The position numbers were made by a program, and so were the translations under genes. Below are positions 1 through 57,490 of a stretch of DNA of 57,490 nucleotides, piece by piece (positions within the stretch are counted from its first letter, which is position 1; every line of letters begins with the position of its first letter). The stretch is from Alphaproteobacteria bacterium (GTDB taxonomy: Bacteria; Pseudomonadota; Alphaproteobacteria; UBA9219; RFNS01), in the NCBI GenBank assembly GCA_016124955.1, contig WGMR01000004.1:1-57490 (forward strand), read 5' to 3'. The notes below the pieces were generated by a model that saw only the letters and a program-made list of their open reading frames with translations, searched no databases and had not been told where the DNA came from.

Positions 1-141
1 AAAATCGATGCACAGGTTATCGGGCCATTTTACACCCGCCTCCTCCAGCATCGCCGCGCCGGGCGTGGTGCGCAGCGTGCCGTTCCAGTCAACGGCGGCG
101 GGGTAGCGGGTAAGCCATGGATGGGAAGCGTTTTCGGGCAT
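1..141 (-). CDS. Long-chain acyl-CoA synthetase (AMP-binding), N-terminal fragment
   Basis: Reading minus from an ATG at 141 gives 47 codons open to the window edge. The peptide has the typical opening of alphaproteobacterial FadD-type ligases: HPWLTRYPAAVDWN near residues 7-20, then an alanine-rich helix and PDNLCIDF at 40-47, which corresponds to the 'PDxPAxxF' strand before the first AMP-binding motifs. Such enzymes activate fatty acids to acyl-CoA using ATP. None of the catalytic motifs is inside the window, so the call rests on N-terminal resemblance only. It is divergent from the gene starting at 257, and the roughly 115 nt between them should hold both promoters. Confidence 0.6.
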   Translation of the reverse strand, partial: MPENASHPWLTRYPAAVDWNGTLRTTPGAAMLEEAGVKWPDNLCIDF

Positions 142-256
142 GGGGAAAGCTTAGCAGAAAATTGTGCCGCGCCAACGCAGAAATGGCGTCGGTTGACGAA
201 AACGGCACATGGGCACGATACTGCACCCGCTCGCCGTTCGGAAAAAAGGACCTGCC

Positions 257-1063
257 ATGCACCGCGCCTTTCTGCCCGCCCTTGCTGCGTTTTTCCTGCT
301 GGCCTTTCCCGCCGCCGCCCAAATACCCGATCCGTTGGCGCTCGTTCGCGGTGCGGCACAAGCCCCCAATGCTGTGCCGCCGCAGGGCGCACAGAATGCG
401 CAAAGCGCCAATTACCTTGCCATCAACGATGTGCCGACGCGCATGCTTTCCGTGCCGGCGGCCAAAGACAGCCCGGCCTGGAAAGAACAGCTCGCGCAGG
501 TTATCACGGCGCAAAAGAAGCTGAGCGAGGCCGAACGCAAGGCGATCGAAGCGGAAAAAGACCTCGATCCCGCTGCGGCCGCCGCCGTCCTTGGCAGGGG
601 TTTCACGCGCGAAAAATTGCCGAAAACCTTCCTGCTGCTCGACCGGTTGCGCGAAGACGGCAACAAGATCATCAACGGCGCCAAGAATTTCTGGAAAACG
701 GAACGCCCCTTTATCGCAAGCACCGATGTAACGCCGCTTGGCGGCAAGCCTTCCAACGGCGCCTATCCCGGGGGCGATGCGTTCCAAGCGATTGTATGGG
801 CCGAAACGCTGAACTACCTGCAGCCCGACAAAAAAGAGGCTTTGCGCAAATGGGTTGATGAAACCGCATTCCGCCGCGTGCAGGCGGGCCAGCAATTCCC
901 GGCCGACAGCGAAGGTGGCAAGGAACTGGCGATGCTGGTGCTGGGCGAATTGTGGCAATCCGTCGCCTACCGCAACGACATGGCCGAAGCGAAGTTCGAG
1001 ATGATGCAGGCCGGCCTGATCAAGGAAAAGCGCACCGCGCCGCAGATCCCGCCGCGCAACTAG
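257..1063 (+). CDS. Secreted PAP2/class A acid phosphatase-like protein with both catalytic histidines replaced
   Basis: The start is the ATG at 257, preceded by AAAAAAGGA, and it begins a clear Sec signal peptide ending AAAQ near residue 22; an upstream in-frame ATG at 209 would bury that signal. The 268-residue product has the spacing of the PAP2/class A acid phosphatase signature: K143-x6-R150-P151, then PGGD at 171-174 where the family has PSGH, then R207-x5-Q213-x3-D217 where the family has R-x5-H-x3-D. The scaffold is therefore present, but the acid/base and nucleophilic histidines are Asp and Gln. It is probably periplasmic and may be a pseudoenzyme or have altered chemistry. Its 3' end lies 3 nt from the convergent membrane-protein gene. 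Family assignment is from motif spacing; loss of activity is inferred. Confidence 0.65.
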   Translation: MHRAFLPALAAFFLLAFPAAAQIPDPLALVRGAAQAPNAVPPQGAQNAQSANYLAINDVPTRMLSVPAAKDSPAWKEQLAQVITAQKKLSEAERKAIEAEKDLDPAAAAAVLGRGFTREKLPKTFLLLDRLREDGNKIINGAKNFWKTERPFIASTDVTPLGGKPSNGAYPGGDAFQAIVWAETLNYLQPDKKEALRKWVDETAFRRVQAGQQFPADSEGGKELAMLVLGELWQSVAYRNDMAEAKFEMMQAGLIKEKRTAPQIPPRN

Positions 1064-1066
1064 CGG

Positions 1067-2182
1067 CTAAAGGTATTTGCGCAATTCCGGGTTGTCGTGG
1101 CGCCAGATCGCGCTGTCGATGAAAAAATGGTGGATGTTGAAGAAAATTACGAACAACATCATGGCCGGGACCGATTGCATGATGTCGAAGCCGTCATCCG
1201 AAAGCCCGCTTTCCAGCTTTCGCTGCAAAAAATGCGGCACGAAGCCCATAAAGATATAGCCAAGCAAAACCGCCACAGCCCCGAAACCCGCAAGCCGCAA
1301 CCATGCCGCCCGCGCGCCCATACGTTCGCGGTATTTGTTGAACTGCATCCGCCCGACGAATGGCATATATTGCAGCGCGTGGAAATAATGCACGAAGAAC
1401 ATGAAAAGCGGGTGAATGTTCAAAAGCAGCACCCACAAATACAGCGGCGCCACATAGCCCACCACCCCGGCCCAGCAGGGCGCGCGCCGGTAGCGCAGTG
1501 ATTTGCGCAGCAAAACCGCCCCGGCCGGCAGCGCGGCCAGCGCCAGCGCGGCCAGCATCGGCCCGCCCCACACGGCTGGAAATCCAAGCGTTTCATAGGG
1601 CCCGAACAGATGCCCCACATTCGGCAAAGTGTGCAGATAGCCCCACGCCATCAACCATGCGGCATAGGCGTTGGTGCGCAGAACTGTGCGCTCGGCTCCC
1701 GTAAAGCTTATGCCCTGCTTGGCCGAAAGCACCACCAGCACGCCGTAACCCTGCTTGGTATGGTGCCAACCGAGGAAAAACGTCATCGCCATATAGGCGG
1801 GGCGTAGCATATCGACCGAATCGTAGGCAAAGGCGGTCACAAGGTAGAAAAAAAGTATCAGCGGCACGGCCACGCCCGAAACCCAAAGCCGCGCCCTGTT
1901 GGCGGGCGATACGCCCACAGCCGTCACGCGCTCGATGAAATTGCCGTACATAAGCTGGTAGGAAGCGGCGAAATGCGCATATGTCGTCAGGAACGGCAAA
2001 ACCAGCACGGCAGAAGCAATTGCCGGCCCCACCGGCGCGCCCCGCCATTGATGCGGAATGAATAAATATATGAGCGTAGCGAGAATAACCCAAAACCCGC
2101 CCGCAAACATGAAATCCCAAACCGGGCCGATAAGCGTGCGGTTTTGCGCCGCGGGTACCGCGGCCGTCATCCCTTCATGCAT
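1067..2182 (-). CDS. Polytopic membrane protein with many histidines, function unknown
   Basis: This 371-residue protein has about eight to nine hydrophobic segments. Histidines cluster at or near membrane borders: H70, HH140-141, H184, H191, H257, H265, H268, H317 and HH351-352, with a C-terminal FNIHHFFIDSAIW-type segment. That layout recalls integral-membrane di-metal enzymes such as desaturases and hydroxylases, but the exact histidine boxes of those families are not met, so I assign no reaction. The start at 2182 lies only 21 nt after the stop of the last fibre gene and on the same strand, so it may be the sixth gene of that operon. A second in-frame ATG four codons later is possible. 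Confidence 0.7.
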   Translation of the reverse strand: MHEGMTAAVPAAQNRTLIGPVWDFMFAGGFWVILATLIYLFIPHQWRGAPVGPAIASAVLVLPFLTTYAHFAASYQLMYGNFIERVTAVGVSPANRARLWVSGVAVPLILFFYLVTAFAYDSVDMLRPAYMAMTFFLGWHHTKQGYGVLVVLSAKQGISFTGAERTVLRTNAYAAWLMAWGYLHTLPNVGHLFGPYETLGFPAVWGGPMLAALALAALPAGAVLLRKSLRYRRAPCWAGVVGYVAPLYLWVLLLNIHPLFMFFVHYFHALQYMPFVGRMQFNKYRERMGARAAWLRLAGFGAVAVLLGYIFMGFVPHFLQRKLESGLSDDGFDIMQSVPAMMLFVIFFNIHHFFIDSAIWRHDNPELRKYL

Positions 2183-2203
2183 GGAAACAACCTAAGAAAG
2201 AAA

Positions 2204-3877
2204 TCAGAAGGTAGTAACGACACATCTGCCCGCGCCGCCAGCACCGCCGGCGCTACGCCCGCCGCCGCCGCCGCCGCCCGGCTGCGTACCAGCGGTTCCG
2301 GTTCCGGTGCTACCCGCGCCGCCAGCGCCACCATATTTCGATGACCCGCCTGACGTAGTGTTTGCTGAGCCGCCGCCGCCGCCGCCAAAAGCCGAGCTGC
2401 CGCCAGCATAGGCGTTATTGTTATTACATCTCCTGCAGCCGCCGCCGCCGCCGCCAAAACTGCCGCCTTTTGGCAAAGCATAGGCATAACAGTTATTGCA
2501 CCCGCAATCATAATAGACATATGTACCGCCATCCCCTGCCGTTCCATCGCCCGCTGTGGCGGGTACGCTTGATTGACCGCTGCCAGTAGTGTTCGTCCCG
2601 GCTGCCAGCATACCGCCGCCGCCGCCGCCATTGCCTTGCTCACTTTCGCCGCCGCCGCCGCCATAGGCCGAAACCCAGCTGCCAAAGGTGGTTGTGCCAC
2701 CTACGCCGCCGTTTGCGTTATTAGTTGTTTGGCCGGTGCCACCGGCGCCGATCGTCACGGTTTCGGTGGAACCGAGCGAACTTGTGGCAATCCAGCGATA
2801 GGAATAGCCGCCGCCGCCGCCGCCGCCGGCATAGCCGCTTGATTGCCGCGCGCCGCCGCCGCCACCGCCAATGCATTCAATAAGCGTCATGCTGCCGCTA
2901 CCGGGCTTGGTCCATGTGCCGCTTGAGGTAAAGGTTTGTGTATCGACACTGCTGCTGCTTGAAGGCGTTGCCCAGGTGCCGTCGCCACGCAGGTATGTGC
3001 TGCTGCTGGCCGTGCCGCTGCCAAGCCGCGCCGTGCCCACCGTGCCGGTGGAAAGATTACTGGCGCTCAGCGCCGTCAGCGATGCGCCGGAACCGCTGAA
3101 GGTCGCCGCCGCCACGTTGCCCGAAAAACTTGCGGCCGCGCCCGAAAGCGTGCCCGTCATGGTGGGCGAAGCCGAAAGCACCACATTGCCTGTGCCCGTC
3201 ACCGTATATTCGCCCACAACGCCGCTGCTGTTGTACAAAACCCTGGTGTTGGTGCCGCTGGTGATCGTGGTCGATCCCACCGTGATGCCGCCGCTGCTCG
3301 GCGTCGCCCAGCTGCCGTCGCCGCGCAAATAGGTGCTGCTGTCGGCCGTGCCGCTGCCCATGCGCGCCGTGCCCACCGTGCCGGAAGCGATGTTATCGGC
3401 GTTCAGCGCGGTCAGCGATGCGCCCGAACCGGCGAACGAGGTGCCGGTTATGTTGCCGCTGTCGTCGATTGTCACGCCGCTGTTTTGCAGCAATTTGCCG
3501 GTGGTGCCGTCAAAGCGCACGACCGCGTTATCGGTCGCGCTCGAAGGGCCCGTCACGTCGCCGCTGCCCGAAGGCGCATCGGTGGTGCAGTTGATAACAT
3601 CGCCGTCGGTCGTGCACCATTTGCCGCTGGTCAGCGTGCCGATACTGCTGCTGCCCCCGCCGCCCGAGCCACCCATGTTTACCCATGACGCGCCGTTACA
3701 ATACTGCATCAGATCATAGCTGGTGTTATAGACCTGCTGCCCGGCGACGCCCGTGGGGCTGGTGCAATCAGCCAGCGCGGGCACGGAAAACAGCGCAAGC
3801 GCCGCCAAAAGCGGCAGCGCCGCAAAAAAGCGGGCGGTGATGTTACGGCAGGTTTCCGGTTTCATCGCATCCCTCAT
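2204..3877 (-). CDS. Secreted fibre protein A with glycine-rich tip (no S74 chaperone)
   Basis: This is the last of five coupled fibre genes; its ATG at 3877 overlaps the preceding stop in an ATGA. The 557-residue product has a Sec signal ending ALA/DC near residue 36, then the shared head motif (DC-x4-GVAG-x-Q-x-YNTSY, MQYCNG-x-x-W-x-NMG). The shaft has two copies of the 46-residue repeat (GSGASLTALN... LRGDG-x-WATP). Unlike its neighbours it ends in about 240 glycine-rich residues introduced by FTSSGTWTKPGSG and closing with CVVTTF. That is the layout of glycine-rich receptor-binding caps in phage tail fibres. A Cys/Asn-rich insert (DCGCNNC, CRRCNNNN) sits inside the cap. The tip probably binds a surface ligand (inference). 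Confidence 0.8.
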   Translation of the reverse strand: MRDAMKPETCRNITARFFAALPLLAALALFSVPALADCTSPTGVAGQQVYNTSYDLMQYCNGASWVNMGGSGGGGSSSIGTLTSGKWCTTDGDVINCTTDAPSGSGDVTGPSSATDNAVVRFDGTTGKLLQNSGVTIDDSGNITGTSFAGSGASLTALNADNIASGTVGTARMGSGTADSSTYLRGDGSWATPSSGGITVGSTTITSGTNTRVLYNSSGVVGEYTVTGTGNVVLSASPTMTGTLSGAAASFSGNVAAATFSGSGASLTALSASNLSTGTVGTARLGSGTASSSTYLRGDGTWATPSSSSSVDTQTFTSSGTWTKPGSGSMTLIECIGGGGGGARQSSGYAGGGGGGGYSYRWIATSSLGSTETVTIGAGGTGQTTNNANGGVGGTTTFGSWVSAYGGGGGESEQGNGGGGGGMLAAGTNTTGSGQSSVPATAGDGTAGDGGTYVYYDCGCNNCYAYALPKGGSFGGGGGGCRRCNNNNAYAGGSSAFGGGGGGSANTTSGGSSKYGGAGGAGSTGTGTAGTQPGGGGGGGRSAGGAGGAGRCVVTTF

Positions 3878-5571
3878 GGGTTAGACGTCCTGATAAGCTT
3901 GGCTTTGGCGCCCGCGTGCGCGCCGCGCAGCGAAGCGTTTTCAGCCCGCAGATTTTCGTTGGCGGCTTCAAGCCCGGCAAGCCGTTCTTCCAGCGCCGCG
4001 AAGCGCGCGTCATACCCGCTCATCCGTGCGGCCATCTGCTTGACGGCCTCGATCACGGGCAGCACCAGCTTGTCGTACTGCACCGCCATGAAGCCCTTTT
4101 CGTCGCGCGTGATCGCTTCAGGCAACACCTTTTCCACTTCCTGCGCGATCACGCCGAAATCATCCGAATTATCCTTGTTCCATTTGAAGTGCACCGCGCG
4201 CAGGCCTTTAACGGTCTCGATCGGGTCGCGCTCGAACCCGGTCACATCATGCTTCAAGCGCGCGTCCGACGAATGGTAATAGCCGGTGGTCAGCAAATTG
4301 CCCGCCGTGGCCAGCGAATAGCTGCTGTTCGGCGTGGTGCCGATGCCGACATAGGCGCCCGTGTTGCTTATGCTCATGAGCAGCGTCGGGGAGGTGCCTG
4401 AGGGTGCGGACGAATCCCCAAGGAACCTTATGCCGTCATAACCGATTTCGATGCCGGCGGCCGAAGTGTATGAGTTAACCCCGAGCGAGGTCCAGCCGCT
4501 GCTGGCGTTGCGATAGCCGTTCCACATCAACGAAAGGCGATAGGCGCCGTTGCTGCCAATATAGCCATAAGGTGTGCCGAACCATGGGCCGGAGGTGGTG
4601 CCCCAGAAATCGCTGAAAGCAGCCTGCCCACTGACATAAACAGATTTCGAAAATGTCGCGGTGTTTGATACACCGATCGTACCGACGCCGGTCACATTGC
4701 TGCTGTCGTCCACGGTGATACCGCTACCCTGCAACAACTTGCCGGTGGTGCTGTCGAAGCGCACGAGCGTGTTATCGGTGCTGCTGGCCGGGCCTACCAC
4801 GTCGCCGGAACCCGAAGGCGTGGTCCAAATTCCATCGCCGCGCAAATATGTGCTGCTGCTTGCCGTACCGCTGCCAAGCCGTGCCGTGCCCACCGTGCCC
4901 GATGCCAGGTTGCTGGCGTTCAGCGCGGTCAGCGAAGCGCCGGAACCTGCGAAGGATGTTGCCGTCACATTGCCGCTGTCATCGATCGTCACTGTGCTGT
5001 TCTGTGTGATGTCACCGCCGGTGCCGTCCCAGCGCACGACCGCGTTATCGGTGCTGCTGCCGGGTCCGTCCATGCTGCCCGTGGGCGTCGCCCAGCTGCC
5101 ATCGCCGCGCAGGAATGTCGTGCCGTCTGCCGTACCGCTGCCAAGCCGCGCCGTGCCCACCGTGCCGGATGAAAGATTGCTGGCGTTCAGCGCGGTCAGC
5201 GATGCGCCGGAACCGGCGAATGTGGTGGCGTTTAGGGTCGCCACGCCGCTGATATTGTTGCTGTCATCGATCGTGACCGAGCTGCTTTGAATAGTCTTGC
5301 CGGTGGTGCCATCGAAGCGCGCAATCGCGTTATCGGTGCTGCTGCCGGGGCCGGTTACGTCGCCGTTGCCCGCGCTGCCCGCACCCGCGCCCATATTCAC
5401 CCAGTTGGTGCCGTTGCAGTACTGCATCAGGTTATAGGAAGTGTTATAGAACTGCTCGCCCGCAACGCCGGCTGGCGTGTCGCAATCGGCCATCGCCGCG
5501 CCGGGCATCATCACGGCTGCAAGCGCCAGCGCGCCGCAAAGCCTGATTGCTGCTATGTTCATCGCTTTCAT
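3874..5571 (-). CDS. Secreted fibre protein B with C-terminal Peptidase_S74 intramolecular chaperone
   Basis: The 565-residue product has a Sec signal ending AMA/DC at about residue 28, the shared Cys-containing head, and a shaft with two long repeats plus shorter 'VTIDDS(G/N)N(V/I)' turns. A unique tip of about 120 residues is rich in Trp, Tyr and Gly (around 4320-4680). An endosialidase-type chaperone follows, beginning HSSDARLKHDV. Ser435 and Lys440 have the Ser-(x4)-Lys spacing of the self-cleaving S74 dyad; cleavage there would release a 131-residue chaperone after trimer folding. The end is a leucine-heptad coiled coil. Start and stop overlap neighbours by 4 nt on both sides. The domain calls are family knowledge; trimerisation is inferred. 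Confidence 0.85.
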   Translation of the reverse strand: MKAMNIAAIRLCGALALAAVMMPGAAMADCDTPAGVAGEQFYNTSYNLMQYCNGTNWVNMGAGAGSAGNGDVTGPGSSTDNAIARFDGTTGKTIQSSSVTIDDSNNISGVATLNATTFAGSGASLTALNASNLSSGTVGTARLGSGTADGTTFLRGDGSWATPTGSMDGPGSSTDNAVVRWDGTGGDITQNSTVTIDDSGNVTATSFAGSGASLTALNASNLASGTVGTARLGSGTASSSTYLRGDGIWTTPSGSGDVVGPASSTDNTLVRFDSTTGKLLQGSGITVDDSSNVTGVGTIGVSNTATFSKSVYVSGQAAFSDFWGTTSGPWFGTPYGYIGSNGAYRLSLMWNGYRNASSGWTSLGVNSYTSAAGIEIGYDGIRFLGDSSAPSGTSPTLLMSISNTGAYVGIGTTPNSSYSLATAGNLLTTGYYHSSDARLKHDVTGFERDPIETVKGLRAVHFKWNKDNSDDFGVIAQEVEKVLPEAITRDEKGFMAVQYDKLVLPVIEAVKQMAARMSGYDARFAALEERLAGLEAANENLRAENASLRGAHAGAKAKLIRTSNP

Positions 5572-6749
5572 GGCGCCGCCGCCTTCCTGAATCCGGCCTT
5601 ATGCAAACCGCCTGCCGCCTGCGCGGCGCGAAGTTTTTCGTTGGCGGCTTCGAGCGCCGCGAGGCGCTCTTCCATCACCGCCAGCTTCGCGGCTTGCTTG
5701 CGCATAATCTCGGTCATCGCCGCGAGCTGTTCGTCATACCCGCTCATCCGTGCGGCCATCTGCTTGACGGCCTCGATCACAGGCAGCACCAGCTTGTCGT
5801 ACTGCACCGCCATGAAGCCCTTTTCGTCGCGCGTGATCGCTTCGGGCAACACCTTTTCCACTTCCTGCGCGATCACGCCGAAATCCTGCTTGCCGCCATC
5901 GTTCCATTTGAAATGCACCGCGCGCAGGCCTTTCACGGTCTCGATCGGGTCGCGCTCGAACCCGGTCACATCATGCTTCAACCGCGCGTCCGACGAATGG
6001 TAATAGCCGGTGGAAAGAATGTTGCCGTTGGTATAGATCTTATAGCTTGCGCTCGGTGTCACGCCCACACCAAGGCCATTGGTGTTCATTGTCATGATGC
6101 TGGCGTTATCGATACGGAAATAAATTGCGTTGCCGGAAGATGCGTTCAAATATGTAATGCCCGCGGAAGACTGCAGCAGCGCATAATTGCCGCTTGCCGA
6201 TTGATCAAGCGCTGCATGGCCGAACACGGCATATGTTGTATTGGAGGGCCATCCACCTGCCAACACGCGGCCAATACGCGCGACGCTTGTCGCTGTCGGT
6301 ATATCAAGCGCGTAGCTTGCGGTTGTCGTCCCAATACCCACATTGCCGCTGTCGTCGATGATCACGGCGCTGTCCTGCACCGTCGTGCCCGTCGTGCCGT
6401 CCCAGCGCGCAATAGCGTTATCGGTGCTGCTGCCGGGGCCGACCATGGTGCCGGTGGGCTCGTCTTCCGTACAGGTCACAACCGTGCCGTCGCTGGTACA
6501 CCATTTACCGCTGGCCAAAGCGCCGAAGCCGCTGACGCCGCCCGTGCCCATATTGATCCAGTTGCTGCCGTTGCAGTACTGCATGATGTTATAGCTGGTG
6601 TTATAGAACTGCTGCCCGGCAACGCCCGTGGGCGTGTCGCAATCGGCTCGCGCGGCGGCGGGCGCAAACACAAGCGCGCAGGCCAGCAGCGCCGCAAGGC
6701 TGCGGGGAAGGGCGTTATGGCCGGTTGCCGGTTTCATCGCGTCCCTCAT
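5568..6749 (-). CDS. Secreted fibre protein C, short, with Peptidase_S74 chaperone
   Basis: This is the smallest chaperone-bearing fibre at 393 residues. It has a Sec signal ending ARA/DC near residue 35, the shared head, a very short shaft without the 46-residue repeat, and a tip of about 100 residues containing YAVFGHAALDQS and MTMNTNGLGVG. It then has the S74 chaperone with Ser253 and Lys258 as the predicted dyad and a coiled-coil tail. The tip is closely similar to that of the giant fibre E. The first residues MRDAMKP match those of fibre A, and the corresponding DNA at the two upstream gene ends is also alike, so A and C look like products of a cassette duplication. ATGA overlaps link it to genes on both sides. 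Confidence 0.85.
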   Translation of the reverse strand: MRDAMKPATGHNALPRSLAALLACALVFAPAAARADCDTPTGVAGQQFYNTSYNIMQYCNGSNWINMGTGGVSGFGALASGKWCTSDGTVVTCTEDEPTGTMVGPGSSTDNAIARWDGTTGTTVQDSAVIIDDSGNVGIGTTTASYALDIPTATSVARIGRVLAGGWPSNTTYAVFGHAALDQSASGNYALLQSSAGITYLNASSGNAIYFRIDNASIMTMNTNGLGVGVTPSASYKIYTNGNILSTGYYHSSDARLKHDVTGFERDPIETVKGLRAVHFKWNDGGKQDFGVIAQEVEKVLPEAITRDEKGFMAVQYDKLVLPVIEAVKQMAARMSGYDEQLAAMTEIMRKQAAKLAVMEERLAALEAANEKLRAAQAAGGLHKAGFRKAAAP

Positions 6750-9700
6750 GGGTTGGCCGTCCTGTCGAATCTAGCTTTTACCGCGCGCCCGTCAAGCGCG
6801 CCGCGTTTCATGGCGTCGCGCAGCGTCGCGTTCTCGGCGCGCAGATTTTCGTTGGCCGCTTCCAGCGCGGCAAGGCGCTGCGCCATAGCCGCCATCTGTG
6901 CGTCATGCGCGTCCACGCGGCCGGTCAGCGCCGTAAGGTTTCCGGCCATCTGCTTTACAGCCTCGATCACGGGCAATACAAGCTTGTCGTACTGCACCGC
7001 CATGAAGCCCTTTTCGTCCCGCGTAATGGCTTCGGGCAGAACCTTTTCCACTTCCTGCGCGATCACGCCGAAATCCTCGCTATTATCCTTGTTCCATTTG
7101 AAATGCACGGCGCGCAGGCCCTTCACGGTTTCGATAGCGTCGCGCCCGAACCCGGTCACATCATGCTTAAGCCGCGCGTCCGATGAATGGTAGTAGCCGG
7201 TCGAGAGGATGTTGCCCGCCGTAGCAAGCGAATAGCTGGTGTTCGGCGCGTTGCCTATGCCCACAAAGGCGCCGCTTTGGCTAACCGTCATGCGCGCCGT
7301 GCCTGCGGTAACAAGTGCAACGGCATCGCCGCCGGCGGTACCGAACAAAACGGTGCCGCTGTTATAAGTCCAGTAACTTATCGTCGCGGGCGTGCCCGCG
7401 CGCGAAACCGTAATCGTACTGTCGGTAGCATCATAGATATGCAGCTTGTCGGCGGGGCCGGTCGTGCCGATGCCGATATTGCCCGAAGCATCGATAGTCA
7501 TGGCCGTCACGGCGGCATAATTGCTTCTGATCTTCAAGCCGCCCGCGCCACCTTCAAGATAGGTGATGTCGTCGGAATACAGCTGCAGCAACGCGCGCGT
7601 GGTGCCGCCCGAATCCTTGGAATCGAGCCGTTTTGCGTTCGCAAGCAGGATGCCGTTGTTGGCGGTTACGGTTCCGGAAAAAGTGCCCGCCGCGGCCGTT
7701 ATCGTACCCGTCAATGTCGGCGAAGCCGACATCACCACGTTGCCCGTGCCGGTGATCGCATATTCGCCCACCACGCCGCTGTTGTCATACAGCACATAGC
7801 CGTTGTTGCCGCCGGTGATGGTCGAGCTGCCGACGGCCATGCCGGCGCTGACCGAAGGCGTGGTCCAGGTGCCGTCGCCGCGCAGATAGGTCGAAGAACT
7901 TGCGGTGCCGCTGCCAAGGCGGGCGGTGCCGACCGTGCCCGATGCCAGGTTGCTGGCGTTCAGCGCGGTCAGCGAAGCGCCCGAGCCGGCGAACGAGGTC
8001 GCGGTCACGTTGCCGCTATCGTCAATCGTCGCGCCGCTGTTTTGCGTCAAGCCGCCGGTGGTACCGTCCCAGCGCACGATCGCGTTATCGGTGCTGCTGC
8101 CCGGGCCCACCATGCTGCCCACCGGCGTCGCCCATGTGCCGTCGCCGCGCAAAAACGTGCTGCTGTCGGCGGTGCCCGAAGACGCAAGCCGCGCCACCGG
8201 CACCGTGCCCGATGTCAGCTGCGTTGCGTTCAGCGCCGTCAGCGAGGTACCGGTGCCCGAAAAGCTTGCGCCGGTCACGGCGCCGGTCACGCCCAGCGTG
8301 CCCGCCACCACCGTGTTGCCGCTTGCCGCCGCCACCGTGAATTTGTTGGTGTTGATCGCGAAATTGCCGGAAGCGGCAAGCGTGCCGATGCCGGTTACGT
8401 TATCGCTGTCGTCGATGATCACGCCGCTGTCCTGCGTCACGCTGTCGGTGCCGTCGAAGCGCGCCACGGCGTTATCGGTCGTGCTGCCCGCGCCGCCGCC
8501 GCCGCTGCCGCCCGCGCCGGGGCCGCCGGTGGCGGAGGGAAACACAACGCCGTCGGCGCCGAATTTTGCCGCCATCACACCGCCCGCGGCAATCGCAACC
8601 GTATCGGCAGCCGGGGCGTAAAGACCGGTATTGGCATCGCCCGTCACGGCCCACCCGGGCGCGCTGACGGTGCCGGCTGCGAAAGTGCTGCTGCCTACTT
8701 CCGTCCAGCCGCCGGCATAGACGTTCATCTTGCCGGTACTGGTGTTATAGATCATCAGGCCCGTCGCCGGGCTTGAAATTGCGTCGCGCGCGGTGCCGTC
8801 CATGCGCGGCGGCAGGAAGCCCTTGCTGGTGCTGACCATTTCAAACTGCGCGCTCGCATCCACGGTTTTGGTGCCCACGCCCACGCTGCCCGTGCTATCC
8901 ATTCTGATGCCGCCGATGCTGGAATTCCACGGCGCGATAACAAGCCCGCCGGTTCCCTGCGAACCGGCATTGTAGGTGATGATCGCGTCGCCCGTGGCGG
9001 TAATAGGGTTATGCGAGCCACTGGACATGTTGGCCTGTATGGCAAGGCTGGTGGTTGATGTATCTGACCGCACCATGATACCGGCGGCTGTGGTGCCGGA
9101 TTTATAGACATCAAGCAAATTGCTTGTAGCCGTGGTGCCGATCCCGACATTGCCTGTCGTGTTCAACGTGGCGATGCCGGTTACGGCGTTGGCATCGCTA
9201 ATGATCACGCCGCTATTCTGCGCCAGCTTGCCCGTGGTGCCGTCAAAACGTATCACAGCGTTATCGGTGCTGCTGGCGGGGCCGTTGAAATCGCCGATCG
9301 AGCCGCTGCCGCCCTGCACCGTGGCCCAGGTGTTATCGCCGCGCAGGAATGTCGTTGTATCCGCCGTGCCGCTACCGAGACGTGCCGTGCCCACCGTACC
9401 GGTTGAGATATTGCTGGCGTTCAGCGCGCTCAGGCCGGCGCCCGAACCGTTGAACACGCCTGCGGCGGTAATAAGCGCCAGCACCACATCATCGCTGTCG
9501 CGAAACTCGGCGAGGTTGCCGCTTTGCGAGATCGCGCCCTTGACGATCAGGCCCACATCGGTCGCCGCAAGCGCGGTTACGGTCACGATATCGGTATCGG
9601 TCGCATATGTCAGGCCCGAAGCGCCCGCAAGATCGCCCGCGCCGTCATTATACTGCACCTGTCCGCCGCTGCCGGCGGCGTTCGCCGGCGGATCTTCCTG

Positions 9701-9952
9701 ACAGTTGATCAGAGTGCCGTCGGACGTACACCATTTGCCGCTTTCAAGCGTGCCGATCGCGCTGTCGGAACCGCCCGAACCCATATTGATCCAGACGCTG
9801 CCGTTACAGTACTGCATCAAATCATAACTGGTATTATAAAACTGGTCGCCCGCAACGCCGGTGGGGGTCGTACAATCGGCCCGCGCCGCGCCGGGCAGCA
9901 GCAGCGCCGCAAACGCGGCTACGAGCGATACCTTATATATATACCGCATCAT
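6746..9952 (-). CDS. Secreted fibre protein D, long shaft, with Peptidase_S74 chaperone
   Basis: This 1068-residue fibre has a Sec signal ending ARA/DC at about residue 25 and the shared Cys-containing head. Its long shaft has three copies of the 46-residue repeat, a GFLPPRM...RDAISSPATGL segment typical of tail-fibre shafts (near 8745-8840) and further TDNA-x-x-RFDGT turns. The tip near 7200-7650 includes two 'GNIGIGTT'-type beta-turn units. The S74 chaperone has Ser924 and Lys929 as its dyad and leaves 145 residues for release. A heptad coiled coil ends the protein. It overlaps the genes before and after by 4 nt. It is presumably secreted by Sec and held at the surface by its head domain, although no lipobox or LPXTG-like anchor is visible. 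Confidence 0.85.
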   Translation of the reverse strand: MMRYIYKVSLVAAFAALLLPGAARADCTTPTGVAGDQFYNTSYDLMQYCNGSVWINMGSGGSDSAIGTLESGKWCTSDGTLINCQEDPPANAAGSGGQVQYNDGAGDLAGASGLTYATDTDIVTVTALAATDVGLIVKGAISQSGNLAEFRDSDDVVLALITAAGVFNGSGAGLSALNASNISTGTVGTARLGSGTADTTTFLRGDNTWATVQGGSGSIGDFNGPASSTDNAVIRFDGTTGKLAQNSGVIISDANAVTGIATLNTTGNVGIGTTATSNLLDVYKSGTTAAGIMVRSDTSTTSLAIQANMSSGSHNPITATGDAIITYNAGSQGTGGLVIAPWNSSIGGIRMDSTGSVGVGTKTVDASAQFEMVSTSKGFLPPRMDGTARDAISSPATGLMIYNTSTGKMNVYAGGWTEVGSSTFAAGTVSAPGWAVTGDANTGLYAPAADTVAIAAGGVMAAKFGADGVVFPSATGGPGAGGSGGGGAGSTTDNAVARFDGTDSVTQDSGVIIDDSDNVTGIGTLAASGNFAINTNKFTVAAASGNTVVAGTLGVTGAVTGASFSGTGTSLTALNATQLTSGTVPVARLASSGTADSSTFLRGDGTWATPVGSMVGPGSSTDNAIVRWDGTTGGLTQNSGATIDDSGNVTATSFAGSGASLTALNASNLASGTVGTARLGSGTASSSTYLRGDGTWTTPSVSAGMAVGSSTITGGNNGYVLYDNSGVVGEYAITGTGNVVMSASPTLTGTITAAAGTFSGTVTANNGILLANAKRLDSKDSGGTTRALLQLYSDDITYLEGGAGGLKIRSNYAAVTAMTIDASGNIGIGTTGPADKLHIYDATDSTITVSRAGTPATISYWTYNSGTVLFGTAGGDAVALVTAGTARMTVSQSGAFVGIGNAPNTSYSLATAGNILSTGYYHSSDARLKHDVTGFGRDAIETVKGLRAVHFKWNKDNSEDFGVIAQEVEKVLPEAITRDEKGFMAVQYDKLVLPVIEAVKQMAGNLTALTGRVDAHDAQMAAMAQRLAALEAANENLRAENATLRDAMKRGALDGRAVKARFDRTANP

Positions 9953-12900
9953 GGTGCCGCCGCCTTGAGAGCCGCGAATTCGCCGCGAAGCGATTCCACA
10001 GAATCGCGCAGCGCCTTCAGCTCGTCCTTCAGCATTTTGTTTTCTTCCCGCAGCGCCTTGATCTCGTCGTCATGGCCATCAACGCGCTTGGCCAGCGCCA
10101 TCAGGTCGGCGGCCATCTGCTTCACCTCGATCACCAGCTTTTTCACGGCTTCCAGCACCGGCAGCACGAGCTTGTCGTACTGCACCGCCAAAAAGCCCTT
10201 CTCGTCGCGCGTGATCGCTTCGGGCAGAACCTTCTCAACTTCCTGCGCGATCACGCCGAAATCCTGTTCGTTATCCTTGTTCCATTTGAAATGCACGGCG
10301 CGGATGCCTTCAATGGTGGCATACGGGTCGCGTTCAAATTGCACCACATCGTGCTTCAACCGCGCGTCCGATGAATGGTAATAGCCAGCGGAAAGGATAT
10401 TGCCGTTGGTATAAATTTTGTAACTCGCACTTGGTGCCACACCAACACCAAGACCGTTGGTATTCATGGTCATAACGGTGCTGTTGGCGACACGGAAATA
10501 GATGGATCCGTCGGTTCCGGTATTCAGGTATGTTCCCGTGGCTCCGCTGTTTTGTAGCAATGCGTAATTTGTATTGACCGACTGATCCATCGCCGCATGA
10601 CCGAATACCGCATATGCCGTGTTGGCAGGCCACGCACCAACTATGGCAGCGCCAAGGCGGGCGTTATTGGTAACCGTGGGTATATCGAGCGAATAGTTCG
10701 CGCTCGTCGTGCCGATGCCCACATTGCCGCTGGCGGTCAGGTTTCCTGTGATGGTCGTCGCGCCCGCCGCCAGTGTGCCGATGCCGCTTACGTTATTGCT
10801 GTCGTCGATGATCACGGCGCTGTTCTGCAGCGTGGCGCCGCCGGTGCCGTCAAAGCGCGCCACGGCGTTGTCGGTGCTGCTGCCCGCGCCGCCCACGTCG
10901 CCGCCGTCGCCCACGCCGGCGCCGCCCGCCTGGCCGGGAAAGATCACGCTGCCGCTGGCGATGTTGATTTTGCCGCTGCCCTTCGGCGTCAGGTTGATAT
11001 TGACGTTGGTGTCGCTGCCCGCCGCGCCGATGGTCACGCCGCTGCCGGTCGCCGCCGGGGTCAGCGCCACGTAATTCACGCCGCTGCTGGCGGTGTTAAA
11101 GCGCGCAACCTGAACCCCGCCCGCCGTCACCGAAAGCGTATCGGCCGCCGGGGCGTAAAGGCCGGTATTGGTATCCGTGCTTACCGCAAGGCCGGGTGCG
11201 CCCACCGTGCCGGCATCGAACTGCCCCGCCGTGCCGCCGCCCGCTTCGGGCTCGTCGCCCGTCACGCCCGGAAACACCATGCCGCCTGCGGTGAAGCTGG
11301 CCGCCATGCTGCCGCCCGCGGCGATCGCGAGCGTATCGGTCGCCGGGCGGTAAATGCCGGTGTTTTCGTCGTTCGCGAACGGCCAGCCGGGCGCATCCAC
11401 CGTGCCATCCGCCATGTCGGTAGCGCCGCCGCCCCCGCCGCCGACCATGGCGCCGGAGAAGTTTGCGGTGTATAATGTGCCACCCGTAATTGTTGTGCTT
11501 CCGCTATAAATATAAGCTTCCACATAATCGCTGCTGCCGTTCATATCGAGTATGACGGATGCGTTCGGAATATAGTTCGTCGGCGTGCCCGCCTGTCCTT
11601 CATAGGAGATCAGAGCTCCATTTTTATATATGCCAATATAGCAGATAGTCCCGCCGTTGCCGCAATATGCGCTAGCTGCAAAAATATACTTCCCCGCCTC
11701 CGTTGGCGTGAAGCGATCAGAAGCAAAGTTGTCATTGGTGTCAAAAATTTCCGTTTGCCACGTCAATTTGGTCCATGTGCTGGTTGCGACTGTCTGGTCA
11801 ATTGTTTTGCGTACAAAGAAGCTCGGCCCCGTGCTGCTGCCCCCGCCGCCGCCCGCGCCGGTGCCCACCGCGCTCCAGACGCTGCCGGTGTAGTAATTCA
11901 GCGCGTTGGTGGATGTATTGTAAACCACAAGGCCGGTTGCCGGGCTGCTGATCGCGTCGCGCGCCGTGCTGTCCATGCGCGGCGGCAGGAAGCCCTTGGT
12001 CGTGCTGACCATATCAAGCACGGCGCTTGTTGCCACGCTTGTGGTGCCGATGCCAACGCCCGTGGCGCCGGTGACCGTGCCCGCCGTAACGGTATCGCCG
12101 GTACTGGCATCGATCGTGAATTTATCGGTGTTGACCGCGACATTGCCGGTCACGTCAAGCGTATCGGAAAGCGTGGTCGCGCCGGTTGCATCCAGCGTGC
12201 CCGCCACGACCGTATCGCCGCTTGAAGCCGCCACCGTGAATTTGCTGGTGTTGATCGCAAAATTACCGCTGGCCGAAAGCACGCCGATGCCGCTTACGTT
12301 GTTGCTGTCGTCCACCACAACGCCGCTGCCCTGCACCAGCTTGCCGGTGGTGCCATCGAAACGCGCGAGCGTGTTGTCGGTTGCGCTGGCGGGGCCGTTC
12401 AGATCGCCGATCGTGCCGACGCCGCCCTGCACCGTGGCCCATGTATTGTCGCCGCGCAGAAAACTTGTACTGTCCGCCGTGCCGGATCCGAGCCGCGCGG
12501 TCGGCACCGTGCCGGAACCGAGCGCGGAGGCGTTCAAAGCCGTCAGCGAAGCGCCGGAACCCGCGAAACTCGCGCCCGTGACCGCGCCGGTCACATCCAG
12601 CGTGCCTGCCGCCAGCGTGTTGCCCGTGGCGGCATCGACCGTGAATTTGTCGGTATTCACCGTAAGGTTGCCGCTAAGCCCGAGCGCGGCAAGCGCGGAT
12701 GTGCCGGTGACGCCGAGCGTGCCGCCCACGACCGTATTGCCGCTGCTGCCCTCGACCGTAAACTTATCGCTGTTGATCGCGAAATCGCCCGCGGCCGCGA
12801 GCGTGCCGTCGGTGCTGATATTGCCCGCCGCCGTCACGCGCGCCAGAACGCCGGCGCTATCGTTGCGCCATTCCGTCAGGTTGCCGGATTGCGATGTCGC

Positions 12901-15819
12901 GCCCGCCACTACAAACGGAATGTCGGTCGCGGTTTGCGATGTCACGGTCACCACATCCCCCGAAGATGCGTATGTAAGCCCGAGCGCGCCGGCGAAACCG
13001 CCGCTGCCATTATACTGCACCTGCCCGCTGGCGCCGGCGGCATCGCCCGTGGAGCCGTTGGAGCCGAGCCCGCCGCTCGCGCCGCCGAAATGCAGGATGC
13101 GGTCGGAAAGGTTGATTTTGCCGGTGCCCTTGGTGGAAAGGGTAAGATCGATGTTGGTATCGCTACCGCCCGCAGAAATGGTCGGGCCCGCGCCCGTCGC
13201 GCCGGGGGTGATGCTGACGTAATTGACGCCGTTCGTGCCGGTGTTCCAGCGCACCACTTCGGTGCCGCCGGCGGTGACCGAAAGCGTATCGGCATTGGCC
13301 TGATAGAAGCCGGTGTTGGTATCGTTGGTCACGAACAGGCCGGGTTCGGTCACCGTGCCCGGGTCAAAGTTGGTGGCGCGGCCGCTGCCCACCGCTTCCC
13401 AGCTATCGCCGTCGTAATAGTTCAGCCCGTCTGTCGTTGTGTTGTAGATAAGCAGGCCGGTCGCGGGGCTTGATATCGCGTCGCGTTCCGTTTCCTGCAT
13501 GCGCGGCGGCAGAAAGCCCTTGGTCGTGCTCGAGAGCGCGAGCAGGGCGGTGCCGGTCACGCTGGTGGCACCGAGCGCCATGCTGCCCGCCGGTCCGACC
13601 ACGCCCAGAACGTTCTGGTCGCTGTCCTGCCATTCCTGCAAATTGACGCTCTGCGATGCGGCGCCGCGCACGATCAGCGGCTTCGATGTCGCGTTCGCCG
13701 CCACCGCCGTGACCATGCCGGTCAGGTTGCCGGTAACATTGCCCGCAAGATTGCCGTAGAAACCGCCGGTCGAGGCGGAAACCGCGCCCGTGAAGGAGGC
13801 ATTGCCGGTATCGCGCGCAATCGAGAAGGGCGTGCCGATCGCGGCGCCGCTGTCGTCGTAATTTTTCAAAACAAAATTGCTGCCGGCGTTGCTGCCGCCT
13901 TCGGCGGTGCTTTCGCCGCCCCACGCCCAGCGCAGCGTCGTGCCGGTCGCGATCTGGTAGAAACGGTCGCTCGCGGCCGTGCCTTCCAGCCTGATGTTGC
14001 CGGCTTTCACATGCAGCCGCTCGGCGGGGTCAGAGGTGTTGATGCCGACATAGCCGTTTTCGTCGATCGTCATAGCGGCGGTGCCGTCGGTCGAAAGCAC
14101 GATCGTGCCGCCGCTGCCGCCGCCGTCGGTAATGTCTATTCCGGTGTCGTCTTGGTTGAACGAGGCGGTTTCCACATCCTGCGCGGCGGTTACGCGGCCG
14201 GTGCTATCGACCGTGCCCCAGTTATAGGCGCCCGCGGTCACGCCGCTGGCCGGCAGCCGGTTGGCATCGAGCGTGCCCGTCGTCAGATTGCCCGCATCGT
14301 TGGCACCAAGGTTGGTGCGCGCGCCCGCCGCCGTGCTGGCGCCGGTGCCGCCATTGGCGATGGCGACCTGCCCGGCCAGAATGCCGGACGCGTTTGTAAG
14401 GTAGGTCGCGGTCGTCGCCGTAGTGGCGGTGCCGGAAATGCCGACATCAAGCGTGCCCCCGCCCAGACCCGTGAGCCCGAGCGCAGACCATGCCGCGGCG
14501 GCATCCGCCGCCTGAAACACCGCATCACCGGTCGCGCCGACGCCAAGCGTGACGCGCGCGGCGGCGGCGGTTGACGATGTGAACAGCGAATCGCCCGTGC
14601 TGCCCGCGCCGATGGTCGAACGCGCGGTCGAAGCGTCATCGGCCGTGAAAAGCGTGGTGCCGACCGTGCCCGCGCCAAGGGCGGTGCGGCCCGCAGCTTC
14701 GTCGGCGGCAATGAACAGCGCATCGCCCACCGTGCTGGCGCCAAGGGCGGTACGGCCCGCTTCTTCGTCGGCGGCCACAAACACCGCGTCGCCCACCGTT
14801 GTCGAGCCAAGCGAACTGCGCGCCGCGCCCGCGCTGGCTGCGGTAAAGAGCGATTCGCCGATACTGGTCGCGCCCAGAAGCGTTGTACGCACGGTCGCGG
14901 CGGTGGAACTGTCATAGGAACCGGCGGTGAAAAGATAGTCGCCCATCGTGGTAGCGCCGAGGTTCACGCGCGCGCCGCCCGCCGTGGCCGCGCCGGTGCC
15001 GCCCGAAGCCACCGGCAACGGATTTGAAATGCTGATCGAATCGGCCGTGATCGCGCCGCTGAGGCTGAGCGCGGAGCCCATGATGGTGCCGTCCGGCTGC
15101 ACGCGCACCGCGTTGGCGGCAACGCCGTAGCGAACTTCCTGCTGCCCGCCGCCGATGTCGGCGACCTGCCAGACGTTGGCACGGTTGATCGCTTCGCCCA
15201 CATTGACGCGTTCGATTTTATCGTCGTTCTGGGCGACGGTGTCGCCGCAATCCGTTTCAAGCGTGCCGTTGGGGCCGGCGCTGATCAGCAGCATCGCCGG
15301 GTCGCTGCCGGGCGTGACCGCGTTTTCCCAGCGACAGTAAATATAGAAACGGTTCCAGGGGTCGAGCTGCTTGACCCCGGCGGTGGCCATGTAAACACCC
15401 GCGCTTTCGGGGCTGCCGTCATCGTCGGCGGCGGCATAGCCGGTCGGAAGTTTGGACGCGTCCTCGCTGGCGATGCTTGCAAAGGGATAGGTCGCCGGCG
15501 GCTCGAGTGTGGTCTGGTCCACACTGAGCGCCGATGTCGAGGAAAGCGTGCGCGCCGCGGCGGTCAGATCGTTGCGGGCGGTATTATCGCGCGTGACTTC
15601 GACGTTGCTGCGCAGAATTTGCGAATAGCCGCTGAACAAAATGCCTGCGCCGACGCCCGCAATCGCCAGCACATAAAGGATCGGGCCGATCATGAAGCCC
15701 GCTTCGCCCCGCTTGCGCGCATGCGCAAACCCGAAACGCGCGCGCATGAAAGCCGAGCCGAAAAGCCCGCGCCTCACCGTGCCCGCGTCATTGGTCGTGG
15801 GGGTTTTGCCGAAATTCAT
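9949..15819 (-). CDS. Giant pilin-like/tail-fibre fusion protein E with C1q-like insert and Peptidase_S74 chaperone
   Basis: The first gene of the operon encodes 1956 residues and starts at an ATG preceded by AGGGG. It has no Sec signal. A 41-residue basic leader ends RKRGEAG, followed by a hydrophobic segment (42-64) beginning FMIGPILYV, as in type IV prepilins but with Pro instead of Glu at +5. Residues 65-230 contain DPWNRFYIYC and ISAGPNGT, which resemble the GspG pseudopilin globular region. Seven 22-residue repeats follow (286-448), then a long tail-fibre-type shaft with two GFLPPRM segments and one 46-residue repeat. A C1q/TNF-like domain lies at about 1332-1458, then a tip like that of fibre C, an S74 chaperone with dyad Ser1817/Lys1822 and a coiled coil. 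It could be a pilus-tip or membrane-anchored adhesin. Processing by a prepilin peptidase is inferred. Confidence 0.8.
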   Translation of the reverse strand: MNFGKTPTTNDAGTVRRGLFGSAFMRARFGFAHARKRGEAGFMIGPILYVLAIAGVGAGILFSGYSQILRSNVEVTRDNTARNDLTAAARTLSSTSALSVDQTTLEPPATYPFASIASEDASKLPTGYAAADDDGSPESAGVYMATAGVKQLDPWNRFYIYCRWENAVTPGSDPAMLLISAGPNGTLETDCGDTVAQNDDKIERVNVGEAINRANVWQVADIGGGQQEVRYGVAANAVRVQPDGTIMGSALSLSGAITADSISISNPLPVASGGTGAATAGGARVNLGATTMGDYLFTAGSYDSSTAATVRTTLLGATSIGESLFTAASAGAARSSLGSTTVGDAVFVAADEEAGRTALGASTVGDALFIAADEAAGRTALGAGTVGTTLFTADDASTARSTIGAGSTGDSLFTSSTAAAARVTLGVGATGDAVFQAADAAAAWSALGLTGLGGGTLDVGISGTATTATTATYLTNASGILAGQVAIANGGTGASTAAGARTNLGANDAGNLTTGTLDANRLPASGVTAGAYNWGTVDSTGRVTAAQDVETASFNQDDTGIDITDGGGSGGTIVLSTDGTAAMTIDENGYVGINTSDPAERLHVKAGNIRLEGTAASDRFYQIATGTTLRWAWGGESTAEGGSNAGSNFVLKNYDDSGAAIGTPFSIARDTGNASFTGAVSASTGGFYGNLAGNVTGNLTGMVTAVAANATSKPLIVRGAASQSVNLQEWQDSDQNVLGVVGPAGSMALGATSVTGTALLALSSTTKGFLPPRMQETERDAISSPATGLLIYNTTTDGLNYYDGDSWEAVGSGRATNFDPGTVTEPGLFVTNDTNTGFYQANADTLSVTAGGTEVVRWNTGTNGVNYVSITPGATGAGPTISAGGSDTNIDLTLSTKGTGKINLSDRILHFGGASGGLGSNGSTGDAAGASGQVQYNGSGGFAGALGLTYASSGDVVTVTSQTATDIPFVVAGATSQSGNLTEWRNDSAGVLARVTAAGNISTDGTLAAAGDFAINSDKFTVEGSSGNTVVGGTLGVTGTSALAALGLSGNLTVNTDKFTVDAATGNTLAAGTLDVTGAVTGASFAGSGASLTALNASALGSGTVPTARLGSGTADSTSFLRGDNTWATVQGGVGTIGDLNGPASATDNTLARFDGTTGKLVQGSGVVVDDSNNVSGIGVLSASGNFAINTSKFTVAASSGDTVVAGTLDATGATTLSDTLDVTGNVAVNTDKFTIDASTGDTVTAGTVTGATGVGIGTTSVATSAVLDMVSTTKGFLPPRMDSTARDAISSPATGLVVYNTSTNALNYYTGSVWSAVGTGAGGGGGSSTGPSFFVRKTIDQTVATSTWTKLTWQTEIFDTNDNFASDRFTPTEAGKYIFAASAYCGNGGTICYIGIYKNGALISYEGQAGTPTNYIPNASVILDMNGSSDYVEAYIYSGSTTITGGTLYTANFSGAMVGGGGGGATDMADGTVDAPGWPFANDENTGIYRPATDTLAIAAGGSMAASFTAGGMVFPGVTGDEPEAGGGTAGQFDAGTVGAPGLAVSTDTNTGLYAPAADTLSVTAGGVQVARFNTASSGVNYVALTPAATGSGVTIGAAGSDTNVNINLTPKGSGKINIASGSVIFPGQAGGAGVGDGGDVGGAGSSTDNAVARFDGTGGATLQNSAVIIDDSNNVSGIGTLAAGATTITGNLTASGNVGIGTTSANYSLDIPTVTNNARLGAAIVGAWPANTAYAVFGHAAMDQSVNTNYALLQNSGATGTYLNTGTDGSIYFRVANSTVMTMNTNGLGVGVAPSASYKIYTNGNILSAGYYHSSDARLKHDVVQFERDPYATIEGIRAVHFKWNKDNEQDFGVIAQEVEKVLPEAITRDEKGFLAVQYDKLVLPVLEAVKKLVIEVKQMAADLMALAKRVDGHDDEIKALREENKMLKDELKALRDSVESLRGEFAALKAAAP
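14476..14964 (-). repeat. Tandem 22-codon repeats in the N-terminal shaft of fibre E
   Basis: Residues 286-448 of fibre E contain about seven tandem units of 22 residues with the pattern TxGDxLFxAxDxxxARxxLG (66 nt per unit). Two adjacent units differ at only a few positions. Similar alanine-rich LG repeats occur in phage tail-fibre shafts. Confidence 0.85.
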
Positions 15820-16145
15820 TCACGCGCCCCTGGTCAATCGCCGCGCACTGTCCGCGCCGGCTGCAGACCGGTACGTCGCGCGCGAACGGCGCCGCATAAC
15901 CCCGGACAGGGCCGAAGCCCTTGAAAACCTTGGTTAGACGGCTGCCGTTATTTTGAATCTGGGGCCAAACGTTTAATAATTGGTTTATCCACAAATTTGC
16001 ATTCGGCGCTGATTCAGCCTTTGTTTACAGGGCGTTGTGAAGCGCTCCGCGACAGAAAATTACGCGGCATTTATTACGTTTTCGATATAGTGACGAAAGC
16101 GAAAGAATCCGCTTTTCAGGCGGCATCCGGGCGCGAGGACAAGTC
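15820..16145 (-). promoter_or_regulatory. Leader and promoter region of the fibre operon
   Basis: This 326-nt gene-free stretch between uppP and the fibre operon must hold the operon promoter unless transcription reads through from uppP. It has an AT-rich core at about 15940-16090. On the minus strand a GGGC-TTCG-GCCC hairpin with a UUCG tetraloop lies at 15909-15920, about 90 nt upstream of the first ATG. No run of T follows it, so it is not an obvious terminator. I could not pick a convincing -35/-10 pair. Confidence 0.4.
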
Positions 16146-16949
16146 TCAGGTCAGCAGAACGGCCAAAAGCAGCCCCCCGATCGCGATCCGGTACCAGGCG
16201 AAGGGCGCGAAGCCATAACGGCCGACGAAGGCAATAAACCCCTTCGCAATCGGCCATGCGGCGAAGAAGGCGGCAATAAACCCGATCACAAGCAAGGTCG
16301 TGTCGCCTTCCGCCATCGCGTCGCGGTTTTTGTAAAAATCATAGACGGTGGCGCCCATCATGGTCGGGATAGCAAGAAAAAACGAGAATTCCGCCGCAAC
16401 CCGCCGTTCGACCCCGAGCAGAAGCGCCCCCATGATGGTGGCGCCGGAACGCGAAACCCCGGGCACCATCGCAAGGCATTGCGCACAGCCGATCAGGAAT
16501 GCGGTCTTCAACGGCATGCGGTCGAACGCCTGTGTTTTCACCCTGTACATGTTGCGTTCGATCACCAGAATGGCGACCCCGCCGAGCAACAGCGCCCACG
16601 CCACGACCAGCGGATTGAACAATGCGGCCTTGATGAAATCGTGGACCAGCGCGCCAACCACGGCGGCGGGCAGGAATCCAAGCAAAACGGCCCAGACAAA
16701 ATGCCGCGAAGCGGCATCCCTGTGCAGCGTCAGGGTCACATGCCAAAGGCGGGGGAAAAAAGCGATCACAACGGCCAAAATGGCGCCAAGCTGGATCACC
16801 ACTTCGAACATATACCCGGAAGGGCCCTGAAAGCCGATACCCTCGCCCAGCAATATCAGGTGCCCGGTTGAGGATATAGGCAGGAATTCCGTAAAACCTT
16901 CGACCACCCCCATCAGCGCGGCCTTAAGAATGGTGATCAGATCAGGCAT
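16146..16949 (-). CDS. uppP: Undecaprenyl-diphosphatase
   Basis: This integral membrane enzyme (BacA/UppP family) dephosphorylates undecaprenyl diphosphate to recycle the lipid carrier for peptidoglycan and polysaccharide synthesis. The 267-residue length is normal for the family. Both signature motifs are visible: EGFTEFLPISSTGHL near residues 17-31, with the catalytic glutamate and serine-rich loop, and PGVSRSGATI in the second half. About seven to eight hydrophobic segments follow the family plan. It stands alone, with 118 nt to the DUF2336 gene upstream on the same strand, and it ends about 330 nt before the fibre operon. Confidence 0.95.
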   Translation of the reverse strand: MPDLITILKAALMGVVEGFTEFLPISSTGHLILLGEGIGFQGPSGYMFEVVIQLGAILAVVIAFFPRLWHVTLTLHRDAASRHFVWAVLLGFLPAAVVGALVHDFIKAALFNPLVVAWALLLGGVAILVIERNMYRVKTQAFDRMPLKTAFLIGCAQCLAMVPGVSRSGATIMGALLLGVERRVAAEFSFFLAIPTMMGATVYDFYKNRDAMAEGDTTLLVIGFIAAFFAAWPIAKGFIAFVGRYGFAPFAWYRIAIGGLLLAVLLT

Positions 16950-17067
16950 TGCAGCTCTTGTTTATTTTGGCCTCGCTGCTGCAAATACCAGATTATGCCG
17001 CGCCGCGCATCAGGAAAATAGCGGCCTGCGCGCCCGAAACCCGGGTACCTTCAATTCAGTCTTGTTT

Positions 17068-18183
17068 TCAGGCGGCGGCGGGCGAGGTGATAATATCGCC
17101 CAGCTTATCGAGCAGGTAATCGAGGTCTTCCTGCCCCATATCCTCGAACTGGGTCAGGATACGTTCCAGCACGCGGCGGCGGTAACGCTCCATATCCTGC
17201 GCGCCGCCGTCCAGCTCGGTTTCGTGCACAACATCAATGGCCACGCGCACGGCGGGCAAAAGCCGCGCCGGCAGACCCGATTTGTCGTAAAGCGATTTCA
17301 TGCCCAGACGCCCGGCATCGTGGATCAGAATGCGCGCATTCACAACGGGCACGTTTGCCAGAACAGCAATCGCGTTTTCAAAAAACGTTACATCGCCCAT
17401 GCACAGCGCGCGGATCACAAGCGAAGGCGTCAGCCGCTTGTTGCGATAAAGCTGCAGCACAAGCTTCTCCACGTCCATCTCGGCCGCCGTCGCGGCTAGA
17501 TTGACGATCGCGCGTTCGCGGCTTTGCAAAATCATGTCGGCCGCAAGCGTGGGCGACATTTCATGGTGGGTCACGAGATAATCTTTCAGCTTTTCCGAAA
17601 CATGGGTCACGAGCCGCTCGGCCACCGCGACCGGAAGCTTGTCGCGCTTCACCAGCGGTTCCTGCACCATCTCGCTTTCCGGAAAACGGTCCACGACCTT
17701 ACCGAGGCTCTTTTCCGCGATCTTGGCGCCCTTGTTGCCGACCAGCGTCGCGACCGTCTTTTCGCTGCCCTTATCGACAATCGCATCAGCGACCGCTTCG
17801 GAAACGTCCGCGCGGCGCGCGATCGCGGCCTGTTTGTTGTCGGAACCGGCGCCGACAATCTCGATCAGGTCGGTATCGGTCAAAACCCTGGAATCTTCCA
17901 GGATCGGCAACGCAACCTGTTCGATATCTTTCGCGAGCTGCACCGCCACATCGTGCGGGATGCGCTGCGCGCGGCGCAAACTTACGGCAAGGCATTCGCG
18001 CACGCTGTCGGTTACATCCTTGGCCAGCGCGCGCACGATGCCGTGCGCCAGTTCCAGTTCGTGGGCGGTAAGCTGCGGGCTGTCGATTTCAAGCCCGACC
18101 TTGGCTGCGATCTCGGACCGCGCAACGGGCGAAGGGTCTGCAAGAAGTTTGGCGACGTCTGCCTGAGTAAGCTGCGATGCCAT
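17068..18183 (-). CDS. DUF2336 family protein
   Basis: I take the ATG at 18183, after a GGGGGAAAG ribosome site, which gives 371 residues, the usual DUF2336 size. The longer open frame to 18495 adds 104 residues of unrelated composition. The protein is soluble and almost wholly alpha-helical, with repeated short helices like HEAT-type arrays: VARSEIAAKVG, AVADAIVDKG, LVTHVSEKLKDYLV and ERYRRRVLERILTQFED. DUF2336 proteins are widespread in alphaproteobacteria and their role is not established. The neighbours, uppP and divergent apt, do not suggest one. The family call is firm, but function is unknown. Confidence 0.85.
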   Translation of the reverse strand: MASQLTQADVAKLLADPSPVARSEIAAKVGLEIDSPQLTAHELELAHGIVRALAKDVTDSVRECLAVSLRRAQRIPHDVAVQLAKDIEQVALPILEDSRVLTDTDLIEIVGAGSDNKQAAIARRADVSEAVADAIVDKGSEKTVATLVGNKGAKIAEKSLGKVVDRFPESEMVQEPLVKRDKLPVAVAERLVTHVSEKLKDYLVTHHEMSPTLAADMILQSRERAIVNLAATAAEMDVEKLVLQLYRNKRLTPSLVIRALCMGDVTFFENAIAVLANVPVVNARILIHDAGRLGMKSLYDKSGLPARLLPAVRVAIDVVHETELDGGAQDMERYRRRVLERILTQFEDMGQEDLDYLLDKLGDIITSPAAA

Positions 18184-18584
18184 GCGTTGGTACTTTCCCC
18201 CGTATGCGTGCCGCGCGTTAAACATAAATCCGCTCAGGCATCGCCTGAAGCTTTCGGCCCAAGTCCCGATATACAACGCGTTTTCGTCTGGTTCCGCAAG
18301 GCTACTATGCGCGATAAGATTTTCGCAATTGTTAAGATTTCCGGCCTGTCCGGTATATCGATTGGTTTTTATGAAATATATAACTGCGCATTTCGCTAAA
18401 ATTTTACCGGTGCTGCACTGCATCGGCTTCCCATACGCGCATGTTCGCGCGCGCCGCCACGCCTTCATTTTCCGGCGCACATATCTGGCGCACATATAAC
18501 GCGCATTTCCTGTTTGCAGGCCGCGGCAAACACTCTACTGTGTGGCGGCCTTTCCGGCGCGTTTCACCAAGATGGACCAGCCCC
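18184..18584. other. Divergent intergenic region between DUF2336 gene and apt
   Basis: This 401-nt region separates two divergent genes and should carry both promoters. It contains an AT-rich block at 18310-18410. A short direct repeat, GGCGCACATAT, occurs at about 18474-18484 and 18488-18498, roughly 90 nt before apt. Open frames across it have no ribosome site or family resemblance, and I see no RNA gene. Confidence 0.4.
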
Positions 18585-19103
18585 ATGCTCGATCTCAAGA
18601 ACCACATCCGCGGCATCCCCGATTTCCCGAAGCCCGGCATCCTGTTCTACGATATCTCGACCCTGCTGGGGCATGGCGAAGCCTGGAAGCAAACGATCGA
18701 AAGGCTGGCCGAAGCCATCGGGCCGGACAAGGTCGATAAGGTCGTCGGTATCGATGCGCGCGGCTTTCTCGTCGCCGCGCCGCTGGCGATTGCGCTTAAT
18801 ACCGGCTTCATCATGATCCGCAAGCGCGGCAAGCTGCCGGGCAAGACAATATCGTTCGATTACGCGCTCGAATACGGCACCAACGCAATCGAGATCCAGG
18901 AAGACGCCATCGCCAAGGGCGAGCGCGTTGTGGTGGTCGATGACCTGCTCGCCACCGGCGGCACCGCCGAAGCGGCGGTCAAGCTGTGCCGCAAGGTCGG
19001 CGGCACGGTCACGCGCACCGCGTTCATTATCGAACTCGGCTTCCTGCACGGGCGCAACAATCTCGATGTGCCGGTAACCTCGCTCGTCAATTACGATAGC
19101 TAG
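18585..19103 (+). CDS. apt: Adenine phosphoribosyltransferase
   Basis: The enzyme salvages adenine by converting adenine and PRPP to AMP and pyrophosphate in the cytoplasm. The 172-residue product from the ATG at 18585 begins [20 protein letters not shown], the standard Apt N-terminus, and carries the PRPP-binding signature [16 protein letters not shown] near residues 120-135. The longer open frame upstream to 18441 adds 48 residues not found in the family, so I reject that start. The gene is alone on its strand. Confidence 0.95.
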
Positions 19104-19214
19104 GCTTCCCCCGTTTTATCGCACGGCTGTGTTGTCCATTTCCGGCAAGGGTCTTTCCTGTATTTGTGTGCCAGCAAGTTAACACTTTTTCTGTGGAATA
19201 ATTTGTTATTTATG

Positions 19215-19243
19215 GTAATATATTACTAATTATTAATATTAAT
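19215..19243. promoter_or_regulatory. Twin 12-bp palindromes at the start of the T-fold-like gene
   Basis: Two perfect 12-bp AT-only or nearly AT-only palindromes, GTAATATATTAC (19215-19226) and ATTAATATTAAT (19232-19243), are centred 17 bp apart in a strongly AT-rich block. The second overlaps the first possible ATG of the next gene. The arrangement could be an operator for a dimeric repressor, or the AT-rich core of a promoter. Confidence 0.35.
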
Positions 19244-19742
19244 GGATATCTGTATGGGGATTTTACCGCAAAAAGATATCAGGACAATGCGCCTCGACAG
19301 GGTCCCTGTCGCGCTGAAGATCGACCAGGGCCACATCAGCATCAATCCGGGCGTCGAGGCCAGCCAGGAAACCATCTATATAAGTGTCGCGCTGCAATTC
19401 AAAAATGCCGGCGCCGAAATCGCAAAAAACTGGAACTGGGAAGTTCTCAACGACTGGCTCATCGCGCAAAGCGGAAAGACCCTGTCCAGCGAGCTTGAAT
19501 ATTTTGCGGACGCGGCTTTGATGGTCGCGCTGGAAAGCGCCCGCGCGCAAGGCATCAAGATCAAGGCGGCGGATGTCATGCTGGAACGGCCGGACGTGCC
19601 GACCAGCAAAGGCACCGTTGTCGCCACGCGTCACATGGCATGGTGGCTGCATTACGGCGCGCTGCGCAATCCGTTCGGCGGCCGGCGTAAAACGGGTGCA
19701 AGCCCGCTCACGCAGACACGGCTTGCGCGCGCAACCTTATAG
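19242..19742 (+). CDS. Small cytoplasmic protein, possibly dihydroneopterin aldolase-like (T-fold)
   Basis: This 166-residue protein has no signal or membrane segment. Its strand-helix rhythm (DRVPVALKIDQGHISINPGV, then a conserved-looking NWEVLNDWLIAQSG-x-x-LSSELEYFADAALMVAL helix pair and a final VMLERPDVP strand) resembles FolB/T-fold enzymes, where 'xKPxA' strands follow the second helix. I do not see the full FolB active-site set, so the name is tentative. Starts at 19242, 19254 or 19287 are all possible; only the last has AGGA close upstream. The AT-rich palindromic upstream region is unlike the surrounding DNA. Confidence 0.5.
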   Translation: MDICMGILPQKDIRTMRLDRVPVALKIDQGHISINPGVEASQETIYISVALQFKNAGAEIAKNWNWEVLNDWLIAQSGKTLSSELEYFADAALMVALESARAQGIKIKAADVMLERPDVPTSKGTVVATRHMAWWLHYGALRNPFGGRRKTGASPLTQTRLARATL

Positions 19743-19756
19743 ATACCTGGGGGAAA

Positions 19757-21184
19757 TTACTGTTCGGGCGGAACGGTGATGCAGTTGCGTGCGTTGCGCA
19801 CCATATAGCCGCAGATCGCGCCCGCCATGTCCTTATCGAGCCCGGTAAGGCGCGCACGGTAAAGCGGCCCGTCTGCGGTCTTCACTTCCTGCACATAGGC
19901 CCGCACCTCGCCCGCGATCGGCTTGGCGGCGCGCGCCGCGTCCGCGACTGCCAACTGGCTCTGTTCGCGGCTCGAATAGGCGCCGACCTGCACGGCCCAG
20001 CGCGTCGTATCGACCGGTCCGCCCACCGATGGCGGCAACGCAGCGGCTTCGGGCCGGGCATCGGGCTGCATCACGGCACGTTCCTGCATGGCGGCTTCGC
20101 GCGCCGCGTTTTCCCATGATGGCGGCGCGTTCATTGCGACCGTGGTGACGCCGCCTTCGCCGCTCTCTTCGCTGCTGTCGTAACTGAATTCCTCCATGCC
20201 CCCGGCGGTATCGCCTTCGGCAATGGCATAGCCGTTTTCGCCCGGCTTGCGCGGCGGCACGGGGAAAGCTTCCGCACCGTTCGTTGTGCCGGCCACGCGC
20301 ACCGCGTAATCCTCGTCCAGGCCGAAGCGGGCGAAATTGCGATCGAGAAGTTTTTCCATCTGGCTGTCGCGGGTGTGGGTGCTGCGCCCGCCGAACACGA
20401 CGGCAATCAAACGTTTGTCGTTGCGTTGCGCCGAAGCGACAAGATTGAAACCGGAATCGCGGATAAAGCCGGTTTTGATCCCGTCCATGCCGTCATAGCG
20501 CTTCATCAGATGATTGTGGTTGGCGTGCGTCACGCCTTTATAGGTAAAACTTTTTGTCGAAAACAGCGGGTAATAGGCGGGGTAGTGATACAGCAACGCG
20601 CGGCCAAGGATCGCCATGTCGCGCGCGGTCGTCACCTGTTGCTTGTCGGGCAGGCCGGAAGCGTTGCGAAACACGGTTCGGTCCATGCCAAGCCTGCGCG
20701 CCTGTGCCGTCATCTGGCTGGCAAAATTCTTTTCGCTGCCGCCGATTGCTTCCGCCAGCACGACAGCCGCATCGTTGGCCGATTGCGTCACGAGCCCGAG
20801 CACGGCTTCGCGCGCGCTGATAGTTGACCCGGCGCGCAGGCCCAGCTTGGAAGGCGATTGCGCGGCGGCGAAGGACGAGATTTTCAAAGGCTGGTCGAGC
20901 TGCAAGCGCCCCGCCGCCAGTTCGCGGAAGGTCATGTACAGCGTCATCATCTTGGTGAGCGAGGCCGGATGGCGGGATGCGCGCGAATCTTCGCCTTCCA
21001 GAACCTTGCCGGTGCGGGCATCGACGACGATGTGCGAATAGGGCGGGCGGTATGGCGCCGCACGCTTCTTCTTGCGCGCGTATGCGTCATCAGGGAAAGC
21101 GGTTGCCGTCAGCGCGACAAGCGCCAGAAGCATCACCAGCGAGCGCCAGGAAAAACGCGGAAAGAATGCGTCTGCTCTTTGCAC
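19757..21184 (-). CDS. D-alanyl-D-alanine carboxypeptidase with C-terminal SPOR domain
   Basis: This periplasmic penicillin-binding protein (peptidase S11, DacA-like) trims the terminal D-Ala of peptidoglycan stem peptides. The 475-residue product has an N-terminal signal or anchor (about 15-37), then the three active-site motifs S75-L-T-K78, S135-A-N137 and K237-T-G. After the S11 domain comes a low-complexity linker. A SPOR domain at about residues 390-470 (WAVQVGAYSSREQ... YRARLTGL) binds denuded glycan at division sites in characterised proteins. This S11-SPOR fusion is common in alphaproteobacteria. It ends 15 nt from the convergent upstream gene. Confidence 0.92.
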   Translation of the reverse strand: MQRADAFFPRFSWRSLVMLLALVALTATAFPDDAYARKKKRAAPYRPPYSHIVVDARTGKVLEGEDSRASRHPASLTKMMTLYMTFRELAAGRLQLDQPLKISSFAAAQSPSKLGLRAGSTISAREAVLGLVTQSANDAAVVLAEAIGGSEKNFASQMTAQARRLGMDRTVFRNASGLPDKQQVTTARDMAILGRALLYHYPAYYPLFSTKSFTYKGVTHANHNHLMKRYDGMDGIKTGFIRDSGFNLVASAQRNDKRLIAVVFGGRSTHTRDSQMEKLLDRNFARFGLDEDYAVRVAGTTNGAEAFPVPPRKPGENGYAIAEGDTAGGMEEFSYDSSEESGEGGVTTVAMNAPPSWENAAREAAMQERAVMQPDARPEAAALPPSVGGPVDTTRWAVQVGAYSSREQSQLAVADAARAAKPIAGEVRAYVQEVKTADGPLYRARLTGLDKDMAGAICGYMVRNARNCITVPPEQ

Positions 21185-21391
21185 CGAACGACCCCCTTGC
21201 TGGCAAATTCAGGTGGAATAGCGGCAAAGCGGCTAACGAACCGAATCACCCCCAGCGCCCCAAGCAAATGCTAACCTATTGGAATTAAAACACAAGTTTA
21301 GGGTATTGAACCGACACAATGTGCAAAATGGCGGTTTCTTGCCACCCCGCCCACAGGGCCGATGACGCCATATAGCATAGTTTATTCCCGC

Positions 21392-21419
21392 TTGACGTAA
21401 ACAAAGACTTAACTATACT
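21392..21419 (+). promoter_or_regulatory. Sigma-70-type promoter of the phasin gene
   Basis: TTGACG (21392-21397) and TATACT (21414-21419) are separated by 16 nt, close to the housekeeping consensus. Transcription would begin near 21426 and give a leader of about 130 nt before the phasin ATG at 21558. The remaining DNA from 21185 to 21391 should hold the promoter of the divergent carboxypeptidase gene; I see nothing else there. Confidence 0.6.
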
Positions 21420-21444
21420 GACTTATTGTGCGGTGCAGCATAGA

Positions 21445-21479
21445 CCGGTATGCATATCGTTCAAACGATATGCAGCCGG
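21445..21479 (+). promoter_or_regulatory. Long hairpin/palindrome in the phasin leader
   Basis: TGCATATCGTT (21451-21461) and AACGATATGCA (21464-21474) form a perfect 11-bp inverted repeat with a 2-nt centre, flanked by CCGG on both sides that can extend it. It lies 20-55 nt after the predicted transcription start. It could be a protein-binding operator (PhaR is encoded in this window and PhaR sites in relatives contain TGC...GCA) or an RNA stem. Confidence 0.45.
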
Positions 21480-21557
21480 AACAATCCTTGTCACACCAGC
21501 CACCGGCCCCAGGTGAAGGCTTAGCCAGAAGCCACGGGCCATAAAAGGGAGCGAACC

Positions 21558-22088
21558 ATGACCACGACCAGCAAAACCAAGGCGCCTCACCTGAAAACGG
21601 TCGATCCGGAAGCGATCGAAAGCGTCATGAAGGCTGGCCAGGAAGCCGCCAGCAAACAGTTTGAGGGAGCCATGAAAGCAACATCCGAACAGCTCGAACA
21701 AGTCAGCAAGCGCCTGATGCAATCGGCCGAGCAAATGACATCTGCCAACCGCGAAACCATGGAAGCATGCGTTTCCGCCGCCACCATCTGCGCCAAGGGC
21801 TGCGAAGAAATCAGCCGCAGCCTGATGAACTGGTCGCAAGCCTCGCTCGAACAGGCGATGGCCACCAGCAAGCAGGCGCTGACGGTCAAGACCTTGCGCG
21901 AATATGTCGATCTGCAGACCGAATTCGTCAAAACCTGCCTCGACAGCACGCTGGCCGAAACCAGCCGTTGCAGCGAGCTGGCGACGCGCACCGTCAACCA
22001 GGCGATCGAGCCGGTGACCGAAAAGGTCAACGCCGCGATGGAACGCTTCAATCAGCAGAGCAAGGAAGCGGCGAAGGACGCCGCCTAG
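21558..22088 (+). CDS. Phasin family protein
   Basis: Phasins coat polyhydroxyalkanoate granules and control their number and size. The 176-residue product is entirely helical and amphipathic, with the family's LMQSAEQMTSANRETMEA and LREYVDLQTEFVKTCLDSTLAE-type helices and no signal peptide. The start follows a GGGAGCG ribosome site. It is monocistronic, with a strong promoter, a structured leader and a terminator. The PhaR/PhaC-like locus at 37.7-39.9 kb supports a role in carbon storage. Some phasin-domain proteins have other roles, but this context favours granule binding. Confidence 0.88.
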   Translation: MTTTSKTKAPHLKTVDPEAIESVMKAGQEAASKQFEGAMKATSEQLEQVSKRLMQSAEQMTSANRETMEACVSAATICAKGCEEISRSLMNWSQASLEQAMATSKQALTVKTLREYVDLQTEFVKTCLDSTLAETSRCSELATRTVNQAIEPVTEKVNAAMERFNQQSKEAAKDAA

Positions 22089-22109
22089 GCTTTTCGCTTA
22101 TTCGTTTCT

Positions 22110-22173
22110 CCGTTATTGCCATAACGGAAAGGCCGGAAACCCAAGCTAGCGAAGCTTTGGTTCCGGCCTTTTT
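22110..22173. terminator. Terminator between convergent genes
   Basis: A first hairpin, CCGTTAT-TGCC-ATAACGG (22110-22127), is followed by a long stem AAAGGCCGGAA...TTCCGGCCTTT (22128-22171) with a T run on the plus strand. It ends the phasin transcript. The opposite strand also has a short T run, so it may work weakly for the convergent gene ending at 22199. Confidence 0.8.
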
Positions 22174-22198
22174 CGTGTCCATGACCGCAAAGACAGCT

Positions 22199-22522
22199 TC
22201 AGGCCACGGGCATATGAGGTTCGTCGCGCAAGGATGGGGCGGATGCGTGTTCGGCGCGGCGCATCCCGCCATAGGCATGGCGGCAATATCCGTAAATGCT
22301 GAGCATCATCCATGCCGCCTGTCCGATCATTGCGGCAAGGTTAAAATTATTGAGCAGAGAGATAATAACCAGAATGGCCGAGCCGACATTTAAAAACGCA
22401 TAAGCGGCCGAACCTGCAAACCCATCCCTTACCTGCAACCCCGCATGCGCAACCAGGTAGCCGACGACGCCGGCGAGACCGACACAATCAAAGAATGACA
22501 GCCCGGTCAATTCTTCAAACAT
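22199..22522 (-). CDS. Small membrane protein, CBU_0592-like
   Basis: This 107-residue protein has three hydrophobic segments: CVGLAGVVGYLVAHAGL, a central FLNVGSAILVIISLL and a final AAWMMLSIYGYCR. The order matches the CBU_0592 family of small membrane proteins, whose function is not known. A charged C-terminal tail of about 20 residues follows. It is convergent with the phasin gene, and the next gene upstream on the same strand (22627) is about 100 nt away. Confidence 0.7.
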   Translation of the reverse strand: MFEELTGLSFFDCVGLAGVVGYLVAHAGLQVRDGFAGSAAYAFLNVGSAILVIISLLNNFNLAAMIGQAAWMMLSIYGYCRHAYGGMRRAEHASAPSLRDEPHMPVA

Positions 22523-22626
22523 GGCAGCGGCCCGGAAAATGGCTTGAGAAATAATGCGTGGCCGGAAATGAAATGCGGCTGGCTTGATTAAACCGCGAAC
22601 AAGTAAACGATCCTTTAATTCGGCGC

Positions 22627-22911
22627 TTAGTGCACCTGCTCCGCTTCATCAATCACGCTCAGCGCAAGCCGGTAGGCGGCGATCATCATGCCGTCGTACT
22701 TTTCGTGCAAATCAACCTCGCGCATGCGGTGCAGAAGCGCCAGCGTCTCGTCAGCGACCGCAGCCAGCGCGACCGTGCGGCCGTCCGCGAGGCGCACGCT
22801 CAGGCTGCGCGCCCGCATATCCAGATGCACCGCAAGCGGCTCGCCTTCGAAAAATTCATGGAAGGTCAGAATGGGAAGGATCCGGTTTTCTTGTTCTTGA
22901 TGTACGGTCAT
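22627..22911 (-). CDS. Small hypothetical protein (94 residues)
   Basis: The start at 22911 is chosen because GGGGAA lies upstream and the longer frame to 22965 adds an improbable basic extension. The product is acidic and soluble, with two predicted strands (LAVHLDMRARSLSVRLADGR) followed by helices (ETLALLHRMREVDLHEKYDGMM and a final ALSVIDEAE). I recognise no family. Codon use is typical of the genome, so it is probably a real gene. Confidence 0.6.
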   Translation of the reverse strand: MTVHQEQENRILPILTFHEFFEGEPLAVHLDMRARSLSVRLADGRTVALAAVADETLALLHRMREVDLHEKYDGMMIAAYRLALSVIDEAEQVH

Positions 22912-23254
22912 CTCTGTATTCCCCTGTTTTATCGTCCGGGCCCTGCAAGCCCCTGCAATCCGCAATTACCTTTGATTGGCTAGTTCTTATGGATTATTTG
23001 TAGCATACGGTTTGACTGTTTTTGCTTTCATGTATGGTGTATTTTCCGTTAACATGCTGATTTATATGGAATTCTGTATCTTCCAGAACAATCGCTTAGC
23101 ATGGTTTTTGTAATTTTATTGCGTTTCCATGTGCGTCCCCATCAGCCTCTACCTTGCCGCCGCGAGGGCACCATAAGCGATATTTTCCGGGATGCTCGGC
23201 CGGCGCTTTGGGTTATGCTTTGCAGGGCGTTATTTCTGAAGCGGGAGAGGTTGG
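22912..23254. other. AT-rich intergenic region
   Basis: This 343-nt divergent stretch is markedly AT-rich between 22980 and 23130 compared with its neighbours. It should contain promoters for the 22911 gene (minus) and the 23255 gene (plus). I found no RNA gene or convincing open frame. Confidence 0.4.
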
Positions 23255-23512
23255 ATGCTTGGTTTCTATGACGGCGCGGCCTGGGGGGTCATTATCGGGC
23301 TGGCGCTCATGATCATCGGCGGTCTGGTGATCTGGGCTTACGGCGCGCGGCGCTTCCAGCAAACCACCCCGGCCCTGAACAGCGATAATCCGGAAGCCGA
23401 AGCGACACGGCGCTTTCACAGCCGCCTTTCGCGCGCCTTTTTTATGTATGGAATTTCCGCCATCATCGCCGGGCTCGCGCTGTTCGCGTTCGCGGGTCGG
23501 CACTTTCTGTAA
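23255..23512 (+). CDS. Small two-helix membrane protein
   Basis: The 85-residue product starts after a good ribosome site (GGGAGAGG). It has two transmembrane helices, WGVIIGLALMIIGGLVIWAYG at about 10-30 and MYGISAIIAGLALFAFAG at about 64-81, joined by a charged loop. It belongs to no family I recognise. Size and layout resemble small inner-membrane accessory proteins, but the context gives no clue. Confidence 0.65.
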   Translation: MLGFYDGAAWGVIIGLALMIIGGLVIWAYGARRFQQTTPALNSDNPEAEATRRFHSRLSRAFFMYGISAIIAGLALFAFAGRHFL

Positions 23513-23521
23513 TAAATCCTG

Positions 23522-23889
23522 CTAGATAACCAGCGCAGCGACAAGCCAGCGCAACGGGTGACGGCTCGGCGGGCCCGGCCATACGGGCACGGTTCTCTGG
23601 GCTGCGTCTTCCATAAGGTTCTGCGGTGAATGGAGGCGCGCCAGGGAATGGGCGTTTGTAAGATACCAAGAGCGATGGCGCCGCGGCAAAAAGCATATAT
23701 ACCCAGAAGCGGGGCCGCGGCCGCACCCGCAAACGGCAAACATGCGAACGCGCATGCCGCCGTGGCTGCGGCAAGAAATCCGCGCGCAAGATAGGTGTTG
23801 CGATAATATCTGTAAGCGGGCACATGGCGGCCGCTACGGTTCGGAACCGTTTGAACAAATTCATCCAGTGGGCCAACGGCACGCGACAT
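23522..23889 (-). pseudogene. Small membrane protein gene with an apparent one-base frameshift
   Basis: From the ATG at 23889 one frame encodes a plausible protein (MSRAVGPLDEFVQTVPNRSG, then a hydrophobic LAAATAACAFACLPFAGAAA) to about 23690. From there a different frame carries the coding signal (high third-position GC, YLTNAHSLARLHSPQNLMED) to a TAG at 23522. Adding one T to the five-T run (minus strand) near 23687-23691 would join the frames into a protein of about 122 residues. It is either a recent pseudogene or a sequencing or assembly error. Neither half matches a known family. Confidence 0.4.
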
Positions 23890-24034
23890 ATCTGCGCTCG
23901 TATAAATTAAATATGAAAAATAAATCTGGGGCTATTGTACCGTGCGGTACGCACAACGGCAATTGCTTGAATAGTTTCATTAACCACAAAAACAGGTGGA
24001 ATTGCCTTTAAACGGCAAGCGCAGGGATAAAAAT

Positions 24035-25873
<1,839 letters not shown>

Positions 25874-25896
25874 AAGGTCTCTCGCAGCCGATCAAG

Positions 25897-25939
25897 CATT
25901 TTCCGCCCAAGTGGAAACCGGTTGGACGCAGAAAATGCG
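25897..25939. repeat. Extragenic palindromic element upstream of typA
   Basis: GCATTTTC (25897-25904) and GAAAATGC (25932-25939) form an 8-bp inverted repeat enclosing AGTGGAAACCGGTT. Elements with this composition (GTGGAAACCGGTT between GCATTTTC arms) recur between genes in other alphaproteobacteria as far as I recall. Only one copy is in this window. The 25874-26044 interval has no other visible feature. Confidence 0.45.
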
Positions 25940-26044
25940 GTAAAACAAAAAATCAGCGCGTTTTCACGGGTTCGACATGGTCAGAAAACGCGCCAGACTG
26001 CGTGCCTTATGGCGGTTTTGCGCGGGAAAGGCAAGGAAAAGCCG

Positions 26045-26707
26045 CTATACCGGCCCGGCGGGGCGTATCTGAACAAGCGGCGTATTGATAAGGGCTTCAT
26101 CCCGGGCGGGCATGCGCTCGACATATTTCCCGCGGGCGGCCTGCATGGCTGCATGCAGCCCCATGATTTTACGGTTGGCCTTAACCGCCGCCACGAGCGC
26201 GCCGCCGGTATCCATGATTGCGTCCGCATGCCGCAAGATCAAAAGGTTGGGTATGGCTTCCGGGCGTATGACAAGCAGTGTCTCAAGCGCCTGCCGGGCC
26301 ATTTGCCGTTTTTCGCTGCGCGCAAGCGTCAATTCGCCGAAGGCGCGCTTGTACAGAATGGCCATCGCCATGGCCGTGCTGCGCGATTTGCCGCGCAGGC
26401 ATGTCACCGCCAGCGTGCCTTCGGGCTTGGCGGCAAAGAATTCGCCCGCGAAATCCAGACCGGCCTGCACCTGTTCGCGCGCGGGGCTGTATTTTATTGT
26501 TCTATGCAACAAAAATCCGCGGCGCGTTTTTTCCGTATCCCAGCAAGTCAGCACCGCTTGCCGCACGCCGGGCCTGCTAAAATCCGGCGCGGCCCTGCCA
26601 TCCGTCGTTGCGGTCGGGTGATCGAAGCTTATGAATGCGCCGAGGCCTTCGCGCGCCTGCGCCTCAGCCAATTCGCTGTGTGGTCGTATAATAACGTTGC
26701 CGCTCAT
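26045..26707 (-). CDS. Dual-specificity/tyrosine phosphatase-like protein
   Basis: I use the ATG at 26707, giving 220 residues; the longer frame to 26824 adds 39 residues that overlap the neighbouring HAD gene. The P-loop is TCLRGKSRSTAMA around C103, with the C-x5-R pattern of cysteine phosphatases (C103, R109) followed by Ser-Thr and a helix. The His that normally precedes the Cys is Thr here. A DFSRPGVRQAVLTCWD segment could supply the general-acid Asp. Such proteins are common in alphaproteobacteria, with unknown substrates. It lies 77 nt from the HAD gene upstream. Confidence 0.65.
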   Translation of the reverse strand: MSGNVIIRPHSELAEAQAREGLGAFISFDHPTATTDGRAAPDFSRPGVRQAVLTCWDTEKTRRGFLLHRTIKYSPAREQVQAGLDFAGEFFAAKPEGTLAVTCLRGKSRSTAMAMAILYKRAFGELTLARSEKRQMARQALETLLVIRPEAIPNLLILRHADAIMDTGGALVAAVKANRKIMGLHAAMQAARGKYVERMPARDEALINTPLVQIRPAGPV

Positions 26708-26783
26708 ACTATCGTTTTCTGAAAATGCCCGTAACAATAATGGCGTTATAGATGAGTTGCGGGCAAAAAGGCAAGCGCACCGG

Positions 26784-27647
26784 TCAACTCCGCAGCGCCG
26801 CCATGATGTAATCGGGTACAACATTGTGCTGTGTCAGCAACTTGCCCAGCTTTGCTTCGTCCGGCCATGCGCCGTTAACCACACCGAGCGCGGTGGCATA
26901 CATGCCGCCCGGCATCAAAACGCTTTGCATGCCCGCAGCGCGCGCGCCCGCGATATCGGTTTCAAGATTATCGCCCACCATCACGGCGCGGCCCGGCGCA
27001 ATACCGAGTTCGGCCAGAATGCGCGCAAAGGCTTCCCCATACGGCTTGCCGTATGGCGCGCGGCCGTCGCCGCCCATGGCGGCATAGGCATCGACCAGCG
27101 CCGCGCTGGCCGGCACGCATGCCGCGCCAACCGCCACCGCGCGATCGGGGTTGGCACACAGCATCGGCAATTTGCGCGCAAGGCAGCGTTCCAGCAGCGG
27201 CCGGTAATGCGCCTCGTCATACCTGTCGCCCGGCAAGTTGACAACCAGAATAAAGCTGGCGTCTTCCGGTTCCGGCACAAGCGTGATGCCGGTGCCGTCA
27301 TAAAAACCGGCTTCTTCTTGCTTGCCTATCATATAGGCGCGCGCGCCAAGTTTTTGCAGCCACGCATCGTCGCGCTTTTGCAAGGCCTCGTATGTCATCT
27401 GGCCCGATGTAAGCAGCGCGTCATACAGATCGGGCACAAGCCCGTATTTTTTTATGTTTTCGCGCGCCGAAAAAAGCGGGCGCGGCGAATTGGAAAGAAT
27501 GCCGGTTTTTTTCCCCGCGCGCTTCAGCGCGCGCAAGGTGTCGATCACGCCGTCATAAGCCCGCGTGCCGTCATGCAGCACGCCCCACATGTCGAACACG
27601 AAGGCGTCCGCGCCGGTCGCATTCAGGCTTTCAAGTTTTTTCGGCAA
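26784..27647 (-). CDS. HAD-superfamily IIA hydrolase (TIGR01459-like)
   Basis: A NagD-like cytoplasmic phosphatase with unknown physiological substrate. From the TTG at 27647 it is 287 residues. Motif I is FDMWGVLHDG with nucleophile Asp19 (the DxW variant of this subfamily), motif II is ILSNSPR and motif IV is MVGDNLETDIAGARAAG. The frame is open upstream to 27731 but that part lies inside gmhA and has no homology signal. I infer a TTG start overlapping the gmhA end by 17 nt, consistent with translational coupling. TIGR01459 proteins often lie near sugar-phosphate genes, as here. Confidence 0.85.
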   Translation of the reverse strand: MPKKLESLNATGADAFVFDMWGVLHDGTRAYDGVIDTLRALKRAGKKTGILSNSPRPLFSARENIKKYGLVPDLYDALLTSGQMTYEALQKRDDAWLQKLGARAYMIGKQEEAGFYDGTGITLVPEPEDASFILVVNLPGDRYDEAHYRPLLERCLARKLPMLCANPDRAVAVGAACVPASAALVDAYAAMGGDGRAPYGKPYGEAFARILAELGIAPGRAVMVGDNLETDIAGARAAGMQSVLMPGGMYATALGVVNGAWPDEAKLGKLLTQHNVVPDYIMAALRS

Positions 27648-28215
27648 GGCGCGCTTCGGCCACTTCGCAAATATAATGATAGATGCACATATGCACCTGC
27701 TGGATATCGGGCGTGCGCTTCGACGGTACATCGATCAGAATGTCGGCAAGCGGCGCCATTTTGCCGCCGCCCGCGCCCGTAAGCGCAAGCGTTACCATGC
27801 CTTGCTTCTTCGCTTGCTCGAACGCCTTGATCACGTTGGGCGAATTGCCGGACGTGCTGATCCCCCACACCACGCCGCCCGGCGCGCCATAGGCTTCCAC
27901 CTGGCGGGAAAACACCGTGTCGTAGCCAACATCGTTGCTCCAGGCCGTCAGCGTCGCGTTGTCGGCCGTCAGCGCGATCACGTTATAGGCCTTGCGATTG
28001 ACCAGAAAGCGCCCGACCATTTCGCCCGCAATATGCATGGCATCGGCAGCCGAACCGCCATTGCCGCACACCAAAACAGGCTTGCTTGCCGCAAGCGCCG
28101 CCACAATGGCTTCAACCGCGTCGTCGGCGCGTGCCGCCGCGCCATGCGCGGCCATGGCAGCCGCAAGCTCGGACGCGTTCTTCAAATGCTGCTGGATGGT
28201 AAGCCCGGTGGTCAT
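27631..28215 (-). CDS. gmhA: Phosphoheptose isomerase (SIS domain)
   Basis: GmhA converts sedoheptulose 7-phosphate to D-glycero-D-manno-heptose 7-phosphate, the first step of heptose synthesis for LPS core or capsule. The 194-residue product has the single SIS domain with CGNGGSAADAMHIAGEMVGRF near residues 50-70, ISTSGNSPNVI near 119-129 and ALTGAGGG. The metal-site region (IQQVHMCIYHYICE) near the end also fits GmhA. The other heptose genes (hldE, gmhB) are not in this window. It is followed by the HAD gene with overlapping ends. Confidence 0.9.
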   Translation of the reverse strand: MTTGLTIQQHLKNASELAAAMAAHGAAARADDAVEAIVAALAASKPVLVCGNGGSAADAMHIAGEMVGRFLVNRKAYNVIALTADNATLTAWSNDVGYDTVFSRQVEAYGAPGGVVWGISTSGNSPNVIKAFEQAKKQGMVTLALTGAGGGKMAPLADILIDVPSKRTPDIQQVHMCIYHYICEVAEARLAEKT

Positions 28216-28281
28216 AGGCCGATCTTAGCGTCCGCAACCCCTATAGGCTATGAAAAAAAGGCCGCGCACGGCACGGGGCGC

Positions 28282-29565
28282 CTACGAAGCGCCGGCGCAA
28301 TCTTCTCTGCCTTCCTCGTGCGCCGCAAAGCGCAGAAAAGCCGGGCTCAGATGCGCGGCGAAGGCGTGGCGGGAAAACATGCGCGCGGCATGGTCGCTGG
28401 CACGGCGGCCCATGGCGGCGCACTGGTCCTCGTTCTTCAGCAAATAACGCAGCGCGCGGGCGGCATCGTCCACATCGGCCTCGGCCCACTGCCCATCGCG
28501 ATACTGGCCCTGCGGGTCCACCACCGGCACCAGCCGGTAATCGACCAGCTCGGCGCAGGCACGGTTCATGAAATCGACATTCCCGGACCAGTTGGTCGCC
28601 ACCACCGCCTTGCCAAGACGCATGGCTTCGGCGAGCACGAGCCCGAAACCTTCGGCCCGGTGCAGCGAAAGCACAATATCGCAGCTCGCGATCAACGCGT
28701 AGGCCGCTTCCTGATCGAGCGTATCGGTCATAAGCCGGATGCGCGGGTCGCCCGCCGTCAGCGCCTTAAGCGCCGCAAACTGTTCGGGCGCGGCTTCCGG
28801 GTGGCTGACCTTGATAACCAGCAGCGCGCCATATGTGCCGGGCTCGGCGGCACGAAACGCCTTGATGGCCGCCATCGGGTTTTTGCGCGCCATGCTGGAG
28901 CGCAGATCGAACATCGTGAGCACGATCTTCATATGGTCGGGCAAATCGAAGCGCGCGCGCGCCGGCATCACGTGATCGAGCGCGGGCACCGGGTGCGGCA
29001 CCACATGCACGGGAATGGGCGGGATCGCGCTGCGTGCCAGAATGGCGTCGCGCACGAAATTGCTGTGTACCCATAATTCATGGAAGTGGCGCAGACGCGG
29101 CATCCAGGCTTCCGGCACTTCCGGCGTTTCCCACGCCCAGAAACCTATGCGATAGCTGCTGCGCACCAGCGCGGGATCAAGATGCGAAAAAGCCATGCCC
29201 ATTTCCGGCGGATTGACGCCGAGCACGAGCACGCCGCCCGCGGGCGCGGGCTTTTGCGGCAGCGCCGCTTCGCCGTAATCCTGCAGCTTGATCATGGCGC
29301 TGAGGCTTTCTTCGCGCAGCGCATAGCCGCAAGCCTGCAAACCGTCGCGGTAAAGCCGCATGGCGGTGCCGAGCCCGAGCACGGATTGCGTATAACCGGC
29401 AATTGTTACCGGCCCCTGCGGAATGGTTTCAAGCGGCGCGGGCGGCGGCACCTTGCGCGCCAACACATTGTTGACCCTGTCGCGCACCAGCGGCGCCATG
29501 CGTTTGCGCATGCCCTCCGGCACGAAATTGCGCCAGCCGCGTTGCAGGATTTTCAAAGCCGCCAT
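28282..29565 (-). CDS. Glycosyltransferase, GT4-like
   Basis: The 427-residue cytoplasmic enzyme has a C-terminal Rossmann domain with the retaining-GT4 signature LSLHRAEGFGLVLAEAMRLGKAVVAT near residues 300-325, where the E-x7-E pattern lies. The N-terminal half contains IAGYTQSVLGLGTAMRLY and FWAWETPEVPEAW. These features are like GT4 enzymes of polysaccharide clusters. Donor and acceptor cannot be read from the sequence. Position beside gmhA and opposite the exporter permease suggests a part in surface polysaccharide assembly. Its start lies about 215 nt from the divergent permease gene. Confidence 0.85.
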   Translation of the reverse strand: MAALKILQRGWRNFVPEGMRKRMAPLVRDRVNNVLARKVPPPAPLETIPQGPVTIAGYTQSVLGLGTAMRLYRDGLQACGYALREESLSAMIKLQDYGEAALPQKPAPAGGVLVLGVNPPEMGMAFSHLDPALVRSSYRIGFWAWETPEVPEAWMPRLRHFHELWVHSNFVRDAILARSAIPPIPVHVVPHPVPALDHVMPARARFDLPDHMKIVLTMFDLRSSMARKNPMAAIKAFRAAEPGTYGALLVIKVSHPEAAPEQFAALKALTAGDPRIRLMTDTLDQEAAYALIASCDIVLSLHRAEGFGLVLAEAMRLGKAVVATNWSGNVDFMNRACAELVDYRLVPVVDPQGQYRDGQWAEADVDDAARALRYLLKNEDQCAAMGRRASDHAARMFSRHAFAAHLSPAFLRFAAHEEGREDCAGAS

Positions 29566-29781
29566 GAAAAAGCCGTTGCTGTTTTCGCCGTAAAATTCCG
29601 GTTAAACGGTCAATAGGGGTCCGCCCGCCTGGCCGCCGCGCCGGTGCTGCGGCCTGCCCGCTTCCTGCGGGGTCATCATCTCGTGAAATCACCGCTGTTT
29701 TAGCCCATTGCCGGGGAAACTGAAACCGCTTATTTTGCCTGCTCGAACAGTCATTTGCCCTCCGGAACACGCCGCAAGTCC

Positions 29782-30615
29782 ATGAACGCTTCCCAGGCCG
29801 CGCCCATCCCTCCGCCCACGGCACCCGCCGTGCCCGAAGGGCTGTTTGCGCGGCTATGGACGGCGCGGCACTTTACCCTGCATCTTGCGCTCGCCGAATT
29901 GCGCGCGCGCTTTCGCCGTTCCTATATCGGCATTTTATGGGCGATGCTGCAGCCGCTTTTGCTCACGCTCGTGATCGCGGTGGTGATGACCGCAATTTTC
30001 AAGCAGCCCTTCGCCAGTTTCTCCGTTTATGTCTTTTCCGGCCTTGTGCTGTGGGAATATTTCACGAACGCGATCATGATCGGCGCGGTCGCGCTTGTGA
30101 ACGCCGAAGGCTATATCAAGCAGGTCAGCCTGCCGGTCGTCATTTACCCGGTAAAGGCGATGGTCTATTGCACTATTTTGTTCGGGCTTGGTTTGTCCGG
30201 CTTCGCGCTCTATACGCTGGCGGTAAGCCCGGATCTGTTCAGCCTGTACTGGCTCTATATTGCGCCGCTCACGCTCGCGATGCTGGCGCTGTGCACGCCG
30301 CTTGCCATCATCAGCGCTTTTATCAATCTGAAGTTCCGCGATTACCAGCAATCGATCGGGATCGCGCTGCAAATGCTTTGGTACCTTTCGCCCGTTTTCA
30401 TCATGCGCAACATCTTCGAACATCCGGCGCTGGCGACCTGGACCGCGATCAACCCCATCGCCGCCCTGTGCGATATCATGCGCGCGCCGCTGCTGGAAGG
30501 CCGCGCGCCTGATGCGCGCGATTGGATGGTGATTGGCGTTTATGCCGCAATTTTCTGGGCCGCCGCGCTTATCGTCATGGCGCGTGAACGAAAGAAGGTT
30601 GTGTTTTACTTCTAG
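29782..30615 (+). CDS. ABC-2 type polysaccharide/polyol phosphate export permease (Wzm-like)
   Basis: This is the inner-membrane subunit of an ATP-driven exporter for O-antigen or capsule. The 277-residue product from the ATG at 29782 (an upstream TTG at 29755 is possible) has a proline-rich N-terminus, then LAELRARFRRSYIGILWAM, the conserved segment of Wzm/KpsM permeases. Six transmembrane helices and the SAFINLKFRDYQQSIGIALQ loop follow. The ATPase partner is encoded on the opposite strand, tail to tail, 3 nt away. Confidence 0.9.
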   Translation: MNASQAAPIPPPTAPAVPEGLFARLWTARHFTLHLALAELRARFRRSYIGILWAMLQPLLLTLVIAVVMTAIFKQPFASFSVYVFSGLVLWEYFTNAIMIGAVALVNAEGYIKQVSLPVVIYPVKAMVYCTILFGLGLSGFALYTLAVSPDLFSLYWLYIAPLTLAMLALCTPLAIISAFINLKFRDYQQSIGIALQMLWYLSPVFIMRNIFEHPALATWTAINPIAALCDIMRAPLLEGRAPDARDWMVIGVYAAIFWAAALIVMARERKKVVFYF

Positions 30616-30618
30616 GCT

Positions 30619-31431
30619 TCAGGCCGCGCTCAGCTTCTTGCCCGTCATTTCCTCGTGATACGCGCCGCACACCGTATCGGGGTCGCCGTCCGCGCGCAGC
30701 TTGCCGCCATCGATCCAGATGATGCGGTTGCAGATGCGGCGGATCAGGTTCATATCGTGCGTCACGAACACAACGATGCTGGCGCGGCTGATCAACCCCT
30801 GCATGCGTTCCGCCGCGCGCTGCTGGAAAGCGGCATCGCCCGCGCCGAACACTTCGTCGATCAGCAGAATGTTGCCTTCGAGGTAAGTCGATATGGCGAA
30901 GGCCAGCCGCACATACATGCCGGCGGAATACATGCGCATCGGCATATCGATGAATTCGCCCAGGCCCGCAAAATCCACGATATCCTTTTCGCGTGCAGCG
31001 ATATCGTCGGGCGCGCACCCCATTGCAAGGCCGCGATAAAAAATGTTTTCGCGGCCGGTCGATTCCGTCTCGAACCCCAAACCGAAATCGAACAGACTCT
31101 GGATCCGCCCGCGCACCTCGATCCGCCCGTCCGCAACCGGGTAAATCCCCGCCATCGCGCGCAAAAGCGTCGATTTGCCCGCGCCGTTGCGGCCGATGAT
31201 CCCGACCTTTTCGCCAACGCCAATGGAAAGGCTGACGCCGTTCAATGCGGTATGAAACTGTTTTTGCGGGCCCTGCGCGCCGCGATGGCCGAAAAGGCTG
31301 AAAAGCCCGGTCTTCAAACTGCCTTTGATGAACGGCCCGACAGGATAGCGCAGCACAACGCCGTCAAGCCTGATCAAAGGTTCGGGCAACGTTGCCTGCG
31401 TTTCACGCTTCATCAGTTTGCGCAGCACCAT
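30619..31431 (-). CDS. ABC-type polysaccharide export ATPase (Wzt/KpsT-like)
   Basis: This 270-residue ATPase powers polysaccharide export with the adjacent permease. Walker A is GRNGAGKST, the signature region is MYSAGMYVRLAFA (the Wzt-type variant of LSGGQ) and Walker B is NILLIDEVFGAGD, followed by the switch VFVTHDMN. It lacks the C-terminal carbohydrate-binding domain of long Wzt proteins, so export is probably not gated by O-antigen end modification. The start at 31431 lies 13 nt after the LysE-like stop, making it the last gene of the lpxD operon; the longer frame upstream overlaps that gene. Confidence 0.9.
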   Translation of the reverse strand: MVLRKLMKRETQATLPEPLIRLDGVVLRYPVGPFIKGSLKTGLFSLFGHRGAQGPQKQFHTALNGVSLSIGVGEKVGIIGRNGAGKSTLLRAMAGIYPVADGRIEVRGRIQSLFDFGLGFETESTGRENIFYRGLAMGCAPDDIAAREKDIVDFAGLGEFIDMPMRMYSAGMYVRLAFAISTYLEGNILLIDEVFGAGDAAFQQRAAERMQGLISRASIVVFVTHDMNLIRRICNRIIWIDGGKLRADGDPDTVCGAYHEEMTGKKLSAA

Positions 31432-31444
31432 CGCCCGCCCCCGC

Positions 31445-32086
31445 CTACAGAACCGCGCCGGCGAGCGGCGCTTCGAGCAGCGCGCCAAGCAAAACCCACG
31501 CCGCCAGCGCCGCCATCAGAACGGCGGTGCCGCGGTTGATCACGGCGATGGTCTTTTCATCGAAGTGATGCCGCACGCAAGCGATGCCGCCCGAAAGCGT
31601 AAACCACCATGCCAGCGAACCGAGCATAATGCCGGCCGTCAACGTGCTGGCATCGGCATGCCCGAGCCTGCCGCCAAGCGCCGTCACCACAGCCATGATC
31701 GCGAACACGGTCACGGGGTTGGTGGCGGTCAGCATAAAGCCGCTCAACACAGCCTTCAGCGCGCCCGCCGCGCCGTCTGCGCCCACGGGCGCGTGCGGAT
31801 GCGCGCGCCATAATTTCCATGTCATGGCGATCAGCACGATCCCGCCCACAATCCGGATCGGTCCCTGATAACCTTCAAGCAGGCTGATGATCGCGGCAAT
31901 GCCGAAGGCGGCAACCGCACCGAACAGCGTGTCGGCCGCGGCGGCGCCGATCCCCGTCGCAAGACCGCTGAGAATGCCGCTATGCACCGTGCGCCGTATC
32001 ACCAAAAGCCCGACGGGCCCCACGGGCGCCGCCACCATGACGCCGAGCACGATACCGCGGAACAGAACATCTATCTGGTCGAACAC
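31445..32086 (-). CDS. LysE/RhtB family translocator
   Basis: The 213-residue inner-membrane protein has about six hydrophobic segments and the family N-terminus GIVLGVMVAAPVGPVGLLVIRRT, followed by GLATGIGAAAADTLFGAVA and LTATNPVTVFAIMAV. LysE/RhtB proteins export amino acids or related small molecules, and the substrate cannot be told from sequence. It sits 3 nt after the ketosynthase gene and 13 nt before the exporter ATPase, within one operon. Confidence 0.88.
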   Translation of the reverse strand: MFDQIDVLFRGIVLGVMVAAPVGPVGLLVIRRTVHSGILSGLATGIGAAAADTLFGAVAAFGIAAIISLLEGYQGPIRIVGGIVLIAMTWKLWRAHPHAPVGADGAAGALKAVLSGFMLTATNPVTVFAIMAVVTALGGRLGHADASTLTAGIMLGSLAWWFTLSGGIACVRHHFDEKTIAVINRGTAVLMAALAAWVLLGALLEAPLAGAVL

Positions 32087-32089
32087 CGT

Positions 32090-33316
32090 TTATGCCCCGC
32101 CATGTTGTGTAACCGCCAGCACGGCATTGAGCCCGCCGAACGCGAATGAATTTTTCAGCGCCGCGCGCAACGGCATCGCGCGCGCTTCGCCCGTAACGAT
32201 ATCGAGCGCGCATTCCGGGTCTGCCGCGGTGAAATGCGCGGTCGGCGGCACGCGCTGCGCCTGCATGGCAAGCGCAAGCGCAACCATTTCGAGCGCGCCC
32301 GCCGCGCCCAGCGCATGCCCGAACAGCGATTTATTGGCAGTCACCGCCAGCTGGCCCGTATGCGCGCCGAACACGGCGTTCAGCGCCTTCGTCTCGGTCA
32401 AATCGTTGGCGCGCGTGCCGGTGCCGTGCGCATTGATATGGCCTATATCTTCCGCCTTCAGCCCCGCGTCATCGAGCGCGTTTTGCATAGCCCGCGCCAT
32501 GCCGCCCGCGTCCGGCGTCGTCAGATCGCAGGCATCCGCGCTTTGCCCGAACCCGGCCAGCTCGGCGTAAATTTTTGCGCCGCGCGCTTGCGCGCGTTCA
32601 AGCGTTTCCAGCATCAGAATGCCGCAACCTTCGCCCATCACCATGCCCTGCCGGCCTTGCGAAAACGGGCGGCATACATCCGGCGCCATCACGCGCAAGG
32701 CTTCCCAGCCCTTCAGCGTGCCGAAGGTCATGCAGGCTTCCGTGCCGCCCGTGACGGCATAATCGACCGCGCCCGAACGCACCATCTGCATGGCGACACC
32801 GATCGCGTGCGTAGCCGAAGCGCAGGCGGACGCGACCGTAAAGGCCGGGCCGGTCAGCCCGCGGTCCATGCTGATATGGCTGGCGGCAGCGTTGATCATC
32901 AGCCGCGGAATGGTGAAAGGGTGAACGCGGCCGCCCGCGCGGTCGCGCAGCCGGTTATAGGAATCTTCCAGCGTCTGGTGCCCGCCCACGCCCGAACCGA
33001 TGATGGTGGCGCAGCGCAGCGCCTCGTCCGGCGTCAAGGTCAGCCCGGCATCGTTCATCGCCTGCCGCGCGGCGATTACCGCGAACTGCGAAAAACGGTC
33101 CATGAATCCGAGCTTCTTGGAATCGATGATTTTTTCGGGCGCGAAATCTTTTATCACGGCGCCGGGGTAGTTTACCTTGCCGTCCTCGCGCTCGAAATCG
33201 ATGCGGCCAAGCACGCTTTTGCCGGAAAAAATATTTTCGGCAAAGTCGGGAACGGTTTCGCCCGCAGGGCAAACAACGCCAAGGCCGGTGATGACGACGC
33301 GCGGAACCGGTTTCAT
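32090..33316 (-). CDS. Beta-ketoacyl-ACP synthase II-like
   Basis: This FabF-family condensing enzyme adds malonyl-derived two-carbon units to acyl-ACP. The 408 residues from the ATG at 33316 contain the Cys-His-His triad: C165 in ASACASATHAIG, H297 in NAHGTGT and H334 in LFGHALGAAG. The longer frame to 33403 begins in unlikely sequence, so I reject it. It follows a dedicated acyl carrier protein gene by 28 nt and an lpxD gene, so it probably tailors an acyl chain for lipid A or another envelope lipid rather than serving bulk synthesis. That specialisation is inferred from context. Confidence 0.9.
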   Translation of the reverse strand: MKPVPRVVITGLGVVCPAGETVPDFAENIFSGKSVLGRIDFEREDGKVNYPGAVIKDFAPEKIIDSKKLGFMDRFSQFAVIAARQAMNDAGLTLTPDEALRCATIIGSGVGGHQTLEDSYNRLRDRAGGRVHPFTIPRLMINAAASHISMDRGLTGPAFTVASACASATHAIGVAMQMVRSGAVDYAVTGGTEACMTFGTLKGWEALRVMAPDVCRPFSQGRQGMVMGEGCGILMLETLERAQARGAKIYAELAGFGQSADACDLTTPDAGGMARAMQNALDDAGLKAEDIGHINAHGTGTRANDLTETKALNAVFGAHTGQLAVTANKSLFGHALGAAGALEMVALALAMQAQRVPPTAHFTAADPECALDIVTGEARAMPLRAALKNSFAFGGLNAVLAVTQHGGA

Positions 33317-33344
33317 GATGTGGGGTTCATGTCTGGCGGCGGGC

Positions 33345-33632
33345 TTAGGAAGCCGCTCCGGCCTGTTTCGCGCCGCCCTGCTTGATCGCGATCTGCTGTT
33401 CAACCAGCTTCACGACCTGCCCGAGCGTCTCGAATTCCTTGTTCTCGGCATTGGCGTTGAACGGCAACTGGACCGCATATTTGTCCTCGAGCGCGAACAC
33501 GATCTCGACCACATCAAGCGAGCTGATATTAAGGTCCGTCAGCTTGGCGGCGGGATCGAGCTTGTCCCGCTCGACCATGGCCTTGTCGGCAATGATGTCC
33601 AGAATCTCGTTGGTCAGGCTGTTTTCCGTCAT
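33345..33632 (-). CDS. Specialised acyl carrier protein
   Basis: The 95-residue protein starts at an ATG with GGAGAA upstream. The phosphopantetheine site is LNISSLDVVEIVFALEDKY with Ser38. Ser also replaces the Asp that normally precedes it (SSL instead of DSL). The rest is a standard four-helix acidic ACP, with an Ala/Gly/Lys-rich tail. Its location between lpxD and a ketosynthase recalls the acpXL and nodFE arrangements, so it may carry an unusual fatty acid to a dedicated acyltransferase. Confidence 0.88.
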   Translation of the reverse strand: MTENSLTNEILDIIADKAMVERDKLDPAAKLTDLNISSLDVVEIVFALEDKYAVQLPFNANAENKEFETLGQVVKLVEQQIAIKQGGAKQAGAAS

Positions 33633-33677
33633 AGGCAATTCTCCGGGCACGCTTTTGTTTTCCTTGCTAAATAACCT

Positions 33678-34799
33678 TCAGCCATTGTCGCGGCTTTGTT
33701 CCAGCCGTGCAAGTTTTTGCGCCAGTTCTTTAACATCCGCGAACAGCATCTTCAACCTGTTGATATGCATAATATTTTCATAGACCCGGGTGCGCGCCAT
33801 CGCGGGCAATCCGGCCACGATGCTTTTGGCCGGCACGGTGCTGCCCACGCCCGAAAAGGCCTGCACGACCGCATCGTCGCCGATCCGCAGGTGATCGCCC
33901 ACCCCGGCGCTGCCGCCAAGCACAACCCGGTTGCCAAGCACGGCGCTGCCCGCAATTCCGGCGCGGCCGCAGATCAGGCAATCTTCGCCGATCTGCACAT
34001 TATGGCCGATCTGGACCTGGTTATCGATTTTGGTGCCGCGGCCGATGCGGGTCGGCGCCACGGTGCCGCGGTCGATGCTGGTGCAAGCGCCGATCTCGAC
34101 ATCGTCGCCCACGATCACGTTACCGAGGCTGGCGATCCGCACCAGGCCCTGATGGTTGGTCGCCTTCACCTCGCCGCTCGCCTTGGCGCTTTCGACGCTG
34201 CCCGCCTCGGGCGTCACGAAGCTGAAACCGTCCGCGCCGATCACGGCGTTGTAATGAATGATGCAGCGCGCGCCGATCGAAACATTCTCACCGATCCGCA
34301 CGCCCGCGCGCACAAGCGTATCGGCGCCGATCTGCGCGCCCGCTTCTACCGTCACATGCGCATGCAAAACGGCGCGGTCGCCGATCTGCGCGCCGCTCGC
34401 TACATAGCAATGGGCGCCCACCGAAGCCTGCGCACCAAGTTGCACGCCGTCTTCCACCGTCGCGGTCGGGTGCACACCGGGCGCGCCCGGTGTGGGCGCG
34501 GCGAACAGGCCGGTTAGCTGTGCCATAGCAAGGCGCGGACGGCGCACGACCACGCAGGCCGCAAATTCACCCGCCACCGCCGCAACATCTTCGCCCAAAG
34601 CTTCTTCGCCAAGCACGACGGCATCGCACCCTTTTTCGCGCGCAAGCGGCACAAGCTTCTTGTCCATCGCCAGCGCAAGGTCGCCCGCCGCGCGCCAGTC
34701 GGAAGGATGCGTGATGCGGCTGATCGCGCGCGCGCCATCACCCACCAGCCTGCCGCCCGTGGCGGCGGCGATTTCCTGCATGGTATGGGTGCGCGGCAT
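33678..34799 (-). CDS. lpxD: UDP-3-O-acylglucosamine N-acyltransferase
   Basis: LpxD transfers a hydroxyacyl chain from ACP to the 2-amino group of UDP-3-O-acyl-glucosamine in lipid A synthesis. The 373-residue product starts at 34799 after GAAGGAG. It has an N-terminal uridine-binding domain and a left-handed beta-helix of hexapeptide repeats (about residues 105-320). The catalytic His lies in QIGHNVQIGE, and the C-terminal helix binds ACP. It is not in the usual bamA-lpxD-fabZ-lpxA cluster but heads an operon with its own ACP and ketosynthase, so it could be a second LpxD or the only one moved. Confidence 0.93.
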   Translation of the reverse strand: MPRTHTMQEIAAATGGRLVGDGARAISRITHPSDWRAAGDLALAMDKKLVPLAREKGCDAVVLGEEALGEDVAAVAGEFAACVVVRRPRLAMAQLTGLFAAPTPGAPGVHPTATVEDGVQLGAQASVGAHCYVASGAQIGDRAVLHAHVTVEAGAQIGADTLVRAGVRIGENVSIGARCIIHYNAVIGADGFSFVTPEAGSVESAKASGEVKATNHQGLVRIASLGNVIVGDDVEIGACTSIDRGTVAPTRIGRGTKIDNQVQIGHNVQIGEDCLICGRAGIAGSAVLGNRVVLGGSAGVGDHLRIGDDAVVQAFSGVGSTVPAKSIVAGLPAMARTRVYENIMHINRLKMLFADVKELAQKLARLEQSRDNG

Positions 34800-34909
34800 G
34801 GCTTGGGCTCCTTCTGCCCCTGGAATGTTTCTGCCCCCATAGATAGGCCAGCGCGCGCGGGCTGAAAAGGGCGTGGTGGCGCCGTGAAATAATTGGTAAC
34901 AATAGCTGC

Positions 34910-36040
34910 ATGCGCGCCGCCCCTGCATCGCTTTTTCCGCCATTGTTTTTACGGCCCGGTTTGATGGCGGCCTTGATGCTGTGCGCGCTTGCCTGCCTGC
35001 CCGGCACGGCGGCGGCCGGGGCCAAGAACGGCATGCCTTCGCTTTTGCAGCCCGAAGATGTGTGGGCGATCCGCGCGGTGCCGACGGGCGATGACAGCAG
35101 CGGCGGCTACTGCCTGCTCGATCAGCCTTATGAGAACGGTTTCCGGCTGCATTTCGCCCTGCTCGATGAAGGGCCGAAGGACGCTGCGGCAACCGACGAT
35201 ACGCCGGAAGCCGGGCATCTCAGCCTCGGGCTCGTGGTGCCGCGCGCGGGCTTCGGAAGCGGCGACACACACGATCTTATCTTGCAAATCGATAGCGCGT
35301 TGCAACGCCCGGTGCGGGCGGTGGCCAAAACCGGCGATCTGCTGGTCGCCGATATCGGCCGCGACCGCGATTTCATTTATGCGCTGCGTCACGGCATGCA
35401 GTTGATCGCCATCGGCCGCATCGATCATACCAGCTACGCGCTGCCGAACCTCGATGACGCTTTCACGCATCTGGCCGCCTGCGCGGCCGATTTACGCGCA
35501 AAGGCACAAGACCGCGCGCGTGCCGCGCACATGCTGGTGCCCGAAGCGTGGCCCGAAAGCCTTGGCGCGCTTTTGCGCGCGGCGGGGCTGACGGGCGCGG
35601 TGCCGGTCGCGCTCGGCGATGTTCCGCCCGATCTGCGCCCGGCCGATTATGTATGGCGGCACGGCAATGTGCTTGGCGGCGTGCGCGAAACACAAGCGCC
35701 GGATGGCGCTTCGCTCGAAGGCATGGTCAAGTTTTATGCCGATGCGTTCCGGGAAAAATGCCAGGGCAAGTTCACGGCGCGTGAAGGCACGGCGCTGGGC
35801 GCCGGCATGGCGCACATGATGCCGGGCACGATTGCGTGCGAGCTGACGGACACAAGCATCTTCGCCGCACTTATATATGTGCTAAGCCGCGACGGGGTTT
35901 TCACGCTCTACCTCAATCAGGGCGAAGCGGCCGCGGCGGCGCAGGCGACCGCCGATCGCGACGCCATCATGCGCACGCTGCGCGGCTTCTATGCTGATGC
36001 CGCCAAGCCGGGCACACCGGTGGCGGCCAAAAAACCGTAA
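34910..36040 (+). CDS. Periplasmic or exported protein of unknown function
   Basis: The 376-residue product starts with a hydrophobic Sec signal (ALMLCALACLPGTAAAG, cleavage near residue 36). The mature part is mixed alpha/beta, with QPEDVWAIRAVPTGDDSSGGYCLL near the N-terminus, a repeated 'DGASLEGMVKFYADAFREKCQGKF' type helix, and four cysteines that may pair (Tyr-Cys, Ala-Cys, Lys-Cys and Ala-Cys contexts). I recognise no family. It is divergent from lpxD with 110 nt between them, and about 240 nt separates it from the next gene. Confidence 0.75.
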   Translation: MRAAPASLFPPLFLRPGLMAALMLCALACLPGTAAAGAKNGMPSLLQPEDVWAIRAVPTGDDSSGGYCLLDQPYENGFRLHFALLDEGPKDAAATDDTPEAGHLSLGLVVPRAGFGSGDTHDLILQIDSALQRPVRAVAKTGDLLVADIGRDRDFIYALRHGMQLIAIGRIDHTSYALPNLDDAFTHLAACAADLRAKAQDRARAAHMLVPEAWPESLGALLRAAGLTGAVPVALGDVPPDLRPADYVWRHGNVLGGVRETQAPDGASLEGMVKFYADAFREKCQGKFTAREGTALGAGMAHMMPGTIACELTDTSIFAALIYVLSRDGVFTLYLNQGEAAAAAQATADRDAIMRTLRGFYADAAKPGTPVAAKKP

Positions 36041-36279
36041 AACTTTCCGCGCCGCAACAAGCCGGGGCAGGGCGCGGCCTATAAAAACCATCAAAAAAAC
36101 AGAAAATGAAGATTGTTTTTTACCATGCCCGCGCGCTTGCCCAGCAAATACAACGTTGCATCCGGCGCAATGGTTAAGATTACCAAAGCATTTTATAAAA
36201 TCTTAAAACAAATCAGCTAGCTTTTGATTATTACGAATCAGTGCATATTGGCACCCCGTGCGGGGAACGGATATTCCAT

Positions 36280-37611
36280 ATGGTTATGAAAGGCCTCGGC
36301 GCAATGCACATTACCCACCCGCACTATACGTTTGGCGCCAGCATCGATGCTTCTCTTTTGCATTACGATCCTCTGACCGGTCTGCCCGACAGGCGCGGTC
36401 TTTCCGATATTGTCGGCGCGGCAAGCGAACAGGCCGCCAAATATCCGCAAGGCGGCGCTTATTTTGTGGCCGGAATCGATCACATGCAGCGCATCAACCG
36501 CACATACGGGCTTGAAGCCGGGCACGATGTTTTGCGCCATGTCGCGCTTTTGCTTGCCACCTATTTCGATGATCGCGCCCACATCTGCTGGCTGGGCGGC
36601 GATACCTTTGGCATCGTCGTGCCCGATCTGGGCGTGAAGACCATGGCCGAAACCGCCGAAGCGGTGCTTGAGATGTTCCGCACGGCGCGCGCCCCCGCGC
36701 CGCTCGAAGGGCCGGTTCTGGTTTCGCTCGGCGGCATCGTCATGCCTTCCATTTTTCCGCTGGTCAGCGATATCGTGCACGGCGCCGAAAGCGCGATGCA
36801 AAAAGCCAAGGATAGCGGCCGCAATTGCTTCGCCAGCTGCCGCGAAACCATGCGCGAAGCGGCGCCGGACGCCAACGAAATTGCCGCGCTCGTGCGCACC
36901 GCCATTGCCGACAACAAGATCCAGCTTGCATGGCAGCCGATCGTGGAATCCTCGACCGGCGAAGTTCTGTTCTACGAAGCGCTCGCGCGCCTGTCGGATG
37001 AAGCGGGCCGCCCGCTTTCCGCCGCCGCCTTTATCCCGGTGGTCGAACAGCTCGGCCTTTCCTACGCCTTCGATTGCAAGGTGCTGGCGCTGGCCGTGGA
37101 AGAATTGAAGCAGCACCCGTCGCTGCAGCTCTCGATCAATGTTTCGGGCTACACCGCCGCGCAGCCCGGCTGGTCGGGCGAAGTGCAAACCGCGATGGCC
37201 GGTCGCCGCGATATTTCCGAACGCCTGATCATCGAAATCACCGAAACTGCCGATGTTATTGATTTCGAGCACACGACAAATTTCATCGCCGCCAACCAGG
37301 CGATGGGCGGGCGCACCGCGCTCGATGATTTCGGTGCGGGCTTCACCTCGATCAAGCAACTACGCACGCTGCCGGTACAGATCATGAAGCTCGATCGCGC
37401 GCTGGTGACCGATCTGCTCGATCATCACGAACAACAGGTCGTGATCCGCTCCCTCGTCGCGCTCGCGCGCGGGCTTGGCCTTCGCATCGTTGCCGAAGGC
37501 GTCGAAGACCAGGATGTCGCCGATTGGCTGAGCGCGCATCATGTCGATTACCAGCAGGGCTATCATCATGGCCGCCCGCAAATGAACCGCCCGTGGGCCA
37601 TGGCGGCCTGA
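36280..37611 (+). CDS. Cyclic-di-GMP phosphodiesterase with degenerate GGDEF and intact-looking EAL
   Basis: The protein carries an N-terminal GGDEF domain in which the active-site motif is GGDTF (WLGGDTFGI), so cyclase activity is doubtful. The C-terminal EAL domain has FYEALARL, the metal and catalytic residues in NVSG, EITETA, LDDFGAGFTSI, MKLDRALV and VAEGVE, and the closing QGYHHGRP. It should hydrolyse c-di-GMP. There is no transmembrane or sensory domain, so it is cytosolic. The start is uncertain: GTG at 36241 or ATG at 36280, 36286 or 36304; GGAACGGAT upstream favours 36280. The AT-rich 200 nt before it should hold the promoter. Confidence 0.88.
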   Translation: MVMKGLGAMHITHPHYTFGASIDASLLHYDPLTGLPDRRGLSDIVGAASEQAAKYPQGGAYFVAGIDHMQRINRTYGLEAGHDVLRHVALLLATYFDDRAHICWLGGDTFGIVVPDLGVKTMAETAEAVLEMFRTARAPAPLEGPVLVSLGGIVMPSIFPLVSDIVHGAESAMQKAKDSGRNCFASCRETMREAAPDANEIAALVRTAIADNKIQLAWQPIVESSTGEVLFYEALARLSDEAGRPLSAAAFIPVVEQLGLSYAFDCKVLALAVEELKQHPSLQLSINVSGYTAAQPGWSGEVQTAMAGRRDISERLIIEITETADVIDFEHTTNFIAANQAMGGRTALDDFGAGFTSIKQLRTLPVQIMKLDRALVTDLLDHHEQQVVIRSLVALARGLGLRIVAEGVEDQDVADWLSAHHVDYQQGYHHGRPQMNRPWAMAA

Positions 37612-37619
37612 AGAAGGCC

Positions 37620-37647
37620 ACAGGCCGCGCAAACAAAACAACGGCCT
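37620..37647. terminator. Possible terminator between convergent genes
   Basis: CAGGCCG and CGGCCTG (37620-37647) form a 7-bp stem with a long 14-nt loop in the 88-nt gap between the EAL gene and phaR. A six-T run lies about 18 nt further on, so it is not a textbook terminator. Confidence 0.35.
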
Positions 37648-37699
37648 GAAACCGCGCCTCGTTTTTTCCCGAATTTTCTAGATTTTCAACAACGTCCGG

Positions 37700-38317
37700 T
37701 CAGGACTTGTTGTCGATATCGTGCAGCTTCTGCGCCATCTCGTTCAGCCTGCGCTGCATTTCCTCGAGCTGCGATTCGCTTTCGCCGCCGCCCGCGCCCG
37801 GCGGCGCGCTGGCCGCGGGTTTGCCCGGCGCAACGCCGCCGATGTTGAAGGGCATGAACACCTGCATCGCCTTTTCGATCATGGCCATGTTCTGCTTGCC
37901 CATTTCCTCGAGCGTGGTAAGCGGGAACACGCCGCCGAAGGCGTTCTTGAAATAATCCTGCATCGGTCCCTGATTGGCGGAAAGCTGACCCATGCTCTGT
38001 TCGAGATATTTCGGCACCAGCCACTGCATGTTGTTGCCGTAAAAACCGATCAACTGGCGCAAAAAGCTGATCGGCAAAAGATTCTGCCCGCTCTTGCTTT
38101 CTTCTTCGACGATGATCTGCGTCAAAACCGAACGCGTGATGTCGTCGCCGCTCTTGGCGTCGTACACGCTGAATTCCACGCCGTCCTTCACCATCTGGCA
38201 CAGGTGATCGAGCGTCACATAGCTGCTGGTTGCGGTGTTATAGAGCCGCCGGTTGGCATACTTCTTGATCGTCACGGCCTCGGCGGCGGGCTGCTTGGAT
38301 GTTTCGGGCTCGTTCAT
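37700..38317 (-). CDS. phaR: Polyhydroxyalkanoate synthesis repressor PhaR
   Basis: PhaR binds DNA to repress phasin and PHA genes and is released by binding to nascent polymer. The 205-residue product, from an ATG with AGGAAATA upstream, begins with the conserved DNA-binding module IKKYANRRLYNTATSSYVTLDHLCQMV (about residues 17-43). It continues with the GDDITRSVLTQIIVEEE segment and a Gly/Pro-rich linker before a C-terminal coiled coil (SQLEEMQRRLNEMAQKLHD). It is divergent from the PhaE-like/PhaC-like pair, as is usual. The phasin leader at 21.4 kb is a likely target (inference). Confidence 0.93.
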   Translation of the reverse strand: MNEPETSKQPAAEAVTIKKYANRRLYNTATSSYVTLDHLCQMVKDGVEFSVYDAKSGDDITRSVLTQIIVEEESKSGQNLLPISFLRQLIGFYGNNMQWLVPKYLEQSMGQLSANQGPMQDYFKNAFGGVFPLTTLEEMGKQNMAMIEKAMQVFMPFNIGGVAPGKPAASAPPGAGGGESESQLEEMQRRLNEMAQKLHDIDNKS

Positions 38318-38474
38318 CGATATTTCCTGGAGGATGCTTCGCAAAGGGCCGGGATTGCCGCGCGAGGCCGATTTTGCAGCCCCCGCCGCCAAAAAACAAG
38401 GCCTATTATCCCCGCCCGGGCGCGGGCCGCGGCGGCACGTGACTCCGCCCGCGCAGCCGCGTTATAGTGCCGTC

Positions 38475-38891
38475 ATGGCAAAGGAACCGGATTGGACCCC
38501 CGAAGGCATCGCCCGCTCCGTCATGGATTTGTGGCAAGAACATCTGACGGCCTATGCCGACGACACGCGTATGCGCGACGACCTGACCCGCATGACCGAA
38601 CCCTTCGCGCAGCTGTTTGCGGTCTGGTCCACCATGATGCAGGATCAAGCCCATGACCCAGCCCGCAAACCCGGCCCGAACGCCGCCCCGCGCGGCGCAA
38701 CCGCGCAACGGCCCGCGCCCGCTGCCGCAACATCTGCTGACGGCGGGAATGCTATGGATGAACTGGCCACTCGCCTGGGCGCACTTGAAGAACGGCTCGC
38801 CGGGCTCGAACACAAGCTCGAACGCCGCCGCAAGCCCCGCAAGCCTGCCGGTTCCGCCTGCGCTGCACGCGGCGGCAAACAAACTTCCTGA
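38475..38891 (+). CDS. Small PhaE/phasin-like partner protein overlapping the PhaC-like gene
   Basis: The 138-residue frame starts at 38475, divergent from phaR. The first 55 residues (EGIARSVMDLWQEHLTAYAD, LTEPF-type helix FAQLFAVW) look like the amphipathic helices of PHA synthase subunit PhaE or short phasins. The end has a leucine-heptad coiled coil, [22 protein letters not shown], and a basic tail. The last 239 nt overlap the start of the PhaC-like gene in another frame, yet both frames keep recognisable protein features there. I infer a role in polymer synthesis with the adjacent synthase; no family match is certain. Confidence 0.6.
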   Translation: MAKEPDWTPEGIARSVMDLWQEHLTAYADDTRMRDDLTRMTEPFAQLFAVWSTMMQDQAHDPARKPGPNAAPRGATAQRPAPAAATSADGGNAMDELATRLGALEERLAGLEHKLERRRKPRKPAGSACAARGGKQTS

Positions 38892-39939
38892 AGCGGAAAT
38901 TCTGGCGGCGCTGCAAGCCGAGGCTTGCGCACGCTACGGCAAATTTCTTTCCGGCATCAAAGCCTATCATCGCCACGCGGCGCGGCGCAATCTGCCGGAA
39001 ATGCCGGTGCTTTGGCAGCAAGGCACGACGCGCCTGCTTGATTACGCGCCCGCGCTTGATGCGCGCGCGCCGCAGCTCGTTGTCATCCCTTCGCTGATCA
39101 ACCGCTATCATGTGCTCGATCTCGCGCCCGCCCGTTCCATGCTGCGCTGGCTCGCGGCGCTAGGCATACGCCCGCTGGTCGTGGATTGGGACGAGCCGGG
39201 CGAAACCGAGCGCGGCTTCGGCGCCGACGGCTACATCCACCGGCTCGCGCATATGCTCGATTGGCTGACCGAACAGCGCACGCGCGTGCATCTGCTCGGT
39301 TACTGTCTCGGCGGCACGCTGGCGGCGGCACTGGCGCACGTGCGGCCGGGGCTGGTGCGCAGCCTGATCGCGCTTGCCGCGCCGTGGGATTTTCATGCGG
39401 GCGGCGGCCATATCGCGCCGCGCGCGCGGCAGCTTACCGATATGCTGCAACCGTTTTTCGCGCAAGGCACGGGCGGCGTCTTCCCGGTCGAAGCGCTGCA
39501 AGCGCTGCTGACGGGTTTCCAGCCCGCGCAGGTGATCGAAAAATTCATGCAGTTCCCGGCGCTCGCGCCCGCCGATCAACACCACTTCGTGCTGGTGGAA
39601 GATTGGCTCAATGACGGCGTGCCGCTTTCCGCGCCCTTTGCGCGCGACCTGTTCGAAAAATTCTATGCCGAAAACCGTCCCGGCACGGGCACGTGGCGCG
39701 CGCTCGGCCGCGTTATTGACCCGGCCGCCATCGCCGCGCCCGCGCTCGTAGTTGTGCCGGCGCAGGATCGCATCGTGCCGCCCGGCTCGGCCCGCGCGCT
39801 GGCGGCAAAAATGCCGAACGCTACGTTATGCGAACCGCAGCTCGGCCATGTCGGCATGGTTGTGGGGCGCGAAGCCGGAACGCAGGTTTGGCGCAGGCTG
39901 GCCGATTGGGTATTATCGCCGCATGACAAGCAGGCGTGA
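38653..39939 (+). CDS. PhaC-like polyhydroxyalkanoate synthase (alpha/beta hydrolase fold)
   Basis: The 428-residue protein has the lipase-like box of PHA synthases with Cys as nucleophile: [14 protein letters not shown]218. Asp372 (PAQDRIVPP) and His399 (LGHVGMVV) complete the triad, as in class III synthases, whose catalytic subunits are this short. The N-terminal [13 protein letters not shown] segment is typical of the alphaproteobacterial branch and justifies the ATG at 38653. phaR upstream, a PhaE-like ORF overlapping it and acsA just after fit polymer synthesis from acetyl-CoA. A related Cys hydrolase or depolymerase remains possible. Confidence 0.82.
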
Positions 39940-39952
39940 AAGTGAGGGCGTT

Positions 39953-41884
39953 ATGACCGCATCTGAAAATTTCCCTGTTCCCGCAGAATTTGCAAGGCAC
40001 GCGCATATCGACGCCGCACGCTACAAGGAAATGTACGATCGTTCGGTGCGCGAGCCGGACGCGTTCTGGCGCGAACAGGCCGCGCGCCTGACATGGATAA
40101 AACCTTTCACGCGCGTGAAAAACGCCGGTTTCGAAGGCGACGTGCAAATCAAATGGTTCGAAGACGGCGCGCTGAATGTCGCCGCCAACTGTATCGACCG
40201 GCATTTGCCGGCACGGGCGAAGCAAACCGCGATCATATGGGAAGGCGACGACCCGGCCGAAAGCAGGCACATCACCTACGGCGAATTGCACGAACAGGTC
40301 TGCCGCTTTGCCAATGTGCTGAAGGCGCGCGGCGTGCAAAAGGGCGACCGCGTCACGATCTATATGCCGATGATCCCCGAAGCGGCCTATGCCATGCTGG
40401 CCTGCGCACGCATCGGCGCGATCCATTCCGTGGTGTTCGGCGGCTTTTCCCCGCAAAGCCTGGCGGGGCGCATCATCGATTGCCAATCCACCTGCATCGT
40501 CACGGCGGACGAAGGTGTGCGCGGCGGCAAAACGATCCCGCTGAAAGCCAACACCGATGCCGCGCTGCAAGATTGCCCCGATGTTAAAACCGTCATCACC
40601 GTGCGCCGTACCGGCGGCAAGGTCGGCATGCATCCGCCGCGCGATGTCTGGTACCACGAAGAAGCCGCGAAGGTTCCCGCCGCTTGCCCGGCCGAAGCGA
40701 TGGGCGCGGAAGACCCGCTTTTTATTCTCTATACCTCCGGCTCCACCGGCAAACCGAAGGGTGTGCTGCATACATCCGGCGGCTACCTGCTTTATGCCGC
40801 GCTGACCCACGAAACGGTGTTCGATTACCATGACGGCGATATTTACTGGTGCACTGCCGATGTCGGCTGGGTCACGGGGCACAGCTATATCGTCTATGGC
40901 CCGCTCGCCAACGGCGCCACCACGCTGATGTTCGAAGGCGTGCCGAACTATCCCGACAGTTCCCGTTTCTGGCAGGTGGTCGATAAACATAAGGTCAACA
41001 TCTTCTACACCGCGCCCACCGCCATCCGCGCGCTGATGCGCGAAGGCGACGGGCCTGTGCAAAAAACATCGCGCCAATCCCTGCGCGTGCTCGCATCCGT
41101 GGGCGAACCGATCAACCCCGAAGCGTGGCTGTGGTATCACCGCGTGGTCGGCAATGGCCGCTGCCCTGTGATCGACACCTGGTGGCAAACCGAAACCGGC
41201 GGCCATATGATTGCGCCGCTTCCGGGCGCGCATACGCTCAAGCCCGGTTCGGCCGCGCTGCCTTTCTTCGGCGTCGTCCCCGTCATCGTCGATAGCGAAG
41301 GCAAGGAGCTGCAAGGCGCGTGCGAAGGCAATTTGTGCATCGCCGCCAGCTGGCCGGGGCAAATGCGCAGCGTGTATGGCGACCATGAAAGGTTCGTCAA
41401 AACCTACTTTTCGTCCTTCGCGGGCAAATATTTCACCGGCGACGGCTGCCGGCGCGACGAAGACGGCTATTACTGGATCACGGGGCGCGTCGATGATGTG
41501 ATCAACGTGTCGGGCCACCGGCTCGGCACCGCCGAGATCGAAAGCGCGCTGGTTGCACACCGCGCGGTGGCGGAAGCCGCCGTGATCGGCTTTCCGCACG
41601 ATATCAAGGGGCAGGGCATTTATGCCTTCGTCACGCTCAATGCGGGCGTGGAGGCAAACGACGCGCTGCGAAAGGAATTGGCGCAGTGGGTGCGCAAGGA
41701 AATCGGCCCGATCGCGACGCCGGATGTGATCCAGTGGGCGCCCGGGTTACCGAAAACCCGTTCGGGCAAAATCATGCGCCGTATTTTGCGCAAGATCGCG
41801 GCGGGGGAAGAAGACCGGATCGGCGACACATCCACGCTGGCCGATCCGGCCGTGATGGATGATTTGGTAAGGAACCGGCCTTAA
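39953..41884 (+). CDS. acsA: Acetyl-CoA synthetase
   Basis: The enzyme converts acetate, ATP and CoA to acetyl-CoA via acetyl-AMP. The 643-residue length is normal. Motifs are [14 protein letters not shown] (P-loop, near 260-275), [12 protein letters not shown] (acetate/AMP region), the hinge [15 protein letters not shown] and the C-terminal [11 protein letters not shown] carrying the regulated lysine. The ATG at 39953 follows GTGAGGG; an in-frame ATG at 39923 would overlap the PhaC-like gene. Spacing of 13 nt suggests co-transcription with it, which would supply acetyl-CoA for polymer synthesis. Confidence 0.96.
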
Positions 41885-42063
41885 AGAATCAGCTTTGGCG
41901 CAGACCCGGAGCTATGCGCAAAGAAAGTTATTCCGCGCACCATGCCCTGTGGCTGCTGGCTGGTTCCGCCGCCCGAACCGCCGCTTGTGCCGTCGCCTTG
42001 CTGTTTGTCGCCGCCCGAAGGATGTCCGCCGGGTTGGCTTTCTAAACGCGGGGTAATTCTCAT
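41881..42063 (-). CDS. Small Gly/Gln/Ser-rich ORF (60 residues)
   Basis: This frame starts 10 nt after AAAGGATG and ends overlapping the acsA stop by 4 nt on the other strand. The product is low-complexity in the middle ([13 protein letters not shown]) and ends with a hydrophobic [16 protein letters not shown]. No family is recognised. The ribosome site and AT-rich upstream DNA (42064-42130) support it, but the length and composition leave doubt. Confidence 0.4.
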
Positions 42064-42255
42064 GTTGCTTTCATCCTTTCTGTAAACGCATAAATAAAAT
42101 CATTTTCAATGAGCAAGCACCATAATGGCGTCTGCGCGATAGAGTCAATGTTTACAACCGGCCTCGCATAACCCCGCCTGTTAACCGGTGACCTCCCCCT
42201 TCCCGGCACCGCCTGACCCGGTCCTGGCGGATGATTGGGTTAAAGGCCGCGCGCG

Positions 42256-42828
42256 CTAAAAATGCGGGCCGTCATAGGATTTATGCCATTGCGGGGCTGT
42301 GTTCGCTTTCGGCGTTCCGCGCGGCGCCGCAGGCGGCGGCGTGAAGACAATCATGCGCTGTAAATTGACATACTGCACAACGCGGAACATCAGCGCGCAG
42401 GGCGTATGCGGGAAACGCGTGACAAAATGTTCCAGCGAATCCCGGAACGGGCGGCCATCGCCGATATTCTGATGCGGAAAAACAACGATGCCGGGCGTGC
42501 GGCCGATTGCCATGCGGTGCGACTTCGCAAAATCGTTGTCCTGCGTCACGATGACATCGCCTTGCTGCGCGGCGAAATCGAAAATAACCTCGTCCGATGC
42601 GCTGGCAAGCCCGATATCGGCAACATGCCGGGCGGTAAAGCCGGCATTTTCCAGAACGCGCCTGGTCCAATGGCTGACATTGTTATCGAGCAGAAGGCGC
42701 GGCCGCGCCAAGCGTTCCCCTGAAGCGGGCTGCACGCGCGGCTCCAGAACCGGGGCCGGGGCAGCCTTCGCATGCATTCTTTCCAGCTCGCGAATTCTTC
42801 TCGGAGATAATTTCGTTACATAAACCAT
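42256..42828 (-). CDS. PIN-like DUF5615 domain protein
   Basis: Residues of about 45-120 (LLLDNNVSHWTRRVLENAGF, then ASDEVIFDFAAQQGDVIVTQDNDFA) match the DUF5615/Mut7-C PIN-like fold: an N-terminal Asp, a central Asp-Glu helix and the DND acidic cluster, which would bind the catalytic metal of an RNase. Such proteins are predicted toxins paired with a DUF433 or similar antitoxin, but no antitoxin-like gene adjoins this one. It is also longer than usual (190 residues), with an N-terminal helix and a proline-rich tail. It may be a housekeeping or orphan nuclease. Confidence 0.78.
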   Translation of the reverse strand: MVYVTKLSPRRIRELERMHAKAAPAPVLEPRVQPASGERLARPRLLLDNNVSHWTRRVLENAGFTARHVADIGLASASDEVIFDFAAQQGDVIVTQDNDFAKSHRMAIGRTPGIVVFPHQNIGDGRPFRDSLEHFVTRFPHTPCALMFRVVQYVNLQRMIVFTPPPAAPRGTPKANTAPQWHKSYDGPHF

Positions 42829-42934
42829 GCCGGTGCCGTCTTTCCGGTTATGCCGGTTGCACCCGCTTTATCTAACAAACATCGCTCCGTCTGTCGCGCT
42901 GAAATGCGCGCGCGCGCAGAAAACATCCCGCCTT

Positions 42935-43144
42935 TCAGGAACGAAATGCCATCAATGCCCGCCTTACATTTATGCCAACACCGCCCACGTCCGTACGTAC
43001 TGCTGCGCCCAAAGGCAAAGGAAGCTGGTCGGGGTCAGCAGGCGGCGCAGGATCGGGGAGCGGTAGCGGCAATTGCTCTTCTGCGTAAACGGGGTGCGCC
43101 GTCATTGCATGTTGTGACGCGGAAAAATCTAATAAACCCGCCAT
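42935..43144 (-). CDS. Small ORF with LPLPL repeats (69 residues)
   Basis: It has a strong ribosome site, AAGGAGAG, 4 nt before the ATG at 43144. The product carries two copies of a QLPLPL motif separated by a Pro/Asp-rich spacer, and a short basic C-terminus. I know of no family. It lies 106 nt upstream of the DUF5615 gene on the same strand and could be co-transcribed. The composition is not antitoxin-like. Confidence 0.5.
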   Translation of the reverse strand: MAGLLDFSASQHAMTAHPVYAEEQLPLPLPDPAPPADPDQLPLPLGAAVRTDVGGVGINVRRALMAFRS

Positions 43145-43299
43145 GGCACTCTCCTTACGGTTTCTTTTGTTGATAAATAATCAGGAAACACGACTCGAAG
43201 ACGGAATAAGCCTATGCCTGCAGGCTGGCACCGTAAATAGAAGAGCGGCACTTTTTTTGCGCCGCGAAATTTTTTCTTTGGTTAATACGAAGACTTTAT

Positions 43300-43331
43300 A
43301 AAAAAGGCCGGTGGGCACAAGCCCACCGGCC
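43300..43331 (-). terminator. Strong intrinsic terminator
   Basis: A perfect 11-bp stem, GGCCGGTGGGC/GCCCACCGGCC (43306-43331), with a TTGT loop is followed on the minus strand by six T (43305-43300). It lies 22 nt downstream of the 46-residue ORF ending at 43354. Confidence 0.9.
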
Positions 43332-43353
43332 GATTCCGGATGTTTTTATGACG

Positions 43354-43494
43354 TCAGCACCGCGGCTCTCTTCTTGTGATGCCGGCGCAGCGGGCGCTGA
43401 GGTTGTGGTGACCAGCAAAAACGGGCCCAATGGACTGCAAGGCACGCTGACCAAACTGACTTAGTGAAAAAACCATCTCGATCGCTGTTTTCAT
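43354..43494 (-). CDS. Very small ORF (46 residues) in its own terminator-bounded unit
   Basis: The ATG at 43494 is preceded by GGAGTG at proper spacing, and the stop is followed by a strong terminator. The product has an amphipathic start (MKTAIEMVFSLSQFGQRALQ) and a basic, Cys-containing end (CAGITRREPRC). An alternative longer frame on the same strand (to 43591) has poorer composition and no ribosome site. DNA upstream (43500-43680) is very AT-rich and probably holds the promoter. The product is unknown, and the RNA itself could be the functional molecule. Confidence 0.5.
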   Translation of the reverse strand: MKTAIEMVFSLSQFGQRALQSIGPVFAGHHNLSARCAGITRREPRC

Positions 43495-43690
43495 GGCTCA
43501 CTCCGTGCAAAATAAATATTGGGCAATAAATTGACAAAAAGGAGGATATGGCGGGTTTTGCGTGTATGTCAACATTATTTCGTTGAAACATGAGTTCATA
43601 TAATTAAATTATATTATAGTTAAAATAGTGAAATTTTATTTCAGATATGCGCATTTCTATCTGAAATGAAAAGCATTTTTCCGACGCTTT

Positions 43691-44818
43691 TCAGCCGGCT
43701 TCAGAGATGACGCTGTTGCTGCCGCCCCGCGCGCCCCACGGTCCGGCAGGCGGCAGATCCCGCCCGCCAAGCTGCACCAGAACGCGGATGCGGTCTTCAA
43801 TCGGCGGATGGGTCGCGAACAGCGAAAACATCTTCATCGCGGGCGGCGGGTTTTCGATAAACATCTGCTGCACATCCGGCGGCGCGCCCGGCACTTTTGG
43901 GTTGCCGGAAATTTTGCGCAGCGCGGCGATCATCGCATCCGGATTCTTCGTCAATTGCACCGCGCCCGCATCCGCCAGATATTCGCGCCTGCGGCTCACG
44001 GCAAAACGCAGCATCAGCGCCATGGCGTAACCGAGCGCGAGCAGAATGGCGGCAATCAGCAAAATCATCGCCGCGCCGCCGCCCTTCTTGCCGCCGCCGC
44101 TGTTCCGGCTGCTTACGCTGCCCGCATGCGCGGTGAAACGCATGCTGCGCCAGCTCATTTCCGCCAGAAAGGAAATCATGCCCACGAACACGATGGTGAT
44201 GACCAGAAGCCGCACATCGCGGTTGATGATATGCGTCAGCTCGTGCGCCAGCACTGCCTCCAGCTCGGCATCGTTTAGTGTGTCAACGAGCCCGCGCGTA
44301 ACCGTGACGCTGAAGCTTCCCTCGCTCAGCCCGGCGGCATAGGCATTCAGCGCGTCCGTTTCAATCATGTAAAGCCGGGGCATCGCCATTCCGCGGCTTA
44401 TGCACAGATTTTCAAGCAGGTTGTAAAGCCGGGGCTGTTCGCGCCGCTCGACATCGCGCGCGCCGGTGGCCGAAGCGATCATTGCGCCGTGGAACAGATA
44501 GCCGATCACGCTCCAGAACGCCGCAAGTGCAAACACCCAAGGCAAGGCGACGCGCGCGATATCGCGCGCGAAAACCCCGGGCTTCACGGGCTTGGCGTTA
44601 ATCACAAGGTCGCCGATCTGCTGCACGGGCACAAAACCTGCGCGCACACCCGGGGTATCTTCATAGGCCAGCACATGCCCGCCCGCGAAAGCGATCCCCC
44701 ACACAAGCAGCAAAAGCAGAAGCGGAAAAGCGACAAGCAAAAGCGCGCTCATCGCGTTGTTGTTCCAGCGCCAGCTCGCAAGCCCGAGCGTAGCGGCAGG
44801 GTCCGGCGCCCGTTGCAT
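43691..44818 (-). CDS. M48 family membrane metallopeptidase (HtpX-like)
   Basis: This zinc protease has its active site in the membrane-associated domain: H192-E-L-T-H196 within LEAVLAHELTHIIN, with the third ligand in the later RREYLADAGAV segment. Hydrophobic helices lie at about 23-47, 88-110, 205-222 and 248-270. M48 proteins degrade misfolded membrane proteins. The 375-residue product is longer than HtpX and includes a Gly/Ser/Lys-rich loop (SSRNSGGGKKGGG). It follows lemA by 13 nt; the LemA-M48 pairing is common and implies joint function at the membrane. Confidence 0.9.
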   Translation of the reverse strand: MQRAPDPAATLGLASWRWNNNAMSALLLVAFPLLLLLLVWGIAFAGGHVLAYEDTPGVRAGFVPVQQIGDLVINAKPVKPGVFARDIARVALPWVFALAAFWSVIGYLFHGAMIASATGARDVERREQPRLYNLLENLCISRGMAMPRLYMIETDALNAYAAGLSEGSFSVTVTRGLVDTLNDAELEAVLAHELTHIINRDVRLLVITIVFVGMISFLAEMSWRSMRFTAHAGSVSSRNSGGGKKGGGAAMILLIAAILLALGYAMALMLRFAVSRRREYLADAGAVQLTKNPDAMIAALRKISGNPKVPGAPPDVQQMFIENPPPAMKMFSLFATHPPIEDRIRVLVQLGGRDLPPAGPWGARGGSNSVISEAG

Positions 44819-44831
44819 GCGGCGCGCGGGG

Positions 44832-45386
44832 CTAGAATTTCACCTGCGGCGCGGCCGAGGCCGCTTCTTTTTCGGCGCCCTGCAGCTCGAACATGCCCTC
44901 GCCGCGGAAACCAAGCGGCCCCGCCAGCAAAACCGCGGGGAACTGTTCGATCGATATGTTGTATTCCGCCACCGCGTTGTTGAAGAAGCGGCGCGCCGCC
45001 GCGATCTTGTTTTCAAGGTCGGAAAGCTCGTTCTGCAATTGCTTGAAATTTTCGCTCGCCTTCAGCTGCGGGTAGTTTTCCGCAACCGCCATCAGCTGCA
45101 TCAGCGCGCCCGAAAGCGCGGCTTCCGCGCCCGCGCGCTCGGCCATGCTGCCGCCGCGCATGGCGGAGGCGCGCGCCTGCGTCACCGCCTCGAACACCTT
45201 GCTTTCATGCGCGCCGTAACCCTTTACGGTTTCAACCAGGTTGGGCACCAGATCGTGCCGCTGCTTCAGCTGCACATCGATATCGGCAAAGGCGTTCCTG
45301 AAATTCTGGCGCAGCGCCACGAGCCGGTTGTAAAGCACGATCGCCAGAACGCCCGCAACAGCCAGCCCGCCCAAAATCCATTCCAT
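44832..45386 (-). CDS. lemA: LemA family protein
   Basis: LemA proteins are inner-membrane anchored coiled-coil proteins that often partner M48 proteases. The ATG at 45386 follows GGAGGAAACA, giving 184 residues; the longer frame adds 20 residues overlapping the DUF1674 gene. An N-terminal transmembrane helix (WILGGLAVAGVLAIVLYN) is followed by the family segment ALRQNFRNAFADIDVQLKQRHDLVPNLVETVKGY. The later FFNNAVAEYNISIEQFP motif is also conserved. It lies directly upstream of the M48 gene. Confidence 0.95.
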   Translation of the reverse strand: MEWILGGLAVAGVLAIVLYNRLVALRQNFRNAFADIDVQLKQRHDLVPNLVETVKGYGAHESKVFEAVTQARASAMRGGSMAERAGAEAALSGALMQLMAVAENYPQLKASENFKQLQNELSDLENKIAAARRFFNNAVAEYNISIEQFPAVLLAGPLGFRGEGMFELQGAEKEAASAAPQVKF

Positions 45387-45405
45387 TGTTTCCTCCGTTG
45401 TCAGA

Positions 45406-45567
45406 TCAGAAATCCACGCATTTGCCCCGGCGCTCCCAGTCGCCATAGCGGGTCGGCTCCGGGCCCGGCGGGCCGCCCTGTTCGGTCGCGGGCGGCAAGG
45501 GCGCGGGTTTGGCTTTTTTTACGGGCTGCGCTTGCGCGGGCGGTTTTTGCTGTGCGGGCTGCGTCAT
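45406..45567 (-). CDS. DUF1674 (SDHAF4-like) protein, 53 residues
   Basis: This short gene ends 19 nt before lemA on the same strand. The C-terminal half has the family signature GPPGPEPTRYGDWERRGKC followed by VDF and the stop. The N-terminus is a Pro/Ala/Lys-rich disordered stretch. The mitochondrial member SDHAF4 helps assemble flavinylated succinate dehydrogenase, and bacterial members are found mainly in alphaproteobacteria. The motif match is strong despite the small size. Confidence 0.88.
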   Translation of the reverse strand: MTQPAQQKPPAQAQPVKKAKPAPLPPATEQGGPPGPEPTRYGDWERRGKCVDF

Positions 45568-45650
45568 GGCTTCATCCTAGCAAAGCGGGGCCGGCGCGCC
45601 AGCAAAAACCGTTTGTTGCCGGGCCGCGGATTCCCTGATAAATCATAGCT

Positions 45651-46322
45651 ATGCAGCAAAAAACCCGTATCGCCCCCTCCATTCTTTCGGCCGACTTTTC
45701 GAAGCTGGGCGAAGAAGTGCGGGCGGTGGACGCGGCGGGCGCCGATTACATCCATATCGATGTGATGGACGGGCATTTCGTGCCCAACCTCACGATCGGC
45801 CCTTCGGTGGTCAAGGCGCTGCGCCCGCACAGCAAAAAACCGTTCGATGTGCATTTGATGATTACGCCGGTCGATCTGCTGATCCCGGCCTTTGCCGAGG
45901 CGGGCGCCGATATCATCACCGTGCATCCGGAAGCCGGGCCGCATTTGCACCGCACGCTGCAACTGATCAAGCAGCACAACAAGCGCGCGGGCGTGGCGCT
46001 GAACCCGGCAACGCCGATCGCGGCGGTCGAACAGGTTCTGGGCGATATCGATCTCGTGCTGGTCATGAGCGTCAACCCGGGCTTCGGCGGGCAAGCCTTC
46101 ATCGCCTCGCAGATCGAAAAAATCCGCGCGCTGCGCAAAATGATCGATCAGCTCGAAAAGCCCGTGGATCTCGAAGTTGATGGCGGTATCGATCCTGACA
46201 CGGTCGAGGAAGTCACGCTCGCGGGCGCCGATGTGCTGGTCGCGGGCACCGCCACCTTCCGCGGTGGGCCCGCAAAATACGCCGAAAATATCGCCCGCCT
46301 GCGCGGCGCAGCCGTCGCCTGA
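45651..46322 (+). CDS. rpe: Ribulose-phosphate 3-epimerase
   Basis: Rpe interconverts ribulose 5-phosphate and xylulose 5-phosphate in the pentose phosphate pathway. The 223-residue TIM barrel has the expected motifs: [13 protein letters not shown] at the N-terminus, [17 protein letters not shown] with metal-ligand His and Asp, [11 protein letters not shown] and LEVDGGI. It is followed 19 nt later by the heparinase-like gene and then purH, an order seen in other alphaproteobacteria. Confidence 0.97.
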
Positions 46323-46341
46323 AACGGGCGACCCCCCCGCC

Positions 46342-47970
46342 ATGGCCGCCATTCCCAAATTCACAGATGTTTTGCCGGCGCCCGGCTTCGCCGGTCGCGC
46401 AAGCGCTGCGCTGCGCGAACGCGCCGCCGCGCTGGCATGGCACAACCCGCTCTATCGCTGGTCGCTGCAAGGCCCGTCGCCGCAGCAGATCACCATTGTG
46501 CCGCCCGATACTTGGCCCGGCGATGCCGCGCGCGGGCTGCTGATCGCCCAGCAAGGCCCTGTTGCCGCTGGCCTGCGCGGCACGGCGCTGCACGGGTTCG
46601 ATTGGCTGCGCGATCTGCGCGCGGCGGGCGGCGAAGGCGCGCGCGCCTGCGCGCGCACGCTGATCGACGGCTGGATCGCATCCGCCGGTAGCTGGCGGCG
46701 CGAAGCGATGGAAGCCGAGGTGACGGGCGCGCGGCTCGCATCCTGGATAAGTTTCCACGATTTCTACGCGGCCGGGGCCGAACGCGCTTTTCTGGCCCGC
46801 GTCTATGAAGCGGCGGGGCAGCAGCTGCGTCACCTGCAGCGCATCACGCCGGGGCGCCTGCACGGCATCGCGGCACTCGGCGCGGCACGGGGCATGCTGG
46901 CGGCGGCGCTCAACATGCCGCGCTGTGACCGCACGCTCGCGGCGGCGCTTGACTGGATCATGCGCGAAATTACCGGTTTTGTTGCCCCGGATGGCGGCGT
47001 GGCGGCGCGCTGCCCCGAACAATTGCTCGCGGCGCTGCGGTTGCTGATCGATGTGCGCGGCGCGCTAACGGCCGCACAAATCACGCCGCCGAACGATCTG
47101 CAGCTCGCGATCCAGCGCATGGTCCCGGCACTGCGTTTGTTGCGCCACGGCGATGGCGGCCTTGCGCTGTTCCATGGCGGGCAGGAAGGCGCCGAACTTG
47201 TGATCGATAGCGTGATCACGCAAAGCGAGGTGCGCGCCCGGGCCGCGCGCAGCCTGCCGCAAACGGGGTATGAACGCGTGGCCGCCGGGCGCAGCCTGCT
47301 GATCATGGATACGGGCGCGCCGCCCGCCGCCGGTAATGCGCACGCCGCGCCGCTGTCGTTTGAATTCAGCGTCGGCAAGCAACGCGTGGTCGTTAATTGC
47401 GGCGGCGCGCCGCAAGCCCCCGAAGCATGGTGCAAGGCGCTTTCCTGCGCCGCCGCGCATACGGCGCTTACCGTGAACGGCGTTGACCCCGATTGGGCGC
47501 GCGTATCCGCGCAACGCTACGAACAAGACGGAATGCATTACATCGAAACCGTGCATGACGGGTATGACGCGCGCTTCGGCCTCATGCACCACCGCACGCT
47601 CGCGCTTTCCGCCGACGGCGAGCTTTTGCAGGCGCGCGAGCTTCTGCGCCGCGCCGAAGGGCGCGCCGCGCGCGGCTTCGCGGCGTGCGATTTCACGCTG
47701 CGCCTGCATCTGCACCCCGATGTCCAGGCATCGGCGGCGCAAGGCGGGCAAACGGTTTTGCTGCGGCTCGATGGCGGGCAGGGCTGGCGCTTCCGCGTGG
47801 CGGAAGGCAGCTGCGCGATCGAGGAAAGCGTCTATGGCGGCCGCCCCGGCACGCCGCCCGCCAACCTGCAGCGCAGCAAGCAGATCGTTGTGCATGGCCG
47901 CACCGGCAACAGCGCCGGCGGCAACGATGAAACCGAACTTTGCTGGCAGCTGCAGCGCGAAGGGCGTTAG
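46342..47970 (+). CDS. Heparinase II/III family protein
   Basis: The 542-residue protein has an N-terminal alpha/alpha toroid (about 40-300) and a C-terminal beta-sandwich (about 300-540). Family marks are the GFDWLRDLRA segment, QTGYERVAAGRSLLIMDTG and HAAPLSFEFSVGKQRVVVNCG, which contains the conserved His before the beta domain. Characterised relatives cleave uronic-acid polysaccharides, but alphaproteobacterial members between rpe and purH have no proven substrate. No signal peptide is seen, which argues against secretion by Sec. The start at 46342 avoids overlap with rpe. Confidence 0.88.
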   Translation: MAAIPKFTDVLPAPGFAGRASAALRERAAALAWHNPLYRWSLQGPSPQQITIVPPDTWPGDAARGLLIAQQGPVAAGLRGTALHGFDWLRDLRAAGGEGARACARTLIDGWIASAGSWRREAMEAEVTGARLASWISFHDFYAAGAERAFLARVYEAAGQQLRHLQRITPGRLHGIAALGAARGMLAAALNMPRCDRTLAAALDWIMREITGFVAPDGGVAARCPEQLLAALRLLIDVRGALTAAQITPPNDLQLAIQRMVPALRLLRHGDGGLALFHGGQEGAELVIDSVITQSEVRARAARSLPQTGYERVAAGRSLLIMDTGAPPAAGNAHAAPLSFEFSVGKQRVVVNCGGAPQAPEAWCKALSCAAAHTALTVNGVDPDWARVSAQRYEQDGMHYIETVHDGYDARFGLMHHRTLALSADGELLQARELLRRAEGRAARGFAACDFTLRLHLHPDVQASAAQGGQTVLLRLDGGQGWRFRVAEGSCAIEESVYGGRPGTPPANLQRSKQIVVHGRTGNSAGGNDETELCWQLQREGR

Positions 47971-48112
47971 CAATAATCTTTTGTTTTTTTCACGAGCCCG
48001 GCGGAATTAGGGCAAGATTTCGCCACATTGGGCGCGCCAAATGGCATTTCAGCGCGTGAGAGCGAAAAATCGCCTCCCCGCCGCGCTGGAACCTTCGATC
48101 CAGGAGATCGCA

Positions 48113-48400
48113 ATGAAGACCAAGACCGTCATCACGGCAGCCGCCGTGGCGCTTACCCTTGTCATGCCTGCCGCCGGCTACGCAGCCACGCAGGCAACAA
48201 CGCCGCAACCCGCGTCCTATGGCGCGGCCATGCAGCAAAAGGCGCCCGAAAAGCATGCGTCGCTCGAAAAAACGACAACGCAAAAAAACCATCACAGAAA
48301 GAAGCACAAAACGCCCGCAGGCGCCGAAAAGAAATCCGGCGATACCGCAACGGACTGGAGCGATACGGGCAGCGACAGCGGCGTAAAAGCGCCCCGGTAG
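48113..48400 (+). CDS. Small secreted Lys/His-rich protein (95 residues)
   Basis: It starts after an AGGAGATCG ribosome site and begins with a clean Sec signal ([20 protein letters not shown], cleavage near residue 29). The mature 66 residues are disordered and basic ([18 protein letters not shown]), ending acidic. No family is recognised. It has its own terminator at 48420 and lies between the heparinase-like gene and purH. It could bind metals or nucleic acids in the periplasm, but nothing proves it. Confidence 0.7.
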
Positions 48401-48419
48401 CTTTTGCCGGAAAACAAGG

Positions 48420-48449
48420 AAAGGGCGGCGGGAATGCCGCCCTTTTTTT
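48420..48449 (+). terminator. Intrinsic terminator after the small secreted protein gene
   Basis: AAAGGGCGGC (48420-48429) and GCCGCCCTTT (48436-48445) pair around a GGGAAT loop, followed by T to 48449. It lies 20 nt after the stop at 48400 and about 90 nt before purH, so purH needs its own promoter. Confidence 0.88.
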
Positions 48450-48537
48450 GGGCATTTTTCAGCGTTGTCTTGCCTTCCGGGCCAAACCGGCTTATCCGTT
48501 GGGCCTCGTTTTCGCAAGATGTGCAGGATGTTTTCCC

Positions 48538-50121
48538 GTGACCGACGCTATCAAGATTGCCCGCGCGCTAATTTCCGTTTCCGATAAAACCGGCCTGCCC
48601 GGGCTTGGCAAAAAGCTGGCGGCGATGGGCGTCGAAATTCTCTCCACCGGCGGTTCGGCCAAGGCGCTGCGCGAAGCGGGCGTCAGGGTAACCGAGGTTT
48701 CCGACTATACCGGCTTCCCCGAAATGATGGACGGGCGCGTCAAGACGCTGCACCCGAAAATCCACGGCGGCATTTTGCAGCGGCGCGATATCGCGGGCCA
48801 TGCCGAAGCCGCGCAAAAGCACGGCATTCCGCCGATCGATCTTGTCGTCATCAACCTCTATCCCTTTGCCGCCACGGTGGCCAAGGGCGCAACGTTCGAC
48901 GATTGCATCGAAAATATCGATATCGGCGGCCCGGCCATGGTGCGCGCCGCCGCCAAGAACCACGATTTTGTCGCCATCGTCACCGACCCGGCGCAGTACG
49001 CCGATGTGCTGGGTGAAATGGAAGCGCGCGGGGGCGCAACCACGCTTGCCCTGCGCCGCAAACTGGCGCAGGCCGCCTATGCGCATACCGGCAGTTATGA
49101 CGCAATGATCGCGAGCTGGTTCGCCCGGCAGCTGAATGACGCCTACCCGCAAACACTTACCCTTGCCGCCGCGCGCAAGCAGGCGCTGCGTTACGGCGAA
49201 AACCCGCACCAAAGCGCGGCTTTCTACACCACATGCGATACGCGCCAAGGCCTTGCCACCGCCACGCAAATCCAGGGCAAGGAGCTTTCCTATAACAACC
49301 TGAACGATACCGACGCGGCCTTCGAACTGGTGTCCGAATTTTCGCAAACCCCGGCGGTCGCCATCATCAAGCATGCAAACCCTTGCGGCGTCGCGCTTGG
49401 GGAAACGCTCGCTTCCGCCTACGGCCGCGCGCTGGCCTGCGATTCCGTCAGCGCCTTCGGCGGCATCATCGCCTGCAACCGCACGCTCGACGGCGCGGCG
49501 GCAGCGGCAATGGCCGAGATTTTCACCGAAGTGATCATCGCGCCCGATGCCGACGAGGAAGCGAAGAAAATCCTCGCGGCCAAGAAAAACCTGCGCCTGC
49601 TGCTCACCGGCGGCATGCCGGATGCCGGCGCGGACGGACAAACCGTGAAATCCATCGCCGGCGGTTTGCTGGTGCAATCGCGCGACAATATCGCGCTCGA
49701 TCGCGCGGCGCTGAAATGCGTCACCAGAAAACAACCGGGCGCGCAGCAGATGCGCGATCTGGTGTTCGCCTTCACCGTCGCCAAGCATGTGAAATCCAAC
49801 ACCATCGTTTACGCCAAGGATGGCGCCACGGTGGGCATCGGCGCCGGGCAAATGAGCCGGGTCGATGCCGCCCGCATCGCCGCGCGCAAGGCCGAGGATA
49901 TGGCCCGCGCAGCAGGGCTGCCCGAGCCGCCGACGCGCGGCTGCGTTGCGGCATCCGATGCCTTCTTCCCCTTCGCCGACGGCCTGCTTTCAACCATCGA
50001 AGCGGGCGCGACGGCCGTGATCCAGCCCGGCGGCAGCGTGCGCGATAACGAAGTGATCGAGGCGGCCGACAAGGCGGGCATCGCCATGCTGTTTACCGGC
50101 ATGCGGCATTTCCGGCACTGA
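48538..50121 (+). CDS. purH: Bifunctional AICAR transformylase/IMP cyclohydrolase
   Basis: PurH carries out the last two steps of IMP synthesis. The 527-residue product starts at GTG 48538 with AGGATG upstream. The N-terminal MGS-like cyclohydrolase domain shows [11 protein letters not shown] and VVINLYPF, and the transformylase domain shows RYGENPHQ, the catalytic KHANPCG and [10 protein letters not shown]. The long open frame upstream to 48028 crosses the terminator and has no homology. It abuts the convergent transporter gene at 50122. Confidence 0.97.
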
Positions 50122-50988
50122 TTACCGCGTAAACCAGATCAGCGAAAGCGCGGCCACCACCATCACCGCGCCCGCAAGCGGGCTGGCATTATCGGGCACG
50201 CCGCGCGCGCGGTTGTAAATCATCAGCCAAAGCGGAACCATAATAGTGATCACGCCCGGATAGGCCGGATTGGGCGCGAGCACGAGCGCGGCGGTGCACA
50301 GCACCAGCGCGGCAGCGCCGAGCGTGCCGATGATCAACCCGTTCACAAGCAGCTTCTTCGTCATCAGCGCGCGCATGCCTTTGCCGCGCCGCGCCAGAAT
50401 GCCCGCCAGCACGAAAATCGCCAGCAGATACGTCAAAAACGCATAAGCGATGCCGGTGCCGATCATCGGATAGGAAGGGTCAAACACATATTTATAAAGC
50501 GCATCGAGCGCGCCATAGATAAGCCCTGCGGGCAGCACGACAAGGAAATGCCGCCAGCCCGCATCGTTGCGGCGAATGAATTGCACGGCAAAGCCGGCGA
50601 AAAACAGCGCGCCCAGAACGCCGGTCATCCGCCCGGTATCGCTTAGCAGCGCCTCCATGCTTTCCGGACGCAGCAGGCCGTACGACAAAAAGGCGGTGAA
50701 CACCGCAACCGGCATATACATGCTGGTAACGCGGCCCGATTGCCGCGCCGCGAGATCAAGCAGGGCGGGCACCGTCAGCGTGCCGCCGATGCCGCTCAGC
50801 GCCACCACCGCATAAAAATACCCGTCCGCGGGAAGATAGGCCCAAGGCAGGAGCAGCAAAAGCACGGCCCCGCCGCCGAGCGCGCCCGTAAAAGCCAGTT
50901 CAAGCCCGTTATGCCGGAAATGCCGGTTGGCTTCGACCTTGGCGGCAAGAAAGAAGCTGCAAAACAGCGCGGCGAGGGCCCAGCTCAT
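50122..50988 (-). CDS. EamA/DMT-like membrane transporter
   Basis: The 288-residue protein has about ten hydrophobic helices in two halves, with short charged loops, as in the drug/metabolite transporter superfamily. The substrate cannot be deduced. The start overlaps the upstream deaminase stop by 4 nt (ATGA), implying translational coupling, so transport of a nucleoside, base or related compound is conceivable. That link is inference. Confidence 0.7.
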
Positions 50989-51599
50989 GTTTTCTTCCGG
51001 GCGGTTTTACGCGCCTTACGGGGCGCGGTTTTTTTCGCCCGTTTTTTCGGCACGGGCCGCGCGCCGTAAGCAAGCTTGGTGACGGGCACGCCCACTTCGC
51101 GCAGTTTGGCGGCGCCGACCGCGATGCTCTTGCGCCATTTTTCTTTCAAGCGCGGATGGTGCTGGTGCGCCGCATCCGGCACATAGACGCGCGCGATGCC
51201 CGCGGCGATCAGATCGTCGGCGCAGGTGTGGCAGGGATCGAGCGTCGAATAGACCCGGCACCCCTTCAGCGAAAACAACCCGTGCCGCTTCATGTTCTGG
51301 CGGGCGAAGTTCAGCGCGCGTTTTTCCGCGCACATGATCCAGTATGATTTTTGCCCGCTGCGCAACCGTGCCGGCGTGCATTTTACGCCATCCGCAAAAC
51401 CGTTATAGGCGCAGGCCAGCATATGCCGCCCGTCGGGCGTGGTGATGACGGCGCCGACCTGCACCTTGGGATGCGGGCTCGCGGCCGCCTCTTCGAAAGC
51501 AAGGTCAATAAAGCGCCGGTGCGCGGCCGCGCCCCTGGCCCCGGCCTGCGCGGGCGGGAACAAATCGTTCAGCAACTGGCGCAGGCGGCTGCGGACCAT
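50985..51599 (-). CDS. CDA-fold zinc deaminase (dCMP/cytidine deaminase-like) with basic tail
   Basis: From the ATG at 51599 the product is 204 residues. The zinc site is C90-A-E92 in IMCAEKRAL with P122-C123-x-x-C126 in LDPCHTCADD. The core resembles dCMP deaminases (VQVGAVITTPDGRHML, YNGFADGVK), but the first ligand is Cys as in cytidine deaminases rather than His. About 20 residues at the C-terminus are almost all Lys, Arg, Ala and Thr, like histone H1 tails. The longer frame to 51989 overlaps secF and is rejected. It may act on a free nucleotide or on nucleic acid. Confidence 0.8.
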   Translation of the reverse strand: MVRSRLRQLLNDLFPPAQAGARGAAAHRRFIDLAFEEAAASPHPKVQVGAVITTPDGRHMLACAYNGFADGVKCTPARLRSGQKSYWIMCAEKRALNFARQNMKRHGLFSLKGCRVYSTLDPCHTCADDLIAAGIARVYVPDAAHQHHPRLKEKWRKSIAVGAAKLREVGVPVTKLAYGARPVPKKRAKKTAPRKARKTARKKT

Positions 51600-51711
51600 C
51601 GGGGCGCTTCTCCTTGCTGTGCCGTGGGTAAGGCTGGCGGCGCGGGGGTTCTTCCAAATCTGCCACGGCAAATATTGCCGAAGCGTTAAGGCCCTGCTAT
51701 ACCCTGCGGCT

Positions 51712-52641
51712 ATGAAATTCCCGCTCCATTTCGTTCCCCCCGACACCAAGGTCGATTTCGTCGCCGCCCGCTGGTGGGGCTTCGGCGTCACCATAGCGCT
51801 GATGATCGTCACCGTGGTTTCGCTTGCGGTGCAGGGCCTCAATCTCGGCATCGATTTCAAGGGCGGCATCTTGATCGAAGCGAAAGCGCCGCAGGCGGTC
51901 GATATCGGCGCGCTGCGCGGCGAACTTGGCGCGCTGCAGCTGGGCGAGGTCAGCCTGCAGGAATTCGGCGCGCCGACCGATATCCTCATCCGCCTGCAAC
52001 GGCAGGAAGGCGGGGAAGATGCGCAACAAAACGCAGTGCAGCGCGTGCGCGAACGGCTGGGGGACGCATACGAATACCGCCGCGTCGAAGTGGTCGGCCC
52101 GACGGTGGGCGATGAATTGTTCCGCGCCGGCGTGATCGCTTCCGTGCTCGCGGTGCTCGCGATCGCGCTTTACGTCGCGGTCCGCTTCGAATGGCAATTC
52201 GGCGTCGCCGCCATGGCCGCGACCCTGCACGACCTGATCGTCACCATAGGCCTGTTTTCGGTTTTGCAGCTCGATTTCAACCTCACGGCCGTCGCCGCGC
52301 TGCTGACGCTGGCTGGCTATTCGGTCAACGATACCGTCGTGGTGTTTGATCGCATCCGCGAAGTTTTGCGCCGCCAGAAGGCGCACGATCTGCGCAAGGT
52401 GATCAACGATTCCGTCAATCAGACTCTGTCGCGCACCGTCATGACATCGGGCACCGTGCTGGTCGCGGTGCTGCCGCTGGTGTTTTGGGGCGGGGAAACG
52501 CTTTTCAATCTTTCGCTGGCGCTCACCTGGGGTCTGCTGATCGGCACCTATTCCTCGATCTATGTGGCGGCATCCCTGCTGCTTTACATGCCGCCGCTGC
52601 GGCAGGTAAAGGCCGACCAGCCCGCGCCCGAAGCGGTTTGA
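51712..52641 (+). CDS. secF: Protein translocase subunit SecF
   Basis: SecF, with SecD, uses the proton gradient to help complete Sec-dependent export. The 309-residue product has an N-terminal helix, the conserved LGIDFKGGILIEA periplasmic motif, and five further helices including VNDTVVVFDRIRE and RTVMTSGTVLVAVLPLVFWGGE. It stands alone here: the upstream gene is divergent and secD is not in the window. No good ribosome site is visible before the ATG at 51712. Confidence 0.95.
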   Translation: MKFPLHFVPPDTKVDFVAARWWGFGVTIALMIVTVVSLAVQGLNLGIDFKGGILIEAKAPQAVDIGALRGELGALQLGEVSLQEFGAPTDILIRLQRQEGGEDAQQNAVQRVRERLGDAYEYRRVEVVGPTVGDELFRAGVIASVLAVLAIALYVAVRFEWQFGVAAMAATLHDLIVTIGLFSVLQLDFNLTAVAALLTLAGYSVNDTVVVFDRIREVLRRQKAHDLRKVINDSVNQTLSRTVMTSGTVLVAVLPLVFWGGETLFNLSLALTWGLLIGTYSSIYVAASLLLYMPPLRQVKADQPAPEAV

Positions 52642-52645
52642 ACCG

Positions 52646-53107
52646 CTAAAGCGCCGCTTTCACAAGCGTATAAAGCGCCGCGCCGACCGCCAGCGTAAAG
52701 CCGATGCATAAAAAGGGCGCAAAATGCACCTGCGTGCGCGGCTTTTTGGCCAGCCGCCACGCCCCCATCCACAAAAGCGCGAACACGGCACCCAAGGGCC
52801 AGGCGACAAGCGCGGCAGCCGGGCCGAAACCGAGCGCCGCGAGCATGGTCCATTTCACATCGCCCATGCCGAAGGCATCCGCCTTTTTCCATTTGAACCA
52901 CAGCCAGTTGACAAGCCAAAGCCCGCCGCCGATCGCCAGGGCCGCAAGCCCGTTGGTCCACAATACCACCCCTCTGGCTTCCCCCAGAAGGTAACCGAGG
53001 GTCATGCCCGCGCCGAACAGCAGGATTTTATCCGGCACCCTGCCGGTACGCGCGTCCGTTATGGCGGCGGCGACAAGGGAAATGTAAACGATCAGCAGCG
53101 CAATCAT
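52646..53107 (-). CDS. Small A24 prepilin peptidase (TadV/CpaA-like)
   Basis: This aspartic protease of the inner membrane cleaves prepilin leaders. The 153-residue product has only the catalytic transmembrane part, without the methyltransferase domain of PilD. Asp18 (in AITDARTGRVP) and Asp83 (in GMGDVK) are the two catalytic aspartates at the expected places. It follows the pilin-like gene by 30 nt on the same strand, so the two probably form an operon. It is the only prepilin peptidase in the window and a candidate processor of the giant fibre E. Confidence 0.9.
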   Translation of the reverse strand: MIALLIVYISLVAAAITDARTGRVPDKILLFGAGMTLGYLLGEARGVVLWTNGLAALAIGGGLWLVNWLWFKWKKADAFGMGDVKWTMLAALGFGPAAALVAWPLGAVFALLWMGAWRLAKKPRTQVHFAPFLCIGFTLAVGAALYTLVKAAL

Positions 53108-53137
53108 GGAAGGCTTTCTTGCAAGTGCCCGGCGCGA

Positions 53138-53716
53138 TTAATCCGCGACGCAATCGCTGTCCGCGCTTCCGCTCGGCTGCGTGATCCAGATCACCAGTGA
53201 TTGGTTTTCACTCTCGCTGTCGTAATCGGCTTCCTGCGAGGTGAATTTGATGCGCGCCTGCGCAACGCCCTGCTGCACGGCGACCGAAGCGGCGATCGCG
53301 GTCGTGCTCGGCTGGATCTTGATGCAGCGCCCGCCGCCGTCACCCGAATGATCGTAATAGGTCCAGTCGGTGAAGCCTCGCGGCGGCTGCGGCAATTGCG
53401 CCGGGCGCGCGCCGTTCCATAAATTTTCCTGCCCCGTAGGGTCGTTCGGGCATTCGACATCCGCCACCGCGGTGCCCGAAGCGTCCGACGTCGGCCAGCT
53501 GCCGCGGATCGTGTTGCATTCGAACATCTTGCTGCGGATCAGGTTCGCTTGCGTATGCAAAAGCGGGCTGATGCTGTCGGCCCGCGTTGCCGTGCCCATG
53601 TTGCTGGACCCGGCCGCCATCACGGCCGCAAGGATGCCAAGCAGCGCGACCACAAAAAGAATGGGGCCGATGGCGATCCCGGCTTCGGGGTGGAGGCGTT
53701 GGCTGGTGCCTTGCAT
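53138..53716 (-). CDS. Type IV pilin-like protein with unusual leader
   Basis: From the ATG at 53716 (GAGGAACAC upstream) the product has 192 residues. A 13-residue leader ends HPEAG, followed by the hydrophobic helix IAIGPILFVVALLGILAAVM. The usual Glu at +5 is Pro. The mature domain has four Cys in FECNTIRG, DVECPND, GRCIKI and SDCVAD contexts and a WTYYDHSGDGGGR loop. The leader and helix match those of fibre E (EAG-x-x-IGPIL-x-V-x-A). The prepilin peptidase is next downstream. No pilus assembly ATPase or secretin is in the window. Confidence 0.72.
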   Translation of the reverse strand: MQGTSQRLHPEAGIAIGPILFVVALLGILAAVMAAGSSNMGTATRADSISPLLHTQANLIRSKMFECNTIRGSWPTSDASGTAVADVECPNDPTGQENLWNGARPAQLPQPPRGFTDWTYYDHSGDGGGRCIKIQPSTTAIAASVAVQQGVAQARIKFTSQEADYDSESENQSLVIWITQPSGSADSDCVAD

Positions 53717-53858
53717 GAGGTGTTCCTCGCTAATTGACGGGTGCGGCGCTTTCCTTATACGCCAAATCCGGGCGGGCGCGGAACCCCGTTTCTTGCCAAT
53801 TGCGCGCGCCTGCGATACCACATTGCCTAACCTTTCTTCATTATTCCGGAGCAACATC

Positions 53859-54782
53859 ATGAATCTGACCCCCTGCGTTAAGGAAATCCTCGGCTGGTAT
53901 GAAGGCGAAAGCGCCAAGGTCAAGGAAAACCTCGCCCGCATTCTCATGACCGGCAAGCTCGGCGGCACCGGCAAAATGGTGATTTTGCCGGTCGATCAGG
54001 GCTTCGAACACGGCCCCGCGCGCAGCTTCGCCATGAACCCCGCCGCCTACGACCCCCACTATCACTACCAGCTGGCGGTTGATGCGGGGCTTAACGCCTA
54101 TGCCGCGCCGCTCGGCCCGCTCGAACAGGGTTGCGAAACCTTTGCAGGCAAGATCCCGACTATCCTGAAACTCAACAGCGCCAATAGCCTTTCGCGCGGC
54201 AAGGAAGCGCCGGATCAGGCGATCACCGGCAGCGTGGACGATGCCGTGCGCATGGGCTGCGCCGCGATCGGCTTCACCATCTATCCCGGTTCCGACGTTA
54301 TGTATAACCAGTTCGAGGAATTCCGTGATCTTTCGCGCGAAGCGAAAAGCAAGGGCCTTGCGTCCGTGCTTTGGTCCTACCCGCGCGGCGGCGATCTTTC
54401 CAAGGACGGCGAGCTGGCGATCGACGTCATCAGCTACGGCGCGCATATGGCTGCGCTGCTGGGCGCCAGCATCATCAAGGTCAAGCTGCCTTCCGCGCAC
54501 CTCGAGCAAAAGGAGGCGCGCAAGGTCTATGAAGCGCAGAACATCGATATCGAAACCCAGGCACAGCGCGTCGCGCATGTCATGCAGTGCTGCTTTGCGG
54601 GCAAGCGGCTTGTGGTGTTTTCCGGCGGCGCCGCCAAGGGCGCGGACAGCGTCTATGAAGACGCCAAGGCGATCAAGGCGGGCGGCGGCAACGGTTCGAT
54701 CATCGGCCGCAACAGCTTCCAGCGCCCGCGCGAGGAAGCCTTGAAGTTGCTTGGCGATATCATTACCATCTATCAAAGCTAG
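53859..54782 (+). CDS. Class I fructose-bisphosphate aldolase (DhnA/FbaB type)
   Basis: The enzyme cleaves fructose 1,6-bisphosphate reversibly through a Schiff base. The 307-residue product starts after CCGGAG. It shows VILPVDQGFEHGPARSF, IKVKLPSAH with the Schiff-base lysine, VVFSGGAAKGAD and GSIIGRNSFQR, which together define the archaeal/DhnA-type class I family. It is divergent from the pilin-like gene, with promoters in the 142 nt between them. Confidence 0.93.
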   Translation: MNLTPCVKEILGWYEGESAKVKENLARILMTGKLGGTGKMVILPVDQGFEHGPARSFAMNPAAYDPHYHYQLAVDAGLNAYAAPLGPLEQGCETFAGKIPTILKLNSANSLSRGKEAPDQAITGSVDDAVRMGCAAIGFTIYPGSDVMYNQFEEFRDLSREAKSKGLASVLWSYPRGGDLSKDGELAIDVISYGAHMAALLGASIIKVKLPSAHLEQKEARKVYEAQNIDIETQAQRVAHVMQCCFAGKRLVVFSGGAAKGADSVYEDAKAIKAGGGNGSIIGRNSFQRPREEALKLLGDIITIYQS

Positions 54783-54821
54783 CCGGTTTCATCCGGCGCA
54801 GCATGGTTCCGGAGCCGCCTC

Positions 54822-55217
54822 ATGAACATACAGGTTACATTGTTGTACGCCGGCATCCTTGGCATGCTGCTGGTCATCCTTGGCTTCAACATCACCTATC
54901 ACTGGGTGCGCGTGACCGGACAAGGCCTGCAAACCGATAAAAACATGCGGCGGGCCGAACGGCTTCTTTCAAGCTTCGTCGAATATGTGCCGCTTGCGCT
55001 CGTGCTTATGACGCTGGTCGAATTGCGCGGCGCGCCTTCGGTTATTCTGCACGGGCTCGGCATCGTTCTATGCGTCGCGCGCCTGTTGCACGCCTATGCC
55101 ATGAACCAGGTTACCGGCGCGGGCTTTCTGCGCGCGGTCGGCGCGCAGGGCACCTATCTGGTGCTGATGATCCTCGCCATGGCGTGCGTCTATTACCACG
55201 CCTTCGCCACGCTATAA
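54822..55217 (+). CDS. MAPEG family membrane protein
   Basis: The 131-residue protein has four hydrophobic helices and the family segment RAERLLSSFVEYVPLALVLMTLVELRGAP followed by HGLGIVLCVARLLHAYAMN. MAPEG proteins include glutathione S-transferase-like membrane enzymes, and the bacterial activity is mostly unproven. It starts after GGAG, 39 nt downstream of the aldolase gene, and may be co-transcribed with it. Confidence 0.9.
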   Translation: MNIQVTLLYAGILGMLLVILGFNITYHWVRVTGQGLQTDKNMRRAERLLSSFVEYVPLALVLMTLVELRGAPSVILHGLGIVLCVARLLHAYAMNQVTGAGFLRAVGAQGTYLVLMILAMACVYYHAFATL

Positions 55218-55230
55218 TGGCATCGGCGTC

Positions 55231-55716
55231 ATGATCAATATGGCTCTTGTAAATCCGAAAGAGCTGTTAAAAATATATGCAGAAATTGTCAACGAACTTC
55301 AGCGACGCGGCATTACACGCAGCGCAAACAATCCCGCTGGCGATGTAGCCGAGTTGCTTTTTTGCCGTGCTTTTAATTGGCGGCAAGAAAACAATTCCAA
55401 AGCAGGGTTTGATGCAATCGATGCACAAGGGATGCGGTATCAAATTAAAGCCAGGCGCATAACCACCTATAGCAAATCGCGTCAAATGTCCGCCATACGG
55501 GATCTCGGCGGTGCCCCGTTTGATTTTCTGGCGGGGCTTCTATTCGACGAAAGTTATGAAGTTACGCGCGCCGCAATTATCCCCCGTGTCGTTGTTGTGG
55601 AATGTTCAAAGTATGTAGATCATACCCATAGTCACAGGTTTCTGTTGCGCGATAACATATGGGATGATGTCCGGGTACGTGATGTAACGAAAGAATTGCG
55701 CGCGGTCGTGCTGTAA
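55231..55716 (+). CDS. Low-GC PD-(D/E)xK-like protein (DUF6998-like)
   Basis: The 161-residue protein is visibly AT-richer than its neighbours, with codons such as AAA, ATA and TTA. Residues of about 38-75 give GDVAELLFCRAFNW, AGFDAIDAQGMRYQIKARR, which fits the E...D...QxK pattern of the PD-(D/E)xK nuclease fold, and the middle reads FDFLAGLLFDESYEVTRAAII. That plan resembles DUF6998-type proteins. It starts 13 nt after the MAPEG gene. No modification enzyme is nearby, so a restriction role is unproven. It was probably acquired by transfer. Confidence 0.6.
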   Translation: MINMALVNPKELLKIYAEIVNELQRRGITRSANNPAGDVAELLFCRAFNWRQENNSKAGFDAIDAQGMRYQIKARRITTYSKSRQMSAIRDLGGAPFDFLAGLLFDESYEVTRAAIIPRVVVVECSKYVDHTHSHRFLLRDNIWDDVRVRDVTKELRAVVL

Positions 55717-55734
55717 GAAAAAACGCAAAAACAC

Positions 55735-56850
55735 CTAGGAACCGCCGCCGAACGCGAACTTCGCCATGTCGCGGTAATGCGCGTCCGCGCCGGCGGTAAG
55801 CCGGTGGCGATACCCGCCCAGATGGCCGATGGTCGCCTTCACCTCGCTGCGGCCCGGACCGATGCCGTCGCCCTGCAGCCCGCTCATACTCACATGATCG
55901 AACTTTGAAAAAGCATCCGTCAGCGCCCGCTGGAAGCCGTGCACTTCCATGCCGCCGGGCGGGATATAGACCCAGTGATGATTGCCCGCCAGCTGCGGCA
56001 ATTTAAGGCCGACGACCACATCGTGATCGACAGCGCCTTCGCGCGCGGGCTTGGCGATCGCTTCCAGAAACAGGCGCGCCAGCTGGGCCTTGAGCTTGCC
56101 GGGCGAAGGCGCGGGCTTCACCTTGCCGCCCACGCCCGCCACCGCTTGCCCGCGGTCGAACAAATCCATCGCGCCCAGCGTCATGCCGACATGCGGCAGA
56201 ATTTCGCGGAAATCCCAGTTGCGCTGCACGATCATGTCGGTCATTTTTTCGCGCATCATCGCGCTGACCTCCTCGAGCCACAGCATGTTCACGATCTGCT
56301 GCAACCGTTCTTGCAGAACCTTGTCGAAGACGGCGAGCTCGTCGGTCTTCTTGCTGTCGGCATAGGTTCCTGCGATCGCGACCACAAGCCGGTAGCCCTT
56401 GGAATTCATCTTCTGCATATAAAACATCGAACGTTGGATGCGCTCTACATCCATATCCCACACGGAAATGTTCGGCGCTTCCTGCAAAAGCTCGATCTGG
56501 CGCACGGCCGCCCACTGCAATTGCGGCAGCGGTTCGATCCGTCCGGCCAATACCTCTTCTTTTTTCTGGCGCGGAAACCATGTTTCAATGCAGGCGCCCT
56601 TGGTCACGCGCTGCAGCGATGAAAAACCGGCTACGATAACGCGGCCTTCCTTGCGTTCGGATTCCGCGAGACGCGTAAGATTGATGAAATGGCCGCTATG
56701 GCCCGCAATCGCGCGCGGCCGCATGGCCGAAGGCGCCCGGGATACAGGCTGGGCCGAAGCGCGTTGCCGGCCCGGATTTTGATCCGGCTGCGAAGCCGCT
56801 TGCACGGCATCGCCAGCCCCGCCCGAAATGGGCGCAGTGTCGTCTGACAT
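55735..56850 (-). CDS. Unrecognised cytosolic protein under a TPP riboswitch
   Basis: From the ATG at 56850 (a TTG two codons earlier is possible) the product has 371 residues. It has a disordered Gln/Ala/Pro-rich first 45 residues and a mixed alpha/beta core with RVIVAGFSSLQRV, IELLQEAPNISVWDMDVERI, YRLVVAIAGTYADSKKTDEL and LFDRGQAVAGVGGKV. It ends in a Gly-rich part (HWVYIPPGGMEVHGF). No signal peptide or membrane helix. I cannot assign a family, and it is not ThiC, ThiM, TenA, ThiD, ThiE or a thiamine transporter. The riboswitch suggests a link to thiamine supply or use. Confidence 0.8.
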   Translation of the reverse strand: MSDDTAPISGGAGDAVQAASQPDQNPGRQRASAQPVSRAPSAMRPRAIAGHSGHFINLTRLAESERKEGRVIVAGFSSLQRVTKGACIETWFPRQKKEEVLAGRIEPLPQLQWAAVRQIELLQEAPNISVWDMDVERIQRSMFYMQKMNSKGYRLVVAIAGTYADSKKTDELAVFDKVLQERLQQIVNMLWLEEVSAMMREKMTDMIVQRNWDFREILPHVGMTLGAMDLFDRGQAVAGVGGKVKPAPSPGKLKAQLARLFLEAIAKPAREGAVDHDVVVGLKLPQLAGNHHWVYIPPGGMEVHGFQRALTDAFSKFDHVSMSGLQGDGIGPGRSEVKATIGHLGGYRHRLTAGADAHYRDMAKFAFGGGS

Positions 56851-56932
56851 ATCCAATCCCTTCGCCGGTATGAGCCGGATCAGGTTCGACGGGTATGATC
56901 TCAGCCCCCAAATGGGGACACCCCGTGGTATG
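56848..56932 (-). promoter_or_regulatory. TPP riboswitch (THI element) with the start codon in helix P1
   Basis: Reading minus from 56932, the conserved THI-box core is present in order: ACGGGGTG, GGGGCTGAGATCATACCCG, AACCTGATCCGG, ATACCGGCGAAGGGA. P1 can form between CATACCA (56932-56926) and TGGATATG (56855-56848) with one bulged A. The 3' strand includes the ATG of the downstream gene, and the GAAGGGA ribosome site is inside the aptamer. TPP binding would therefore block initiation directly. The element begins 119 nt before the divergent argB start. Confidence 0.95.
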
Positions 56933-57012
56933 GCCGGATGCTAGGGAAAACGGCGCGCGGCGTCAATGCGGCTATGGTGCGCTGCACCGCGCCCGGCGGG
57001 CCTTTTCAATAA

Positions 57013-57490
<478 letters not shown>

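Follow-up and report, generated by a model that had tools for sequence, protein, structure and literature searches.

The window analysed here, a stretch of 57,490 nucleotides, begins at base 1 of a 129,704-base contig and holds, at positions 2204-15819, five consecutive open reading frames on the minus strand. The first-pass annotation had described this run as a five-gene operon, and the reading frames bear it out, with adjacent frames sharing 4 bp (ATGA). In order of transcription the genes encode proteins that we call F1 (1956 aa), F2 (1068 aa), F3 (393 aa), F4 (565 aa) and F5 (557 aa). The operon and its upstream neighbours are arranged as follows:

9949-15819, minus strand: F1, first gene of the operon, a putative modular pilin fibre (open reading frame, S74 domain, prepilin-like N-terminus)
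6746-9952, minus strand: F2, predicted secreted S74 fibre of 1068 aa (open reading frame, S74 domain)
5568-6749, minus strand: F3, predicted secreted S74 fibre of 393 aa (N-terminal module at 6540-6722, S74 domain at 5835-5993)
3874-5571, minus strand: F4, predicted secreted S74 fibre of 565 aa (N-terminal module at 5383-5571, S74 domain at 4111-4269)
2204-3877, minus strand: F5, predicted secreted fibre of 557 aa with a Gly-rich C-terminal tip (PF21722; N-terminal module at 3662-3865)
16146-16949, minus strand: BacA/UppP (PF02673), a conserved upstream neighbour outside the apparatus
17068-18495, minus strand: DUF2336 protein (PF10098), a conserved upstream neighbour

The composition of the operon matches that of the host: its GC content is 0.636, against 0.610 in its surroundings, and its GC3 is 0.72-0.78, with values of 0.74 and 0.78 in two neighbour genes. 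Scans for promoters and terminators gave results near chance level. Because the window begins at the first base of the contig, the downstream side is visible for 2.2 kb only in the host genome; within this view, and upstream where the BacA/UppP and DUF2336 genes lie, no phage gene is near and the flanks are housekeeping genes, as had been claimed.

Four of the five proteins had been predicted to carry an S74 chaperone, and a Pfam search agrees: Peptidase_S74 (PF13884) scores 49-52 bits in F1-F4, against a curated cut-off of 22. The same search finds no S74 domain in F5, the C-terminus of which is Gly_rich_2 (PF21722; 38.2 bits, cut-off 24.3), the glycine-rich domain for which a search had been proposed. 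The sequence SDARLK is kept in all four S74 domains and fits the SDxxxK autoproteolysis motif, which is also the self-cleavage motif used for the MAT fibre proteins of Bdellovibrio (PMC10769870). The four domains group together in one clade (100/99 support), and their DNA is 79-92% identical; they have therefore been duplicated or homogenised within the host lineage. PHROG matches of the fibres are to tail-fibre families, and stem from the S74 and shaft modules. The parts of F1 and F2 to which we refer below are:

15145-15819, minus strand: F1 leader and pilin module (basic leader ending in EAG, then FMIGPILYVLAIAGVGAGILF, a long helix and a small beta domain, DPW..YIYCRW)
13771-14106, minus strand: F1 residues 572-683, a module similar to the MAT fibre tip (phmmer against the PDB)
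11434-11832, minus strand: predicted C1q/TNF-like domain inside the F1 fibre (structure model)
10213-10371, minus strand: Peptidase_S74 of F1, an intramolecular chaperone with SDARLK (Pfam match and motif)
9770-9949, minus strand: F2 signal peptide and conserved mature N-terminal module CxxPxGVxGxxxYNTSYxxMQYCNG (alignment A4, order-wide search)
7025-7183, minus strand: Peptidase_S74 of F2 (Pfam match)

The first-pass annotation overlooked the pilin-like head of F1, in view of which the fibre would be borne on a pilus and would not stand free on the surface. As in class III prepilin leaders, a basic stretch (ARKRGEAG/FMIGPILYVL, with the slash marking the putative cleavage site) places a Gly immediately before a hydrophobic segment. 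In an alignment of 16 F1 homologues, G41 and F42 are invariant and P46 is present in at least 90% of the rows. The residue at mature position 5 of F1 is thus Pro and not the Glu that is typical of pilins. GspK also lacks Glu5, so Pro5 lowers, but does not exclude, membership of F1 among the pilins. No Pfam or NCBIfam pilin model (N_methyl / GFxxxE motif) matches F1, and one F1 homologue has a weak T2SSG match at the corresponding position (E 0.15). Since Glu5 is absent and the pilin profiles are silent, we call the N-terminal part of F1 a divergent pilin module, with moderate confidence.

Structure prediction points in the same direction. The AlphaFold2 model of the module (pLDDT 72) has one helix of 52 residues (44-95) followed by a beta domain. 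A Foldseek search of this model against the PDB gave no significant match (best E 0.83; XcpGHIJK at E 2.1), and phmmer with the N-terminal 225 aa of F1 against the PDB returned nothing useful. When the Foldseek candidates were re-aligned with VIA, the top ten rows were all type II secretion pseudopilins or type IV pilins (Z 5.7-3.4), led by GspG (3g20, Z 5.7), the XcpGHIJK model (9a1f, Z 5.5) and the type IVb pilus of ETEC (9iuf, Z 5.3), and the first unrelated row followed at Z 2.9. As pilins are ranked first by the VIA re-alignment only, the Foldseek result being non-significant, we predict a pilin fold (long helix and beta domain) for this module with moderate confidence.

The remainder of F1 resembles known fibres. 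The first-pass annotation had guessed at a C1q domain and at a likeness to the fibre adhesins of Bdellovibrio. The first guess is right for residues 1330-1462 of F1: a single-sequence model of this segment (pLDDT 70) matches C1q domains at a Foldseek E of 2e-6, and its re-alignments give Z 14.0 with the phi812 central spike, Z 13.7 with C1ql1 and Z 13.1 with BclA. The second stands for the fibre modules, in that residues 572-683 match the tip of the Bdellovibrio MAT fibre Bd3182 (8ojn) at E 4.7e-6, and Bd2133 (8ond) at E 1.9e-4, by phmmer against the PDB, but it fails for the pilin base, which is absent from MAT fibres. The MAT fibres Bd3182 and Bd2133 are, like the proteins studied here, phage-like trimeric fibres of a bacterium, with S74 and non-S74 members and TNF-like domains (PMC10769870). 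In MAT proteins, however, a signal peptide is followed by a conserved beta-rich N-terminal domain of about 130 aa, whereas F1 lacks this start and begins with the pilin module. MAT fibres have no pilin base, and for their anchoring a connection with type IV pili has been put forward as a suggestion (PMC10769870). F1 joins fibre and pilin module in one polypeptide that is conserved across the order, and the link between fibre and pilus is therefore directly testable.

The companion proteins F2-F5 have signal peptides and a common short mature N-terminal module (CxxPxG...YCNG). In a search of the genomes of the order, this motif also recurs within fibre shafts, and its role may therefore be to start folding and not to direct docking. 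In four genomes (G000, G004, G008 and G027), F1 is directly followed by fibres that have a signal peptide and an F2-F5-type start. A scan of viral contigs with F3 found no relative, and phage records have only S74 and shaft parts in common with F3, at less than 60% identity. In one genome (G006), more than ten fibres with the F2-F5-type N-terminus are dispersed over separate contigs, compared with four in the host.

The F1 pilin module is found in 28 of the 33 genomes of the host's order (in G011 through nothing more than a short, weak match), where it heads frames that are as short as about 300 aa, if truncated at a contig end, and as long as 9801 aa. Across a sample of the class (385 genomes), the module is strong only in the host's order, and elsewhere yields three weak partial matches (E 1e-5 to 1e-6). 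Gene order in relatives, a comparison that the first-pass annotation had proposed, is conserved as well. BacA/UppP likewise adjoins F1 in G002, G003, G004, G006, G008 and G010; in the two closest families BacA/UppP precedes F1, with DUF2336 before BacA/UppP where the contig reaches that far. An AMP-binding ligase lies downstream of the F1 locus in G002, G008 and G010, without phage genes. It had been reasoned that the same fibres inside prophages of relatives would speak against a bacterial apparatus; searches of 50,697 phage records, 72,556 plasmids and IMG/VR did not find the F1 N-terminal module, and the relatives' flanks are housekeeping genes. The conservation, the synteny and the absence from phage sets thus support the earlier suggestion of a bacterial apparatus over a phage remnant, with adhesion as its presumed function. 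We conclude that the operon is most likely a chromosomal adhesin apparatus and not a prophage, and a variant of modular pilins and of MAT-like fibres.

If F1 is a pilin, a machine should assemble it, and the host genome has two type IV filament clusters, on contigs 7 and 8. The contig-8 cluster (L096:6896-15674) comprises a secretin, an ASH-domain protein, GspE, GspF, two membrane proteins and a pilin starting EAG/IAIGPILFVV. It is found order-wide, and in its pilins mature position 5 is invariably Pro (IAIGPILF) and not Glu; such Pro5 pilins are recognised by no curated family. The sole other matches to the F1 N-terminus in the host genome are two Pro5 pilins, the one on contig 8 and one within the window, where it adjoins a prepilin peptidase:

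53138-53974, minus strand: second Pro5-type pilin (EAG/IAIGPILFVVALLGILAA), probable partner system (search with the F1 N-terminus; alignment A3, E 2e-48, with this pilin included among the alignment's own rows)
52646-53107, minus strand: prepilin peptidase of the A24 family, adjoining this pilin (PF01478, 33.8 bits, cut-off 26.5)

A profile comparison of the F1 N-terminus with the Pro5 pilins gives an hhalign probability of 89% (E 2.2e-6, 44% identity over 36 columns). The contig-8 pilin is present in 32 of the 33 genomes of the order and the secretin in 31, compared with 28 for F1; one genome that is 99% complete (G009) lacks both F1 and the contig-8-type secretin, and its pilin match is weak and contains a stop. 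Both F1 and the contig-8 cluster are near-universal in the order, so that their co-occurrence is weakly informative and gives no statistical proof. From this co-occurrence and the resemblance of the N-termini, we infer that F1 most likely belongs to the contig-8 machine, from which its gene is encoded apart.

Taken together, these observations make it probable that the operon specifies an adhesin apparatus that is chromosomal, inherited vertically and mounted on a type IV filament, and in which F1 is a modular minor pilin with an S74 fibre. A prepilin peptidase would cut the F1 leader after Gly41, and the hydrophobic helix would then enter the filament. The C-terminal part of about 1700 residues would form a trimeric phage-like fibre with its C1q-like domain, probably at the pilus tip, where the S74 domain would fold the fibre and then cut itself off. 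The most likely assembly machine would be the order-wide contig-8 cluster, joined by the two genes at 52.6-54.0 kb of the window, for the Pro5 pilin and the prepilin peptidase. F2-F5 may trimerise in the periplasm (F2-F4 with the help of S74), exit by way of the secretin, and then attach either to F1, in the manner of TcpF on TcpB, or to the cell surface. Between them, the differing tips could recognise several ligands, for which glycans of other bacteria are plausible candidates.

Several known systems resemble parts of this scheme. In modular type IV pilins such as PilB and PilC of Streptococcus sanguinis, a pilin module is likewise fused to an adhesive module, and a survey lists the combination of pilin and S74 among the uncharacterised architectures of such pilins (Raynaud et al. 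2021, PMC8179133). However, that survey requires the IPR012902 motif, and the Pfam and NCBIfam counterparts of this motif miss F1, with its Pro5. The F1 fibre, at about 1700 residues (and a 9801-aa protein in a relative), is also far longer than the 860 residues of the most extreme multi-domain case quoted in that survey. For the companion proteins, the closest analogues that we propose are CofB/CofJ and TcpB/TcpF of type IVb pili, where a minor pilin, trimeric and located at the tip, captures a secreted partner by the partner's N-terminus (PMC9565799). There, as with F1 and F2-F5, a tip minor pilin and its secreted partner or partners would come from one operon; the proposed likeness is one of organisation, and in our case there are several S74 or Gly-rich partners and the operon lies apart from the machine. 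PilV of R64 and TP114 is also a minor pilin, and its exchangeable adhesive C-terminus selects recipient cells (PMC9045228). Finally, the Kil tips of the Myxococcus Tad pilus are made of minor pilins and give a type IV filament adaptable ends for bacterial predation, but they consist of heterotrimeric KilLMN, without a reported S74 fibre (PMC12075869); a predatory role in our case is conjectural.

A different reading of the same proteins is that they are free adhesins like the MAT fibres, with an uncleaved F1 helix in the inner membrane, F2-F5 exported by another route, and the pilin likeness a relic. This reading draws on the resemblance to modules of the MAT fibres (the Bd3182 match at E 4.7e-6), for the display of which no pilin base is needed (PMC10769870), on the replacement of Glu5 by Pro, which could hinder entry into a filament, and on the 9801-aa F1 of a relative, which is large for a filament subunit. 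We nevertheless consider it unlikely. A simple anchor would need neither a conserved Gly-Phe junction nor a pilin module, both of which are found in the 16 homologues; an anchor in the inner membrane leaves the passage of the fibre across the outer membrane unexplained; and the Pro5 motif is itself invariant in pilins that adjoin a secretin and GspE/F.

It is also rather improbable that the fibre is carried by the other filament of the host, or is common to both machines. The contig-7 cluster encodes a type IVb pilus of the R64/TCP-like kind, with a PilN-family secretin, PilO, GspE- and GspF-like proteins and several pilins, and one of these is a 464-aa minor pilin that begins GFTLVELAIV and ends in an S74 domain with SDRNLK (contig 7, 251 kb; L039:6967-8361). 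But its own pilins start with the ordinary GFxxxE, whereas F1 resembles the Pro5 pilins, and it already has a PilV-like S74 pilin, which sits in an R64-like pil cluster and in which the S74 fibre replaces the PilV tip. Pilin-S74 proteins akin to this one recur in many genomes of the order.

That the operon was left behind or carried as cargo by a phage-derived element (prophage, tailocin or gene transfer agent), with the element's other genes elsewhere, is very improbable, and this origin was rejected: S74 and shaft modules are common to phage tail fibres, and terminase and portal genes (62-64 kb), followed by capsid-like and DUF2460 genes, do occur on contig 9, but that cluster is without S74 and looks RcGTA-type, and the operon has a fixed position, conservation across the order, a host-like composition, housekeeping flanks, an AMP-binding ligase downstream in relatives, and an F1 N-terminal module that was not found in the phage, plasmid and IMG/VR sets. 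The contig-9 cluster as a whole spans about 62-78 kb (L176:3800-19901), with terminase, portal, protease/capsid-like and DUF2460 genes in an RcGTA-like arrangement.

Should the pilus-borne reading be right, modular pilins would be widened to include very long S74-folded fibres, and a filament class with Pro5 in place of Glu5 would be indicated. More tentatively, we suggest that the Pro5 filaments form an alphaproteobacterial class of their own in which giant phage-derived S74 fibres serve as trimeric pilus tips, with changeable companion S74 fibres that pass through the secretin; this would amount to a phage-like receptor-binding head on a bacterial pilus, in lineages partly filed as the epibiotic predator Micavibrio. 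The relatives are labelled Alphaproteobacteria, Rhodospirillaceae or Micavibrio in public records, and NCBI places Micavibrio under Bdellovibrionota. Because some relatives are filed as Micavibrio, and given the precedent of the Kil tips in Myxococcus, a predatory use of the apparatus is possible. For metagenome mining, a further consequence is that S74 and tail-fibre matches need not signal a prophage.

In G002 (contig 1, 607-637 kb; L041/L042) the F1 locus is a single frame of 9801 aa, with the pilin module at its start and an S74 domain and a transmembrane-like segment at its end. Two overlapping frames stand in place of one F1 frame in G004 and G010 (L047:1445-8007 and L102:1229-10781), owing to either a frameshift or an assembly error in repeats.

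Follow-up and report, generated by a model that had tools for sequence, protein, structure and literature searches.

Each incoming pilin is taken to find its register on the one before it through residue Glu5. Pilins without this residue have been described as tip initiators, each system having one Glu5-less tip pilin (PMC5207764), and a review expects no type IV filament to hold more than one pilin without Glu5 (PMC6370729). The closest described relatives of the system considered here are the type IVb pili, i.e. TCP (TcpA/TcpB), CFA/III (CofA/CofB) and the IncI thin pilus (PilS/PilV), which have a secretin, a PilP/N/O-like set, a GspE-like ATPase, a platform protein and a peptidase, and combine small pilins with a single large, modular pilin at the tip. 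In that position TcpB and CofB are homotrimers (PMC9565799) and PilV selects the target or recipient cell (PMC9045228). Two further families bear on the comparison: the modular pilins, in which a pilin module is fused to an unrelated functional domain and whose survey already lists the S74 peptidase among the fused domains (Raynaud et al. 2021, PMC8179133), and the mosaic adhesive trimer (MAT) fibres of Bdellovibrio, which are secreted, trimeric and self-cleaving and end in an S74 domain with an SDxxxK motif (PMC10769870).

We analysed a stretch of 57,490 nucleotides (hereafter the window) from an alphaproteobacterial genome, which holds a gene for a pilin, P0002, an adjoining gene for a short peptidase, P0003, and, in a second locus, the gene for a very long fibre protein, fibre E (Table 1). 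We consider it likely that all three contribute to a single type IV filament system, whose genes are scattered and whose assembly operon lies on another contig, C8. The proposed system has the same machinery as type IVb pili and the same pairing of small pilins with a large modular one. It differs in that its tip body would be a phage-type S74 fibre and its genes are spread over at least three loci. It also differs in its pilins: type IVb major pilins have Glu5, as seen in PilS of TP114 (PMC9045228) and in TcpA, and so does TcpB (PMC5207764), whereas all the pilins found here are predicted to lack it.

Table 1. Features of the two loci, numbered from the first nucleotide of the window
Feature	Position	Strand	Basis or remark
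Short prepilin peptidase P0003, 153 aa	52646..53107	-	A24 domain alone (PF01478), no methylase domain seen
Glu5-less type IV pilin P0002, 192 aa	53138..53716	-	ORF (ATG at 53716, stop at 53138; purine-rich AGGA just 5'); leader MQGTSQRLHPEAG / IAIGPILFVVALLG; predicted pilin fold (AF2)
Leader/cleavage motif EAGIAIGPI of P0002	53660..53686	-	Pattern search
Fibre E (P0001), 1956 aa	9949..15819	-	Pilin-type N-terminus, long fibre body, C-terminal S74 chaperone/protease
Leader/cleavage motif EAGFMIGPI of fibre E	15679..15705	-	Pattern search
Fibre E pilin-like module	15175..15696	-	Hydrophobic helix and DPW..Y.YC.W..SAGPNG, GspG-like; 26-sequence alignment
Fibre E S74 domain, SDxxxK motif (SDARLK)	10213..10371	-	Pfam; sequence
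Fibre D	6746..9952	-	Secreted (Sec-like signal), S74 domain
Fibre C	5568..6749	-	Secreted, S74 domain
Fibre B	3874..5571	-	Secreted, S74 domain
Fibre A	2204..3877	-	Secreted, glycine-rich (PF21722), no S74
UppP (BacA) gene	16146-16949	-	Neighbour 5' of the fibre E gene, conserved in several relatives

The pilin P0002 and its leader

P0002 gave no match when searched against Pfam and NCBIfam. Its AF2 model (pLDDT 89, from 23 aligned sequences) consists of a helix spanning residues 16-71 and an antiparallel sheet, and its best 15 structural matches in VIA-align are type IV pilins or pseudopilins: PilW and PilA1 of C. difficile come top (Z 8.4-9.1), the ETEC T4bP pilin 9iuf follows with a Z of 7.5, and PulG, EpsG and TcpB are also among the top matches. 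Two of these, the ETEC pilin and TcpB, are subunits of type IVb pili. Kinase rows lower in the match lists were treated as background. With Foldseek alone the pilin matches were weak (best E 0.04). By its predicted fold, P0002 is a type IV pilin, and as such a subunit of the type IV filament superfamily.

Cleavage of P0002 is predicted after Gly13, which places a proline at position +5. The sequence-only reading of the window had held that P0002 and fibre E, whose gene starts lie 37.9 kb apart, share the pattern E-A-G-x-x-I-G-P-I-L-x-V-x-A-x-x-G with Pro at +5, and both translations bear this out: after EAG, the mature leaders read IAIGPILFVVALLG in P0002 and FMIGPILYVLAIAG in fibre E. It had also proposed a genome-wide search for the leader, on the ground that a crowd of unrelated carriers would speak against a pilin subclass. 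When this search was run, just three carriers emerged, all of pilin type. A degenerate DNA pattern for EAGxxIGPI found 3 sites in the 1.93-Mb genome and 0 in the reversed control, the third site belonging to a pilin at C8:86964-87674 (leader EAGIAIGPILFVVAILG). A looser pattern gave 8 sites genome-wide and 10 in the controls, and among these sites the same three alone precede a hydrophobic stretch in a long reading frame; looser matches inside other ORFs (e.g. 41701-41721) were discarded as chance. Profile searches recovered the same proteins: within the genome, a profile of fibre N-termini found the P0002 leader at E 8e-4, and the fibre N-terminus as query found the C8 pilin at E 9.8e-4.

PF07963 (N_methyl), the profile of the canonical class III motif, matches neither fibre E (P0001) nor P0002, and the predicted leaders of both lack the class III motif with Glu at +5 that marks canonical type IV pilins. 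Standard annotation misses the system because PF07963 is blind to these leaders and because P0002 and the pilin module of fibre E have no match in Pfam or NCBIfam.

The prepilin peptidase and its distribution

The peptidase gene lies 30 nt downstream of P0002, as first noted from the sequence. P0003 is a predicted A24 prepilin peptidase: its A24 domain scores above the Pfam cut-off (E 5e-8) and contains two conserved aspartates, Asp18, nearly invariant in an alignment of 19 sequences, and Asp83 (in GMGDVKW), invariant in the same alignment. Peptidases of the TadV/PilU/FppA type (PMC10191384) likewise have an A24 domain alone, without methylase domain; P0003 differs from them in its lineage-specific sequence (GMGDVKW) and its length of 153 aa. 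A weak match to the peptidase profile was also recorded in CALXMV010000011.1 (L152), which is labelled Kiritimatiellaeota.

Among 33 genomes of the order, the peptidase was found in 30, the fibre E N-terminus in 27 (after removal of one match that is a small pilin), IGP-type patterns in 31 and an orthologue of the C8 ATPase in 29 (69-83% identity); a search for P0003 in 26 genomes of other orders of the class gave one marginal match. Peptidase and fibre occur together in 25 genomes of the order, the fibre without the peptidase in 2, the peptidase without the fibre in 5 (G018 and G021 have the pilus and the peptidase, with no fibre detectable) and neither in 1. The sequence-only reading would have been undermined by relatives that have the pilin-peptidase pair but never the fibre operon; this is not what we saw, fibre E being present in 25 of the 30 peptidase-bearing relatives. 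We nevertheless rejected co-occurrence within the order as proof of linkage: it varies too little between these genomes to be tested statistically, and the linkage argument rests on synteny elsewhere.

P0003 probably cleaves the leaders of the pilin and of fibre E, as the sequence-only reading proposed. The genome encodes three A24 peptidases, including a PilD-like one on C2 and a Tad-type one on C7, and either of the latter might cut the leaders in an otherwise correctly described filament system, with P0003 being redundant or serving other substrates. In keeping with such a scenario, two genomes (G001 and G032, both fragmented assemblies) have the pilus ATPase and the fibre with no match to P0003, and in the loci read from one genus (g11) no pilin gene adjoins that of the peptidase. 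More generally, no Glu5-less pilin was seen beside the peptidase in 7 of 24 named loci, nor in 9 of 30 loci from the order. By contrast, P0003 occurs solely in the lineage bearing such pilins and sits behind a Glu5-less pilin in the other 17 of the 24 named loci, and the one genome lacking peptidase and fibre (G009, 99% complete) yielded no pilin pattern or ATPase orthologue either, all four being missing together. Cleavage by another peptidase thus appears rather unlikely.

Assembly operon and synteny in other genomes

Neither of the two loci in the window has assembly machinery. The operon on C8 (~78.9-87.7 kb) does: it encodes a secretin (PF00263), a PilP-like protein, a GspE-like ATPase (PF00437, E 4e-82), a GspF-like platform protein (PF00482), two PilN/PilO-like membrane proteins and, last, the pilin carrying the third leader. 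The product of the second gene has an ASH domain and a C-terminus that looks PilP-like by inspection, and the PilN/PilO-like proteins were identified by position and size alone. The predicted ATPase, platform protein and secretin, together with the peptidase (PF01478), make up the dedicated machinery expected of the type IV filament superfamily in diderms. Cox genes lie downstream of the C8 pilin. Relatives share the gene order of the operon, and ATPase identity in the loci compared is 74-78%. The genome has seven T2SSE ATPases, and cross-use among these and the three A24 peptidases is possible. Two more filament clusters were noticed at 243-250 kb of contig C7 (G000:C7) and at 69-73 kb of contig C6; their pilins are ordinary ones with Glu5, and they have ATPases of their own. 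A Tad-type peptidase cluster lies at C7:20 kb.

The pilin locus and the fibre locus had been proposed to be linked. They do appear to belong together, and the link runs via a third locus, the C8 operon: the two can be joined because such pilins cluster with C8-type operons in other bacteria. In JAIXQD010000033.1 (L131), the platform, PilN-like and PilO-like genes are followed by cysDN, which lies on the opposite strand, and next by two IGP pilins and the peptidase; secF is convergent, as it is in the window. In G027 an S74 fibre comes directly behind the pilin-peptidase pair. In f138, another alphaproteobacterial family (G348 and G267), a single locus encodes two pilins, with both pilin types represented, as well as an A24 peptidase, secretin, ASH protein, ATPase, platform, PilN and PilO. 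One of these pilins matches P0002 in G348 (E 8e-5, in a small search), and the peptidase is just ~28-33% identical to P0003. The f138 genomes also encode, away from the machinery locus, giant fibres with a pilin-type N-terminus; that of G348 ends in S74, and a secreted S74 fibre comes after it. The same pilus operon is found in f121, a further alphaproteobacterial family (G150 and G253), with three pilins in G150; the G253 contig ends before the pilins.

Plasmids extend this picture. P0002 matches only two of 72,556 plasmid records, from Rhodoferax ferrireducens T118 and Methylibium petroleiphilum PM1. Both plasmids are conjugative, the same two top the plasmid search with the C8 ATPase, and in both the pilin match lies in the same operon as the ATPase match. 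The Rhodoferax operon goes on to encode a fibre of 1,049 residues. In a two-locus search the N-terminal domain of this protein matched fibre E (E 1e-6), but the protein has a Sec-type signal and no pilin leader; the next gene on the same strand bears the annotation tail fibre assembly protein. The fibre E N-terminus itself found no match among the plasmid records. On the T118 plasmid (NC_007901.1, 154-176 kb; L206), the Glu5-less pilus operon is mostly unannotated and includes a PPIC-type isomerase.

Absence of Glu5

The sequence-only reading had taken Pro at +5 as the mark of a pilin subclass. The subclass is real and conserved, but as a Glu5-less one, and we rejected Pro5 as its defining trait: in relatives, M, V, L, S, T, A or Y take its place. 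Position +5 is P in 25 fibres and A in 1 (26 sequences); P in 17, M in 3, V in 2 and L in 1 of the small pilins linked to the peptidase, with one S among further loci; P in 7/7 pilins of the C8 type; L, Y and T in f138; T, A, A and P in f121; and L, L and Y on the Rhodoferax plasmid. Glu at +5 was never seen in any of these groups, nor in Methylibium. By contrast, the eight PF07963-type pilins of the same genome all have Glu5.

The unexpected part of these results is that, as judged from the translated genes, all pilins known from this filament system are Glu5-less, which conflicts with the expectation of PMC6370729. Fibre E taken singly fits the tip pseudopilins of the GspK family, which are large, lack Glu5 and cap the pseudopilus (PMC5207764); GspK systems, however, have one Glu5-less member each, whereas here all members lack the residue. 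According to the published rule for Glu5-less pilins (PMC5207764, PMC6370729), the small pilins could be minor pilins that start or decorate a filament made of a Glu5 major pilin encoded on C6 or C7, and the eight Glu5 pilins of the genome offer candidates. We regard this as unlikely: the operons of f138, of f121 and of the two plasmids have two to four pilins, none of them with Glu5, and most Glu5 pilins of the genome lie in clusters with their own ATPases. A Glu5 pilin could still be recruited from another locus.

Fibre E and its neighbours

Fibre E appears to be modular. The S74 domain at its C-terminus is clear (PF13884, E 6.6e-13, residues 1817-1869), and the leader, the helix that follows and a weak resemblance to GspG suggest a pilin module at the N-terminus. 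Within the first 220 residues, the motif DPW..Y.YC.W..(I/L)ISAGP(D/N)G..TxC is kept after the leader and helix (26 sequences); T2SSG is detected in 4 of the 26 members (best E 0.16, a weak resemblance), and the best PDB profile match, also weak, is the N-terminus of geopilin (E 0.5). The AF2 model of the N-terminus, obtained from a single sequence, had a pLDDT of 42 and was not used. The open frames of fibre E relatives vary widely in length: the shortest have a few hundred residues, some of them being truncated at the end of a contig, and the longest has 9,801. The 9,801-residue orthologue (L071/L153-L154, G002:C1:607 kb) has NAFG-type repeats, an S74 domain and a C-terminal hydrophobic segment, and such a segment is also present in the G348 fibre.

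The first neighbours upstream of fibre E are UppP and a DUF2336 protein, and both keep this place in several relatives. Fibres A-D, all with Sec-like signals, come after fibre E in the operon (2204-15819, minus strand of the window). Fibres B-E have a near-identical S74 C-terminus (GYYHSSDARLKHDV...) behind very different bodies, and their sequences look as if the bodies had been swapped onto a common chaperone.

How does this set compare with described fibres? A pilin-S74 fusion is in itself not new (PMC8179133). That survey, however, required the canonical motif IPR012902, whose Pfam counterpart PF07963 misses fibre E, and fibre E differs from the surveyed modular pilins in being far longer (1,956 aa, with relatives up to 9,801) and in belonging, as proposed, to a Glu5-less machine. 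Like the Bdellovibrio MAT fibres, fibres B-D have a signal peptide (by inspection) and a C-terminal S74 domain with an SDxxxK motif (PF13884), which reads SDARLK in fibres B-E. In MATs a conserved ~130-aa beta-rich domain comes after the N-terminal signal peptide, whereas fibre E has a pilin-type leader instead; the word 'pilin' is absent from the main text of the MAT paper (PMC10769870).

The likeness of fibres B-D to MAT proteins raises the alternative that fibre E is not borne by a filament, its pilin-type helix anchoring a trimeric MAT-like adhesin in the envelope beside fibres A-D, and the Sec signal of the Rhodoferax fibre E-like protein points the same way. Against this, fibre E retains its pilin-type leader throughout the order, with Pro at +5 in all but one of the aligned sequences, and the Rhodoferax fibre gene directly follows the pilin genes of a pilus operon. 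An anchored adhesin is thus quite improbable.

The proposed filament system

The assignment of P0002, P0003 and fibre E to one filament system is based on sequence features, the predicted pilin fold, conservation and co-localisation in other genomes. That the shared leader merely reflects chance or convergence of ordinary class III signals, with no functional linkage, has a negligible likelihood: the motif is short and lies in hydrophobic sequence, but the control for the EAGxxIGPI pattern was empty, the leader is conserved order-wide and found by profile, and synteny, in the form of operon co-localisation in independent lineages, already contradicts chance.

In the proposed system, P0003, a peptidase of the TadV/PilU type, would cut all three leaders after Gly. 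The C8 pilin and P0002, the small pilins, would then be polymerised by the C8 machine into a filament extruded through its secretin. The C-terminal body of fibre E would be a phage-type fibre folded by its S74 chaperone. By analogy with TcpB/CofB and PilV, fibre E most likely caps the filament; it is probably a homotrimer, as CofB and TcpB are, its length and S74 domain being as expected of a trimer, and would act as an adhesin that binds the target surface. With no Glu5 in any of its pilins, the system must dock its subunits by something other than the usual salt bridge between Glu5 and the N-terminal amine.

Whether the system represents a separate, widely distributed branch of the type IV filaments, which has no Glu5 subunit, follows another docking rule and carries tips derived from phage tail fibres that recognise other cells, is in our view an evenly balanced question. 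Such a branch would cover several alphaproteobacterial families and betaproteobacterial conjugative plasmids. The existence in independent lineages of operons with two to four pilins, none of them Glu5, means that the rule of PMC6370729 can be tested directly. The system also illustrates how a pilus may come to carry fibres of phage type together with the chaperones that fold them, and joins the MAT fibres of predatory bacteria with the PilV tips of conjugative pili.

As a side observation on the f121 genomes, the pilus operon adjoins a DotB-type ATPase gene in G150 (C34, L204) and VirB8-like genes in G150 and G253 (C13, L205), a neighbourhood that suggests a tie of the pilus operon to a type IV secretion system.
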